Source: Bolinopsis microptera (lineage: Eukaryota > Ctenophora > Tentaculata > Lobata > Bolinopsidae). Taken from it: a DNA stretch of 64,000 nt. The position numbers and the translations under genes were made by a program. This document shows positions 1 to 64,000 of the stretch, piece by piece. The stretch is taken from the NCBI RefSeq assembly GCF_026151205.1, contig NC_087078.1, forward strand, positions 6,403,675 to 6,467,674. Direction: 5' to 3'. A model generated the notes under the pieces. The model saw nothing but the letters and a program-made list of their open reading frames with translations. It was not told where the DNA came from and did not search any database. Numbering within the stretch: position 1 is the first letter of the stretch; each line of letters begins with the position of its first letter.

Positions 1-118
1 ATCCGTTAATGCAACGATGCGAAGCAAAAATGCTAGTTTGCGCGGCGAAGTCCTCCAAGTTGTAAACTTGCCGCGCAGCGCACGAGTGCTCGGCTGTATC
101 TAATCGTGGCCACGATAT

Positions 119-790
119 TAAGGGTCGTTCACATATTACGTTATCAATATTTTGGCAATTTTTACCCCCCTCCGTAATCAACCGTAATCAAGACCGAACC
201 CCTTCCCCTATATTACTTGATTCACGATGTCAATCCTTCGCAGCTCGGTGAGGCACAGTGCATGGTGCATCTCGCCGATCTACCGGTGGTTGCGAGAAGA
301 ATTATTTGATGCGCGCGCGACCCAGTAGTGCATCGCGCTACAAGTAATCAAGGTTTGACCCCCCCCCCCCGTAATCAAGACCCAACCCCCTCCTATATTA
401 CGTAATCAAGATAAGACACCCCCCATTTTTGAGTTAAATTTTGATGTAAAGATACAAGAAATACACATTATATTATTCATTGCTGTCTGAGACTTGAAAA
501 GAATTTTGATTACATAATTAATTATAACGAAAATTGTCCAATTAGTATTTCGAAAATCGGTAAAAAATTAAAATTTTGATTACGTAATCAACGACCAAAA
601 CCTTACCTGCCACCTTTGGCTATTATGTTCATAAACATATTCAATATTGATATAGAGATTCGGCGGAATGACAGGCTGAGCGCAGCCCAGTAACCAAAAC
701 CCCCCGCAATTTACTGTAAGCATTTGAATCAACCGGGGGTTTTTTGAAAACCCCCCTCGGCTGATTAAGTAATATGTGAACGACCCCTTA
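119..790. mobile_element. Non-autonomous DNA element with GGGTCGTTCACATATTAC TIRs
   Basis: The left end (about 119-140) reads TAAGGGTCGTTCACATATTAC and the right end (about 765-790) is its inverse, GTAATATGTGAACGACCCCTTA. The interior is non-coding and repeats CCC-rich CGTAATCAAGACC-like motifs (about 167-205, 345-415) plus a C-run at 361-374. A 75-bp-type MITE is nested at 603-694. No transposase reading frame is visible. A right-end fragment with the same terminus lies near 41190-41213. The target-site duplication is unclear (TTAA on the left, CTTA on the right), so the superfamily is not assigned. Confidence 0.6.
603..694. repeat. Copy of a TTAC...GTAA palindromic MITE (nested)
   Basis: It matches the family best seen at 11723-11797 and 27317-27391. 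One end is the TTACCTG-type terminus with a GGCTATTATGTTCATAAAC block, the other is GGCGGAATGACAGGCTGAGCG followed by CCCAGTAA. It lies inside the larger element at 119-790, so it inserted later. Confidence 0.65.
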
Positions 791-975
791 GAGTTAGTGG
801 AACGTTGAACGTGGCCACTTAGTAAAACGACAATGGGCCATGGGGGTCACGACGTGATTTTCGCGCGCGGCGCGGCAGAAAATATTATTCTTTTCTGTGA
901 AAAGTGGTATATATACAGCGTGTATCAAGCCTTTTTATGTGTTACCTAGCTTGCTAATCTACTGCTCGCTCCTCT

Positions 976-1214
976 TTACCTGGGGACCCCAGGCTATAAT
1001 GTTCATAAATTACTGGGCCGCGCTCAGCCTGTCATTCCGCCAAATCTTTATTTTATAATGTTTATGAACATAATAGCCTGGGGTCCCCAGGTAAGTTCAT
1101 AAACCGAATAGAGATTCGGCGGAATGACAGGCTGAGCGCCGCCCAGTAAGCTCCTCTAGCCGAATATCTTTTATGTTTTAGTTTATGAACGTTATAGCCT
1201 GGGGTCCCCAGGCG
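976..1214. repeat. Cluster of nested TTAC...GTAA MITE copies
   Basis: One complete copy spans about 1010-1094 (TTACTGGGCCGCGCTCAGCC to CCTGGGGTCCCCAGGTAA). It is flanked by partial copies at 976-1009 and 1098-1214, the last broken by about 30 bp of other sequence. All share the palindromic box CCTGGGGTCCCCAGG and the GGCGGAATGACAGGCTGAGCG block. It has no coding content. Confidence 0.65.
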
Positions 1215-2656
1215 AACCATGCGTTGCATGAGATCAAACATATTATTGCCCATTTCGGAGCTTAAATTGAGTTTATTTGTTATTGCACGCGCGGTCGACA
1301 AATTATATTTAGAGGTTTTGCGGCGCGTTATATAATAAAGGTGACCAATGAAATCACGGCGTTAAAATCACGTGTCAACTCGCTGGCGAGTGAATAAGTA
1401 AAATCTTTCTGTATGTGGTTTGGTTCAGTTAGTTAATTGTTGTTGGTTGTATAGATCACATCAAATTTCGCGCGGTGTTTTTTCTAGTGCAAATAATGCG
1501 TACATCATGTCACGTCATATCATTGTACCGCACACCAACTTTAATAAAGTCTTTTATTTGAATGTCATCCTGTCTCATCTTAGTTATTATTTGTATCTAA
1601 CATGACATTCACTATTATGTATTAATTTTCATAATTTTGATGCTAACTTGACAACAGAGCCCTTTAAGTTCAACCGCATTCTGCTATCTTATTTGCTTCC
1701 TGATCGTATATGCAAAGTACGATCTGTTTTCAATTATGTATTCGTTTTTAACCATTACATTCAGTTCCGAACTAATTAATGATTAGCCACGGTATAAGTT
1801 TATTTGTTATTTGTTTTGACACAGCCGAACTCGAGCACCGGGTATTTCACTTGGAATGTTTCAATAGAATAACACTTACATGGACGATTCCGTTTCGTCA
1901 TATTCCTCAATTAGGGTAAAATTTGACCTATTCGAGACTGGTGAAGTGTATATGGTATATCGGTCGTCAACCACCAGAGACTGGTTGCTGTGAGTGTAAT
2001 TAATTAACACATTTCAAGAAAACTAAAGTGATTTCCGCTGTTCATCGATTCTCTTAAACCCACGCCAATGTGGCTACGAAGATACCAGATTTTAACATTT
2101 AAGTGCCTTTGTGTCTTCAATTCCCACGACTTTGCTAATTATAGACTCATTTTGTTCAAAATATAATGTTGATAAAAGAGGGTTGGTATCGAAATATATT
2201 ACAGCAAATAATAAGTTATTTTAACCCTCAATGAGCAAGCACTCCAAGAAGTTATCCTGACCCTTATGCTGATGGCAAATGCATTAATAAAAGCAATTCT
2301 CCCAACGTTGTCAAAATTTGGAAAACACCTCGGAAACAGTTGAAATGGATAAAAATAGGGGTTTGTAATATTTTCAATGCATAAAACAACGAATAATAAT
2401 GACTGTTTTCGGTCAACTACTGTTGCTATTCGTATAGACAACATGCAGTTATCGGCGGTAAACCATTTAAATTAAAATATTCAATATATCAAATCAACTT
2501 GATCACACTTTAAAGTATTTGGGCTGCAATTTTGGCGTATAATTGGTAAGTCATGATTAAAGTTTTTGATCAAATAAGCTGTGGCGGGAGGATAAGAGCG
2601 GCAGAATCGGTCAAAATAAAGGAAGTATATCTGAGCAGTTGTCTAAGTAAGAGGTT
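1215..2656. other. Intergenic, no gene seen
   Basis: AT-rich sequence with only short open frames that lack family resemblance, codon bias or splice signals. It lies downstream of the SET stop codon on the minus strand, so the SET 3' UTR and polyadenylation site must be in its right part. I could not place them. Confidence 0.5.
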
Positions 2657-5600
2657 TTATTCTTCCTCCTCTCCCTCCCCGGCACCATCATCATCCTCCC
2701 CTTCTACCTCGTCTTCAGCATCTTGGTCTTCATCATCTTCTAATTCTTCATCTTCGTCCAGATCCTAGGTGTTGACGAATATAAGCATTAAAACATAAAA
2801 TCTGTCTTCTCGTGCCATTCGACTAGTTCGACTTATCAAAATAAACCTTATCGGACTTTATTTGAACGAACATTAATTGGACGCTGGAGGCCCTAGCATT
2901 CATTTTAACGTGCGTTCAATTAACGTCCGATAAGGTAGACAGTTAGAGTATCACCGTCAGGAGTGTTCACTTAAATGTTACTTCTAGCGAAAGGGAGCAT
3001 GAAATTAACGGGGACGGAGGTAACACCAGTGGCGTAACGAAGGGCCCCGCTGACCCCGCTCTGCGAAATCGTCGTTTGAATGTGGGAACAATTTAGTAAA
3101 ACTTAACTGAGGTACTAGTAAAACTGCACATTTTTCTCTAGAAAACCATATTAAAGTATATTAAAATGTAGGATTTTTCCCGATTTTGACCCGGGGATAT
3201 ACTTTAATATACTTTAATATGGTTGCCCCCCCCCCCCCCCCCCCCCTTTTTTAGAGATTTTACCGGCGTATCCTCTAAAATCACCTAATTTGTTCAATTT
3301 TAGGGAGGGGCGCCAAAAGGGGAGGGGGCGCCAACAAGGGGGCGCATTTTCGGCGGGGGCGCCAACAGGCAACGTTACGCCACTGGGTAACACCAATACT
3401 AGGGTTGTGGTAAATACTTGAATTTGACGAAAAAATGAAGGTCGAAGAGATGTAGCAAAATTGACTCTAATGCTCAGCATCGCTGAATGATCGAGTGTGG
3501 TAACTGTCAAAAACGCAAATATAGAATTTGAGACTGCCCCATTGTCCCAAGCCCATCAACAATGCTTTCCACATTATTAGAATATTTCATCGAACTACTA
3601 AATTTCTAACGAGTGGCATTCGCGGCCAACTTCGCATCGTGTAGATATACAAGTAACAAAAGGAAGTGTTGACTACTATTGCCAAGCTCTAAACTGTGAT
3701 GTGTACAACTCAAACAGGACAGTTTTGGAGGGAACGCCTCTTCAAGTTAACAGAAGATTTTGCGCGTGGGAAAAGCGCGCGCGATTATGAGTGCTTGTAA
3801 ATGTTAACCAATGTACCCTTTCCACGCAAAAGCCCAGAAATTTCGGGTCAAAATTTACAAAGAAACCAAATTTTACCGCGTGTTCAACAGTTGAACATTA
3901 TTCGTTCAAACCGAAGCCTTAGTTGGAAATCAAGAAAAACACCGGCAATATGCACCAACTTATTCTGCTTATTCAGATGGTACCAAGATCTGGCTTATAA
4001 TCAGTAAACTTCGCCCACAACGGTCATTCAAAGATTTCCCGCCAATTTTGTGTTCTTACCAAATAGTATTGCATCGGGTTTGCCCAAATGTCGTCCTTGA
4101 TCACTTCTCCAACTTCGTCGCCACCCATTGAGTTGTCCTCGAACCAGGAGAAGAAGCTAGGAGGGTCATCACCGGGCTTATCCCTCTTTCCTCCTACCTT
4201 CTCTTTACCCTTATCCCCACTTTTCTCTGTTAATGCCTGGGGGTAGTCTATTTTAGTTATTTTTTACAAATACAATACACTTTTGACTGAAGTAAACTGA
4301 AAACATAACAATGAATCATATTCTTCTCTCATATATTTCAGGGATAATTCCAGCAGGCACGGGTTGAACACGTAGTGACTCATCACTCATCGATTAATGA
4401 GTCGAGGTAACGCTAAATTTCATGACAACGGTAACTTTTGAGGGATAAAAGATATAAGTTGTGTCTTAGAAGATATGTTTAAAAGAGTCCAAGAGTTACA
4501 GTCATTTAGGTTTTAGTTCATGGCATTATACTGAAACTAAATGATTTAATAGGAAATCATTCATAATTACGTTCTTTGTGTACATGCATGGATGCTGTTG
4601 CTTTGAACAAAATATCTATTGTCGAACCAAAATTAACTGGGTTGCTTTTTTTAGAATGTTTGCATAGTTTCAGAATTGTAACTTGTAGTCTTACTCTTTT
4701 AGAAGAGCAACTATACATTTGAAAGGTGCAAGTGTCGTCTCAGACAAAAACTGCAAAATTTAAACATTCCTTAGTCTATGTTATCTTTGAAAAGGAGAAT
4801 TGAAGAATTCATGTTTTATCACCAGCGAAACACCAAACTCTAAACATTATTATTTCGGAGTTAAAGAAGCACGATGTAATTTTCTATCTCAGTATGCTTA
4901 AATCCAGGGATAAAAGTTTCAACTGCACTTCAGAATCATTTAAAACGTGAGCATCTACCGCACAAATATCCTGGCTAATTTAGGGTCACGCGATTTGACA
5001 ACATATTATCAACAAAAATAATCTACCATCGTCTCATGGCGCAAATTTAACTCAAAATTCTGTAGCAGGGCTTCAAAAATCTAGAGATAGGATCTATATC
5101 TAGTATAATACGTTAGTGGTTAGCAAATGGAGATGGGGTATTGCGAAGTGTGGTTCACATTCTTCTGATATGTGATAAGATCAAATACCAATCAGCTACT
5201 AGCAATTACCGATAAAATTCGACAGAATCCAGCTAGCTAACCAGTACCATAGGGGGGGGGGGGCAACCCCATTGATGCCCATTTCGCAGGGTTGTGATTT
5301 AAGGTTCTCTCTTTTTTTAAAGGTTTTAAGGTTTTATTTCGGTGTTTTTTAAGGTTTTTTCAGTGTTTCCTGCGGTTTTTATGGTTGTTTTTTCAAGTTT
5401 TCTTTCCGTATCGCAAAAAAAGAAAGAAAAAAAAGTCAGTTATTTTTTCCAATCCGAGGTACACCTAACTAGGTATAATTTGAGCAAATGCCAATCCGAG
5501 ATACACATTGCTAGGTATAATTTGAGAAGATGCCAATTCCGGCTTTTTGAACGCTTTTTTAAGGTTCTCAAAAACTTTTTAAGGTTTTGTAATTTGTTCT

Positions 5601-8504
5601 CCTTTTTTAAGGTTTTTTTTTTGGCAATTTCACGATTTTTAAGGTTTTTTAAAGGTTTTAAGGTCTGCTCCCAACCCTTCCATTTCGCCAAAAGTTGGGG
5701 GGAATAAATGGGCAAAATGGGAATCGTTTTCATAACTTTTCGGTCGAAACCTAAAATAAATATTTCTAACACCATACTCTTAATATTGAGTTGAAATACA
5801 GCTGTTCTTACTAATCAGAGGATGGCGGACACGATGGTGGTGTTTATTTTCATCATAACTCAAGTTTTAAGCCCATGCCCATTTGACCAAAAGTTGAGGT
5901 ATAATGGGCATTGGGTTTAAGTACCGTCCCCCCCCCCCCCCCCCCTTCCAGGATGATTAAATATGGCGAATGACTGAGAGATATAGGAGTTAAAGGGTGA
6001 AAATCAGGGGGTTTACAGTAGAAATGTTTAATTTATCAGTGACCGTCTGAGATAACTTACCATGCCTTGCTTCCAGTTGATTTTAGTTTCTGAAGTTCCC
6101 ATCTCGCCGGATTCCGACATCGTGAATTCTTTAACCAACTGAAACGTTTAAATTGAATTTAGTATAATCAAGGTTAAGAACATTTTGACCTGAAAGCGGA
6201 TTATAGAAATGTGGTCAGTTTAGTAATAGCGATTGCTGTATGAGTATCGAGTAGAGTAGCATGCACATTGGTAATATGGTTAATTGTCACAATTGATGAG
6301 GAATAAGTGTTTAAGTTATAACCCAAACCAGAAACAAACAAACAAAAAAGGAATATCCGTGTTCAGTAACCAGATATAAAAATAAGGTAACTACTTAAAT
6401 TCATTCTTCATTTCAAGACTACAGAAAGAAAAACTACAGCGGACATGTAAATAATCAGTAAATTCCTAAAAACCTTTTACCTGACTGTTCTCGAAGAAGG
6501 GATTAGTTTTGAACTCGAATATTATCTTGTAGCCAGACCTAATATCCTCTGTTTCCTCGACCGAGAGCTGGGTCATGTACCTCAACACCTAAACAAGCAA
6601 GACACTGTTAACAAAACATGTGCAATGTTTATGTTGTGAAGGATAAGAAATATTGACGTAATGTTGATCGTTTTCAGGGGATCGTGGTATGAAGAACAGC
6701 TGTTCTTATAATTTAAGAATTGTGTGTTTAAAACTAAGAGTTAAAAGAGTTATGCTGAAAATCAAAAGAACAATAAGAAATAACGGGGGGGATGCAACGT
6801 CAAATAATGTCAATTAATGTCAATTAATGTCAATTAATGTCAATTAATGTCAATTAATGTCAATGTCAGTTTTGCAAAATTTTGGAATACTGACATTAAT
6901 TGACACGATATTTTTCGACCAGAGATTATGTAGTTCTACCATATTTTTAGCACTTTGGAACGTTTATATCATCAATTTATTCACTACTATCACATATGGA
7001 AATGTGAAATGTGAAAAAATTCAGATCATTAAACAATAAAACTAAAATAATACGGTTTTCCGAAATTTAATTTTCTTAAATGGGCGTGGCCATCCAAGGG
7101 CGTGGTTCTCAACATCATCAGAACTTAAAACCCACATTAAACGAAATGCCTTCATGACATTTATATTTGAATAACGAATCTTAAACAGAGCTGTTTAAGA
7201 TTCGTTATTCAAATATAAATGTCATGAAGGCATTTTGAATAATTATGAGTATGTTCTTATCTGTTGATCCTTAGGTTCAAAGACCACCAAAAAAAATTTC
7301 AGCTTCCAGCTCTTCCATCTTCGGTCCCCACCGGCCACGCCCATATTTTATTAGTTTCTTATACAGGTAAAATATCTAGAATCGGCTTTTTTAGTATGAA
7401 GGAGTAATGTTAGCTCTAACATTACTCCTTCATACTAAAAAAGCCGATTCTAGATATTTTACCTGTATAAGAAACTAATAAAATATGGGCGTGGCCGGTG
7501 GGGACCGAAGATGGAAGAGCTGGAAGCTGAAATTTTTTTTGGTGGTCTTTGAACCTAAGGATCAACAGATAAGAACATACTCATAATTATTCAAAATGCC
7601 TTCATGACATTTATATTTGAATAACGAATCTTAAACAGCTCTGTTTAAGATTAAACTCATTTATTTAATACTCATAATTATTCAAGGACATTTTGTTTTT
7701 TTGAACCGGTCTAACTTCAAAGACGTGAATATCTTGAATATTTATCGAATAATGATAATCTCAAATTTCAAGACAAATTAATGTCAATTAATGTCAATTA
7801 ATGTCAATTAATGTCAATTAATGTCAATGTCAGTTTGGGGTTTTTATGGAATACTGACATTAATTGACGTTGCATCCCCCCCGAAATAACATACCTCCTC
7901 ATCAGTTTCGTCTAACAAAGCAGCTATTTGCGGGTGATTCATAAAAGTATTTAACCAAAAATCGGGGATTTTTGCTATCAAGTCACTCCTCTTCTTATAA
8001 TGGGGCTTCCTCAGCATGTTGTATTTCTGTTCTACCTGGAAGTGTACATAAAACTAGGTTAATTCCTTTGGTAAATGTTGGTAATGAAGGGTAGATTTAA
8101 AAATTAAATATATATTCTTAACTTGTTTTAATAAGATGCTTTAAAGCGTGCGTTCGATTAAAAAGCGAACAAGCGACTTCATGTTACAGTTTTAAACTAC
8201 TTAACTTCAGATGACTTATGTATCATATTCATTATGTCATGCTTAAGACTAATTAAAGTAATTAAAACAAAAACAATTAGATCGCTGTTCATTAGTTGAG
8301 AGTCTAAAGTTAATGATGTAAATTACAAAATATACTTACTTTGAGAATTTCATCGCTGGCTTGATCGTTTAAACAATCTAATGAGGTCTGAATTGAATCG
8401 ATTTCTTCTAAAATGTCTTGAGAATCACCATTCGTGTCTGCCTTCACGTCTGCAGCTGGGTCTAACTTAGGCATTTTTCTGGGGCTGGCTTGAGCATTTG
8501 CCAT
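2657..8504 (-). CDS. SET: SET / TAF-I / I2PP2A-like NAP-family histone chaperone (six exons)
   Basis: Exons on the minus strand: 8340-8504, 7895-8035, 6481-6588, 6061-6138, 4060-4236, 2657-2764. All junctions are GT-AG and phase 0, giving 258 aa. In order I read: a variable N-terminus; the dimerisation helix ([15 protein letters not shown] then [13 protein letters not shown]); the NAP core with [20 protein letters not shown], an [21 protein letters not shown] strand pair and the [10 protein letters not shown] / [16 protein letters not shown] segment; then an Asp/Glu-only tail in the last exon. This matches animal SET/TAF-Ibeta (about 277-290 aa) nearly end to end. SET binds core histones, blocks histone acetylation and inhibits PP2A in the nucleus. 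The start is the ATG at 8504. Introns 2, 4 and 5 carry mobile elements; the acidic exon is about 1.3 kb from its neighbour. Confidence 0.95.
3027..3385. mobile_element. hAT-type MITE in SET intron 5
   Basis: The termini are perfect 12-bp inverted repeats, CAGTGGCGTAAC at 3027-3038 and GTTACGCCACTG at 3374-3385. They are flanked by a perfect 8-bp duplication, GGTAACAC (3019-3026 and 3386-3393). The CAGTGGCG terminus with an 8-bp duplication is typical of hAT elements. No transposase is encoded. The interior holds a smaller hairpin with a C-run (3145-3246). Confidence 0.85.
3145..3246. repeat. Short hairpin ending in GGTTGC plus C-run
   Basis: The segment begins ACCATATTAAAGTATATTAAA, ends with its inverse TTTAATATACTTTAATATGGT, and is followed by GC and a 21-base C-run (3226-3246). 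A diverged second copy of its right half, including the GACCC(C/T)GGGATATACTTTAA motif and ATGGTTGC plus C-run, is at about 9838-9932. Confidence 0.6.
5252..5945. mobile_element. G-run/C-run-capped repeat in SET intron 4
   Basis: It starts with a 12-base G-run followed by CAACCCC (5252-5270) and ends in a C-run (5938-5945 after CCGTCC). The two ends share loosely inverted CCCATTGATGCCCATTT / AATGGGCATTGGG blocks. The interior is dominated by TTTTAAGGTTTTT-like low-complexity repeats. Open frames at 5342-5775 on both strands are by-products of this low complexity. No clear target-site duplication is seen, so the element borders are tentative. Confidence 0.4.
6785..7882. mobile_element. Large fold-back element with G-run termini in SET intron 2
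   Basis: The ends are inverted: GGGGGGGATGCAACGTCAA at 6785 and TTGACGTTGCATCCCCCCC at 7864-7882. They are flanked by a perfect 8-bp duplication GAAATAAC (6777-6784, 7883-7890). Subterminal 10-bp TAATGTCAAT repeats occur on both sides (about 6805-6865 and 7780-7830). The core is a near-perfect inverted repeat with arms of about 237 bp (7177-7413 and 7416-7652) around a 2-base centre. No transposase is present. The 8-bp duplication suggests a hAT-like mobiliser, but the G-run terminus is not the usual hAT end. Confidence 0.8.
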
Positions 8505-11500
8505 CTTGCTAAAACAAATTATAATGATTAACAATCATTTATTAACATGGAATCGAGTACAATTGCAATGTTGTAATGTAATATTTCATAGACGTGAACA
8601 GAAGACTGTGTTTGGAAATAATGGAAAACCTGTGCCAGATGTAGTGAGCGGAAATTGAGAGTTATGATCAGACCCTCTGGCAGTGATATAAAGCAATGTT
8701 CAACGTAAACAGGCCCAATGTGAGCCAATATTACTGATAAAGCATTTTTTGCAAACAATTAAAACTTATAGAAATTGGTCAGTGGACTATCTTTTGTTAA
8801 ATCTCTTGAAGAACGTTCTAGAACGGATGCTGAGCTGGGTGCACCTGCTGGTAGGAACTAGTGGGTCTGATCTTAAAGCACAACGTGTCTAAGCTACATA
8901 ACAGGAGTCACATAACCAATTAGTGGTCCGTTTGTGCGAATAAATATTAAATATCTCCTATGAACGTATGTTGTCACTTGTCAGGGACCAACATAAACAT
9001 AATAATTCTTATGGAACTTTCTATCACAGAACCATACATCTCTCGAATCTCTTCGGAACAGGCCACACTTACCCTAAATACTGCAAGACCCCTCAGCATT
9101 AATCACAGTCAGGTGGTCTTTGAGGATAACTGCACTGTTTGAGATGACCCTGGTGCTTTAAGGAAAACAAAATAATTGAATATTCATTCGCATTGCAAAA
9201 TTCTATTCATCATGGTTAACCTAAAGAACATGGCTGTGCAATGGTGATGACCGATGGTCGTCCACGTGATGTCAGGTGTGTAGATACCAAATTTGCATAC
9301 CTTACTCGGGAATATTATAGCGGGTTAATTTATGACTGGGAAAATTAATGACCGGGAAAAATATGGCAGAATTTTCCAAAACCCACCAAGCATCAAAATG
9401 TATTACTATTAGTTTACCTTACTCGGGAACATTATAGCAGGTTAATTTATGACTGGGATAATTAATGACCGGGGAAAATATGGCGGAATTTTCCAAAACC
9501 CACCACTTTATCCCAGTCATAATATTCCCGAGTGCTAGCTTAGCAGGATCAGGGGTCAGAAATCAAAGGATGTCACTTGCTGCAGAGACAAAGGAGGACT
9601 AGGTGATGTGTAACATCAGGACATGCCTGATCTGATCGGAGCATGGAAATAATGAGTGTGCTAGTAGCAGTACGAGGTACGGTGTGCGTGGAAAGGCAAA
9701 GAAGGCATGAACCGCCCCTATATATCTAGTGTCTCCTTCAACCTGATTCCTGACTGACAACTGGCTTATCTTGTAAATCTTAACGAAGAATATAAATCTA
9801 CTAATTGTAGGTGTACATATTAATGTATATATATATTTAATATATTAATGTATATTAAAATGTAGATTTTTTTCTCCGATTTTGACCCTGGGATATACTT
9901 TAACATGGTTGCCCCCCCCCCCCCCCCCCCCCTTTACTGCTCATGATTTATGATTGGGCTCTGCCAATTGCGTCACTTGATTTGATTGAATGTATACATT
10001 GTTTGAATGACCTTTTCCAGTTCTAACTATAAATTTACTTAATTTATCATATTTTTAAGGTGGACATTGACCATTGCATCACTTGATTTGACTATCATGT
10101 TCTTTTTAATTTTAATCATTGAATCAGTATTTTTATCTGTGCTCTGCGTAATGCATCACATGAATCAGTTTTTAATCTATTAACTTATTACACATTTGTG
10201 CTCTGCTTTAGCATCACTTGACTATTTGAAAAATTGTTTGTTCAGGCCATGACCTTATAGTCAGCCAATTGACCATTGCTGAAATTGAATGTAATTTATT
10301 CAATTTACTTATTGTTTCTTAGTGTACATGCAATACTCGTACACTATCATGTTCTAACGAGGTTTAAAATTGATTCTAAACCTGCTGAGCGTTTGTGGGA
10401 TCAAGTTCCCATTTAAAATGATTAGTACCAGTTTAGGCAGCTTCTTTCAAGAGATCTTCGTGGATAGGGACAGTGCAAAGTATCTCGTCAGCTAATCTGC
10501 TGTCACATTTCTTATCAACCACTCACTGTTAATTTCAACAAATTTTTCAACAACAGATCATGGACATTTTGGAGGCATCCATGAGTAAAATTCATAAGGA
10601 ACATGAGTCAAAAGCATGTTTATTTCAACCTACATTGAAGTGTACCTAACAACCTATTGGATTCTGAATTACGTACATGCTACTTTATCGGACAGGGATG
10701 TAGAGCAGCATCAGTCCTCCGCCCCATGTCCAAGAACTTCATTAATTAATCGTTCTTCTCATGCTGGAGCAGGTTGGACAAGTGTGTTGACCATTTGGCG
10801 AATCTTTCCCTGTCGATGTGGGAATCCGACAGTTTCCAACTTTCATGAGTTTCGAAAAATGTACACTTGGGCACTGTCCCATTACTTGACTCATGAAGAT
10901 ATCGACACTCAGAGACGTGTCAGACGGTTCATTAGACCATTAAAATGTAGATGAGAGGGTGTGAATAGTAACGTGTCACGTGTCTTTTAAATATCCAAAC
11001 TTAACTTAATTAGTTTAACCATTAACTAAGTGATGGTTTAACTAACTTAATTTAGCTGTGATTCACGGAGCATGCTTGACTGTAACTTAGTAGCACACAG
11101 ATCATCGGATCATATCGGGAATAAGATAGAAAGCAAGGCATCAAGAGAGATTTTAACAGTTAACACTTTGACCTAAAAATGTTGCAAACCTTGTGATCAT
11201 ACATACCCGTGCAGATGCTGTAATAAAGATTTAACTTCGGAATTAAGAGTCCTCCATAGCCATTGCGACTTTGCCATGTGATTAAGTGGTAAGACTCGCA
11301 CGACATCGCACGACTCAGCCGAGTATTTAACAAATGGGATGGGTTTAGTGAAGAGAGAACATTGTACCGGTCACATCCAGTGAAACCTGAGATAAATATC
11401 AATGGAAGGTAAGGTTCCCGAAGGAGCAACAGTAAGAAAGTACAATTTCACTGATAACTAGATATTAGGATGAAATTGTGAAATGTTTTATAATAGCGCT

Positions 11501-11535
11501 CGATTTTCTTAATATAAACAAAATATGCGCGGCGC
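8505..11535. other. Upstream of SET: promoter region and non-coding repeats
   Basis: The SET promoter must lie just above 8504; I see no distinctive element. A tandem duplication of about 117 bp (CTTACTCGGGAA...AAAACCCACCA) spans 9300-9513 and is followed by an inverted TTTATCCCAGTCATAATATTCCCGAG. A C-run repeat copy is at 9838-9932. Diverged repeats of a GCTCTGC...GCATCACTTGA motif run through 9955-10230. No credible gene was found. Confidence 0.5.
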
Positions 11536-11537
11536 AT

Positions 11538-11616
11538 GATTGACAAATTTATGTTTAATCCTGTTTAATCCTGTTTAAACAGGATTAAACAGTATTAAAC
11601 ATAAATTTGTCAATCA
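11538..11616. repeat. Perfect-type hairpin (about 79 bp)
   Basis: GATTGACAAATTTATGTTTAAT is followed by its inverse after a short TCCTGTTTAAACAGGA centre. It is a self-complementary, non-coding hairpin with one repeated unit in the left arm (TTTAATCCTG twice). Probably a tiny MITE. Confidence 0.6.
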
Positions 11617-11722
11617 GAGCCTTAACACTTATGTCTTGACTATACATCAATAAAGAAATGTATAAATAAATAATGGGCAAGTGTGTTCTTAAAATAAAAA
11701 TTTTTAAAAATTATTAAAATTT

Positions 11723-11797
11723 TTACTGGGCCGCGCTCAGCCTGTTATTCCGCCTAATCTCTATTTATAAACATGATAGCCTGAGGTCCCCAGGTAA
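11723..11797. mobile_element. Complete 75-bp TTAC...GTAA MITE (reference copy)
   Basis: The copy runs from TTACTGGGCCGCGCTCAGCC through TGTTATTCCGCCTAATCTC to GCCTGAGGTCCCCAGGTAA. The termini are imperfect inverted repeats (TTAC-TGGG against CCCCAGGTAA). At least six related copies or halves are scattered through the window. It is too short to encode protein. Confidence 0.7.
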
Positions 11798-11912
11798 TAA
11801 AATTTAACTTCGTCACATCTTTGTCGAAAAAAAGAAACAAGTGCGAATATACGAATTTAATTCCCAATCTTCCAAATTCCCATGCCATGAATGTTTTGCA
11901 TAATTGTATAAT

Positions 11913-11956
11913 ATGAAATGAAATGAAATGAAATGAAATGAAATGAAATGAAATGA
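11913..11956. repeat. (GAAAT)n microsatellite
   Basis: Eight or more tandem copies of the pentamer are followed by GAGGTATTTATATCCCGCTC. Read on the minus strand, this is a unique sequence ending in (CATTT)n, the form of many SINE or LINE 3' tails, so the adjoining 11957-12060 may be a SINE-like end. Confidence 0.75.
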
Positions 11957-12192
11957 GGTATTTATATCCCGCTCATATGATTAACCAACAACACAAGGAA
12001 GAGGTTAACCATGTCAGAGCGGCTGACTGTGAGTAATGTGAGCAAATGTGTAAAATGAACAAAAGTATAACTCAAAAAGGCTTAAGACAAAATTAAAACA
12101 TCTTTTATTTTACCTGAGGACCCCAGGCTATTATGTTCATTAACATAGCCTGGTGAGACTGAACCCTCTAATACGCGCAAGTCTCTCTAAAC

Positions 12193-12488
12193 GGGCGCGT
12201 TTTTGCGCGTGGAATGCTGAGCGCGCAAAATATATGTTTTGTAATGTAATAATCTCATATCTGAAGACCGTTCATACGTTTTTGAAGAAGTACGTGACAG
12301 TGGCAACAAGAGAAATGTAAGTTCTAGGTGCAGTAGCGTGATACTTCATGAAGTTTCTCCTCATGTCCTTTGGTCAATTGCAATTCCGAACTTTGACGGA
12401 TCAAAGGTTTCATGATTATATAACTATTATTAATTAATGAATATGATCACATAACAACTCGCCTAGCATTCCACACAAAAACGCGACC
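12193..12488. mobile_element. MITE with GCGCGTTTTTGCG-type TIRs
   Basis: GGGCGCGTTTTTGCGCGTGG AATGCT at 12193-12218 is inverted as AGCATTCCACACAAAAACGC GACC at 12465-12488. The interior (about 250 bp) is non-coding. The target duplication could not be resolved. Confidence 0.55.
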
Positions 12489-12950
12489 GATGTAGTTCCA
12501 CCATATATTATATATGGTATATCAATTGTGTTAAAAGCCAGAGGTCTACAGGTTGAGGTAAATATAATAAAGTGATTGACATTTCACAAAATGTTAACTT
12601 TAATAATCTAATAATTTGATTACATACATCAAAGAGAACAGTACATGATGGACTCATTCGTAAACAGTAAACTATTGACATGACAAATAGATTGACGGGA
12701 GTGCTATGGCCAGTACCAAATACACAATTCACTTATAAATATAATGATTCCTAGCTTTAAATTTACCCGGGGACCCCGGGCTTTGTGTTCTTAAACACAG
12801 TTGTCATATTAATACTTTAATATGAGACTTGAGTTTTAGTAAATATATTCAGTTGATACGTTTATGAGAATTTAAAACGGGGTCCCCAGGTAATAAGACT
12901 CAATCGAATAGATATTTAAAAGATTTCGAAACCCAGTATTATCATACCTC

Positions 12951-13027
12951 TTACTGGGCGGCGCTTAGTCTGTCATTCCGCCGAATCTCTATTCGGCGGA
13001 ACATTATAGCCTGGGGTCCCCAGGTAA
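12951..13027. mobile_element. Complete 77-bp TTAC...GTAA MITE copy
   Basis: It starts TTACTGGGCGGCGC, contains GTCATTCCGCCGAATCTC and ends CCTGGGGTCCCCAGGTAA. It is the same family as 11723-11797. Partial copies lie just upstream at 12111-12150 and about 12765-12895. Confidence 0.7.
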
Positions 13028-13411
13028 CATACCTCATGCAGGTCATGCATTTTCGTACAATAAAGAATGAAATTTACCGCGGACCACCGTACTGAGTTTC
13101 TACTGAACAAGGTCTACACTAAACAGTAAACAATAAACATGCGATCAAGATGTTTAATCACTCAACACTCGACCAACACGTAGGATACTTTAACACGTAC
13201 TTCAAGTGACTATTTAAAATCCAACCCCAAACTAGAGTGTAGGACTAAAGCGTATGTTGAAAACCCGTACGAGAAACTAGACCAACATCCTTATTATATA
13301 TTTGTCATAACCCCTGGTCATAAAACCAAAACATATCAGAATAATTTTTCATCAATTAGGCTTATTTGACGTTCATAAAGCTCAATAACATTAACAACCG
13401 AACACAAGTTT

Positions 13412-14330
13412 TCAAGTTCCAACTTGAATTGCTTCAAGAGTTTGTTGGCCTATTCTTGCTGCAAGGTATGTCTTGAGGACTGTCGTGATGATGGCTAATA
13501 CTCTGTCCACACTCTTGTACTTCTGAAGACTCTGTAAGTGTAACAAACGGGTGTCGGCGGAGGCTGCAGATTCAAGGAAAGGAGCGTTGAACCAAGCTCT
13601 TAAGTAAACGAAGACAACAACGTGAGCCATCTTCTGCACGTCTCTCTTCTTCGTCCAGTGAAGTGGTATCTAGTGAAGTAGAATCATTTTCATAATGTAT
13701 ATGGACTTAGCCATCCATCTGACATGGTGGTCAGCTCCAGGTCTTTGTATCTGGAAGACGCATCCTTTCTTCATCTCTATGCTTTCTCCATGGATAAGTT
13801 TAGCTCTAGTAATTCCTTTTATTCTCCTGGGCTGGTTGTTGAGTTGACGGATTTGAGTAATGAAGGATAGAAGATCTTCCGTTCCTGTTGCAAGTAGGGA
13901 TATCAGGAAGGACAATGTTCTGCAGATTGAGATCTTCCCAGGAGGTCTTCATGATCTTAAAAAGGGTTACTTCAAGTGATGTTGTGTCACCGAACAGTTG
14001 CTTAGAGGCAGATCCTCTTACAAGATCCGCCTCAAGGACGTGATGTCTGCAAGCCATCAAGAGGATCTGTCGATTGAGGAGCGGCTGAAAAGTAGGACAT
14101 GCTCCTTTGTGGACTCCAGTATTTTATGATGTCGTATCAAATTCATCGGCTATTATTTTATCTGCTAGGCTTCGGTCGTCGAATCTTCTTCACTTTCTCT
14201 GCCTCTTGCTAGTTCCTGTAGAGTCACTTGTCTTACAGATTGCAAGTATGTTTACTTTCCTAAATCATCCGAGGTCTGCTAGAAGTTTTCTGTCGAAATT
14301 TATCTGTTTGACATTGGAGGAAAAGTCTCC
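13412..14330 (-). pseudogene. Decayed transposase-like gene (CRHH ... RWMAK family)
   Basis: Read on the minus strand across frames, the pieces are in a sensible order: FDDRSLADKIIADEFDTTS, an in-frame stop, NTGVHKGACPTFQPLL, LLMACRHHVLEADLVRGSAS (about 14060), LEVTLFKIMKTSWEDLN, FQIQRPGADHHVRWMAKSIY (about 13740-13700), then VVVFVYLRAWFNAPFLESAA (about 13590). I recognise the order (DTT-NTG, CRHH, LFK, RPGA-H-RWMAK, YLRAWF) from large uncharacterised transposon-like proteins common in Hydra and other invertebrates. Several stops and at least three frame changes show it is dead. The family name is uncertain; assignment rests on remembered motif patterns. Confidence 0.55.
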
Positions 14331-14399
14331 TTTGATCTTTGCTGCTTGCTCTGATCGGACTGAGGCTCTGTGACAACGTGCAGTGGACTTTAAGAGGGA

Positions 14400-15450
14400 T
14401 TAACAGCTTCATATCCCCGTGTCTCCACCGAGCAGTGAGATGCAGTGTCTCCTCAAACCGTCACTGAGGGAAAGAAAATAAGATTCTACGTGTGAAAATG
14501 AGAGAAAATGTCCAACTTCCAACCAAGGAGACGACAGTAAATTATTAACAAAGCTGATTTATTTTTAATTAAAGATGACCATGCAAAAAGGCTTTTAATT
14601 TTAACAACCAGGATTTAAGCCAGGCAGGATAGCTTTTAATAGTGAATACCTGATTTCGAGAGATACAACTGCAGCCAAGACCGATATCAAGACGAAGGAA
14701 CTCCGCAAATTTCTGGCCAAAAATATATCGTCTTTGTTTATTGCAGATCCCCTCCTGAAAGAATAAGTGTTCGTTTAGAATCTATTTAAAAACCCATTCA
14801 TTTGGGCTAATAGCATCGATCGGAACTTTAATAACTGTAATGATATCCCAGTTATTTTTTACTGATCTTCTTTGTAGACTTATCAGAACTTGGGGATAGG
14901 GCAAATGAGATTAATAATTCATTGTTTGTGACAGAATAAGCCTATATAATATTTATACTCAGAACTTCTCTGACATACGCTGCGACAATCTGGCTCAATG
15001 GTGTGTCCAAAATAAAAAGCATAATTGAACAATCCTAACAGCGGAGAAATGATAATCTTAACAGGAGATAAAAAAGTGGAGACATTAGTCAGTCTGAGAG
15101 CAGAATGAGGAAACCGTTACAAGTACCGTGCTATCAACTCAGGTCTGCCTTTTCTGATTTGATGACCATCCTACTACTCACTAAATCGGTATCTCAGCAA
15201 CGCACCGAAGATACTACCTGCCATGATTATTGAGTCTAGAAAACTCTATTCACAGGTTAGTCAGGTAGTGGCTTACATTCTGATGACATCTCTTTTTGGA
15301 GGTTTTCCGACTCTCAGACCACCTAGTTGAGTGTGTACCACAACCTGCACCATGCCCAAAAGTCCGGAAGCCCTGGACCTATGTGACAAGCCTGCCCCTG
15401 AACAAAAACAAATCCTAAGCAGCGTACAGCAGCTAGAGAATATTCTCATA
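14400..15450. other. Non-coding stretch, nothing recognised
   Basis: No repeat termini, RNA gene or convincing exon was seen here. Short open frames have no family resemblance. Confidence 0.4.
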
Positions 15451-15531
15451 GGGGGGGGGGGGGGGAACGTAGAATAAAGTAGAATAAAGTAGAATAAAGT
15501 AGAGTAGAATTCTACGTTGCCCCCCCCCCCC
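15451..15531. mobile_element. 81-bp G-run/C-run-capped mini element with 7-bp TSD
   Basis: A 15-base G-run followed by AACGTAGAAT is mirrored by ATTCTACGTTG plus a 12-base C-run. Between them are tandem AGTAGAATAA repeats. The flanks carry TCTCATA on both sides (15444-15450 and 15532-15538). It is non-coding and the smallest member of the G-run-capped group. Confidence 0.65.
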
Positions 15532-17484
15532 TCTCATAACAGGAGGGTTACCATCGACTTCTGAGTTCTGGAATATGGACCAGCTCTGGTCAGTGGGCAT
15601 AAGTTGGGTCTTATACCAACGTCGTGTCTTATTTTAGAGGGTTGTTGCTTTGCAGATGGCATACTGTGGCGAAGATATTATAGTATTATATCTCGGTCAT
15701 ATGAGAAACCAGAATTCTCATTTTTTTCAGGACAAATGTAATGCGATTGAATTATTTCGATTGGGCACTCAGTGACTGAGCTATTAGGACTTTTGCCCCC
15801 CTCCCCCCTGTATATTTATCCTTGCTTGGCGACACAAAATTACACCGAGACTGAAATATCAGACTGACTTATAAGTTGTTACCAGCAACTTTCGATTGAG
15901 GCGATATTAATTTGGGCCGGGGTTCAAAGCTTTACTGTACATACATCTTCAAGGGGAACAACTAGTCTTTCAGTTTTCGAATAGTTATTTAATTGCGTAA
16001 CTGAAGGAAAGATCACTTTACCGTATGCACTTGAAAATTCACGTAACTTATAACTTAGGAACATATCGAAGTTCCGGTGTCGTGTAGAGTGATTTATATC
16101 TATTGTGTCAGAATAAAGCTGGCAGACGTGCCAGTACATTATACAAATTCTAAACACTATAATTACAGTTGAATAGAATGTTTGATGTTCAGAGCTGCGT
16201 ATAAGTGTCATCTTAGAATATATGCTATAACTCTGGTTTATTACAGTAGCTGGCATTTGCCGAAAAGATTACAGATTTCAGTAACACACTAACATGTAAA
16301 TATGCCTGTTTAGAGAGATTTTTTCAAAACCCGTCTCAAATACCAAAGGCAAAACTATTAGTAGCACCATTAGCTTTAAACCCATCTGGGGATAGCACTA
16401 ATTTATATAATATTATAATATCGAGCAGGAAGGCTCAAGGCGGGAGGGGTTATGTTGTTTTTGCTCACAACATCAGTTATCAGTATGATACGATTCTACG
16501 CCTATCGAGAACTGAGATATGGACAGTATGGCGGAGATTCTTGAAAAACCGCCAACTTTAACAAACTAAGGTTTAACTTATAATAGCTTTGCTCGGACAT
16601 CAAAGCCGCACTAAGTCAAGTATCATTATGGAACCGGATTTAAAGCGAATAGAATCCCACATTTCGCCTTTTAAACAAACAAATAGCATTAATAAGAGCT
16701 ATTGGTCGATGTTTGCTTCTTCTTAGTAAAATCCCTCACTTTCAAATAGTCCTTAAACCTTGGTGAGCTAAACAAAACACTAGGGACATTATGATGTACG
16801 CCTAATCTTCAACTCAAAAGTCACAGTAAACTATTGGGACCAGAATACAGTAGTTTATTTATCTGACCGTAAGGCGTAACACCAAAAGCGGTTCATCCCA
16901 GTTTATTGACTAAACCAATTTGTCCGTTTCGCAGTATAGTATAGTACTTTTACTTTCGCACTCTCTCACACTCTTTGTTGACTAAATAAGTAAGATTATA
17001 CGTCACGTACAGTACGTGATCATGTTATGATTGTTAAACCGAGACGATACGTCATAATCATATAAAAGGAACTGCGGTGCGCGCGCTTAACGTACCTCGA
17101 AAAATGTTTGAGCGTGGGTCCTTTTTTTATCTAAAGGTGACATATTTGCTAGTTTTTTAGAAAATTAACCATAATTTGTCCCGTTAATCGTCACTACTTA
17201 TTACTAAGAGGTGTCACGTCACTAAAAAATTTATTACAAATACACCAAAGGGCCCTGTATAGCTAGACACATTCCCTGACTCGTAATTACACTGACTGTT
17301 AACTATATCACGTGACATGCATTCAAACTCTCTTATTTAGACATGCCGTAAACATATTAAGCACCCACTGTATTAACCCAACATTCTCGGGCAGTATCGA
17401 GATAGCCCGACCACTGTCCGCGGACAACTGTCCGCGGTCAGTTGTCCGCAGACACCTGTCTACCAGATCATATTAGGGCATATT
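15532..17484. other. Non-coding stretch left of the Merlin-like element
   Basis: No gene was identified. A run of three CTGTCCGCGGAC-like palindromes occurs at 17410-17455. The missing 5' exons of the RecQ-like helicase at 18.65 kb were searched for here by eye (Walker A, DEAH) and not found. Confidence 0.4.
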
Positions 17485-18272
17485 ACTGTATAATAACAGT
17501 ATCCCCTGAATCAAGCAGGGTTCACATCATCCCCTGAATCATTGAATCGAGCAGGGTTCACATCATCCCCTGAATCAAGCAGGGTTCACATCATCGCACG
17601 CGAATTTCAATCAGCGGTGGTGTCAAGGCTTATTAAACGATTAAGCAACCTTACGAGATCAGTTCACATCATGCAATATATAAAGAATAACTATTATCAG
17701 ACTGCATCAATCATTTCTATAATCAACTCCTTCTTGAACGACTACAACTATGGTCTCAGAGAAAACGAAACGGATGAACTCAGCCCTACTCTGCGAACAG
17801 CAGTTGTATGAAGGTCTTGAGAGCGAGCTTCTGTCCAGAGAGGATGCTGTCTGTTCTGATATTCTTGTACTTCTTGCAGGGGGAGCAGCGCCATATCAGG
17901 CCATCTGGAGACTTCGAGGACGAGGAGGGAACCAGGGACATAGATGCATTACACCCAGAACAGGACATGGAGCTCTTTAGGAGGTTTTTCTGGAATAGGA
18001 AGTCTCGAGGGAGGCGGTGGGTCCATTAATTTCGTCCATTAGACAGAAGAGTACCATGTCAGGAATTGGAATAGTTGTTGTTGTTGATGATGGCAACTGA
18101 TAATACTTAAAACGAACGACTTATATACCACATTTTAATCGTAATCATTTATTTCATTGAGCAATCAATATTATTAGTAACTAATTATATCCGAGAGACC
18201 ACATTTGAATCTATTTTGAACTATTCACAAACACCTGTTTGCTTGATTCAGGGGATACTGTTATTATACAGT
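17485..18272 (-). mobile_element. Merlin/IS1595-like DNA transposon, internally deleted
   Basis: Perfect 33-bp TIRs (17485-17517 and 18240-18272; outer sequence ACTGTATAATAACAGTATCC). Three tandem AGCAGGGTTCACATCATC-type repeats follow the left TIR. On the minus strand the frame at about 18020-17786 encodes a transposase N-terminus: RDFLFQKNLLKSS, then a zinc-ribbon with CSGC, PDGLIWRC and SPC, then SILSGQKLALKTFIQLLF. This is the ISXO2/IS1595-type N-terminal pattern used by eukaryotic Merlin elements. The frame stops before any DDE catalytic domain, so the copy cannot be autonomous. No 8-9 bp target duplication was evident. Confidence 0.65.
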
Positions 18273-18651
18273 CTGCGGACTTATTGTACTAGATTGGATA
18301 AATATTACAATTAAAATGACCTTCGGGACGTTATAATATCTCGTAATACCCCTGGTTTCTCACCATGATAACGCCAACCAACAAAATATCAATTTTTCTA
18401 TTGTTCACCAACCTTCGTTTTGGAGAGTTAAGAACACGCTCCTTGCATCTTCTGAAGTTGTGGTGTTGTGCCCTGCGGAATGGGATTATGATAACAACAC
18501 AAAATTAGGAATATTTTGGAGTGTATCGTATCAGCACATTAATGTAAACTTAAATTTTTTAGAATTGCAGTAATTGTATACATCTGTTGTTATTACACAT
18601 TTATTTGATAAATATATTATATAGCCAGATTTCTCTGCTTTAACATTTAGA

Positions 18652-20463
18652 AAGAACTAGAGCATATGTGACACTTTCTGTAATGTTGCATCAGTTGATG
18701 AGAATCTCGCAAAATCCTGTTAATAGCAGGATTTCTTTAATTAATATCCCGGGAAAGCTAGACATAGTACCACTGGTGTCCTTACTTGAGAATGAAGCAG
18801 AAGAGTGTCCCAGGGTGATAATCTTCGAAAACTCGTTGGTTGACTGCGGATATAGATATTTAGAATTCATGCAGGTAAAAATGGTTATTTGCCAGCATAT
18901 ATACAATTAATATGATTGATTGTGCACATACTTAAATAATTCATTTTATGGCCACATGTTTAGCTTATATGGGATATAAAATATTGAAGACTGACATAAC
19001 CATTTAACTTGTTCATACTTAAACTTGTTAAACTGTTGTTTAAAAATTTCTTTTTGTGCCGGGTTATCAGCATTTAAACCATCTACCGACTTAACTAAAG
19101 TTAACTGTGTACGGAACTCATTATTTACCAATTACCAGTGACATTTTCTTAATTTCAGGCACTCAAAAAGGATCCGAGGAAAATTAGTCTTGTTGAAGTA
19201 TTTCACTCCCAGATACCAGACAGTAAACAGGAAGAAATAGCGGCTGATCTAATGAATATCAATGGGCGTATCAAATTCGTCATAGCTACAAGTGCCTTAT
19301 CTATGGGATTTGATGCAGCAGGTATGTACTATGTTTGGCACCAAGTATATCGAAGACTATTTTAAACACCTTTAAACAGTCTATTTCAAACAAATGGATT
19401 CTCTGTGTTAAACACGGTTAATAGTAAATTTGATAAAAATGTATATTCTTTAGGGATCCAATACGTCATCCATTCGAAAATGGCTCGTACGGCAGAGGAT
19501 TTCATCCAGATGATTGGTGGGTAATGTGAAACAATTAAGTTATTTGTAATAATTTTATAGAGCGCTCTGCACATATACCTCTATTAAAGGTTTAACGAGC
19601 TTAATTGTCTTAAACGTTGCTTTTTAATCTCAGGTCGGGCTGGGAGAAGTGCAAATCTAAAGGCGATATGTATTGTATTTACGCACAACAAGACCAGGGA
19701 TATGGACGGAGAGTGTCTTATGTACCGCGACCAGAATGGAACTTGCCGTAGGATAATACTTTCTGGTACCTTTAAAGGTAAAACAGCTCCACGTAGTCCT
19801 ACAATTGAAAAAGTAATTCAATATCCTTTATTAGTTGGCAAATACTTTAAGTTCTCCAACGGCATTTGAAATCACAAATTTTAGCCATTTCAATGCGATG
19901 ACATAAATGTCATCAGGGGTACTCAAGCTGCATGACAACGTTTATAACGATACTTGCTGCGATGTTTGCAGACCTTCCCAAGACCCACTCATTCAAAGAC
20001 TCCGGGAACGGAATAACAAGCAGAGGAGGTCGGATGTAGACATGCGTGAGTACTGAGTACTTAGTACCGAATGTTTTAAATCGCATGTAATATTTGTAAC
20101 GTTCATGCCTAAACTGTGCTTTTTTGCTTTTATCGAAAAGTAATGATAACAACAACAACAATTTAACTTTGTGCTCCTGCGAGTGGTGAAGAATCAGCAA
20201 TATCAGTCATAATATTTCCAGAACCTAGACGCACAGTGACGAAAGAAGATAGGGAGTTCTTTGCAAAAGCGTTAGCATGCCAGCTGACGTCCTATAGTGA
20301 CAACAGACCCTTTCTGGACTGTGAACTCACGGAAGGAGTCATTAAACTTCTCACAAATGAATGCGGACATATTTTTAATTTGGAAGATATTGAAGGAATC
20401 GTGCCAGGACTGAGTGACAGGGTGAAGAGGGACATACTAGTTATAACTAACGATATATTTTAA
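18652..20463 (+). CDS. RecQ-like helicase, C-terminal exons (5' part not found)
   Basis: Six exons by GT-AG rules: about 18652-18874, 19159-19321, 19454-19516, 19634-19777, 19917-20045, 20222-20463. Frames join at every junction. Visible parts: a RecA2 strand (CPRVIIFENSLVDCGYRYLE), motif IV/V with FVIATSALSMGFDAAGIQYV, motif VI with IQMIGRAGRS, then a RecQ zinc-binding-like segment ending CCDVC and a 75-codon C-terminal piece (GHIFNLEDIEGIVPGLSD). Superfamily 2 helicases of this class unwind DNA 3' to 5'. The ATPase lobe with Walker A and DExH is not visible upstream, where a Merlin-like element ends only about 380 bp away. The gene may be cut, may have long 5' introns, or may be a domesticated or relic helicase. 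Confidence 0.7.
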
Positions 20464-21059
20464 GTAACCTCGTCTCAATTTTCGTTTATCGCAAAATAGC
20501 GGAGACCTAATCATGAGTCAACCGGTGAATTACACATTTGTTTGGATATATTATAAATCATATGTTCAAATTGAATGTATACTTACTTAATGGTAATTAA
20601 TTAAATAAGACATTTTGGAGAAACTATTTAGATTGAGGATTTTAGATTAAGTTCAAATAATATATTAAATCTTGTATGCTCAAATACGTTGAGCCCAAAT
20701 TCTGCACAGTACGTTTTTTACAGTGTTATTAAAGTCTATTTCTGGCAACAGGGGTATGGATCCTTTGTTTACCTTTGATACATTTTCAGTTCGGTCCATA
20801 AATTAAAACTTGATTACTACCTTGAGTTAACATATTTGTGTAATGTATAGTGTATACTGCACTGTATATTATATAAATATAATACAATTGATTAATATAG
20901 AAGATTTCAATAGAAAAAGGTTCAGGTATTTAAATAAGAAAGAAATGTGTTATAATTCTTAAATTCGTAAAATTATGAACTTACATAGTGTTGTGACAGT
21001 AAGCGGAGTAGTCTAGAAGCTTTCTTGAGGTTGTCTTGTGTCTACTGTACTCGTTGAAC
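20464..21059. other. Downstream of the helicase gene, AT-rich
   Basis: Presumably the helicase 3' UTR (20464 on), then non-coding sequence. No repeat or RNA gene was recognised. Confidence 0.4.
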
Positions 21060-21690
21060 AGAATTCAGCTGAAATAGAAAGAGGGTTAAACTGAGTAGAA
21101 TAATAATGCGTTGATAAAGACGTTGATAGTTGATAAACCTGATTGTTCCACTGTACAAATATGCAAAAACATACATTTTGACGACGGAATCTCGTCGAAC
21201 CATAGTAAATACAGTTATATGCCATCTGCAAAGCTACAGTAAAATGTAAAACACGGCGGAGCTATTGAGGCCAACGTATACCAACTGATGTTTGGCCCGC
21301 CCTTATTATATACATTCATCAAGTACCAACTCACGATAAACAACGCGACTAAATGATCACAATATTTAACTATGAAGTGGACACCTTATTCGCCCGGAAT
21401 ATAGTTGTTGAATGTACGGGGCAGATTTAAGCGCCAAATATTGCGTGTAAATAATTGTATGTACATTATATGACACACCTTGGTAAAGCGGATTAGTTAG
21501 TATGCTTGCTTATAGCCTTTTATGAACGATATTCCACTCATGTCCTGTTTACGTCTGTAACTATGGCGACGGGGACGGGTTACTAAGGAGAATTATGCAA
21601 TTATATCATATATGAAGGAGAAGGTTGGACAGTGTTGCCAAGTTGGGCTGGGTTTAGATGTTAGAGTGATTACAACGATTTTAGGATCAA

Positions 21691-22206
21691 GTTCATTTTT
21701 ATTCATTTCGTTCATTTCATGAACCAAGGGATTATTTGGCACTTCTGAGAGACTGAACATGTTAGTTCACATGCCCATTGCCCCTCTACCATAACAGATC
21801 AATTTTAAGTCAGTCCAGGCATAACTACTGCCCAAAAGCCTGTTCCAAATTTGTCTCAATCCAGTTCCAAAATCTCAACTACTCTGAAACCAAAATGGGA
21901 CATTGCCCTTAGAGCCCTTTCTGAGCATGCTAGAGCCTCCAAACTTTTCAGGAATACTCCTAGTATCAATACCAATCGATTCTGATTGATTTCAACTCAT
22001 TTCAGGCGATTTTATGGAAAGTTCATTTTTGTTCATTTCGTTCATTTCATGAACCAGGGGATCATTTGGCACTTCTGATCAGTGACTGAACATGTTAGTT
22101 CCCATGCCCCTTATACCAGATCAATTTAAAGTCAGTCCAGGCATAACTACTGCCCCAAAAGCCTGTTCCAAATTTGTCTCAATTCTGTCTTACTGTTCCA
22201 AAATAT
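21691..22206. repeat. 330-bp-period tandem duplication
   Basis: The sequence GTTCATTTTT.TTCATTTCGTTCATTTCATGAACC through GTCAGTCCAGGCATAACTACTGCC to CCTGTTCCAAATTTGTCTCAA occurs at 21691-21876 and again at 22021-22206. Non-coding. A (TG)n run follows at about 22235. Confidence 0.75.
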
Positions 22207-22341
22207 CGGATTCATGAACTCTTAGGTTTACTATTCTGTGTGTGTGTGTGTGACTGTGAGTGTAACCACTATAATTAGCATTGCTCCCCATTGCTTCGAT
22301 TGAAGCACCGTTAGAGCCGCGCGCACGTGTAGACGGTGGAG

Positions 22342-22438
22342 TTACTGGGCACAGTAACCCTCAGACTGGGTGGCGCCCAGCCTTTCATTTCACCGAATGT
22401 CTATGTTAATGATAATTATAGCCTGGGGTCGCCAGTAA
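22342..22438. repeat. Degenerate TTAC...GTAA MITE copy
   Basis: It starts TTACTGGG, repeats its first 20 bases in altered form, then has CAGCCTTTCATTTCACCGAA and ends GCCTGGGGTCGCCAGTAA. It is a more diverged copy of the 75-bp family. Confidence 0.5.
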
Positions 22439-23176
22439 CAGGAAAGTGTGGAGTATTGGTTATATGTGTGAGTAAGGGCCAATTGTAAACATGTAGGTGG
22501 ACAAATATTTGTTATGACTATAAACGATATAATCTGCCGTACACATTAAGAGATTGTAACAATTACCCTCAATTTAACATGTTACCTGATTAAGAGATAA
22601 TCTATGCTATGTATAGGTCACGTTCCCTGATTTCTAAAGCCGCTCTCAATTACTATCTGTAATTTGACCCTGGAAATGTAACTAATTGAACAAATGGCAG
22701 ATAATATTAATGATAAAATATAATATCGAGCTTGGAGGGGTTAATCAAAAGAAGCTATCAAATAAAGTGAATTGTTAAATGAATGTACTTAATTTTAAAA
22801 ATAAAATAACAACCTTTATCCTATAAGTATAATATAATATGAAGATCGTCGAGCTTTGAGAACTGAGAAGTGAAGAAGTCTACCATCTTGCAGATGAAAC
22901 TATATGAAACACAATCGAGTTTATGAATTAATTCTTCGATTTATCGATCCGCTCGTCTTAATATTATCTCTCTATCTAAAATTATCGAGTTAAGGTTTAA
23001 AAAGCAACTGTCGAAATTGTAAGTATTTCATGATAAATCATAGCTCAAGATGGCTAATCTAGTTATTCTAGCCGCCACATTAACAAATACTTAATACTTA
23101 TTCATGGCAAACTCTAAACAAATAAATTGAATATTCGCATAAAATCGGAACTTTTGTCTTAGTATTATATTATATT

Positions 23177-23504
23177 GGGGGGGTACCAATGGCATAAAAT
23201 GGCATAAATGGCATACGTTTTATGGCATAAATGGAAATTTTTATTGGCCAATTCTCCATTTATGCCATGAATTTAGGTCTTCATATTTGACTATAAATTC
23301 GCAAATTATTATTAGTACTTGAATAAGAGACATGTTTCATGCTTTATAACGCTTGGAATGATTGTTAAAGATTCATATGACAAATAAAGAAAATAGAAAT
23401 GTATTATATCAAAAATGGCATAAATGGCATACGTTTTATGGCATAAATGGAACTTTTTATTGGCCAATTCTCCATTATGCCATCTATGCCATTGGTACCC
23501 CCCC
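23177..23504. mobile_element. G-run/C-run-capped inverted-repeat element
   Basis: A 7-base G-run with TACCAATGGCATA opens the element; TATGCCATTGGTA plus a 7-base C-run closes it. Both flanks carry ATTATATT / ATTATATC (7 of 8 match). Inside, ATGGCATAAATGGCATACGT and TTATTGGCCAATTCTCCAT occur twice. The minus-strand frame at 23312-23506 is a by-product. Confidence 0.65.
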
Positions 23505-23564
23505 ATTATATCGCTAAAACGATTAATCTGAACTTATAAAAATACGTGAGAGTCAATTTCTTAC

Positions 23565-23634
23565 CTTGAGCGAGTCCTTCGCAATTGACGGAAGCAATCA
23601 TCTCGAAGAGGGCCAGGGAGGGAATGGAATTCAG
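23565..23634 (-). other. Candidate orphan internal exon
   Basis: On the minus strand, TTTTAG precedes 70 bases coding LNSIPSLALFEMIASVNCEG then LAQ, followed by a strong donor GTAAGAAA. The codons are GC-richer than the surroundings, as in real exons. The related duplicated copy near 21010-21066 keeps the acceptor and LNS but then hits a stop, so it has decayed. The gene it belongs to is not identified. Confidence 0.3.
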
Positions 23635-24959
23635 CTAAAATAGAAAGAGAGTTAAACTAAGTAGAATAATTATGCGCAGCTGCGTTGATAAAGACGTTGA
23701 TACTTAATAAACCTGATAGTTCCACTGTGCAAATATGCAAAACCATAAATTTCGACGACGGAATCTCGTCGAACCATTTACCATGGTAAAAACAGTTATA
23801 TGGCATTACATCTGCAAAGCTACAGTTCTCAAATGTAAAACACGGCGGAGCAATTGAGGCCAACATATACCCACTGACTTTTGGACCACTACACCCTATA
23901 CATGTATAAAGTACCAACTCACGATAAATTATATCATATAGCAAGGAAGGCTATGTAATTTACCTAGAAAAATTTCTCAGTGAGACAGAGGAAACTATAT
24001 CATGTTGTTGAGGACAGCTTCGCAGTTATATATTAATATGAAGGAGAAGGTTAGACAGTATAGCCAAGTTGGGCTGGGTTTAGAGTGACTATAACGATTT
24101 TACCGTCGAAGCTTGTTACATCTTTATACTCTCACCAGCATGGCAGCATGTGCAGTTACATCTAAAATGACTGCGTATATCGTTAAATTTATAGTTAAAG
24201 ACAAGTTAAGGCCGGTACGCGTACGGTACCTTTGAAATAAATGAGACAACTGAAAACAATAAAGCTAGCAGTAAAAACATCGCTGCTGATATAAGCTACG
24301 TCATAAACCGCTAATGATAATGGTACTGAATTATTATGGTTAATTTGACACGGCAACTCGTGTATGTTCTACTTGAGACTGTCTCCGTGGTAACCAGAGT
24401 TTGAAATATTCAGATTCATCTTATATTATGCGGAAGGAGCTATCACACTCACCAGTCACCATTCTATAAGTATTAACCATGTACACGCTATTACATTTTA
24501 ATTGAGCTCAAATAGTTTACACAGGGCGGTTGCCTTTTTTCCATTCAATCCTTATATAGCGAATCCGGAATCAGGGTAGAATAATAATGAACAGTGCGTT
24601 GATAAAGACGCTGATAAACCTGATTGGCCCACTACTATACATTCATCAAGTGCCAACTCACGATAAACAACGCGATCATTGATCACAACATAATATTATG
24701 TAACTATATAGTGGACACCTTATTCGGGATATATTTGTTGAATGTACAGGGGAAGATTTAAGGGCCAAACATTGAGAATGAGTGTAAACCAATGTGTACC
24801 TGAGAAAAATGTTCTGAGTGAGACTGACGAAAACTATATTATGTTATTGAGGACAGCTTTGTAGTAATATGAAGAAGAAGGTTGGACAGTGTTACCAAGT
24901 AAGGCTTGGAGTGATAATAACGATTTTACCGTAGAAGATTGTCATAAATAGCATACGTA

Positions 24960-27200
24960 AGGGTAACAAAGTAACAAGATTTACAACAGTTTCAAGAATT
25001 AAAATAGCAAATTATATAAAAGTGTCAAACAGTATAATTATATAAAATAAATTTAGTCAAGTGTTGCAATTGGCAGAGTACATTACAGACTACAGAGCTG
25101 AGGTAACGGAAATCGTCCACTGCTACTTATATTATATCTAACATGAAATGGCAAATAAGAATGTGGAATTAAAATTTCGATTTCGATTGAACAGTAGTTT
25201 GAATTAAACAGTTGTTCGCCTAGAATTTGAGAAAAAGAACAGATGTGAGGATTAACGAGAATTTTTAAGTGTGTACGCAATTGCATGTTAAACTCCATGA
25301 TTTTATATTTGGCAGTTTAAGATGGATAGATGAAGCCAAAATGAGGACGACAATGCGAGACTTTCAATAAAGAAATTACCAATATCCTATGACACCATGA
25401 CATGACACCATATAAATTGTGTCAAAGAGCATTGAGCACGACTAAGGTCCCGGGTGAATGTCAACCTAATCAGGTATGAGGTAATGAGAAATAATGCTAG
25501 CTCTATGCCTTATTCTTTCTCAGAATCAGTAACACTATCTATATATATAGTGCAACTTAATGATCAGGCTTTCCGATAAAAGATATTTACCGGCAACTTT
25601 CTTAAACAATAATCACACATTGATTTATTAAGTCTATCGGTCAGAGAACAGAAAACAGGGATGTGCTACTTAAAACACACGAAATAACTGGGACCAGTGC
25701 AAATACGTAAAGTCATATTTTACCTGATTGTTAGTAGAGTCAGTTTAATTTACTCCATGTCTAATGTCTATGATAACTAGGATGAAGGATGCTTCGTTAT
25801 AAAGTAAATCGTAGACGTGATTGCATTGACACTGACAGATGTACCAATAACCAAAGGTTCAAATAATCAAAAGTGAGCTAATATGTTCTTCGCAGATGGA
25901 TGAATAGAGAACTAAGTGCTGCAGATTGATCATTAAATATCACAAAAGAGCGACACTAATGACTAAAAGCATTGTAAACTAACATGGTACGATAGCATGA
26001 TACGATAGCACACTAGTTAGACCAAGACAAAATAGATGAAATTGCAAAAGTGAAACGGAAAATAAAAGCCAACACCACGTATAGCAAGATAATAATGTTA
26101 ATTATAACGAGGATCGAGAGGTACTGAGGTAGTCATGACAATCGCAGTTTGCTAAAAACGTCGGTGAATAGTATTCTATGTCATAAACAGCCAATGATCA
26201 GCTATAATAGTACGGTTTATTTTACACGGTGACTCGTTCTACTTGAAACTGTCTCAATGGTAACAGAGTTTAAAATGTTCTTACTCTTAGTCTTAGTCTT
26301 ACAGGAGATCTACACGGTGAATGTAAGTGGGTCTGGGAATCTATGGCGTAAGACTCTACGGTGGAAAACTTTACGGTGGCGCCGTACAAAAACAACAGGT
26401 GTAAAAAACAGGACTATTAGGTGGCAAAGTCTATAATCAGGCATGAGATAGTAAGATAAAGAACTTAAGAAATAATGCGAGCAAACAAATGTTATATTTT
26501 TTTTATCGATATTGATAAATTGGCAGGTGTCCCTCATTAAATTTATGAGTTACAGGAGTTGCAAGAGTGGCAAATTCGAATTCGAAACAATAAATTTGGA
26601 TTAAACAGTTGTTTGCCTAAAATTTGTGACAAAGAACAGGCAAGGGGATATACAAGGATTTCTAAAGTTATGATATTACACGATATAAATTGTGTCAGTG
26701 GTCACATAAGCCTGTCCTATCCCAGGTAAATATCAATATATAATCAGGTACTAGATAGTAAGAAATAATGCGAGCTCTCAGCATATATCTCAGAGTCAGT
26801 ATCACTATCGAAATATATTGTGGATTGTACGACTGAAAGATGAAGTTTATTAAATTCCGAGACAAAATATTTAACGGCAGCTTCCTGAGAACAGAACACG
26901 GGGATTTGAAACTTAAAACACACGAGATAGCCGGAACCAGTACAAATAAGTGAAGCTATATTTTAACTAATTATTCTTAGAAGACTGTTTATGGTTTAGT
27001 TGACTCTGAGATCAAACCTTCACTACAAGAGGCTTCGTCATAAAAGTAAAAGTTGAAAGTATACGTGATCCGGATGCAATAACAGATATATTAAACGTTC
27101 AAATCATTTTACACCTACGCTAAAAACTTGTCCACCAACACTGTACAAACTACAAAAACATTTGATTGGCAGACGGATAGATAAAGAACGAATTATGAAC
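24960..27200. repeat. About 1-kb diverged tandem segmental duplication
   Basis: Blocks in 24300-25960 recur in the same order in 26160-27250: ACTGTCTC.{n}TGGTAAC-AGAGTTT, TTAAACAGTTGTT.GCCTA, CAGT.(A)CACTATC, ACTTAAAACACACGA.ATA, and ATCATTAAATATCACAAAAGAGCG. The copies are well diverged with many indels. No coding potential was found. Confidence 0.6.
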
Positions 27201-27316
27201 TATAGACCACAGAATGATCGTTGAATATCATAAAAGAACGGCACAAGTGCACAACACACAAAGGCGATATGAACTGATATGGAAGTTAGACCTAGGCAAA
27301 ATTGAAAGAATCGCAC

Positions 27317-27391
27317 TAACTGGGCCGCGCTCAGCCTGTCATTCCGCCTAATCTCTATTAATGAACATAATAGCCTGGGGTCCTCAGGTAA
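27317..27391. mobile_element. Complete 75-bp TTAC...GTAA MITE copy
   Basis: It runs from TAACTGGGCCGCGCTCAGCC to GCCTGGGGTCCTCAGGTAA. It differs from the 11723-11797 copy at only a few positions, so the family moved fairly recently. Confidence 0.7.
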
Positions 27392-27579
27392 AAGCAAGCA
27401 CTGATAACAGAAACAAAGAATCATATTTCACTTGTGTTGTTCCGTTGACCAAAACAAGTGCTAACAGACTAGATGGTTGATGAAATAAGCCTCTTGACTC
27501 CCATTGTGTGAAATTACTAACACTAGCAGTAACCGGTGTTTCTTTAAGGTGGGGTCAAGAGAGACAGACAATAACACAC

Positions 27580-27664
27580 GGAATTAAAGAGGAATTAAAG
27601 AGGAATTAAAGAGGAATTTAAGAGGAATTAAAGAGGAATTAAAGAGGAATTAAAGAGGAATTAA
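27580..27664. repeat. 11-bp tandem repeat (GGAATTAAAGA)n
   Basis: About seven head-to-tail units; one carries an extra T. Non-coding minisatellite. Confidence 0.8.
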
Positions 27665-29640
27665 ACATGAAATTACCAAGGAGAACACTAACGAACTCGT
27701 CTTGGCTATACATCAATTAGAAAATGTTATTTATTAAATTTGAGATTTTTACACAACTTGGCCCATTTAGATGAGCTATACAATACTCTGTAAAAGATAA
27801 CATAATATAGAATATAATTGTCTGGGAGGATGACTGTAAAATTTGGGGAAAAAAGTATCCTGTGGTTAAACAAAGCACAGATACTAACAGAAACAAATCA
27901 AACGTTTGGTTCGATCCACACTACTGATATGTAAGATCAGACACAGCAAATTATGACGCTCTCAAAGCATTTCACAATAAAGGATAATTTATATAGATAA
28001 ATTATTAACAGGAAAATTGTTTTAATTTTGGTTCATCGAATGTTTTATATCAGATGTTGATCTCTTAAAGATAGGTGTATATTTTTGCTATTATTTCTAT
28101 GAAAGGGGAGGTACGGATAAAGTACCAAACCTTATTGTGTATATTTGGTTGCAACTCCGGTAAATGATGAAACATGTCTCTTATGAGAGTGATACCGTGA
28201 GTTGCTTCCTTTTTTTTAATTAATTTATATAGATTAACTCCCGATTTCAATTCAGGGAGACTAATCTATTCTTGCAAAAATGTTAAAACAAACTAAATAT
28301 TTTACAACATCTAGGACTAAGGACAAAGTGACTAATATAGAGTACGAGAACACATGATTTCCATCACAATGCGATCTATTAAATAAGTAATAACTAGGAT
28401 TAAATATCTTAATCCATCATCAAAGATTGTACAGTATGAATATCAGACCATTAAAGCGTTTTTCTACGATCCAATTCAGAATTTTGACACTAACTGTAAA
28501 GGAAAAAGGTGCAGGGCAGAACTAATCTATAGATCACATCTGAGAGATTTCTTTCGATCACAGGCCTTCTTTGAAAACGACAAAAAGTAGCCGGGCCCGA
28601 ACAGGCAGTCCGAAAGAAATAAAAACTACAAACAGACAGTATAATGGTCAACATCAATCTGACATATTTTGTTCCTTCTGAACCCTGAACCTCTTGATTT
28701 GGATTTAAGTAACACGATCTTAGTTCGGAAATTTAATTCAAATGCATAGCATGAGTATATAAAAGAAAATCTTCAGATAACTGCAAACTGATTGACAAAC
28801 TAAACCATCCCTCATCAGAGTGGTAGTCATGACAGGACCATGTTACTTTGATATTAAGTAAAGCTAACATCTTTCGCTAGGGTCTTTAAACGAAGTAAAT
28901 GTCGGGCAGCTAAATATAAACAAGTGTAGACAACTGGACGATTTTTTTAAAATGTCGTACGAGCAATCGAAAAGGTCATCAAAATATATCTTAACTACAG
29001 GAACAACATAAACATGAAGGAGGTACCGAAGTTACTGTGCAGTGTGATAACAGTAACACGAGGTGCAGTGAGCAGCACATCACTGATGACACTCATATCG
29101 CTCGATTTTACAATCCAATAATCAAATTTTACAATCTAACTCAGCGCGCGGCTCCTCTAGCTAATACGTTACTTTTCTCCAATTGGCAGTTTGCGTGCAC
29201 GTGTCTTTTCTGAGGCCCCAATTGGTTCTAAATGATCACGTGAATGCTGGTCACGCGCACATCAACTTCCAATGAGCGTACTGCCATTTTTTCTGAGGCG
29301 ATGGAGGTCGTAAATCACTCAGCCCGAATAAAGATTTGGCGGAATGACAGGCTGAGCGCGGCCCAGTAACTTTTATTGTAAACACCACACTAAACTAAAA
29401 AGAAGCAGAAACCATACAATACGTGTAGGTATTATAAATGATAATACAGTGACATGATCAACAAAAAAGAGAGACAGATCCTAGAAAGGTAGAGATCAAG
29501 ACATAAAAATGGAGTGCAGTAAAAAATAAAAGCCAATGTGTCTTGCAAAGTGAAGACAAATGGGAAGAAAAAACTTCAAAACTGATTATATAAATGGTTC
29601 TTTAACATTCGCTTGAAGCAGTTGGTATCAGTAATACATC
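27665..29640. other. Non-coding stretch
   Basis: No gene recognised. A half copy of the TTAC...GTAA MITE is at 29327-29369 (TTTGGCGGAATGACAGGCTG through CCCAGTAA). Confidence 0.4.
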
Positions 29641-29940
29641 TCAACATCATTGGAAGAGAGTTCCATGCAATCGCGTCGGTGCATGGCTTGAGAAACGTCT
29701 GTCATCAACTTTGGACCTTTTATTCTTTGGTACCTTTAACATGAACATGAGATGGTCACCAGATCTTTTCGACCTGGTCATGGTGTTTGAAAGTTCTGTA
29801 TCCACTACAGCCACATCTAGTAATGCTTTTAGGTAATCAGGTGCAGTACCGTGAACTGATTTGTGGGTTAAAAGACAAACCTTAAAGAAGATTCGTTGGT
29901 CTATAGGGAGTATGTGGGCCTTCTTATAGAAGGGAACCAA
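29641..29940 (-). mobile_element. 3' fragment of a non-LTR retrotransposon (RT C-terminus)
   Basis: The minus-strand frame reads ILPIDQRIFFKVCLLTHKSV then HGTAPDYLKALL, a basic R/S stretch and DDRRFSSHAPTRLHGTLF. This is the common C-terminal ending of jockey/CR1/L2-type RT proteins (LPI..RI.FK..LLT.K..HG.AP.YL..LL; FS..AP..WN.LP). Only the last 97 codons remain, so the copy is heavily 5'-truncated. Confidence 0.7.
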
Positions 29941-30773
29941 GTCCGTGGTTCTGTCTTCTATGATGATATGAATTAGTGATTAGTAACCGAATATCAACAG
30001 TTCAGTGTCAAAATAAAATGGAGCTCGACTTGGCTGTCAGCTTGACCGTTCCGTCACGTACTCGCTTGTATCACGTCGTGACCCCCATTATCGTTTCACT
30101 AAGTAGCATTTCTACTATACAGGGGAGCCGCGCACTCGTGCGCGGCGGGTCATACGACGTATGACAAGTATTCGCAAAACAGTTCTGTTGAGGTGCATGT
30201 AGCGGTGACATGTTTTATAGCGATCTATAACTTGGCCATTGTTAATGGTCTGGCCCGGCGCGCGCTATTGGCTACTTCGTAGCATGCTTCGAGAAGAAAG
30301 CGGCGCGCGCTACTTCGAAGAAATTTAGACGAGTAACATCCGTCAATCTATAACCGGAACAACCATATCAGAGAAATGCATTAAACTAATTCATATTTCC
30401 GAGTGATATTTAATGCCGGGTAATGTTTAAAACAAATATTAACGCGAGTATTATGTGCAGAATCAATATTCTTTCAATCTTAATAATCAATAATAACTAA
30501 GCAAGATCTTTTCATTTTAAAACACAAAAGGTTCCTAGCCAGTTTTCAAAGTCATGTAATAATAATTATTTGGTAATTTGTTATGTCATGTTGTATGCGC
30601 AGTGTTCTTTCAATTATATTTCATAACAAAATTGGTTTTACGTTATGAAATTTGAAGTGCATGGTTAATATAAAACTTCGCGCCGCGCAAATTCGATAAT
30701 TCAACTTTTTCATGAACATTTAAAAATCGATTGAATCCGGTTTTAATTTTGTGTAGTTATAATTAGTAATTAT

Positions 30774-31112
30774 ATGTTTATCCAACTGCACAACATTTTA
30801 AATTGGGCCAAAAAATACATAAAATACAACAAAAGGATTGTAGAAGTCGAACATGGGACGTTTACACCGATAGTCCTATCAACCACTGGGGGTATGGGAA
30901 GGGAAGCTAATAAGTTCTTCAAGAAATTAGCGGATAAACTATCTAGGAAATCAGGCCAACGATATAGTGAGGCAATGACATTTATTAGGAAGAGAGTAAG
31001 ATTTGACCTATTGAGAACAACAATCATAGCTCTTAGAGGAGAGAGAGGGTTGAAAAGTAGTAGTGCAGTAAAAATAGCAGAATTAGATATAAATTTGGAG
31101 CCAGTTCTTTAA
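30774..31112 (+). mobile_element. Retrotransposon RT C-terminal fragment (VEHG...TGGMG type)
   Basis: An intact 112-codon frame contains IVEVEHGTFTPIVLSTTGGM then GREANKFFKKLADKLSRKSG, QRYSEAMTFIRKRVRFDLLR and ALRGERG. This sequence pattern is the usual end of RT proteins found in many cnidarian and other marine invertebrate genomes. The catalytic RT domain is missing upstream, so this is a 5'-truncated insertion. The clade is not assigned. Confidence 0.6.
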
Positions 31113-32599
31113 ACTGGTTTAATTATACTACTTAAAGGGTGTTTATAAATTTTATTTAGTTTTCTATTGAATTTATATTGAATTTTTATATAGGGTAATT
31201 GTTATATTATGTGTATATTGTTTAAATAATTTTTATCTTTTAATTTTGTTCAATTGGGCCAAATCAGGATATCTGGTAAAATTTTTTCAAATTATGGTGC
31301 GTACATAAAAGCACAATAATCTTTACGTACCTGTAGTATAAAAAGAGGACTGTGCTTTGTAAAACACCAAACCAAATAAAAGTGATATCACGGGATCTTT
31401 TAGCTTGAGATGTATTTCTATTTTAGTATTTATGCCACAGGTCTAGGCCATAATAATATATAATATATAATAGAAGGATTTAAGAAAGAGGTGATTTCTA
31501 AAAGTTTTGTAAATGGTAGTTATTTTTGGATTGTTTACGAAAATTGAGGGAACCAATTATGTTATTAATAAAGATGAAAGAATAGCATAATGAATATCTT
31601 AGGTTTATTCACCATGTTGCTACGAAACGTTTTTAATTAACTTATAAACTATAAAGTAGTGGAAAGTTTAATTAGGTAGATTTTTACTGGATCTTTAAAT
31701 CTATAATTATTTTTAAACTTAAAAATGTTTGTAGATGTGTGATGATGTTGCACCAGTCATTTTCGTAGTTGCAGTTCCACATTCAATTTGTAATTGGAAC
31801 TGGGTAACTACTTAATTTCATTGCATGCAGCTGCTGAGGAATTAGTATCATGGACTTCATGGTAATTTACAGACTAGACTTCTCAGTTAAACAAAAAATT
31901 TCAGTTAAACAAAAATTTCAATTTTATGCCATTTATTACAGATTAAACAAGTTTACAATAAATCAATTTGATATTTAACGGAATCCTAATTCAATGTGCA
32001 GTATGGTTGTCACTCTTTAAATAGATTAGATATAGGTTGACGGGGCAAAGGAGTGTGCGTGCTGTTCGCTATTGCTCACACCAAACGGCAACCTAGTAAA
32101 TGTTTTGTTTGAACACCGGTCTCCATAACGATACAAAATTAGGATTGTAGAATTTATTGTATAACTATTAGTGCAGTGGAGGTAGCGGTGTGGTGCATTA
32201 ATAGAGTGACAGCCTACTGATTTAGAGTTGTTTTTAAGTGAGCATAATGGGTGTATTTTTAGATCTAATGGCAACTTTAAAATTTCTTTTAGTCATTTAT
32301 TAAATATCAGCTTAAAAATATATAAATCTGGAATCTGTTCACTCTGTGAACCAGTCCTATAAAAATTTCAAAAACCCTCCTAAATTAAATATTAAAAACG
32401 TCTCAGTAATGGAAATAGTCATACAATTAAAAATTAACCAAATTCTTAATATCTACCTAAGAGAAAAATACCTACCTAAGTCAATTTCTACCTGTAATGC
32501 ACTAAATATTAGGTTAAATACATAGGTGGTGGAGTCAGCACACATTTACCAAAATCAAAATTGTTCAATAGGAGGAGCCTGTGGGCCGAGATCACTGGA
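31113..32599. other. Non-coding stretch between retroelement fragments
   Basis: AT-rich. The right part (about 32300-32599) is likely the 3' UTR of the minus-strand LINE that follows. Nothing else recognised. Confidence 0.4.
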
Positions 32600-33946
32600 T
32601 TAAATTTGATGAAGGGGATTGTTTTCAAATGACAGCTGCATTATGTCATAATCGCTTGTGGTCCATGCCGAATCATTATAAGCATGTTGCAGCTTTAGAA
32701 GTGCCTTTTTCAGGCGACTTTTAGCAAGGCTAATCTTGTAGGAGTAGTCAAAGAGCTTAAGTTTAGGTGCAATTGTGTTCCAAATTTTGGTGGATCTTGA
32801 TATAAAGTCATTAGATGGGAGTTGTGAAATGATAGTGGTTCCCTTTCTAGAAGATGACTGATAATGCTGTTGCAGTGATGCTGGGCACCTTAGTTTTAGT
32901 ATTTTAAAAACTTCCATAAATGTGTGATATGTATATAAATTTTTGAAAGCCAGGATGTTTTGTTGCTTGAAAAGTGGTTTACAGTGCTCTAGTTGGAAGA
33001 ATGTATGGTCAAGTGCCTGGCTGTCAAACTCTCTTGTTCTTGCACATGTAAGAAACTTGTTTAGGTATGCCTCTTTATCACCAAAGAGGACCCGTACACA
33101 GTGCTTCTGAGACAGCCAGATACTTGCTGTCCTAAAGAGTGCTGCATCACCCCAAACTGAGATACAATATGTAAGGTGGGATTCAAATAGTGTGTGGTAT
33201 AGGTCTTTATGGAGTTCCTTTGGTACAGAGTCCCTAATTCTATTTAAAGTGGCAGAGGCATAGTTTAACTTTCGTTTAAGTGCTGTTATATGAGGCCCCC
33301 AGGAAAGCTGTTCGTCAATAACAACTCCAAGAAACTTAGTTGCTTTGGTTTTTTTAATTGGAAAGCCATCAATATGGAGTTGAAGCGAATCTGGCAATTC
33401 TACTGGTTTACTAGCCTTTGGTTTAAAATGCATATAACAGCACTTTGACATGTTGATGTGAAGTTTGTTAAGGATCATATACTTTTTTATACAGCTTAGC
33501 AATTTGTTGCCTTTCTCATAAGTTTCTTCTACAGTTTTTCCATCAATAAAAATGTTGGTGTCGTCAGCAAATAGTATGAAAGTTCCTAAATCCGAGGAAT
33601 TGGCAATATCATTTATGTATAGAAGAAAAAGGAGCGGTCCCAAAACAGAGCCTTGTGGAACTCCATATTTAATGATAAGGTTTTCGGATTTTTCATTAAG
33701 GACTTCTGTATACTGTGTTCTATTTGATAAGTAGCTTTTAATAAGACAGTTTGCATTGCCTCTTATTCCATACCTATCTAGTTTTGTTAGGAGTGTACTA
33801 TGGTCGATTGTATCAAATGCTTTACTCAAATCTATAAATATTCCTAGAACATGGTTTCGTTTTTTTATGCTATCTTCAATAATCCTAACAGAGTAGTTAA
33901 CAGCATGGCTAGTAGAATGGGACTTGCGGAAGCCAAATTGGTTTTT
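32600..33946 (-). mobile_element. 5'-truncated jockey/CR1-like LINE, reverse transcriptase domain
   Basis: The open frame (stop-to-stop about 449 codons, no ATG needed) starts KNQFGFRKSHSTSHAV at 33946 and continues GIFIDLSKAFDTIDHSTLL, a GVPQGSVLGPLLFLLYINDI box, the catalytic FADDTNIF, INMSKCCYMHF, and FLGVVIDEQLSW, ending with an RT thumb and C-terminal region. RT motifs from the QFGFR box to the end are intact, but the N-terminal part of RT and the whole endonuclease are absent and a stop lies just above 33946. It is a dead-on-arrival 5'-truncated insertion about 450 bp upstream of the adenosine deaminase gene on the opposite strand. Confidence 0.85.
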
Positions 33947-34401
33947 TCACTTCTGGGGAAGATTAACACAAATAATGCGATTAGGATCCGGTCATGCTTA
34001 CATCAAGTACTCTGGTTAGGAATTGTTTACCTTGTGACAAAGGAAAGATGAGGAGTCATGAAAGACCGGCAACAACGATGTAGAGATAAGAGGAGATAAG
34101 AGAATAGAAGAAGAAAGAGAGGTAGCTGAGGGATGCACGACAGGACAGATGCACGACATGACAGAGAGCTACGCCTTTATGGAAACTTTATATGTCTGTG
34201 GAGTGTGGATAATGATAGAGTATTTTATCTTTTCATGAAATTATGATAGATTGTACGTATGAACTTTTGGTTTCCTATCTTTGAATAATAGTAGTTATGT
34301 GATTATAATATTGCTATATGTCAATCAATGTGATTTACGGTACTGGATTTCTTCTGTTATTTTTATGATAAAAGATTTGATCTAAAATACTTCAGGTATT
34401 C

Positions 34402-36257
34402 ATGGCATCTCGGTTTTTGAATGGCGTAGACCGGAATCCAAACTTTTCTGACCAGTTAATCAAGCTTATTCCTAAAACCGACATTCATTGTCACCTTGAT
34501 GGGTCAATCAGATTAGAAACTCTGGTGGATCTAGCTAAAGAACAAAACATATCATTACCCTCATATAATCTTGATGAACTGAGAAAGACTGTCTTCAAGG
34601 AGTGCTACACTGATTTGGATGATTATCTTGTTCCTTTCCAATACTCTTCCGCTGTATTAAGAAATGCAAATGCTTTGGAAAGGGTAGCATTCGAAGTTGC
34701 AGAAGATTGTTACTCAGAGGGTGTGAGATATTTTGAAGTAAGATTTGCTCCACATTTGAACGCTGTGCCAGGAGAACTGTCAGTAGAGGATGTCATTATT
34801 GCTGTGAACAATGGATTGAAGCGTGCCACTGATACATTTAATGGTATAGATGATGATGTTCATAAGGGAGAGGCTCCTGAATATATGTATGGAATTATTG
34901 TATGTGGTATGAGATTTTTTAATGGTCACTTTTCACCATTCTTCAAAAACTTTTGTGAAATTTTCAAACATGAAAGCAAGAAAAAGATGTTTGGGATTGC
35001 AACTTTACAGCTTGTAAAATTGGCTGTTCACATGAGAGATACCCTGAATATTCCAATTGTTGCTTTGGATATTGCTGGAAGCGAAGCCAGCTTTCCTGCC
35101 ATAGATCATGCTGAAGCTTTCCAGTATGCTCATGAGAATCATATGAACAAAACAATTCATGCTGGTGAAGCTTATGGTCCAGAGAGCATATTCCAGGTTG
35201 GTCTCTCAGATACATAGGATTCAACATATGCAAAAGATCAGCTTATAGGCAGATATTTATCAATTGAAAACTTAGCACTTATTTTGAATGTGAATATTTT
35301 TATGTGAGATAACTTTATCCACAGGCAGTGACTGCTTGCTATGCTGAACGAATTGGACATGGATTAAACATGTTTGACACTTCATTCTTCCATCCTGAAA
35401 CTCCTGTGGTAGACAAACAGAAATATGTCGATGGAATCATCCGGTTCATTGCTAACAGAAGAATATGTGTTGAGGTCTAGTATTTCAAATCACTGTTCTT
35501 ATCATCTTTATAACCATTTTGTAGTGTTGAGTAATACATGTAGACTGTCACAAATTTAACCTTTGGTGTTGCAGGTTTGTTTGACTAGCAATTATCAAAC
35601 AGCTCCAAAGCTTAGAGCTGCACACCCTGATACACACCCTCTGAAAAGAATGATGGAGGAAAAGCTTTGTGTTTGTCTCAACACTGATAATAGGTTAACT
35701 TGAACTTTGCTGATGTTTTCTCCTGATATTTTCCTCATCAATGTATTCTCTCAATTCTATAAGAGGAACTTATAGGCATAATACTCAATGAAACAAGAAA
35801 TTTCAATGAAACAAGAAATTAAATTTTAGCACATTTTAATTTTAGCACAATACTGATTTTTTTCAGGATGGTATCAAGAACAACCATGTGTGATGAAATC
35901 AGACTAGCTGTTGATGTATTCAAGCTGAGTAGAGATGATCTTTGGGAGTTGATAAGCAACGGATTTAGCAGTAGTTTTATGCCTGGCAGCTATGCAAATA
36001 AACTGGTAAATTTTGCTTGTTTTGTAATATTGAAGTGATAGTCTTTTGCATTGATTAGATTTTGTCTCCTACTACTGAAGTTCGTGATATTGTTTGTAAT
36101 ATATTTGTAATCTGCTACATTTTTTATCCTCGATCGTCAAATGAGTGGTGCAATGAAATTCAATTCTGATATTTTACCACCAAACTTGTTTCAGGAATAC
36201 ATGAGGAAGATGAAAGCTTTCTACAATCGAATTATAGACATGTGCACTGCAGCGTAA
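34402..36257 (+). CDS. ADA: Adenosine deaminase (five exons, complete)
   Basis: Exons 34402-35196, 35325-35474, 35575-35693, 35867-36005, 36195-36257; all GT-AG with matching phases, 421 aa. It converts adenosine (and deoxyadenosine) to inosine in purine salvage. Metal and catalytic residues are all present: IHCHLDGS (His29, His31), IHAGEA (His253, Glu256), ERIGHG (His277) and CLNTDN (Asp353). The last box is NTDNRMVS rather than the NTDDP of vertebrate ADA; NTDN is the form I know from bacterial and several invertebrate ADAs. The family is certain, the subgroup (ADA proper or a bacterial-like ADA) less so. The start is the first ATG of exon 1, 6 bases after a TTCAG that could be the acceptor of a 5' UTR intron. 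No signal peptide, so cytosolic. Confidence 0.92.
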
Positions 36258-36872
36258 TCCTAGTTTAAAACTTAATTATGCTTCAGCATATATTATTATA
36301 TTGGACAGTTCACCTTTTTTGACTTGTTAACCCGAAAATAATTCGTTGTATATTAATAATTTATTTGATCATTGATCGTAAAACAATTATTTTAAAATAT
36401 GCTTCAATGTATATGTGTACAATGAGCAGATATTAAAATAATTTTTAAAATTTATGATTGGAATTAATTCTACTGCTTTTTGTGTTGCTTAATTAATGTC
36501 TAAATCAATTTGAATGATTTTTAGGTTTCTAGATGACTTAATCATTTTGAATAAATTCTAATTTTCTATTATATTCAATTACATACTTGACTTTGAACTA
36601 TTACAATCATGTACTATCACTTATGGTAAATATCCATTGATTTTTTAATCGATTGTGACGAATTTGAATTTTTCTTTCGAGTTATAAAACCCAACTAATT
36701 CCGACTTGGCATCTGTTTGAAAGAAGTTGCTTCATTTTAAGAACTAAATTATTTAAAAGATTGCGTATGAGGTTCGATAGTAGACAGTATGATCTAATGT
36801 TCGTTTTTAATTCGAATACTTTAAAATTATACAGGATCCACGTCTGAATTTGACACTGATTCAAGTAGGGTT

Positions 36873-39800
36873 ATGGAGGCTGAGCAATGCTGTTTGAATC
36901 CCAAAGATTTCGTAACTTTCAAAACAGAAATCGATCTGCTCTGTGACGACGAAGTTGACGTTTTCAAGAGATGGGGGATACTGGAAGACATTCAGAAAAC
37001 CAAGGTTTTACATTAATTGATAAATTTGATTTTCATCAACGTGCAAATTCAAAGTTTCTACGTCAACGATCACTGATTGTCAAACTCCCAACTATAATAT
37101 TGTTTGCGCAAGTTTTGTTGGGTTAAAAAATTTAAAGTCATTTTGATACCTAACTATAACTTTGCAGGTGTATAACAATGTAAAGATGTTCCTAACTATA
37201 ACTTTGCAGGTGTATAACAATGTGAAGATGTTCCTAACTATAACTTTGCAGGTGTATAACAATGTGAAGATGTTCCTAGCAGCTGGAGGTGTAGAAGTTC
37301 TCTGTTACGTGGCTGTGTCTGCCTCTTCTTTAACAGGTTCGTCTCAATAAAGCTAAAGGTTACTTTATGAAAATTTCACATAATCCTGTCCTGCCCCAGA
37401 AGTGAAATTTTACGAGGAATGTAGATTAGATCCAGAGTTTTGCGCAGTTAAATCAGCCTTTCAGAAAGCTGATTCCACCAAACTTCAATATTATCGCGAG
37501 TTTGAAGTTTGAAAAAACTTTTTAAGTCAACTCGGATGTCTACTGCAATAATACAAATTCCCTCAGATCGTTTGATCTACCTGGAGCACGAGGAAGAGGA
37601 GCCGTTTGTAAAGGAGCCTCTAGGAGGAATCCCACCTCTAGGGAGTCTCAGGGTGGGGTCCCTCACAGTTATAGCTGAGCTCACTAAGATTGAAGTGTAT
37701 AGGAGGAGGATATGGGGTCTTAACATTATCCCTAAACTCTGTGCTTTGTTTACTAAAAGGATGGGGTATTTGTTGAAGTTCGCGCCGGATAGGTCGGTGT
37801 TTTGGTTTTTATGCTTCTTTTTTAAATGGCATTCAAGATTTGGTAGAAGTGTGTGTTTTTAAGCTTTCTAATGTTAATTAGAACTGAACCTAAACTGATA
37901 TCATAAAATGTGAAATGATAACGAGCTTATTCAATTATATATTTGAAATCAAATGGCTTCATTGATCACATAGGTACATAGCGTTGAAACACCAACTTAC
38001 GTTATGAATGTTGCACCATTGCTGTAAATTATACTCTTCAATCTGCTGATTTACCAATTACGTTATTGTCCGCCCTGTTATGGTAGGCAAAAGTAGAAAA
38101 GTCTTTGATCCCATACACTATGCAGGGAGAGTTTAACAAAAGGAGCACCAAAAGACCAAACCCTGTTACTGCTGGAGAAGATTCTGTACTGTTTATCTTA
38201 TCTGGTAGTGGAGAACTCGGGTCTAGCTACTGAGCTGTTAAAGTTACTCGGTCACGAACTTGTACTTATCACTACGGTACGTGTACTTCTTAGCATCTCA
38301 GTTTGTGAGGTTTACTTTCTAGCTAATAGCAGACTTTTAGAGACTTAACACTCTTGTTGAATTTGTTATGGTATTTCTAAAGTTCTCAATACCAGTATCA
38401 GTAATAATACTCACCTCACTTTCCAGAAAATTCCACCAAACCTTACCTCCATCAGACAGTAAACAACAGAGTGATATGTGACAGTATAGCCCAGCTACTA
38501 GACCACTGCTTCCTCTACCAGCCTGACCTGGACGCAGTCCACAAGTTCCTGGCTCTGAACCCGCATGAGAAGCTGCACGCTATACGACCCAAGTGTTCAA
38601 TGCAGAACGGCAGAGATCACTTCGACAGGTACTTTAAAGCGTGTAAAACCCCGGCAAACCCCGGCTCCATAACCCCGGCAAAACCCCGGCTCCATAACAT
38701 GAAGGCCTAGTTTGCGGGATTCTGTATTTGTCAGTTATTCGAGATTGATGAAAACCATTCAAGTTATATTAGTTTACTCGATCAAGAAATTTTCTGAAAT
38801 TTCAGCAGCACTGAAATTATAGAATTAAAAATAATCGTATCCAAATCATAGGTTCATGATAAACCTGGACTCATACAGTGTCCCTAAAGAAGAGCCCAAA
38901 CCTCTCAGAAAATACGACAAAGTTCTCTCTTGTGGTAAGAGATATAATATTCAGATATTCTTTCGATATTTAATATTCTACGCATAAGAGTTACCTATAT
39001 TAATTATTACTTAAAGGCGATAGACAATAAATGTTTCATTGTTACCAGAATGTTTGAATAATAATTGTTAGCTGAAATACCTGAGCTTGATTTAAACGTT
39101 AACTCAGTTATCATCGAAACTAAGATAATATATACTTAGGAATACCCTCGTATACACTGCACAGGTTCATTGATCTCGTATGATCGAGTGAAATCTTTCG
39201 AACATTGAAGACTTCTCATTCCAAACCAAACACCGAGTGTGCCCAATTTTATGGGGGGCAGTGATGATCACTGAGTGATCGCATTATGTGGATGAGTCAG
39301 ACCTTTGGGCTTACGCTATGGAATTTGATTTCCATTGCATAAATTAATCTATTTTTTCTGCTGGGTTCTAGATTTATTGACTTGAAGAATTACAGGACCG
39401 CGTAGTAGCTAGTTACAGAACCTACTTTATATTGTGTAATTCTATTGAGGAGGTAGCCTCACAAATCTAGATGTTGTTGGGAAAATAAGAAGGATGCTGT
39501 TAGGTCCAGAAGATTCTTTAATAAAGAATCTACCTATTCTGCTGTTTAGTATGGATTGTGACCAAAAATATGGTCTGTGTTCTATATTCTGATTTGAAAT
39601 ACACGCACTGTTGCACACAGAGTACAGACGTTTCAATTAAAATTATTTTTCACACATTTTAAAATGTTTAAAAAAAGCAAACTAAAATTGTAAGGTTATA
39701 TTTACGCAAATAAAGCTAATAATATTCAATACTTAAATAGTGATTACCCTCACACAAATACATTATATTACAGGTAGCTGTGGGGCGACGAAGCAGAAGA

Positions 39801-39898
39801 TGCCGGTATGTAGAGGATGTAACGAGGTACACTACTGTAACGCAAAGTGTCAAACCAAACACTGGCTAGTTCACCAGATCACGTGTGTTAAAGGGTAG
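36873..39898 (+). CDS. MYND zinc-finger protein, probable armadillo-like helical body
   Basis: Proposed exons: 36873-37004, 37252-37336, 37400-37446, 37527-37765, 38126-38276, 38456-38628, 38852-38934, 39774-39898, about 344 aa. Phases fit throughout; the third intron (80 bp, donor at 37447) is the weakest call. The last exon is a textbook MYND finger, with its first Cys at the exon junction: CG-SCG, CRGC, YCNAKCQTKHW and H-x3-C, ending in a stop. Before it lie Leu-rich helical segments (LLLLEKILYCLSYLVVENSG; AQLLDHCFLYQPDLDAVHKF) resembling armadillo-type helices. MYND fingers bind proline-rich peptides in protein complexes; the specific orthologue is not recognised (ZMYND10-type proteins share the layout). 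It starts 615 bp after the deaminase gene on the same strand. Exon 2 has three equivalent acceptors (see repeat entry). Confidence 0.7.
37149..37274 (+). repeat. Three 42-bp repeats carrying a complete 3' splice site
   Basis: Units 37149-37190, 37191-37232 and 37233-37274 differ by one base. Each contains a CTAAC branch-site-like motif, TTTGCAG and the first 23 bases of MYND-gene exon 2 (VYNNVKMF). Acceptors therefore fall at 37168, 37210 and 37252. Because 42 is a multiple of three and the repeat is open in frame, use of an upstream site would add 14 or 28 residues without a frameshift. Confidence 0.85.
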
Positions 39899-42800
39899 TC
39901 ACGTGTTCTGGCACGTGACGTGCCATCTAACAGCGGGATCGGACACGTGCCATCTAGCTAGGCTTCCTGCTTGAGATTTGAGCAGCGCGACACGTGTCAT
40001 CTTGTGTTACATGAACTATTTTGAGCTTATCCATGAAGATAACTTACCATTTAATAGTTATTTTAAGTATCGAGTGGATAAAAGTGCTAAAGAACTGTTG
40101 GTTGAACTGCAACATGGATCAGTAAAGTAAAGTGTGTTATTGTATTAGTATAGTAGATAATGATACGAGTAGGTGTTTCTTGGATACTGATAAAAAACAC
40201 TGTACTGATTATAAATTTAGTAAATATACAATGATATCGTATTATATAATATAATACTCGTTTGGAGGGGATGAATTACAAATAATAATCGGCAGCTGCT
40301 GTTAAAATTTATTCATAACATTAAAAATTTTAGAGTTACGATAATGATCACGCAGTAATTTAATATGCCAAGATTTAACTAGAATCCACGGCTGTACTTA
40401 AATTAGAAGTTTGCTATGTGTGTGTTACTGAATAATAATGAATTGCGTGGAAAATATCATTAGCATCTTATGAATCGAATAGTTGATTACGCAATGATGC
40501 ATTATCGTGATTACGAGTAATTTATATTTGTGGACTGTGGTCCTAAGCCTCAATTCCTAATTCGTAATTGTTCCGAAATCCGAATTTGTAATTTAAATTG
40601 TACATAGTTTAACGCATTTGTTTGTAATAATATATTCGTATATATACGTAGTTGTAAGCTATATTTAAAAATGTATTTTGTATTTTTTGTGTGTTAGCTT
40701 TTAGTTTCAGATAGTGATAATTTAATAATCATATTATTTATTGTAATTTATTGTCAGAAGTAATACGTTGTTTATCATATTTCGTTTATTTGTACTCTGT
40801 AGTTCACAAGTTTCACGCTGGTTTTACTCTCGCAACTTAAAACTAATGTTAATCATGTAAATAGATAAACATAATAATATAATCAGAGTAGAGAGGTGGT
40901 GGCATGGTAAATTATAAACTTGCACCAGCTACGGTTGAGAAAATTAAAAATCACATGAGAGTAGAGATCATGATACTATTCAAACATCTTCAAGCAAGGG
41001 GTATTGGGAAACTGGGGGAAACTGGGGGAAACTGGGGAAAACTGAATAGAATGATCATGGAAACATTCATCAGCTATCGTATTTCAATTTTATTTGGAGA
41101 AGATATATTAAGATTGTAGATGGACAAAGCACTACTGGTGTCGTGAGCACGGCTTACAACAAATAATAGGAATGGTACTCTGAAATGTATGACGTAATAT
41201 GTGAACGACCCCTAGATGTTTCCAGTTACCGCCTTCTTTTGTAAGACGTTTTTTTTCTAATGAGTCTTTTGTTACAATAATTAGGTTCAACATTGACTGC
41301 ATGTGAAGACCATTGTACTTGTAATGAGCCTGGCACATTGTGAGCAAACTGTAGTATGAATAAACCAGCCAGCCTTGGCTTACTCAGGAGACTGCAATTT
41401 GCCCGCCAAAACAAAAGTAAGAATCACAAGTCTCAAGTGTGATACGTACTGTGATGTATAGCATTGTCGTATTGTCACAACTCTCGGCCAACTAGAGCAC
41501 CGATCTGTTAAGATATAAACCAATCTGAAGGACGGAGCTGCATGCACTCTGTAGAGGAGCAAACTTCTGATTTCAGAGCAGCAGCTTTACCTGCGTTTAT
41601 ACAAATCCCATTTAAAAGTACAGTGCTAATCCTAACCACTACAAACAGCCGGCCCCCATAGCCTTAGTACCTAAAGACTCTAGATGTCTCACAGCATCGG
41701 CTTTGTAGCTTTGTGTTTCAGTACCTTGACCTTGTAATAGTGGTGAATTGTATTAAATTATCCTGAATCTTGTCCAGTGCCCACCATTGCATTATTGCAT
41801 ATTTAGTATTATGTATTTATTTTTTATTTGTAGCGTGGTTTGCCTCCCAGACATCGCATACTTAGTGTTTCAAAATGGCCAAATCATTTAATATCTTGTA
41901 TACTACTTCATGCCCAGCATAGATTATATGGTATTTCCGGAATGGTCCGCATAATTCATGACTGATCGTGCCAAGCATTCCATAATATATTCATGATTCA
42001 AGATGGTTTCTTTGAACATTGAAGATCTTGTGCCATTCATGCTGCAACGTGCCCAGCATTGTCTATTTAGTATTTGCAAATGGTCCCCTTTTAATTTATG
42101 ATAAATTATACGGTTGTTATCTCATTATCTCATCATCTCATTATCTTGCCTCATAATCACTTAGATATGTAATTTATTGTCATCTTACCTCATAATTATG
42201 AAATTAATGCACAGCAGTCGGGTGTTACGAGATTGCATGTATTTGTTACTTCGAGGACAAAAGCAGTTGTACAGTTGGTAACACATTCTACAAGACTTGT
42301 CTTCTTTCATACAAACTGTACTTCGTTGTGATAAAAAAATCCAATCATTTTATCACAGTTTTCGTTAAGAAAGGATTCAAATTCATTTTGATTGTAACTT
42401 AAATGAATTGCAATTTGTTGCTGACGTCTCCGGTATACACTATCACGTGCCCCATTCGTGATTGTTTATAACCACGCCTAATTGACGGTGTAGTCATTGA
42501 ATAAAGGGATAATTGTCTACATGCCCATTTTGTCTGTCTACTTCTATCAGTAATCAGACATTATTATTCTCAAAGCATCATATCCCTGTCTAGAATTGAT
42601 GCTACTGTTGATAAAGTTCCAAACGACTAATATAATTGCGCTGATATATTGACTCAATCGTTTAAACTGCTAGACTAAACGGCAAACACATGATAACTTC
42701 AGTGGCGGTAACCTCAATAGTTCACATTAAAACTCATTGTCGTGAAGGCTGTTTATCAATAGTATTATAAGCGTTTAATGAATTATTGGCTATTTCGTCT

Positions 42801-45257
42801 GAGCCTGGTGGCTACTCGTTTAACAGATCTTCTCTTTGTCGCTTGGCCGTTCAACCTTGACTTTCATTCTATCAACACTGTTTAAATTTCGTAATATTCT
42901 AATTTTTACCGAAATTCGTATTGATGGTTGGATAATATCCGGTTGGAAGAGACAAGGACAAATGAAACAGGAAGTTAGGAATGTAGGCCAACTACCGAAA
43001 TTCGTATCTTCTGCTTGTATAAGCACGTTATTAGCTATTTTGTATTTTCGTCCATCGTTAAAATAGTTAAACCTTCCTTAATTTAATGTAAAAAGCTTAC
43101 ATTTTGTGAAACGGTTACTCAGAAGTCTGATCAGACTCTTTAATTGTAATTGTAATGGTCTTAATGATTTGAAAATGTGTTTAAAGCTTACGAGTGTATT
43201 TAATAATATTTATCATATAACTTATATTATAAGTTGATTTAAATAAATCACCTCTCAAAAATTCACCTTCCAAAATAGTCTTGGAGTCCATTTTAGTACG
43301 GATGAAGATCTGTGATAAAGATATAAATTAGGCCCATATAAATTTATATCTGAATCTATGCCGTTAAGCTGTAGCCATTCTTATCTTCCACACAAGTTCC
43401 TCACACTATCTCCGTATTACACTAGTGAACCTCTTTGGACTGGTGTACCTTCCTTTTGCTATGGTCCACAATCAAACAAGTAATAATTATAAAGCTGGTA
43501 AACCAATAGACATCACCTATTAGACACGCAGACATGCATAAAACATGAATATTAATTCTGTGGTCTCGGTGTCCCAATATCAGTAGATGTCTGGTACATG
43601 ACAATGCTGCTTCTATTACTGTCAACTGTCAAGTATTCCAACCGGATATTATCCAACTATCAGTATTTCAATCATGAGACTAATGAACAGCGAACTACTC
43701 CATCATTTGATAAGTCAAGTATTGTGATTGATTGACCGTTTGTTTGAACTTTCTGCTGTGTTTGTTCTTTAGACAATAAAGCGTTTAGCTCTACGTTAAA
43801 AGTTGAATTAAAGCAAGTAGATTGACTTTTCCTGAAAAAGTTTCCTTTATTTCATGGTTTTTTTAATACCTTTAGCTTTTGTCTAGATGATCACATTCCT
43901 TTTAAAAATAGTCGTATTGTTTAAATTTTCTTTGACTTGATTATGGACTTACATCTTTGATCTAAATAAAACAACAACTTTAATAATAAAACTACAGATT
44001 TAACATAACTAGCAGGAACCCGTCTTACCCTAAAGTGGTGTCAAGACTCGAGAGACTAAAATAATTATTACCTATTTAATTCGCGTTTTTGACACCACTT
44101 GAGAGTCCAAATTTTGCGCACTAAAATTATTATTCCTTGGCCAATTTTTTATTTTTTCACGCTGATTCGAAGGCCATTAAAGCATTTGACCCAGTCAAAA
44201 AAGTTTCAGTTGTATATCTTTTACGGTTTTTGCGGAAAGTCGCGTTAAAGTTGATGCCGTGGTGTCAGTAAAATGGCACGGATATATACACATATATATA
44301 TATATCGTCTCGCTTTATATATAGTAAGATATACATGCCAAGTGCCAACTTTTTACGACGCAACTGCATTCAATTTTTGTATGTAGTGCTGCTCATTAGA
44401 AAGTGCTTACTTTGTTGGAAATATTGACAAATATTAATCTAAGGTACTAAGGTAGTCCAAGCCACGCAGTCTTAAGTTCACTTAATTGTCTGGTTTGCAA
44501 CGCAAACATTTTAACAAAAGATATTATATAATTAGGGCAATCTAAAAGTCTATTGTCCACATTATCCGGCTCTTTAAGTCTTTTGGTTCGTTGATATAAT
44601 TGAATTTTAAAATTTTGCAACATATTATCAGCTTTGTCTTATTTACACGCACTGATTTTTGGTTTGCTAAAAAACTCAGTCTCCTGTTTCAAGTATTTCA
44701 GATTTTGAGATAACATTTTCTTGTTTTAAACATTGTTTCGGTTAAAAAAGATAAATTTCACTTTGAAGACATGAAATAATCTGATATTTGGTAACATCAT
44801 TTTTCCAGCGGATGTTTTTTTAAATTGCGCGATTCTATGTTCTTCTTTGATCAATTGCACTCAATTTGGCACGGTATTCCGTTCATGACTTTCCCAAAAA
44901 ACGTGTTGCAGCTGACAGTCTGACTCAGAGACGTGCACCACCGCGATTAGGATATCTCTGGTCTGACAGTCTACGAACATAATAACTAGATTATTAGACT
45001 CCCTTTTCCTTGATTATGAGCATGCTTCAGTTGTGGATATCCTAAGTCCTTATACAAATGACTGATGACTTGCTTTAGAATTTAGGCGTCAGAAAATTAA
45101 GTTTGTTTTGACTCTTAGCCTAACGTTGATTCGTTATTAAACGGCGGACAAAAGATCACTTTTGATACTGTAGATCTTATCCTTCCTTTATTAACTGCTA
45201 CTAAACGATATTGTAGATCTCATTCTCCTTAAGTAACTACTGTAAATCATACTATTA
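39899..45257. other. Intergenic, no gene seen
   Basis: This 5.4-kb stretch between the MYND gene and the GPCR is AT-rich. It holds a short GGGGGAAACT minisatellite (41004-41044), a right-end fragment of the 119-790 element (about 41190-41213) and a (TA)n run near 44290. Open frames up to 76 codons lack any family resemblance. The GPCR promoter is presumably at its right end. Confidence 0.45.
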
Positions 45258-45926
45258 GTGACTATCCCTCTTCAGATGAACCTCTCCATCGGACACTACA
45301 ACGATCACGTAGACATGTTACCAGGACCAGTACACTGGATCATCTGCGACAAAGTCCTATCCATCCTCCTCATCATCTTCAGTATCCTCGGTGTCCTAGG
45401 CAACTCAGCGGCTTGCACTTACTTCCAGAGCAACAATAAAAAAGGGTTAGCACCGAGACTTTACACCATGATCTGTGTTGTTGACATCGCAACCAGCCTC
45501 TCCAGTTTCCCTGCAGCAGTCAGCCTCTTTGCAGAACGGAAACCAGTTCTCTTCAACAACAAAACGTTCTGTACGATATGGAACATAGTGTTCAGATACG
45601 TGCAGATAATCTCCATGTACCTCGTCCTGCTTCTCAGTATCACCAGGTGTATCCTGATCGCCTTTCCGTTTCACAGTATTCAGAAACAGTGGGTTCTTGT
45701 CTCCATTGTCATCTACACTGCGTATCTTATGGTGAAGAATCTGGTGGTCGCTGTTACACCCTCCTTAAACTTGATCAGCCAGTATAGTTCAGATGTTGCT
45801 TATTGTTACGATTGGTTTGGGGAGAACGGAACTAGGACAGGAATGATGATAAAATATGTGGCGTTCATTGTCGAATCAGGAGTTCCACCCATCTTAACGT
45901 TCATCAGTTTTATCATAACTGTTTAT

Positions 45927-45939
45927 AAGATCAGCAATG
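45927..45939 (+). repeat. Target-site duplication of the LINE, left copy
   Basis: AAGATCAGCAATG (13 bp) is repeated exactly at 47652-47664, at the other side of the LINE. These bases are codons of the GPCR third intracellular loop. Confidence 0.95.
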
Positions 45940-47651
45940 ACCCTCGACAGCAAGCTCAATTTCAATGAACATATCACCAATACCACCAAAAAAGCTACGG
46001 CATCCCTTATGCAATGTAGAAGAGCTGTCGGCCCCACTTGGGGTATGAGCCCTAAAACATGCAAATGGATGTACACCGCTGTCATCAGACCTATTCTATC
46101 ATACTGCTGTAGTATATGGATTAGGGCAACCCAAACAGACACCAACGCGAGGAAGTTCAAACGAGTTCAGGCATTGGCATTGAGAATGATGTCTGGTGCC
46201 ATGCCTAGTACTCCCTTCATCGCACTGAACCACCTCACTAACACTCCAGATATCATACTTTTCCTGAGAGGTGAAGCAGCAAAGGGCACAGCCAGGCTTC
46301 AAGCATATGGAAGCCTAACCCTCGAAACTATCGCCCCCAGAAAAGGTACCATCACAACTCACACCACTATCAACAAACAATTCATGGTAGACCTCAACAT
46401 ACCACCCAAAGCAGAGAGAGACCTATCTATACCAACCATGATGCTTGAACGACGCTTCACGGTCACCACTCCTGGAGCTGACAACATTGAATATAGAGGC
46501 TCACTCCAAAACACCATCGACAACATCCCCAGTGAAACCATCACCTGCTACACAGACGGGTCACGCACAGACTCAGGTAGCGGGGCTGGTTATATTATCA
46601 CCACAGACAACAACAACACTACACTAGATGAAAGATCATTCAAGCTTCCTGATTATTGCACCGTTTATCAAACAGAACTCACTGCCATCATCGAAGCTTG
46701 TAAATATCTATCAACTTACACAAACACACATATCATCATATGGTCAGACAGTCTCTCCTCTATTCAAGCTATATCCTCACCTTCAACGAGGAGTAGAACT
46801 ACTAGAGACTGCTACGACACCCTCAATACACTCGGATCCACTAACACCTTAGAGATCAGATGGATAGCAGCACACATCGGATTGTGGGGTAATGAAAAAG
46901 CAGACGAGCTGGCCAAAAATGGCACAACCAGTGAATCCACTTTGAATTGCCCAATTCCACAATCTTACATCAAACGCCTGATCAACGACAAAGTCACAAA
47001 ACTTAATCAAGAATCATGGATTACTAATGGTCCCAGACACACTAAACTGACACTTGGACATAAAAACATCAACATCATCAAAAATCTCAACACTACACTC
47101 AGTAACAACAGACAAAATTACAGAACTGCAGTGCACCTCATCACGGGACATTGTGGCCTCAACAAACACCTACACACCATTCACAAATCAGACACAAGTG
47201 CTTGTCCTAAATGCGGCGACGGAGAGGAGACTGTCTCACACTTTCTCGGACAGTGCCCGGCTATTGCCCAAATAAGAGGTCAATATTTCCGGGACTACTA
47301 CCTCTCTGTCAATGACATATTCGACAACCAACACATCTCCACCATTGTCAACTTTACAAACCACACTAAACGCTTAGTGGTGCCAGAGGAGTTGGACCAG
47401 ACAGGTGTAACATAGCGACTACTTTAACGCCGTCTTGTTTCACCCCTCTCTTCCACACTCAACCACCACCTAACCGTTTATCTATAACACACCCCACAAC
47501 ACTTACCATCATCCGTGATTACACATCTTGATTCCGCTGGCATCCTCCCACAGGACTGCCATACCCCAGAGGTAGGCAAAGCATCCATATGCTATCCTCT
47601 CGTGGGCCAACCAGGCCCAGCCTCTCTTTAAAAAAAAAAAAAAAAAAAAAA
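45940..47651 (+). mobile_element. Young 5'-truncated I/jockey-like LINE (RT tail, RNase H, CCHC)
   Basis: An open frame to 47415 starts within the RT C-terminus (TLDSKLNFNEHI; MYTAVIRPILSYCCSIW), then a full RNase H: CYTDGSRTDSGSGAGYI (Asp), YQTELTAIIEACKYL (Glu), IIWSDSLSSI (Asp) and GNEKADELAK (Asp). It ends in a cysteine-histidine knuckle, CPKCGDGEETVSHFLGQC. A 3' UTR and a poly-A run (about 47631-47651) follow. An RNase H after RT is typical of the I group and relatives. The flanking 13-bp duplication is perfect and the frame is undamaged, so the insertion is recent. The first ATG of the frame is supplied by the target site. Confidence 0.93.
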
Positions 47652-48290
47652 AAGATCAGCAATGGCAATGAATCTGATTCTATTATCTCTCAAATCAGGA
47701 GAAAAACTGTAAATCTATTTCTCCCTGGTGGAAAATGTTGGAAACGTGCAGGAGATGCCCCTCCTCCAAGGCGATGGGGTATTGACTCTAATCATTTAAC
47801 AGCCTCAGGTGCAAAGGCTGATACAGGCATGCAGTTATTGCAAATGCACGACAAAAACGACAAATTAAAGGTAGCCAAAAGGGCAAACAAAGTCAAAGAA
47901 AAGAGGAAAGCTTCAGTCACAGTTGCTATTTTCACCACGATTTTTCTCCTGTGTAACCTTCCTTTTTTCGTCGTGGTTCTCAAAGACATTGTCGGTTTGA
48001 ACAACTACTATGACGGCGTTGAGGGAACTAGTCCTTCTGATGCTGTGTTAAACTTGTATGTAGCTGGATATGCATGGATTTTAAGCAGACTTCATTTCAC
48101 TGTGTTGAATGCTATGTTGAACCCAATTATGTACTGTTTTCGAATGAATGGGTTTAAGTTTTGGCTGTTGACTAAGTTTAGTCGAAAGGGGCAGCCTTCT
48201 GTAGGAGTAGGATTAAGAGGGACTTCCTTGGTTGGACAGTTAACCTGCTCCCAGGAATCAAGGATCTTGAGGCGAAATCTGACTATTTGA

Positions 48291-49864
48291 ACGCTTATAA
48301 AATACCTTCAACTCTTCATTTATTTGTGAATTTGTTTAAATTTTTAGTCGATATTCTTATTAATGTTTCGAACACTCGAACAGTTCAGCGCCCTTAGATA
48401 ACCACCAACAGCCCTCAAATGTGTTAGAGATGCTTGAGGATTCGGATCCACTACCAGTAGCTTGTAAGAAGAGAAACAATGAAGTTATATAAGACTCTAT
48501 TTGAAAAGCTGTAGCTGTTCTACCAAGAAATTTTATTCAAACATCATGTTGTTATGTCCTGATCATGATGATCACGATTCAAGTCCATTCTTCTGTCTTT
48601 CATCAACCGAAAATTCTAACTTCGGACTAAAAATTAGTTCGTGATGCTTATAATTAACAATTTAATAAATTATAAATACTTGTTGGAAGTTTTGATGATA
48701 AAACATGTTTCTTACTTTAATCTTAGGGAACATGAAATTTGGGTAGTTCGGGAGATCCGGGCAATGGGGTTTTAGGACACAATAATTTATAACTGGTCGC
48801 ATTCAAATTTACCATGCTTTCACCTCTTATTTTCTCTACTAAAATAACTTCTGTGACATGTAGGTAGTTGAATCAAGGTAGTTGCATCAAGATAATAAAG
48901 TAGTAAATTCCAATTGAAAGTTCAAGCTAATTGATCTAACTATTCAAAAACAATTGATCATATTAAAGAAATTAAATTATGCATACCTTATCATTAGTCA
49001 CATTTTGTATCATGCATTCTAATAAATTACTGTTTAATTATTTATCAAAAGGGGTAATCAAATGCCAGATTGAAAATTTATTCGAAGTTTTTAACCATCT
49101 GCAAAATTAATGTCTCCAGTATCCAGGATGGAATGCAAATACCTTGATGAAATATCTGAAGACTGGATCCTAGAGCATTGCGGGATTGAGAATTCTCAAA
49201 TATGTAAGTACTGTCGGACTTAGTCGAACAGATTTGTTGGTAGACAGGACACGGTAAATAGGGTTTTACTGAATTTCAATTATGGTTACAGTCGTACATA
49301 AAAATAAACTTAAAGATTTCCAGAAATGCAGCCCCAGAAACTACTGAAGCTGTGTGGCTACAAACTCATACATTGTGCCAATTCACCGCAGTCGGGTGCG
49401 TCTGCGGTCATGACCGTGGTTTAAAATTAAAAGTCTGTCATCCGGAGCTTTTTGCCTCAATACTTTTTACTCTTATTGAAAAGTAAACCAATGTTAAAAT
49501 TAACAAACATGTTCTAGTTCAAACAAATTCCGCGGTACGGAAGGTATTCATAATCCTCTTAACTTTTAATGACCTTCCATAAATATAAGATAGCCAAGTA
49601 ATTAGTTCTTACAAGAGCAATAGATACATAATCATCAGTATAAAAAACAAAGCCAATTTATGCAAGATTAAACAAATACCAGGTCTAAACATGGTAATAT
49701 TTGAAGTTTTACCGTTTGGATTACGATTACCTTTATACCAATAGTATTAAAATAATTACTTCAATGTTGAGTGTTCACAGTGAATTATATCAGGATGGTC
49801 CACTACTTTAAACGTTCAATTCCCAAGTTTCTAGTTGTACATAATATGTAAATATAATGATTGT
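48291..49864. other. Intergenic, one possible small exon
   Basis: Mostly AT-rich. At 49110-49203 (plus) an ATG frame reads RMECKYLDEISEDWILEHCG then IENSQI up to a strong donor TATGTAAGTA. It looks codon-like, but the following acceptors near 49325 do not keep the frame, so I do not call a gene. Confidence 0.35.
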
Positions 49865-52800
49865 TCACTTATCTAATGTCGGCACCGATGTTTGAAGTGA
49901 AATAACATCCTGATAAAGCATATCCCCTTTAGTGGTGGAGATATGTTGATTTGATCCTCCTGGCCGGTCTAGTCGAGCATAAACACCGGACGTGTTTTCA
50001 GCCAACTGAGTGGTGTATTTGCTAATTGTATTGTACACACCTGTATCTTCAACATTCATTTCTTGGTTAACTGGGAGGAGCTCTTTGTTCTTGTTTATGG
50101 TTGAATAAACAAGCTGATCATCCTCAGATGGTTCCTCAGTCAGTTGTGTTATTGTATTAGTATTCAATAAGAGCGTGTCTGCATACTCCTTGCCCACATC
50201 AGTGATCTTCATTTTGAAGTCACGATTGTTGCCAGATGTTCCGTATGTCTTTTCCTCTTCGTTTCCTGAGTCATTTTGAAGATGGCTGAGGTGAGAATAA
50301 ACTTCCTCTTTCTCCTTTTCTGGAAACTCGGATTGGCTGTCTGTCGAGTATGAGGATTCTTCGTTGATTGTTGCGTTAAGATTATACACTGCAGTTTCTT
50401 CATGATGCCCGATTTGGAGTCTATTGGAAAGTGCTGACTGTTCCAATTGATCGTGATTTGAGTAAGCTTCTATTGGCTCTATGAAGACATCAGCATATTC
50501 CGGCTCTACAGTATTCTCAGTTGCATTAACATTAAGGTTATTGAGTGTTGAATAGGCAACCTCTTCACCATTAAAGCAGATCTTATTAATCAGATGAGAA
50601 GCAGATTGATTTATCTTTGTCGGAGTGCTTTGATTCTTCTCACCAGTATCAAGATGTGGATGAATACCGGGTGCATTTCCTTCAGCCAACTGAGTGGGGT
50701 ATTTGCTAATTGTATTGTACACACCTGTATCTTCAACATTCATTTCTTGGTTAACTGGGAGGAGCTCTTTGTTTATGGTTGAATAAACACGCTGATTATC
50801 CTCAGATGGTTCCTCAGTCAGTTGTGTTATTGTATTAGTATTCAATAAGAGCGTGTCTGCATACTCCTTGCCCACATTAGTGATCTTCATTTTGAAGTCA
50901 CGATTGGTACCAAATAATCCAAATGAGCTTCTTTTGTCATTTTTGGAGTGATCTTCAAGATGGCTGAGGTGAGAATAGATTTCCTCTTCTTCTTCGTCGG
51001 TATAGTTGGATTGAACGCCCTTTGAGTTTGATTGTCCGTTGATTGATGAGTAAAGATCATACGTTTGAGCGTCTTCATGAACTTGGATTTGGACTCCCTT
51101 TTCTGCTGACTGTTCCTCTTCATCGTGGTTTGAGCAGGCAGCGTGGAGCGGTTCAAGTAGAATTACAGTGTCATCAGCATATCCTGCGTCTTCGGTATTC
51201 TCAGTTGCATTAACATTAAGGTTATTTAGTGTTGAGTAGACAACCTCTTCACCATTAAAGCAGATCTCATTGCCCCCAAGATGAGTTTCATATTCCCCGC
51301 CAGCATCAACATATTCATCCGTCACATCTTCCACATTTTCTCGTGCATTGCCTTTACTTTGTTTGCAATGTTTCAATAAGAAGAGCCCGATTATGCAGAA
51401 AAATAAAAAGAGTAGTCCTGCACCAGCTGTTGCTCCAGCGATTATGGCGATATTCATATTTTTCTTGGTTTTTGAATCGTCTGTTTTTTCATCCTTGTGA
51501 GTAGAGCAGTTAATGGATTTGCATTGATCACAGTCACCTCCAGTCTTTCCTTCTTGGCATATCCTCGCTCCTGTGGTTTGATTACACTGGTAGTTTCCAG
51601 GAACTGGTCCACAGTGCACATTACACTTACCTTCTGGGTAATAATGTGTGGCACATACAGCACAGTCGTATCCATCAAAGTTACTCTTGCATTGATCACA
51701 ACTCTGTCCTATCTTTTTGTTTTTACACTCATCGCAAGCGTCTCCTGATTTTCGCTCGTCGCATATTTTCTCTCCTGTACTTGTGTCACAAGTGTAGTTA
51801 CCTGGTTCTGGTTCACAGTAATTGTCACATATCTCTTGTGGGTAGAAGTGGTTCCAGCACTCCTTGTCTCCTAATGTATCGCAAGTGAAGTTAGCTGAAG
51901 TGTCGTTACACAACTTGGAGCAATTTTTCCCAAAGTGGTGAGTGAGGCATTGCTCACAATTTGATCCAGTTCTGTTCCCAACACACTGCTTTACTCCATC
52001 ATCACTGCAAGTGTAGTTTCCCTCCTCGGGCTCACAGACCACATTGCATTCTCCCTCTGGGTAATAATTACCAATACAGTGCTCACAATTATCTCCAGCC
52101 TTCTTACTATAGCAGATCTTCTCTCCTGTACTTGTGTCACACGAGTAGTTTCCTTCCACTGGTTTACAGTATGTGTCACATATCTCTTGTGGGTAGAAGT
52201 GGTCCCTGCACTCCTTGTCTCCTGATCCATCACATGTATAGCTTGTTGAAGTTTCATTACAGAACTTAAAACAATCCACTTTGTAGTAGTTAATCTTACA
52301 ACTTTCACAATAAGAACCATCCCAATTTCCCTGGCAATTCCTTTCTCCGGACGGTTTGCAGTCGTATTTCCCCACTTCTGGCGAGCAGAACACATTGCAT
52401 TCTCCTTCTGGGAAGTTATTCTCAACACAGTCTTCGCAGTCTTCTCCAGCCTTCTTACCATAGCAGATCTTCTCTCCTGTAGTTTGGTCACAAGTGTAGT
52501 TACCTGGGACAGGTTCACAGTAATTGTCACATTTCTCGTCTGGGTAGTAGTGGTCCCTACAGTCTTTGTATCCTGATTCATCGCATGTGTAGTTTTCATT
52601 TTGGGAGCAAAAATTGGAACAATCCTTTCCGTAATAGTTTGTCTCACAAGAATTGCAACCTCGCCCAGTAAAGTGCTGATCACAGCTTATCAGTTTATAT
52701 TGGATAATGAGAGTTGCGGTTTTTGTTGTGTAAGTCTCTTCGATCCAACTGGAACGTTTCGTAACATTGGAAAATGGTAGCGTCAAATCACTCATTGTTC

Positions 52801-53434
52801 TTATGAAATCATCTTTGTTTGGATGTATATCTTCATCATACACAGATATAGAAAAAATTATATCATTATTTGTAGGAATCATTAAATCAATCGGATCTCT
52901 CAAGCCATCCACTGTGCTGAAATGAACTGTTGCACTGTTCGCTGTGTCCTCAGTTCGAGCAATTGTATAGGTTATATTACCGTCCGTATCGTGGAATTCA
53001 ATAGGTTTAAAGTAGAAGTCACACCCACCTTCAAACCATCCATCGCAGGATTTTGAATCTGTGTAAGTCAGAAATTGCACTTGACCTTGTCCACTGCAGT
53101 AAAACCCAGCCTGTGAGTGAGTTTCGAATTGCAATAGAATTAAATGATGAAAATTCTATTCAGTATTCGTACCTACTATTTGTACAGAAACCATAGTTGA
53201 GATGCAATCATTAATCAATATTAGCTGAAAGCAATTTTTTCCAACCAATGAGCTACCAATGAGTCTGCATACTCCACGCTGCCCTTACGTTTTCACGTTT
53301 CATGTGACCAAACGAATACGCGTAAACGAGTCCAAAAGAAACAGTAAAAGTAGGAAATATATAAAATTCTAATCTGGCTTAAATAATCTTACCAAAAGAA
53401 GTTGTCCTGTTACCAAGAATACTAGTGCTCTCAT
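49865..53434 (-). CDS. Receptor A: MNNL-like, multi-DSL, TM, poly-tyrosine tail (complete)
   Basis: Exon 1 is 53393-53434 (MRALVFLVTGQLLL, signal peptide core), exon 2 is 49865-53110, phase 0; 1095 aa. Residues about 15-155 form a C2-like N-terminal domain resembling the Notch-ligand MNNL module. Residues about 157-550 hold roughly a dozen DSL-type cysteine modules (C-x6-YYG-x2-C-x3-C ... NYTCD ... GEKIC ... AGxxCxxC). One TM helix is at about 567-594 (IAIIAGATAGAGLLFLFFCI). The 500-residue tail has 25 tyrosines, 12 in YxxI/L/V form (VYSTL, LYSSI, IYSHL, VYNTI, VYARL and others), and a 228-residue tandem duplication. Expected at the plasma membrane; the tail motifs are the kind bound by SH2 proteins after phosphorylation. 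Function is unknown; a recognition or signalling receptor is inferred. Confidence 0.88.
49960..51285 (-). repeat. Tandem duplication inside the receptor A tail (period 684 bp)
   Basis: Copy 1 (about 50645-51285) and copy 2 (about 49960-50600) both start at ICFNGEEV.YSTLNNLNVNA and continue through DFKMKIT(N/D)VGKEYADTLL, NTNTITQLTEEPSED, VYSTINK and VNQEMNVEDTGVYNTISKY. The offset is 684 bp (228 codons), measured at the ACCTCTTCACCATTAAAGCA block. The middles are more diverged. Near the end, VYARL of copy 2 is IHPHL in copy 1. Confidence 0.85.
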
Positions 53435-54387
53435 CTATCTGCCTGCTGCTACCACCAAACTGTCGGGGCATAATGAGTACATCAAAAAATACAAGTCTTC
53501 AATGGCATTACAAATGTGGAAAGAGGTAAACAATATTTGCCAGCACGATGTAAAAAAGGATGTATTACTGAGTAGTGAGTATACACGATGTGAGTATTAA
53601 CTTGACCCTGGTCGGAGTTTGAACTTCCTCTTAACTGCTCGATCTACTCCTTAAACATATTGAGGTATTGACGTGGTACTGTTTCAACTTATTGACGTGG
53701 TAGAATTCAACTTACTACGGAGACACAACTCAGTACTCAACACAAGCATTTCACTCTCAAATTACTTGTTAATTCTATGAAGTGTAGCTTTAATATTTGG
53801 CTATCAAAGTATTAGTAAACAAATACTGATGAGTTTTGTCTGCATTTCCAGACTGAATGTTATGATGAGATGATGTTAAATTGTGCATATTGCAGTTTTT
53901 AAATCCTTTGCTAAACTACACGAAATAAGATGACAACTTTTTGATCATTTGTATTGACCAATTTAGTACTATTAGTATTATCGATGGTTCACTCTGCCAT
54001 TAACGTTTTCAATTACGTCTCCGTACTTTTCATAATTTCTGACATTTTAATATGTCACACTTTGTAATTCTGTGAATATTTGAGTACATTGAAACAAATC
54101 ATCTAGTCTAATCATAATCTGAAATTTGTAGTGAAAATCAACATCAAAATGAATTTTATTCTCATTCTACACTCGAACTCGTACAAAATAATAATTTGAA
54201 TGCCCAATGCTTGAATTTTATTATAGTAAAAATGACAATGATCAATAGTAAATAGAAAAAAAATTCATGATTTAAAAATCCAATAACTTCCAAATTACTC
54301 GTTATATGATGAAAATATGAATAACAATATGCCACGAATAACTTAACATCGACGCACTTAAACCCACTTAATTAAACACTCCTCAAA
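53435..54387. other. Spacer between receptors A and B
   Basis: About 950 bp holding the presumed promoter of receptor A (right of 53434) and the 3' end of receptor B. No repeat or other gene was recognised. Confidence 0.5.
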
Positions 54388-57300
54388 TCAAACTAATTCA
54401 GTAACTGTAATGTAAGTAGCTTCTTCCCCACACTCATCTTCAGCACCAGGATTACTAAACATCACGTGTTCATCTTTCCCTCTGCTCTTCACAAACGCCA
54501 CATCAGCATACATCTCACCATCTTCCACTGGAGCAGCTGTCGAGTTTCTGGAATTTCTTTTGTTCAATTGAGCATAGACATTTTGGTCTTCATCTGCGGG
54601 TTGATGATTTGCTGTTGTGATGGTGATATCAGCATAGGTTTCATCTTCCTCGGACTGGTTGTCATGGATATTGTGAGGCTTGGTGGTCCTGTCTAGTCGG
54701 GAATAGACATTTTCTTCGTCTGTTGCTGGGAAATGTTCCGCATACCTATCTTCTTCCTCAAAAGCTTCTCTCTCTGCTTGGGTATTATCCTCTTTTGCTG
54801 TTCTGTCCAACTTTGCGTATATATCTGGTTCATCCGTTGATACAGAAATCACATGATCTGCGTACCTTTCTTCTTCTTCACGATCTTGTCGCTCTCTTTG
54901 GGATTTATTCGATTTTTCTCCTCTGTCTAACTTTGCATAAACATCTTGTTCATTCACTCCGGGAAAATTTAACTGATTTTTGGCGACTGTTACCATAGAG
55001 GCGTCTGCATACCTTTCTTCCTCTTCCTCCTCCTCTTCCTCCTCCTCCGTATTATATTCACTCGGTATCATGGTGGTCTGTGGTTTGGCTTTAAGAGATT
55101 TACGAGATCTGTCCAGTCGATCATAAACATCTTGCTCATCTGTCGCTGCTGGTGAAAGAGGCCGTTTATCTACTGTTGCATAGACCGGCGATTTATTAAT
55201 AGTTGAGTATAGAGCACAAGGATTTTCAACCAGCTCAATATGATCATTTGAACATTCTCCTTTGCCATTCTTTTGTCTCCTCCTGGCTGCCACTAAAATC
55301 CCCAAAAGTACCAGGAGAATGACCAGTGCGACCCCTCCACCAGCCCCTCCAATAATTGCAGTTCTGTCAGCGTCTTTTACCTTTTCTTTATGTCCACCAT
55401 CATCAGGAGCTACACAGTTTTTATCCGCTAGTGCTTTGGAGTTTAAACATATCTTGTTACCATCTTCAGAGCAGTTGAAATTCGTGGTTTCCTTACAGAA
55501 CTTTGCGCATGTTCTCCCATAATAGTTTTCTATGCAAGATGTGCAGTCTGGACTAGCTCTGTTTTTAACACATAGCTTCTCTCCATCATCACTGCAAGTG
55601 TAATTACCCTCCTCGGGCTCACAGAGCATTTTGCATTCTCCCTCTGGGTAATAATTATCAATACAGTGCTCACAATTATCTCCAGCCTTTTTACCATAGC
55701 AGATCTTCTCTCCTGTAGCGTTGTCACACGAGTAGTTACTAGGTTCAGCAAGACAAAACTTATCGCACTGCTGTGCTGGATAGTAGTCTTCCCTGCAGTC
55801 TCTGTCTCCAGTTTTATTGCATGTATAGCCCACTGATGTTTTGTTACAGAACTTTGAACAATCTGTTCCAAAGTAATCTAGGGCACATGAATCACATTCA
55901 GTACCATTCCAGTTTGAAAAGCAAACTTTATCTCCTTGGTCGCTGCAATTGAATTTCCCAGTTTCTGGCTGACAGAACACACCACATTTTCCTTGCGGAT
56001 AGTAATTCACTGCACACTGGTCACATTGTTTTCCAGTTGTTCTGTTCCCACATATTTTCTCACCAGTCGTAGAATTGCAGGTGTAGAAACCGGTTTTTGG
56101 ATTACAGAACGTATCACACTGCTGATTTGGGTAAAAGTTGTCCTTGCATTTTTTATCTCCTGAATCATCACATGTGTTGTTTGCTGTCTCATTACAGAAC
56201 TTGGAACAATCTGGTCCGAAGTAATTGAGAGAGCATGAATCACATTCAGTACCATTCCAGTGTCCTAGACAAACTTTATCTCCTTTGTCACTGCAATTGT
56301 ACTTTCCTGTTACAGAAACACATGATTTATCACATTGTTGTTTCGGATAGAAGTTGTCCTTGCAAACTTTGTCTCCTGATCCATCACACGTGTATTGCTC
56401 AGTTTCGTTGCATAACTTGGAACAATCTGATCCATAATAATGATTGATACATGAATTACAGTCAGCACCATTCCAGTTTCCTAGACACACTTTATCTCCT
56501 TGGTCGCTGCAGTTATACTGTCTTGAAACTGGCTCACAGAACACATCACATTGTTGCTGTGGATAGTAGTTGTCTTTGCAGTCTTTTTGTCCTGAATCAT
56601 CACATCTGTATTTGGCAGTTTCGTTGCAGAAATCGGAACAAGTAGGTCCATAATAATGAGTAATACATGAATCACAATCAGTACCATCCCAGTGTCCTAG
56701 ACACACTTTGGTTCCTTGATCAGTGCAATTGTACTGTCCTACTACAGGCTTACACAGAACATCACATGTTCCATTAGGATAGTAGTTTAGGGCACAAGAA
56801 TCACAGTCAGTACCTTTCCAGTTTGCAAAGCACACTTTATCTCCTTGGTTGCTGCAATTGAACTTTCCTGTTTCTGGTTCACAGAAAACATCACAGGAAA
56901 TTCCGTAATAATGAGTAATGCATGAATCACATTCAGTACCATTCCAGTGTCCTAGACACACTTTTGTTCCTTGATCAGTGCAATTGTACTGTCCTACTAC
57001 AGGCACACATAGAACATTACATGTTCCATTAGGATAGTAGTTTAGGGCACATGAATCACAGTTTGCTCCAACAAAACCTATTTTACATTGATCACAGTTC
57101 AGTCCAGCTTTATTATTCACACATATTTTATCTCCAGTTGTACTATCACAAGTGTAGTTTCCAAGCACAGGTTTACAATACTTGTTACACAGTTCGGTAA
57201 AATAGTTCGTTTCACAAAAGTTGCATCCTAGTCTGGTATAATTACCATCACACTGTGTAAGTTTATATTTGACAGTAAATTTCATAACTGGGTTTGAGCT

Positions 57301-57894
57301 GGTTGTTATTGCCTGTTTCCAATTATCACCAACTGATACAGTGCTAAATGGAACCATGAAATCTGTTATTTCTCTTATCTTATCATCACCACTACCCCAG
57401 TCATAATCCCACACCGTGGTAACAATTTTAACTGTCTTATTTGTAGGAATATTGATCTGAATTGGACTGCTGAGCTGACTGACCGTAGTCAAATCAACAT
57501 TAGCTGTGTCATCGGTAGCGTCAGTTCTTACTATGCTCCACAGATCATTTCCGTTACCGTCTTGAATCTTCAGTGGTTTGAAGTAAAAGTCACACTTTTC
57601 ACCACAGGCAGATTTGTCCTCATATCTCATAAACTCGATTTCACCAATCCCTCTAGAGTACAGTTCCTCCTGGTATGAAAGTGAAGAATTTAAAGAATAT
57701 TATTTATGAATAATCTGTTTTATCGATTAAAAAAAAAGAAAGATACTATTTAATCAGTTATAATATCATGATAATGTTGTGCTTTTAAGGAAATCTGTGT
57801 AAATCTGTAGATTTTCATTTAAGATAAAATTCGAGAAAATAGTCGAATAACATACCATAAGTAGGAACTGTAAAACCATAAATAGCACCAGCAT
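54388..57894 (-). CDS. Receptor B: MNNL-like, multi-DSL, TM, poly-tyrosine tail (complete)
   Basis: Exon 1 is 57856-57894 (MLVLFMVLQFLLM), exon 2 is 54388-57669, phase 0; 1106 aa. The same gene plan as receptor A. The N-terminal C2-like domain starts ELYSRGIGEIEFMRYE and is followed by about 15 DSL-type modules with many N-x-S/T sites. The TM helix (about 783-807) is glycine-rich at its start (IIGGAGGGVALVILLVLLGI) with an RRR stop-transfer. The tail (about 300 aa) has 14 tyrosines, ten followed by xxI/L/V. It is built from a repeated couplet: an acidic stretch plus YAD(x), then about 15-25 residues later (D/E)x(V/I)Yx(K/R)LDR (VYDRLDR, VYAKLDR, IYAKLDR, VYSRLDR). Such paired YxxL motifs recall ITAM/ITIM tails, although the -2 residue often departs from the ITIM rule. 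Confidence 0.88.
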
Positions 57895-58506
57895 CCGCAC
57901 AACAAAGCATCAATACTTCAACTAGTATCCATGAATCAACCTACAACTGAGAAAACGCCAGAGTTACAAAAGGGATAAGATAATTCAGTTGCTCGCTGTT
58001 GTGCATACGTCAGTTGTTAGCGGTAGATTCGAGTGTCATTCATATGCTATCAGGTTTCTCTTTGTCAAGGGGTGAAACTTAAGAATTTGGTTCTATCCAG
58101 ATAATATGATGCTGAGCTGGGAGCACTTTTCACCTTCAGACGTTTTGCTTTAGATACTTAGATTCAATAGTATTCGGGCCTAATTTCGTAAAACTTGGAT
58201 AGTTGTACATTGTTGTGAAAAGAAACTTGATTATCCTAATATTTTGTTCGTCATTCGTTAGAAGTTTTATGTTCACTTAAGGATAAACTCTAATTTTGGT
58301 CTTATCTAACATTATTTTATCGTATCGAAGTGCACGACTTAAGTCAAAAGCAGAAAGTTGTGAAACTTAAAACTGACAATTTGTTACCATATGTCCGACT
58401 TGTAAATAGAGAAGGGCCCCGAGTATTATTTATTAATCAACTATATACAGCAAACACAAGATAATATAAATTAAATCATAAAATCGAGTGGCCGAGTAGT
58501 CTCGAC
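57895..58506. other. Spacer upstream of receptor B / 3' end of LINE
   Basis: Contains the presumed receptor B promoter and, at about 58400-58506, the 3' UTR of the minus-strand LINE. Its exact 3' end and target duplication could not be resolved. Confidence 0.45.
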
Positions 58507-61500
58507 TCACCCATAGCTTCTCCATAGACGTCTATCATGAGCTTTGTACACTAAATCGTTGAAATTACTTAAACTAAATCTTTTATTTACAATCACAATA
58601 ATTTGTTTTGTCATAATGTCTTTTAATAATAAATCAAATAAATTTGAACGAGGTCTGCCCCTCCTTCCTTTGTAGTCAAAACATCCTAAACATGCAAATC
58701 TGAAAGATAAGAAGGCGGGAGTGTCATCACCGCTTCTGAGAACGTGCCCAAGCATCTTCCATCTTGCTTTCTTGATCCTTTCAGTAAGGGGTCTGACATT
58801 ACATCTCTTATATAAATTCTCGTTACTGATAACCGTAGGCCAATAGGTGTTGATTATCTGTCTCAGATGCTTCCTTTGAAGAACGTCGACAGATGCCATT
58901 ACGGTTTCAGGAGCAGCCCAGCTGCTACAGTTATACAACAACACTGAAGTGACAAGAGCTTCGTACAGCTTCAGCTTTCTACTCTCACTGATCTGAACAG
59001 AACTATTCAACCAGACTTTCTTGTAGGTGTAGAAGGCAACATTGGCTTTGTTGCGTCTGTTGACAATATCTCTTTCTGAACAGAGCTTTGATCCTAATAG
59101 CACTGACTCTCGCCACTCTTCATCTCCTCTAATTTTATTGCCATGGGCATCTAAAGCATCTGTATCTGCCAAATACACTCTTGTAAACACCGTCTTTGAT
59201 TCGTTAACAAAGAGACTCCAATCCTTTAGTATATCACTGGCAATCTCTAGTATCTTCACCAGGCTCTGACCATCTTCACTCAGAAGCTCAGCATCATCAG
59301 CATAGGCGGACTCTAACGGGAGGCCTCTATCAGAGACTGGGGGGTTCGGTCTAGGAATCGTGACACTGATCACGGCTCTGATGTGATTCAGGGCACCGGC
59401 AAGGGTCAATGTAAACACTTTACCTGCCAGACTGTCTCCCTGGTAAGCGCCAATATTAATCACAAATTCACCAGACTCAGATCTGTTGACCGTCACCTTG
59501 AGCTTTGTATTTGAGAGGAGGTACTGAACTAGGCGAATGTCGTCTCTAGAGCATCCTGCATCAATGAGGAGGTTAATGATGGTCTGTCTGCGGATAGTAT
59601 TAAACGCAGCGGTCATGTCAATGTTGATTTTACTATACTCAAACTCGCGCCTGGTAACCACTGATGTCAACATTCTCTGAGACCATACCAGGTCAGCACA
59701 ACTGCGACCCTGCTTGTATGCCGCCTGCCAAGGTCCAGTGTACATATCAACGTGGTAATTGATTCTGTTCAAGGCTACGAGGGATAGGACTTTTCTAGTT
59801 CCATTTAGCAATGTGAGGGGCCGGATAGACTTTATCGGACCTCGGGGTTTTCCTGGCTTCTGAAGGGGTGTCAGGATACCTTCTCCAATAGCTGGGATGT
59901 ATGTGTTGGTCTCAAAGGAGAGATTGTAGATCCTAGCCAACTCACAGTGGAGGGGATATCCAGCAGCTTTCATTAGCTCATTAGGTATACCGTCAGGGCC
60001 ACACGCTCTACCGGATTTCAGCTTCATAACAGCACGGCCAACTTCTTCAGGTGTTATGGGACAGAGGAGGCTTCCAGGAGGGTCTATGAATGCTGGGAGG
60101 TGGGGTTCATCTTTGTCATTGAACTCATTATTAAAGTATTCTTTAATAGCTTCTGCTTTTAATGAGTCAGAACCTAAGGTGTTCCCGTCTGCATCGTGGA
60201 CAGTCACTCCGTCTTTCTTCATCCTACTCTGGGCCAAAGTTCTATTCGCTTCAAACATGCTTCTGCAGCTGTCGGTGTTGTTGATGACATCTACTAGGGC
60301 GTTAGCTGCGGCCTCATTGATGGATTTCAACCTCTTTTTGATGGTACGTTTGAGATGGTTGATTCTTTTTCTGAGGTCACTCCTGTCGCTTATCCCTGTG
60401 AGGCTACATTCTTGCTGAAGGGACTTTCTCTCTGCTGAAAGTTTAACGACAGTTGGATCGTCGCTGTACTGATGAGGCTTCCCCGGGGGCACTTTACCAA
60501 CCACCTGGACGGCACATTTACTCAATATACCAAATATATCAGAATTTTCAGAAATAGCATTATTAGTTAAAACTCTACAATCAATATTACTTTTAAAGGA
60601 ATCAAAAAATTTAGACTTAATATCAGAATCATTAAGGCGATTGACATCAAACCTTATTTTGTCAGACCTGGGCCGCTTATGTACAATGTATTCACAACCA
60701 AGTTTAAAACGTGCGACCACAGGTTTATGGTCAGATTTCACAAAATCACCGCAAAAAGAGCGGGAGTCTGTTAAACAGACTTTAAAGTTAGTACGACATA
60801 AAATATAATCAATTTGTTTAAAATAGTTCACAGTGTCTTTTGAACCCTTGGGTCTACCCTTGGGAACACATCTAGCCTTCCAGGTGGTAATATGCTTCGC
60901 TCTGTGTTGGAACGCAGTATTGCACGCAAACAGACCATTATCAACAATAAAGTCCAGTAGGAACTCACCGTTCCTGTTTCTCAGACCATTACCGAACTGA
61001 CCAATATGATTATTAAGGCCAGCATCATACTCTTTCCTACTGCATCTCCCAAGGCGGGCGTTAAAATCTCCAGCAACAAACAAATCGAATCGAGCTGGGA
61101 TATTGATAGCAGTTTTCAGATCATTGAAATATGATTGTAACAATGGGGAGTTACCTGTGACCCTACTGATGTCATCATCGACAATCTTCTTGGTTGGTCC
61201 GTACACGTTAACGATCCTGATCATACGATGAGATCCGTTGTGTTCTGTGAGTCTTATATCAATGAAAGCCACTCTGTTACTAAGTGATCTCCATGCAACA
61301 ATAGAAGGTACAAGGGCTGGGCAGATTAGAAAACCGAGACCATAATGATACCAATTGTCTGATTGGGCTAGAGTTACAAGTTTGTGACCGTCAATAATTG
61401 TTTCCTCGAAGTCTCGGCATTTTGTCTCTTGGAGACACACTACATCAAAATGATAACGTTTAGCGTCACTTACTAAATGTTCTCTCCTAAGAATGTTACC

Positions 61501-61614
61501 TTTAATACCATTGAGGTTCCAACTTGAAATGTTCAGAGTCGAAGACATCGGCATAAGGAGAAGTAAGGTGAGCAAAGGTAGACTTCTAGCGAGCACGTAT
61601 GTTACAACTGCCAT
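58507..61614 (-). mobile_element. Intact-frame APE-RT LINE (RTE-like) between receptors B and C
   Basis: One frame of about 1,000-1,035 codons. AP endonuclease: NISSWNLNGIKG, CLQETKC, VNVYGPTKK, FVAGDFNARLG, NTAFQHRAKHITTW, QIDYILCR, KSDHKPVVA. Reverse transcriptase: GPDGIPNELMKAAG, RPLTLLNGTRKVLS, INIDMTAAFNTIRR, GAYQGDSLAGK and the catalytic ESAYADDAELL (about codon 778). The C-terminus has RWKMLGHVLRSGDD and GRRGRPRSNLFDLL. The single-ORF layout with that C-terminal motif suggests an RTE-like clade. ATGs at 61614 and 61548 are both possible; the second sits just before the endonuclease, the first would add a hydrophobic leader. No internal stop is present, so the copy may be young or active. 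Confidence 0.9.
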
Positions 61615-62908
61615 TCTGCTAGCGGGGGGCGTCACTCCATTCCATCCTGAGTATTAGAATAAATAATTTATATTTCCTTATGTTTAGTAGAGCTCAAGCT
61701 ACTTAAACAAAAACAAATACCTCAGTCAGGCCTGATAGCTCCATTACAAAAGTGACAGTCGACGCAAATGTTAACGAATATCGTAGCTTAATACTAAAAA
61801 CTAAACTTTCAAATTCCCATTTCTATAATTCCTTGTAACGGAATAGCAGGTTTCTTATTCTCACGCGGAAGATGGCTCGTCGTCTACTCAAACAGTATTT
61901 ATCGTATCATCTTTGCAAACTCGCATATTTCTTTTGACCACCCACAAGTATGATAGTGGGTATGAACGGGGAGTGGGGATTGGGGAGGAGAGAGGGGCTG
62001 TTTATATTAGCTATGGTGGTCGGAGCCTCATAAGTCACAATTTAGTGTCCCTGTTCTGACACAGTTTTTGTAGTTCTGACGCCGATATATTCACAAAATT
62101 TAGATAAAATATCTAAACTAATGCGCTGTACAAAATAATACGCTGGAGAATTTAATCAATAATTTTGTAATCACTATACAAACCACTTCTAATCTATTGT
62201 CGATAGTAATAGTGGAATAATTTCGACTGACAACTCTGCCAAATCTTGGTTCATGTTGTGCCTCACCACATCCTCACCACATCCTCGATATGCTGATTCT
62301 ATGCGACTAATAATTTTATGAACGTCTCTCCTCAAGAGTTCAAGAGTTAGAACCTATTGGAATCACCTTCCAATCATAGGGATTTCATAAGTCACAATTT
62401 AGGGTCCTAGTTCTGACACTGTTTTTGTAGTTCTGTCGCCGATATTAAATTAATTTCAACTGTAAAAAATAATACGCTGGAGAATTTAATCAATAATTTT
62501 TGAATCACTGTACAAACCACTCCTAATCTATTGTCAATAGTAATAACATGCATTAGATAAAACATACAAAAACGTGTCAGTTATCCGATTTATAAACGGA
62601 ATTATCAAATGAGTACTGAACATGGGATAGTCTTATATGTTAACAAATTCACTCGTATTATGAAAAAGTTACCTGATAATCATAACATACATTTTGAAAA
62701 TAAGATCAAAACACTAATTAATAACATACATTGAAAAACAACTGAAATATTTAGCACGCCAAGTTCCTTAGTTCGTTAAGTTTGTAGCAAACAATAACTC
62801 AAACCAATAATAAAAATATAATACTTTAAGTTTAGAATTTGACAACAGTCAGATTCCTTAATCAGTTCATAGGAATAATTACGACTCACAACTCTGCCAA
62901 ATCTTGGT
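61615..62908. other. Spacer with duplicated fragments of the receptor C 3' region
   Basis: Two direct copies of a block with AGTCACAATTTAG.GTCC, GTTTTTGTAGTTCTG.CGCC and ATACGCTGGAGAATTTAATC lie at about 62030-62215 and 62388-62545. A decayed copy of the end of receptor C's last exon is at about 62232-62305. Otherwise AT-rich and non-coding. Confidence 0.6.
62232..62305 (-). pseudogene. Decayed copy of the receptor C terminal exon
   Basis: CTGCCAAATCTTGGTTCAT, TGTTGTGCCTCACCACATCC and TATGCTGATTC match the region 62894-62965 that encodes the receptor C C-terminus and stop. Here the ACCACATCCTC unit is doubled and the segment coding DYVR is lost, destroying the frame. It is evidence for a past tandem duplication of the gene's 3' end. 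Confidence 0.6.
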
Positions 62909-64000
62909 TCATCTAATGTTGTGCCTCACCACATCCTCGATTCGTACGTAATCGTATGCTGATTCGTCTAGAGCAGGTTCAGTTTGTAGCACGACATTAT
63001 TGTAGAGATGACCATTGGTGGGTGAGGTAACTCGGAGAACAACATTGCCGTAGTTGTGTTCAGTCGAAGGGATTGTTTCAGCAAGGTTGGGAACTGCAGT
63101 ATTTATAGCGTTATTATTACCACATTGCTGGCCTCGACATTTTTGAGCTTTCTACGTAAGTGTAGGATATACAATCCAACCATTATTAATGTTATGAAGA
63201 AAACCGCTACCACCCCTGACGATATCCAAACTCCTATATTGTGTTGCGCTGCTTTGCCTGAAAATAACTATAGTTTTTATCACTACGCCATCGAAAATTA
63301 TGACTGTACCACAGTTAAAGCAGAAATATCCAATACTTTTCCAGAATATCGCCTATTGAATTGAAAACAGAATGGATGAATATCTTGACGTAAAATATTC
63401 ATCATTAATATTGGTAAATAAGTCGATAACACTATTTACTTCAACAACGGTCGTGGTGGAGCATTATATAACAGGAAATCTTAAAAAAAAGTAACGGGAA
63501 GCTAAATTCGTTGGTTATCAGTGTTGTACATAAAAGTATGAAGAGATAAAAATAACAGCCAATTACAATTAATGGCAGCTGATATTTGGCCGCTGATATT
63601 TGGCCGCTGATATTTGTTTTTCTAAAGATAGCATTCTAACCTTCTTTGCATTTGTTTCCCTCCACACAGATCCTCTCTCCATTGTCCGAATCACAAGTGT
63701 AGTTTCCCTGTGCTTCATTACAGTGCACAGAGCAATTCTCTCCAAAATGGTTTTCGATGCAATTTTCACAATTTCTTCCTTCTTTGTTGATATTCTGGCA
63801 CTCATCACAGTCTTCTCCCTTCTTGCCCTCCACACAGATCCTCTCTCCTGTTGTCTGGTCACAAGTGTAGTTTCCTGTAACCGGTTTACAGTGTGTGTCA
63901 CATATCTGTGGAGGGAAGTAATGCTCTTTACAGTCTTTGTTTCCTGATCCATCACATGTATAACTAGTATTAGTAGTCTCCTGGCAGAATTTTGAGCAAG
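62909..64000 (-). CDS. Receptor C: DSL-module receptor with short YxN tail (5' part off window)
   Basis: Exon 63641 to beyond 64000 encodes DSL-type modules like those of A and B (CSKFCQETTNTSYTCDGSGN; CKPVTGNYTCDQTTGERICV; ENHFGENCSVHC), ending at a GTTAG donor. The next exon ends at 63257 and encodes a TM helix (VWISSGVVAVFFITLIMVGL YILHL). The tail (62909-63093, stop at 62909) contains HNYGNVVLRV, HLYNNVVLQT and SAYDYVRIEDVV. Joining TM to tail needs either a 62-bp intron (63094-63155) or a frameshift; both keep the same tail frame. YGNV and YNNV fit the YxN pattern preferred by Grb2-type SH2 domains. Unlike A and B, this gene has an intron before the TM and a tail under 70 residues, so it may differ in signalling. 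Confidence 0.75.

Follow-up and report, generated by a model that had tools for sequence, protein, structure and literature searches.

Analysis of a 64,000-nucleotide stretch of Bolinopsis microptera DNA (the window) indicates that genes A and B, together with a damaged gene C, probably encode type I phosphotyrosine recognition receptors that resemble paired receptors rather than Notch ligands. A and B are arranged head-to-tail on the minus strand, as originally predicted, and their open frames run to 1096 and 1103 codons, respectively (Table 1). The predicted two-exon proteins (1095 aa for A and 1106 aa for B) have the same layout from N to C terminus: a signal peptide on a mini-exon, a C2-like domain, a DSL array, one transmembrane (TM) helix and a tyrosine-rich tail. 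The region encoding the tail of A contains an internal duplication with a period of ~680 bp. The original prediction counted three genes with tyrosine tails; this was correct for A and B but not for C, as the third tail in the window is not intact. In this assembly the TM/tail exon of C begins at window position 63257 and its TM frame terminates at 63103. The 5′ part of C, including the N-terminal domain, lies outside the window at L001:1309-1746.

Table 1. Positions of the receptor gene features, and of an intervening retrotransposon, in window coordinates.
Feature	Position	Strand	Remarks
Gene A exon 2: C2-like domain, ~9 DSL modules, TM, 500-residue tail	49865..53110	-	
Gene A N-terminal C2/MNNL-like domain	52682..53101	-	Alignment with B and 16 paralogs
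Gene A exon 1, candidate signal-peptide mini-exon MRALVFLVTGQLLL	53393..53434	-	Phase 0
Gene B exon 2: C2-like domain, ~15 DSL modules, TM, long tyrosine-rich tail, stop	54388..57669	-	
Gene B N-terminal C2/MNNL-like domain	57250..57660	-	AF2 model, Foldseek, Z scores
Gene B exon 1, candidate signal-peptide mini-exon MLVLFMVLQFLLM	57856..57894	-	Phase-0 GT donor
LINE-type retrotransposon ORF between B and C, outside the receptor family	58507..61653	-	RVT_1 and Exo_endo_phos (endonuclease and reverse transcriptase)
Gene C tail-coding stretch	62909..63151	-	Out of frame with TM in this assembly
Gene C short-class TM exon	63103..63257	-	Frame stops shortly after TM
Gene C ectodomain exon, 3′ part, 3 DSL modules	63641..64000	-	Phase-1 GT donor at end

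Candidate signal-peptide mini-exons in phase 0 were found upstream of both A and B, in agreement with the prediction that both genes carry one. A scan of 20 loci for short hydrophobic ATG-to-GT exons identified a similar mini-exon at 17 loci, a count that has no chance estimate behind it, includes several candidates at some loci and becomes 18 if L011 (donor GTGAGC) is included. The same scan gave no convincing mini-exon at L017, and at A′ it started at the wrong position and hence was no test. A signal-peptide exon in the family members is thus a predicted feature, supported by prediction.

The DSL arrays were confirmed by Pfam; PF01414 scored 243 bits in B (14 stretches), 68 bits in A (5 stretches) and 41 bits in the gene C fragment (3 stretches). 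With a family profile we counted 9 modules in A, 15 in B and 3 in C, and profiled members contained from 2 to ~15 repeats, neighbouring modules within an array often sharing their end loop. A and B score as DSL rather than as another EGF/laminin-type fold, and no EGF family exceeded the Pfam cut-off in either gene. When nine paralogs were searched with Pfam, EGF_laminin was above the cut-off in D (31.6 bits), where it exceeded the DSL score, and in L011b (25.8 bits); no canonical EGF family was among the matches.

These modules bear on the idea that the genes constitute an expanded, divergent Delta-like family that tunes Notch signalling in cis or trans, with tails that serve ligand endocytosis. 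The family does share with Delta, Jagged and Serrate the DSL module and, by prediction, a C2 fold (see below) and the order signal peptide, C2, DSL and TM. However, it differs from them in its repeated DSL modules, the absence of an EGF family above the cut-off in A and B, its long tyrosine tails and a shortened Notch-contact loop. In JAG1, JAG2, Serrate and L023-L025 this DSL loop has 11 residues with the pattern [RQ][DN]..GH[YF] (6/6), whereas 105 of the 106 distinct modules of the receptor family have a loop of 7-9 residues and one has a loop of 11. The full pattern occurs in 0/106 modules, although GH[YF] ahead of the fourth cysteine, a point in favour of Notch-ligand function, is kept in two. 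Together with the tail evidence given below, this makes the Delta-like explanation improbable.

The original prediction of a C2/MNNL-like domain in A and B gained support for the C2 fold from one moderate model, but none from sequence matches to MNNL. MNNL was not matched by Pfam in any of 18 members, nor by a PDB profile, and the profile-profile score (17.35) was beaten by 6 of 200 column shuffles. AlphaFold (AF2) modelling of the B N-terminal domain from a two-sequence alignment gave one folded model out of five, with a pLDDT of 64 (30-34 for the others); a single-sequence model of the B N terminus had a pLDDT of 33 and was discarded. Foldseek ranked DLL4 first for the pLDDT-64 model (E = 1.7e-4), with the C2 domains of Jagged1 and DLL1 among the best folds. 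The Z scores of this model to DLL1, DLL4 and Delta (~9) were tied with those to other C2 domains, including those of cPLA2 and plant synaptotagmin, so that the fold by itself says C2 only; kinship with Notch ligands is suggested by the position before the DSL array and the Foldseek rank. Identification of the N-terminal domain as a C2 domain of Notch-ligand type is accordingly a model-based assignment, supported by prediction.

Diversity in the B clade was highest in the C2 apex loops b1-2 and b5-6. For the B clade, differences in these loops compared with elsewhere were 0.70 vs 0.15, and for the C clade they were 0.51 vs 0.28, the permutation values being partly post hoc because the loops were picked from predicted strands after inspection of the alignment. 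In the B clade, loop dS was 0.51 vs 0.089 and omega was 1.07 vs 0.86. Since dS rose together with dN, the loop diversity may be due to recombination or a loose alignment and not to selection, and positive selection is not claimed.

We counted tyrosine motifs in 19 tails (4331 aa, 203 tyrosines), in which the short-tail class described below was represented by L005 alone, using shuffled sequences as the null. Yxx[ILVM] occurred 121 times vs 34.7 in shuffles (maximum 56 of 1000), and the family motif Y[AS]x[ILV][DNT] occurred 60 times vs 1.0 expected. The proposed tyrosine-motif tails were therefore upheld in the form of a non-random Yxx[ILVM] excess but not as canonical ITAM/ITIM or YxN motifs, the counts of which were near chance in the same 19 tails: strict ITIM ([ILVS]xYxx[ILV]) 11 vs 7.4 expected, with single matches occurring and three of them in A; ITAM (paired YxxL/I) 0 vs 0.6; ITSM 0 vs 1.6; and YxN 16 vs 16.9. 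NPxY was found only twice. YxxL/I/V sites could also serve as endocytic signals, which would fit a Delta-like ligand; an excess of the tail motif this far above chance argues against that explanation.

There are, as judged from exon structure and motifs, at least two tail classes, the short one being a second class that the earlier description did not include. In the long class, TM and tail are inside the ectodomain exon, with repeated Y[AS]x[ILV][DN] in an acidic context. In the short class, to which C belongs, TM and tail have a phase-1 exon of their own, which contains YDNV, YNDVV and YDYV sites; YxN-type sites (YDNV) recur in this class. No charged residue was seen by eye in the TM core of short-class members. 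Tail tyrosines were kept at 14 of 14 positions between B and B′ and at 24 of 25 between A and A′, but as the remaining tail residues were nearly as conserved (265/282 and 446/474, respectively), tyrosine conservation shows no clear excess.

These tails were also relevant to whether the proteins are phagocytic or scavenger receptors of the Draper/CED-1/MEGF10 type, in which a lipid-binding C2 domain would grip dying cells or microbes and lead to engulfment. Draper, CED-1 and MEGF10 contain an EMI domain, EGF repeats and ITAM/NPxY motifs. Cysteine-rich repeat ectodomains joined to tyrosine tails are common to both groups, and the loops of Notch-ligand C2 domains bind lipids (PMC5538765), these loops being the most diverse part in the B clade. 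In contrast to that type, Pfam gave no EMI match in either A or B at E values up to 1, and no EGF family above the cut-off; ITAM was absent and NPxY limited to two occurrences in the 19 tails. It can also be argued that two shuffled tail classes would be superfluous for specialised engulfment. We consider this explanation unlikely, although less so than a Delta-like one.

The prediction of further copies held, with 80 matches to B in 35-36 places of the 265-Mb genome, and so did that of sequence exchange and tail turnover. The cluster is located at 6.2-6.9 Mb of C7. Elsewhere in the genome, an iGluR (L040) had the Mnemiopsis protein ML032222a as its best PDB hit (407 bits). COX1, STING and let-7 gave no match, and a minicollagen-like query gave a single hit that read as an interrupted collagen, absences that carry no weight by themselves. 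L005 is a chimera of its neighbours; its ectodomain has 95.1% identity to D over 1479 bp and is followed by 92.7% identity to the tail of C over 273 bp. Gene conversion between L008a and L009 was indicated by a run of 44 identical variable sites, compared with a permutation maximum of 26 in 2000. Tail class gave no signal on the ectodomain tree; it changed six times on the N-terminal-domain tree of 17 labelled genes, which is where the shuffles peak, and long and short tails were both present within the same ectodomain clades. From these sequence comparisons we conclude that tails and ectodomains have been recombined. The short-tail exon was also found behind TSP1 (L032), Sushi/Ephrin_rec-like (L033) and Ig-like (L031) exons, although these gene models are unproven because the tail exons linked to TSP1 and Sushi are short (79 and 53 codons, respectively) and a distance of ~4.4 kb separates the Ig-like exon from the tail exon that follows it. 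The same short tail behind unrelated ectodomain exons is a further argument against a Delta-like family.

Several members are broken, including A′, B′, C, L007 and L010, and one could suppose that the family consists mostly of decaying duplicates of a single receptor in a transposon-rich region. B′ breaks off where a reverse-transcriptase ORF intervenes, A′ has a ~1.3 kb insertion, C and L007 are frame-disrupted, and dN/dS of the N-terminal domain alone (0.67-1.00, six pairs) fits weak constraint there. However, at least 11 members (A, B, D, L005, L008a, L008b, L009, L011b, L012, L015b and L017a) have an uninterrupted frame from the N-terminal domain to the tail stop, and dN/dS was 0.24-0.53 in 13 of 16 comparisons of the DSL array and tail. 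General decay is thus the most improbable of the explanations weighed here.

Vertebrate paired receptors (KIR, LILR and SIRP) and teleost LITRs have Ig ectodomains and either canonical ITIMs or a charged TM that pairs with an adaptor, the charged TM residue being characteristic of activating paired receptors. The family resembles them in its tandem arrangement, exchange among members and near-identical ectodomains on alternative signalling tails, as found for the D/L005 chimera and for the mixed tails within ectodomain clades. It differs in that A, B and C are without Ig ectodomains, and in the absence of canonical ITIMs and of a charged TM core in the short class.

A multigene family that is clustered, recombines and varies at its tips could also encode homophilic adhesion or allorecognition receptors. 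Hydractinia Alr provides a precedent in a non-bilaterian host, with clustered variable receptors and tyrosine tails, but has Ig-like ectodomains and proven polymorphism. Mnemiopsis individuals reportedly fuse without rejection, which argues against such a role, and we regard it as having little probability, comparable to that of a Delta-like family.

Our preferred reading, recognition receptors of the paired type, would operate as follows. Loops b1-2 and b5-6 at the tip of the C2 domain would, together with the DSL stalk, make contact with a ligand of cell-surface, lipid or microbial nature. Receptor clustering would then allow Src/Syk-type kinases to phosphorylate the tail tyrosines, and SH2 proteins docking on the phosphorylated tails would generate an activating or inhibitory output set by the tail class. 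The working principle would be that of vertebrate paired receptors and the building blocks those of Notch ligands, with immune or phagocytic recognition, not Notch signalling, as the likely role.

Topical searches of a library of open-access papers turned up no orthologous family already known for a different function. Among the closest cases are the Nematostella DSL-only genes, with 1-11 DSL repeats and one gene with MNLL and three DSL domains (Gazave et al. 2009, PMC2770060). Like the family here, these have repeated DSL outside Delta/Jagged, in one case with MNLL; they belong to another phylum and, in the portion of that paper available, are mentioned briefly as possibly misassembled, with no TM, tail or cluster analysis. 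A Capsaspora ‘Delta-like’ receptor tyrosine kinase also ties a DSL ectodomain to tyrosine signalling, but combines two DSL domains with EGF repeats and a kinase domain, according to a review (PMC4810162); Pfam listed no kinase domain for A or B. The same review records no Delta-diagnostic domains in Mnemiopsis, but a Delta orthologue in Pleurobrachia. A survey of immune genes in ctenophores, B. microptera among them, used 20 Pfam domains that did not include DSL (PMC11797021), and a term search of its main text found no mention of DSL, Delta or Notch.

The ~35 loci of DSL receptors therefore fell outside that survey (PMC11797021). Tail swapping like that seen here is known from the immune receptors of vertebrates. 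Notch-ligand-like outer parts joined to tails that look like exchangeable tyrosine-signalling modules suggest that a system of recognition receptors in a very deep animal lineage has so far gone unnoticed, and it is conceivable, if doubtful, that receptors of an immune type are built here without recourse to Ig or LRR ectodomains. The family provides a testable example of C2-DSL modules as receptors and bears on the roles that such modules may have had before or beside Notch signalling.

Two complete-looking receptor genes, A and B, lie on the minus strand at 49.9-57.9 kb of the window. In a third gene, C, the tail frame is lost downstream of the TM. Within gene A, the tail contains an internal duplication (window 49997-51271; period ~680 bp). 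Elsewhere in the window, we noted an adenosine deaminase exon at 34381-35217 and rhodopsin-type GPCR pieces flanking a transposon-type RNase H ORF at 45246-48290; the 7tm_1 match to these pieces was weak and confined to 47532-48290.

Features of the receptor cluster; splice sites are all predictions based on GT/AG signals together with comparison among paralogs
Feature	Window position	Strand	Remark
Gene B signal-peptide mini-exon	57894-57856	-	predicted
Gene B main exon	57669-54388	-	predicted
Gene A signal-peptide mini-exon	53434-53393	-	predicted
Gene A main exon	53110-49865	-	predicted
Gene C	runs into window at 64000	-	
LINE ORF	58507-61653	-	between B and C

Pfam assigned the DSL family to B (243 bits), A (68) and the C fragment (41). 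EGF_laminin was not listed for B, and its score in A fell short of the cut-off. DSL was the top Pfam family in eight of nine paralog frames. The exception was paralog D (L001:4025-5533), in which EGF_laminin scored 31.6 bits whereas DSL, at 21.9, was under its cut-off; in paralog L011b, EGF_laminin reached 25.8 bits alongside 96 for DSL. By a family profile built from 106 distinct modules, the array of B comprises 15 modules and that of A comprises 9, while one L016 frame has 13. As read from the translations, adjacent modules of tight arrays share a loop, the last of one being the first of the next, and the unit comprises about 30 residues with four cysteines. The Notch-contact loop had 11 residues and carried [RQ][DN]..GH[YF] in all six of JAG1, JAG2, Serrate and fetched loci L023-L025. 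Of the 106 family modules, 105 had a loop of 7-9 residues here and one had a loop of 11; none contained [RQ][DN]..GH[YF], and GH[YF] alone occurred in two. Two other fetched loci, L026 and L027, had a family-like loop of 8 residues.

The 264.65-Mb genome contained at least 72 matches to PF01414 and at least 80 to B. Distance grouping placed the B matches at 35-36 sites, a tally that takes in fragments as well as four multi-exon DSL arrays of uncertain relationship to the family. The main cluster was at 6.23-6.84 Mb of contig C7 and another at 1.65-1.73 Mb. At least eleven frames ran uninterrupted from the C2 domain to the tail stop; paralogs A' and B' carried insertions. iGluR genes were also numerous, with 32 matches to the ligand-binding domain, and many of the genes had long single frames (G000:C3:15.86-15.94 Mb, C12:11.78-11.81 Mb and others). 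For one iGluR ORF the best PDB entry was ML032222a (407 bits vs 243 for the next), which points to a lobate ctenophore as the source, probably Bolinopsis.

Alignment of the N-terminal domain from 18 paralogs showed four invariant residues. None of 18 members was matched to MNNL by sequence, a PDB profile search gave no match to a Notch ligand, and the hhalign score against MNNL was beaten by 6 of 200 shuffles. Given an alignment of A and B only, AlphaFold folded one of five models (pLDDT 64, pTM 0.58, all-beta; the others, 30-34). Foldseek with this model returned DLL4 first, followed by Jagged1, DLL1, and the cPLA2 and NEDD4 C2 domains (E 1.7e-4 to 1e-3, TM ~0.5, rmsd 5-10 A), and VIA gave Z ~9 to DLL1, DLL4 and Delta, with equal values for cPLA2 and plant synaptotagmin C2 domains. 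The domain thus likely has a C2 fold and, judged from its position, is probably a Notch-ligand C2.

Paralog differences were concentrated in loops b1-2 and b5-6 of this domain, reaching 0.70 vs 0.15 elsewhere in the B clade (B, B', L004, L006) and 0.51 vs 0.28 in the C clade (C, L003, L007, L008a, L008b, L009). Most of the C-clade excess came from loop b5-6 (0.66); small loops 45 (0.61) and 78 (0.57) were also variable. According to PMC5538765, the matching apex loops differ from one human Notch ligand to another and make up a putative lipid-binding site. In the B clade, dN was 0.54 in the loops and 0.077 outside, and dS was raised likewise (0.51 and 0.089). Since loop dS rises along with dN, segment exchange is as likely as selection to underlie this diversity. 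Domain-only dN/dS of the N-terminal domain was 0.67-1.00 in six pairs. For the DSL array, six of the eight pairs gave 0.24-0.41, the other two being L008a-L009 at 0.87 and the L017 pair at 1.08; for the tail, seven of eight gave 0.35-0.53, and D-L005, whose tail classes differ, gave 0.75.

Long tails share an exon with the TM and ectodomain. In 19 tails, which are not independent because they include related copies (A/A', B/B'), we observed 121 Yxx[ILVM] sites vs 34.7 expected, 60 of the family motif Y[AS]x[ILV][DNT] vs 1.0, and 18 YAD[VIT] vs 0.2, with no enrichment of strict ITIM, ITAM, ITSM, YxxM, YxN or NPxY. B alone had 7 family motifs vs 0.06 expected. In place of this motif the L012 tail repeats DGYVPM, a YxxM site of PI3K type, as does L014 by tblastn; L012 (contig C3) and L014 (contig C11) have identical N-terminal domains. 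The second class is short, occupies its own exon past a phase-1 intron and carries YDNV, YNDVV and YDYV. This exon reads through in L003, L006 and L018 and was assigned by tblastn match in L004; it is out of frame in C, has a premature stop in L010, and in L005 the short-class tail is joined without an intron. The tail of the L011:4480-6927 member contains a HAHCSEISNE-type repeat array. A TM/tail fragment of the family also occurs as four head-to-tail copies, with matches 2425 bases apart, at L035 (G000:C7:1726000-1731500, on to ~1734386).

Over 1479 bp, a stretch reaching through the TM, L005 (G000:C7:6829000-6835500) matched D at 95.1% identity; 17 bases further on, it matched the tail of C over 273 bp (92.7% identity). 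C and D adjoin each other in L001. L005 is a natural chimera, with a D-like ectodomain and TM on a C-like tail. On the N-terminal-domain tree, the 17 genes with a tail label (10 long, 7 short) show 6 changes of tail class; for L007, L010a and L011a the label comes from a tail in a frame separate from that domain. When labels were shuffled 5000 times, 6 was likewise the most frequent outcome (2137 shuffles), so tail class is without phylogenetic signal on this tree. L008a and L009 shared a 44-site identical run vs a permutation maximum of 26 in 2000, a signature of gene conversion.

A genome search with the short tail gave 19 matches, and sequence was retrieved around four sites (L031-L034) other than DSL loci. 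In gene models based on splice signals only, the short-tail exon lay behind a TSP1 array with 13 TSP_1 stretches in L032, behind Ephrin_rec-like and Sushi exons in L033, and, in L031, downstream of an Ig-like exon at a distance of ~4.4 kb. This Ig-like exon had no Pfam match, its best PDB match being an antibody light chain (E 0.0038). Tails were short in L032 and L033 (79 and 53 codons) and long in L031 (147). No ectodomain was recognised near the exon in L034. It is possible, from these arrangements, that the short TM/tail exon serves as a shared receptor tail cassette. The long tail gave 18 matches; those examined, a set that does not include C7:8703600 or the copies at positions 1731662 and 1734087, were at DSL-type loci.

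Gazave 2009 (PMC2770060) noted DSL-only genes in Nematostella. Among the papers listed in topical searches of open-access literature, none described DSL receptors with tyrosine tails. In the mechanism that we propose, the C2 tip together with the DSL stalk would bind ligand, and the receptors would then cluster. Tail phosphorylation would follow, with subsequent SH2 recruitment, and tail class would set the signal output.
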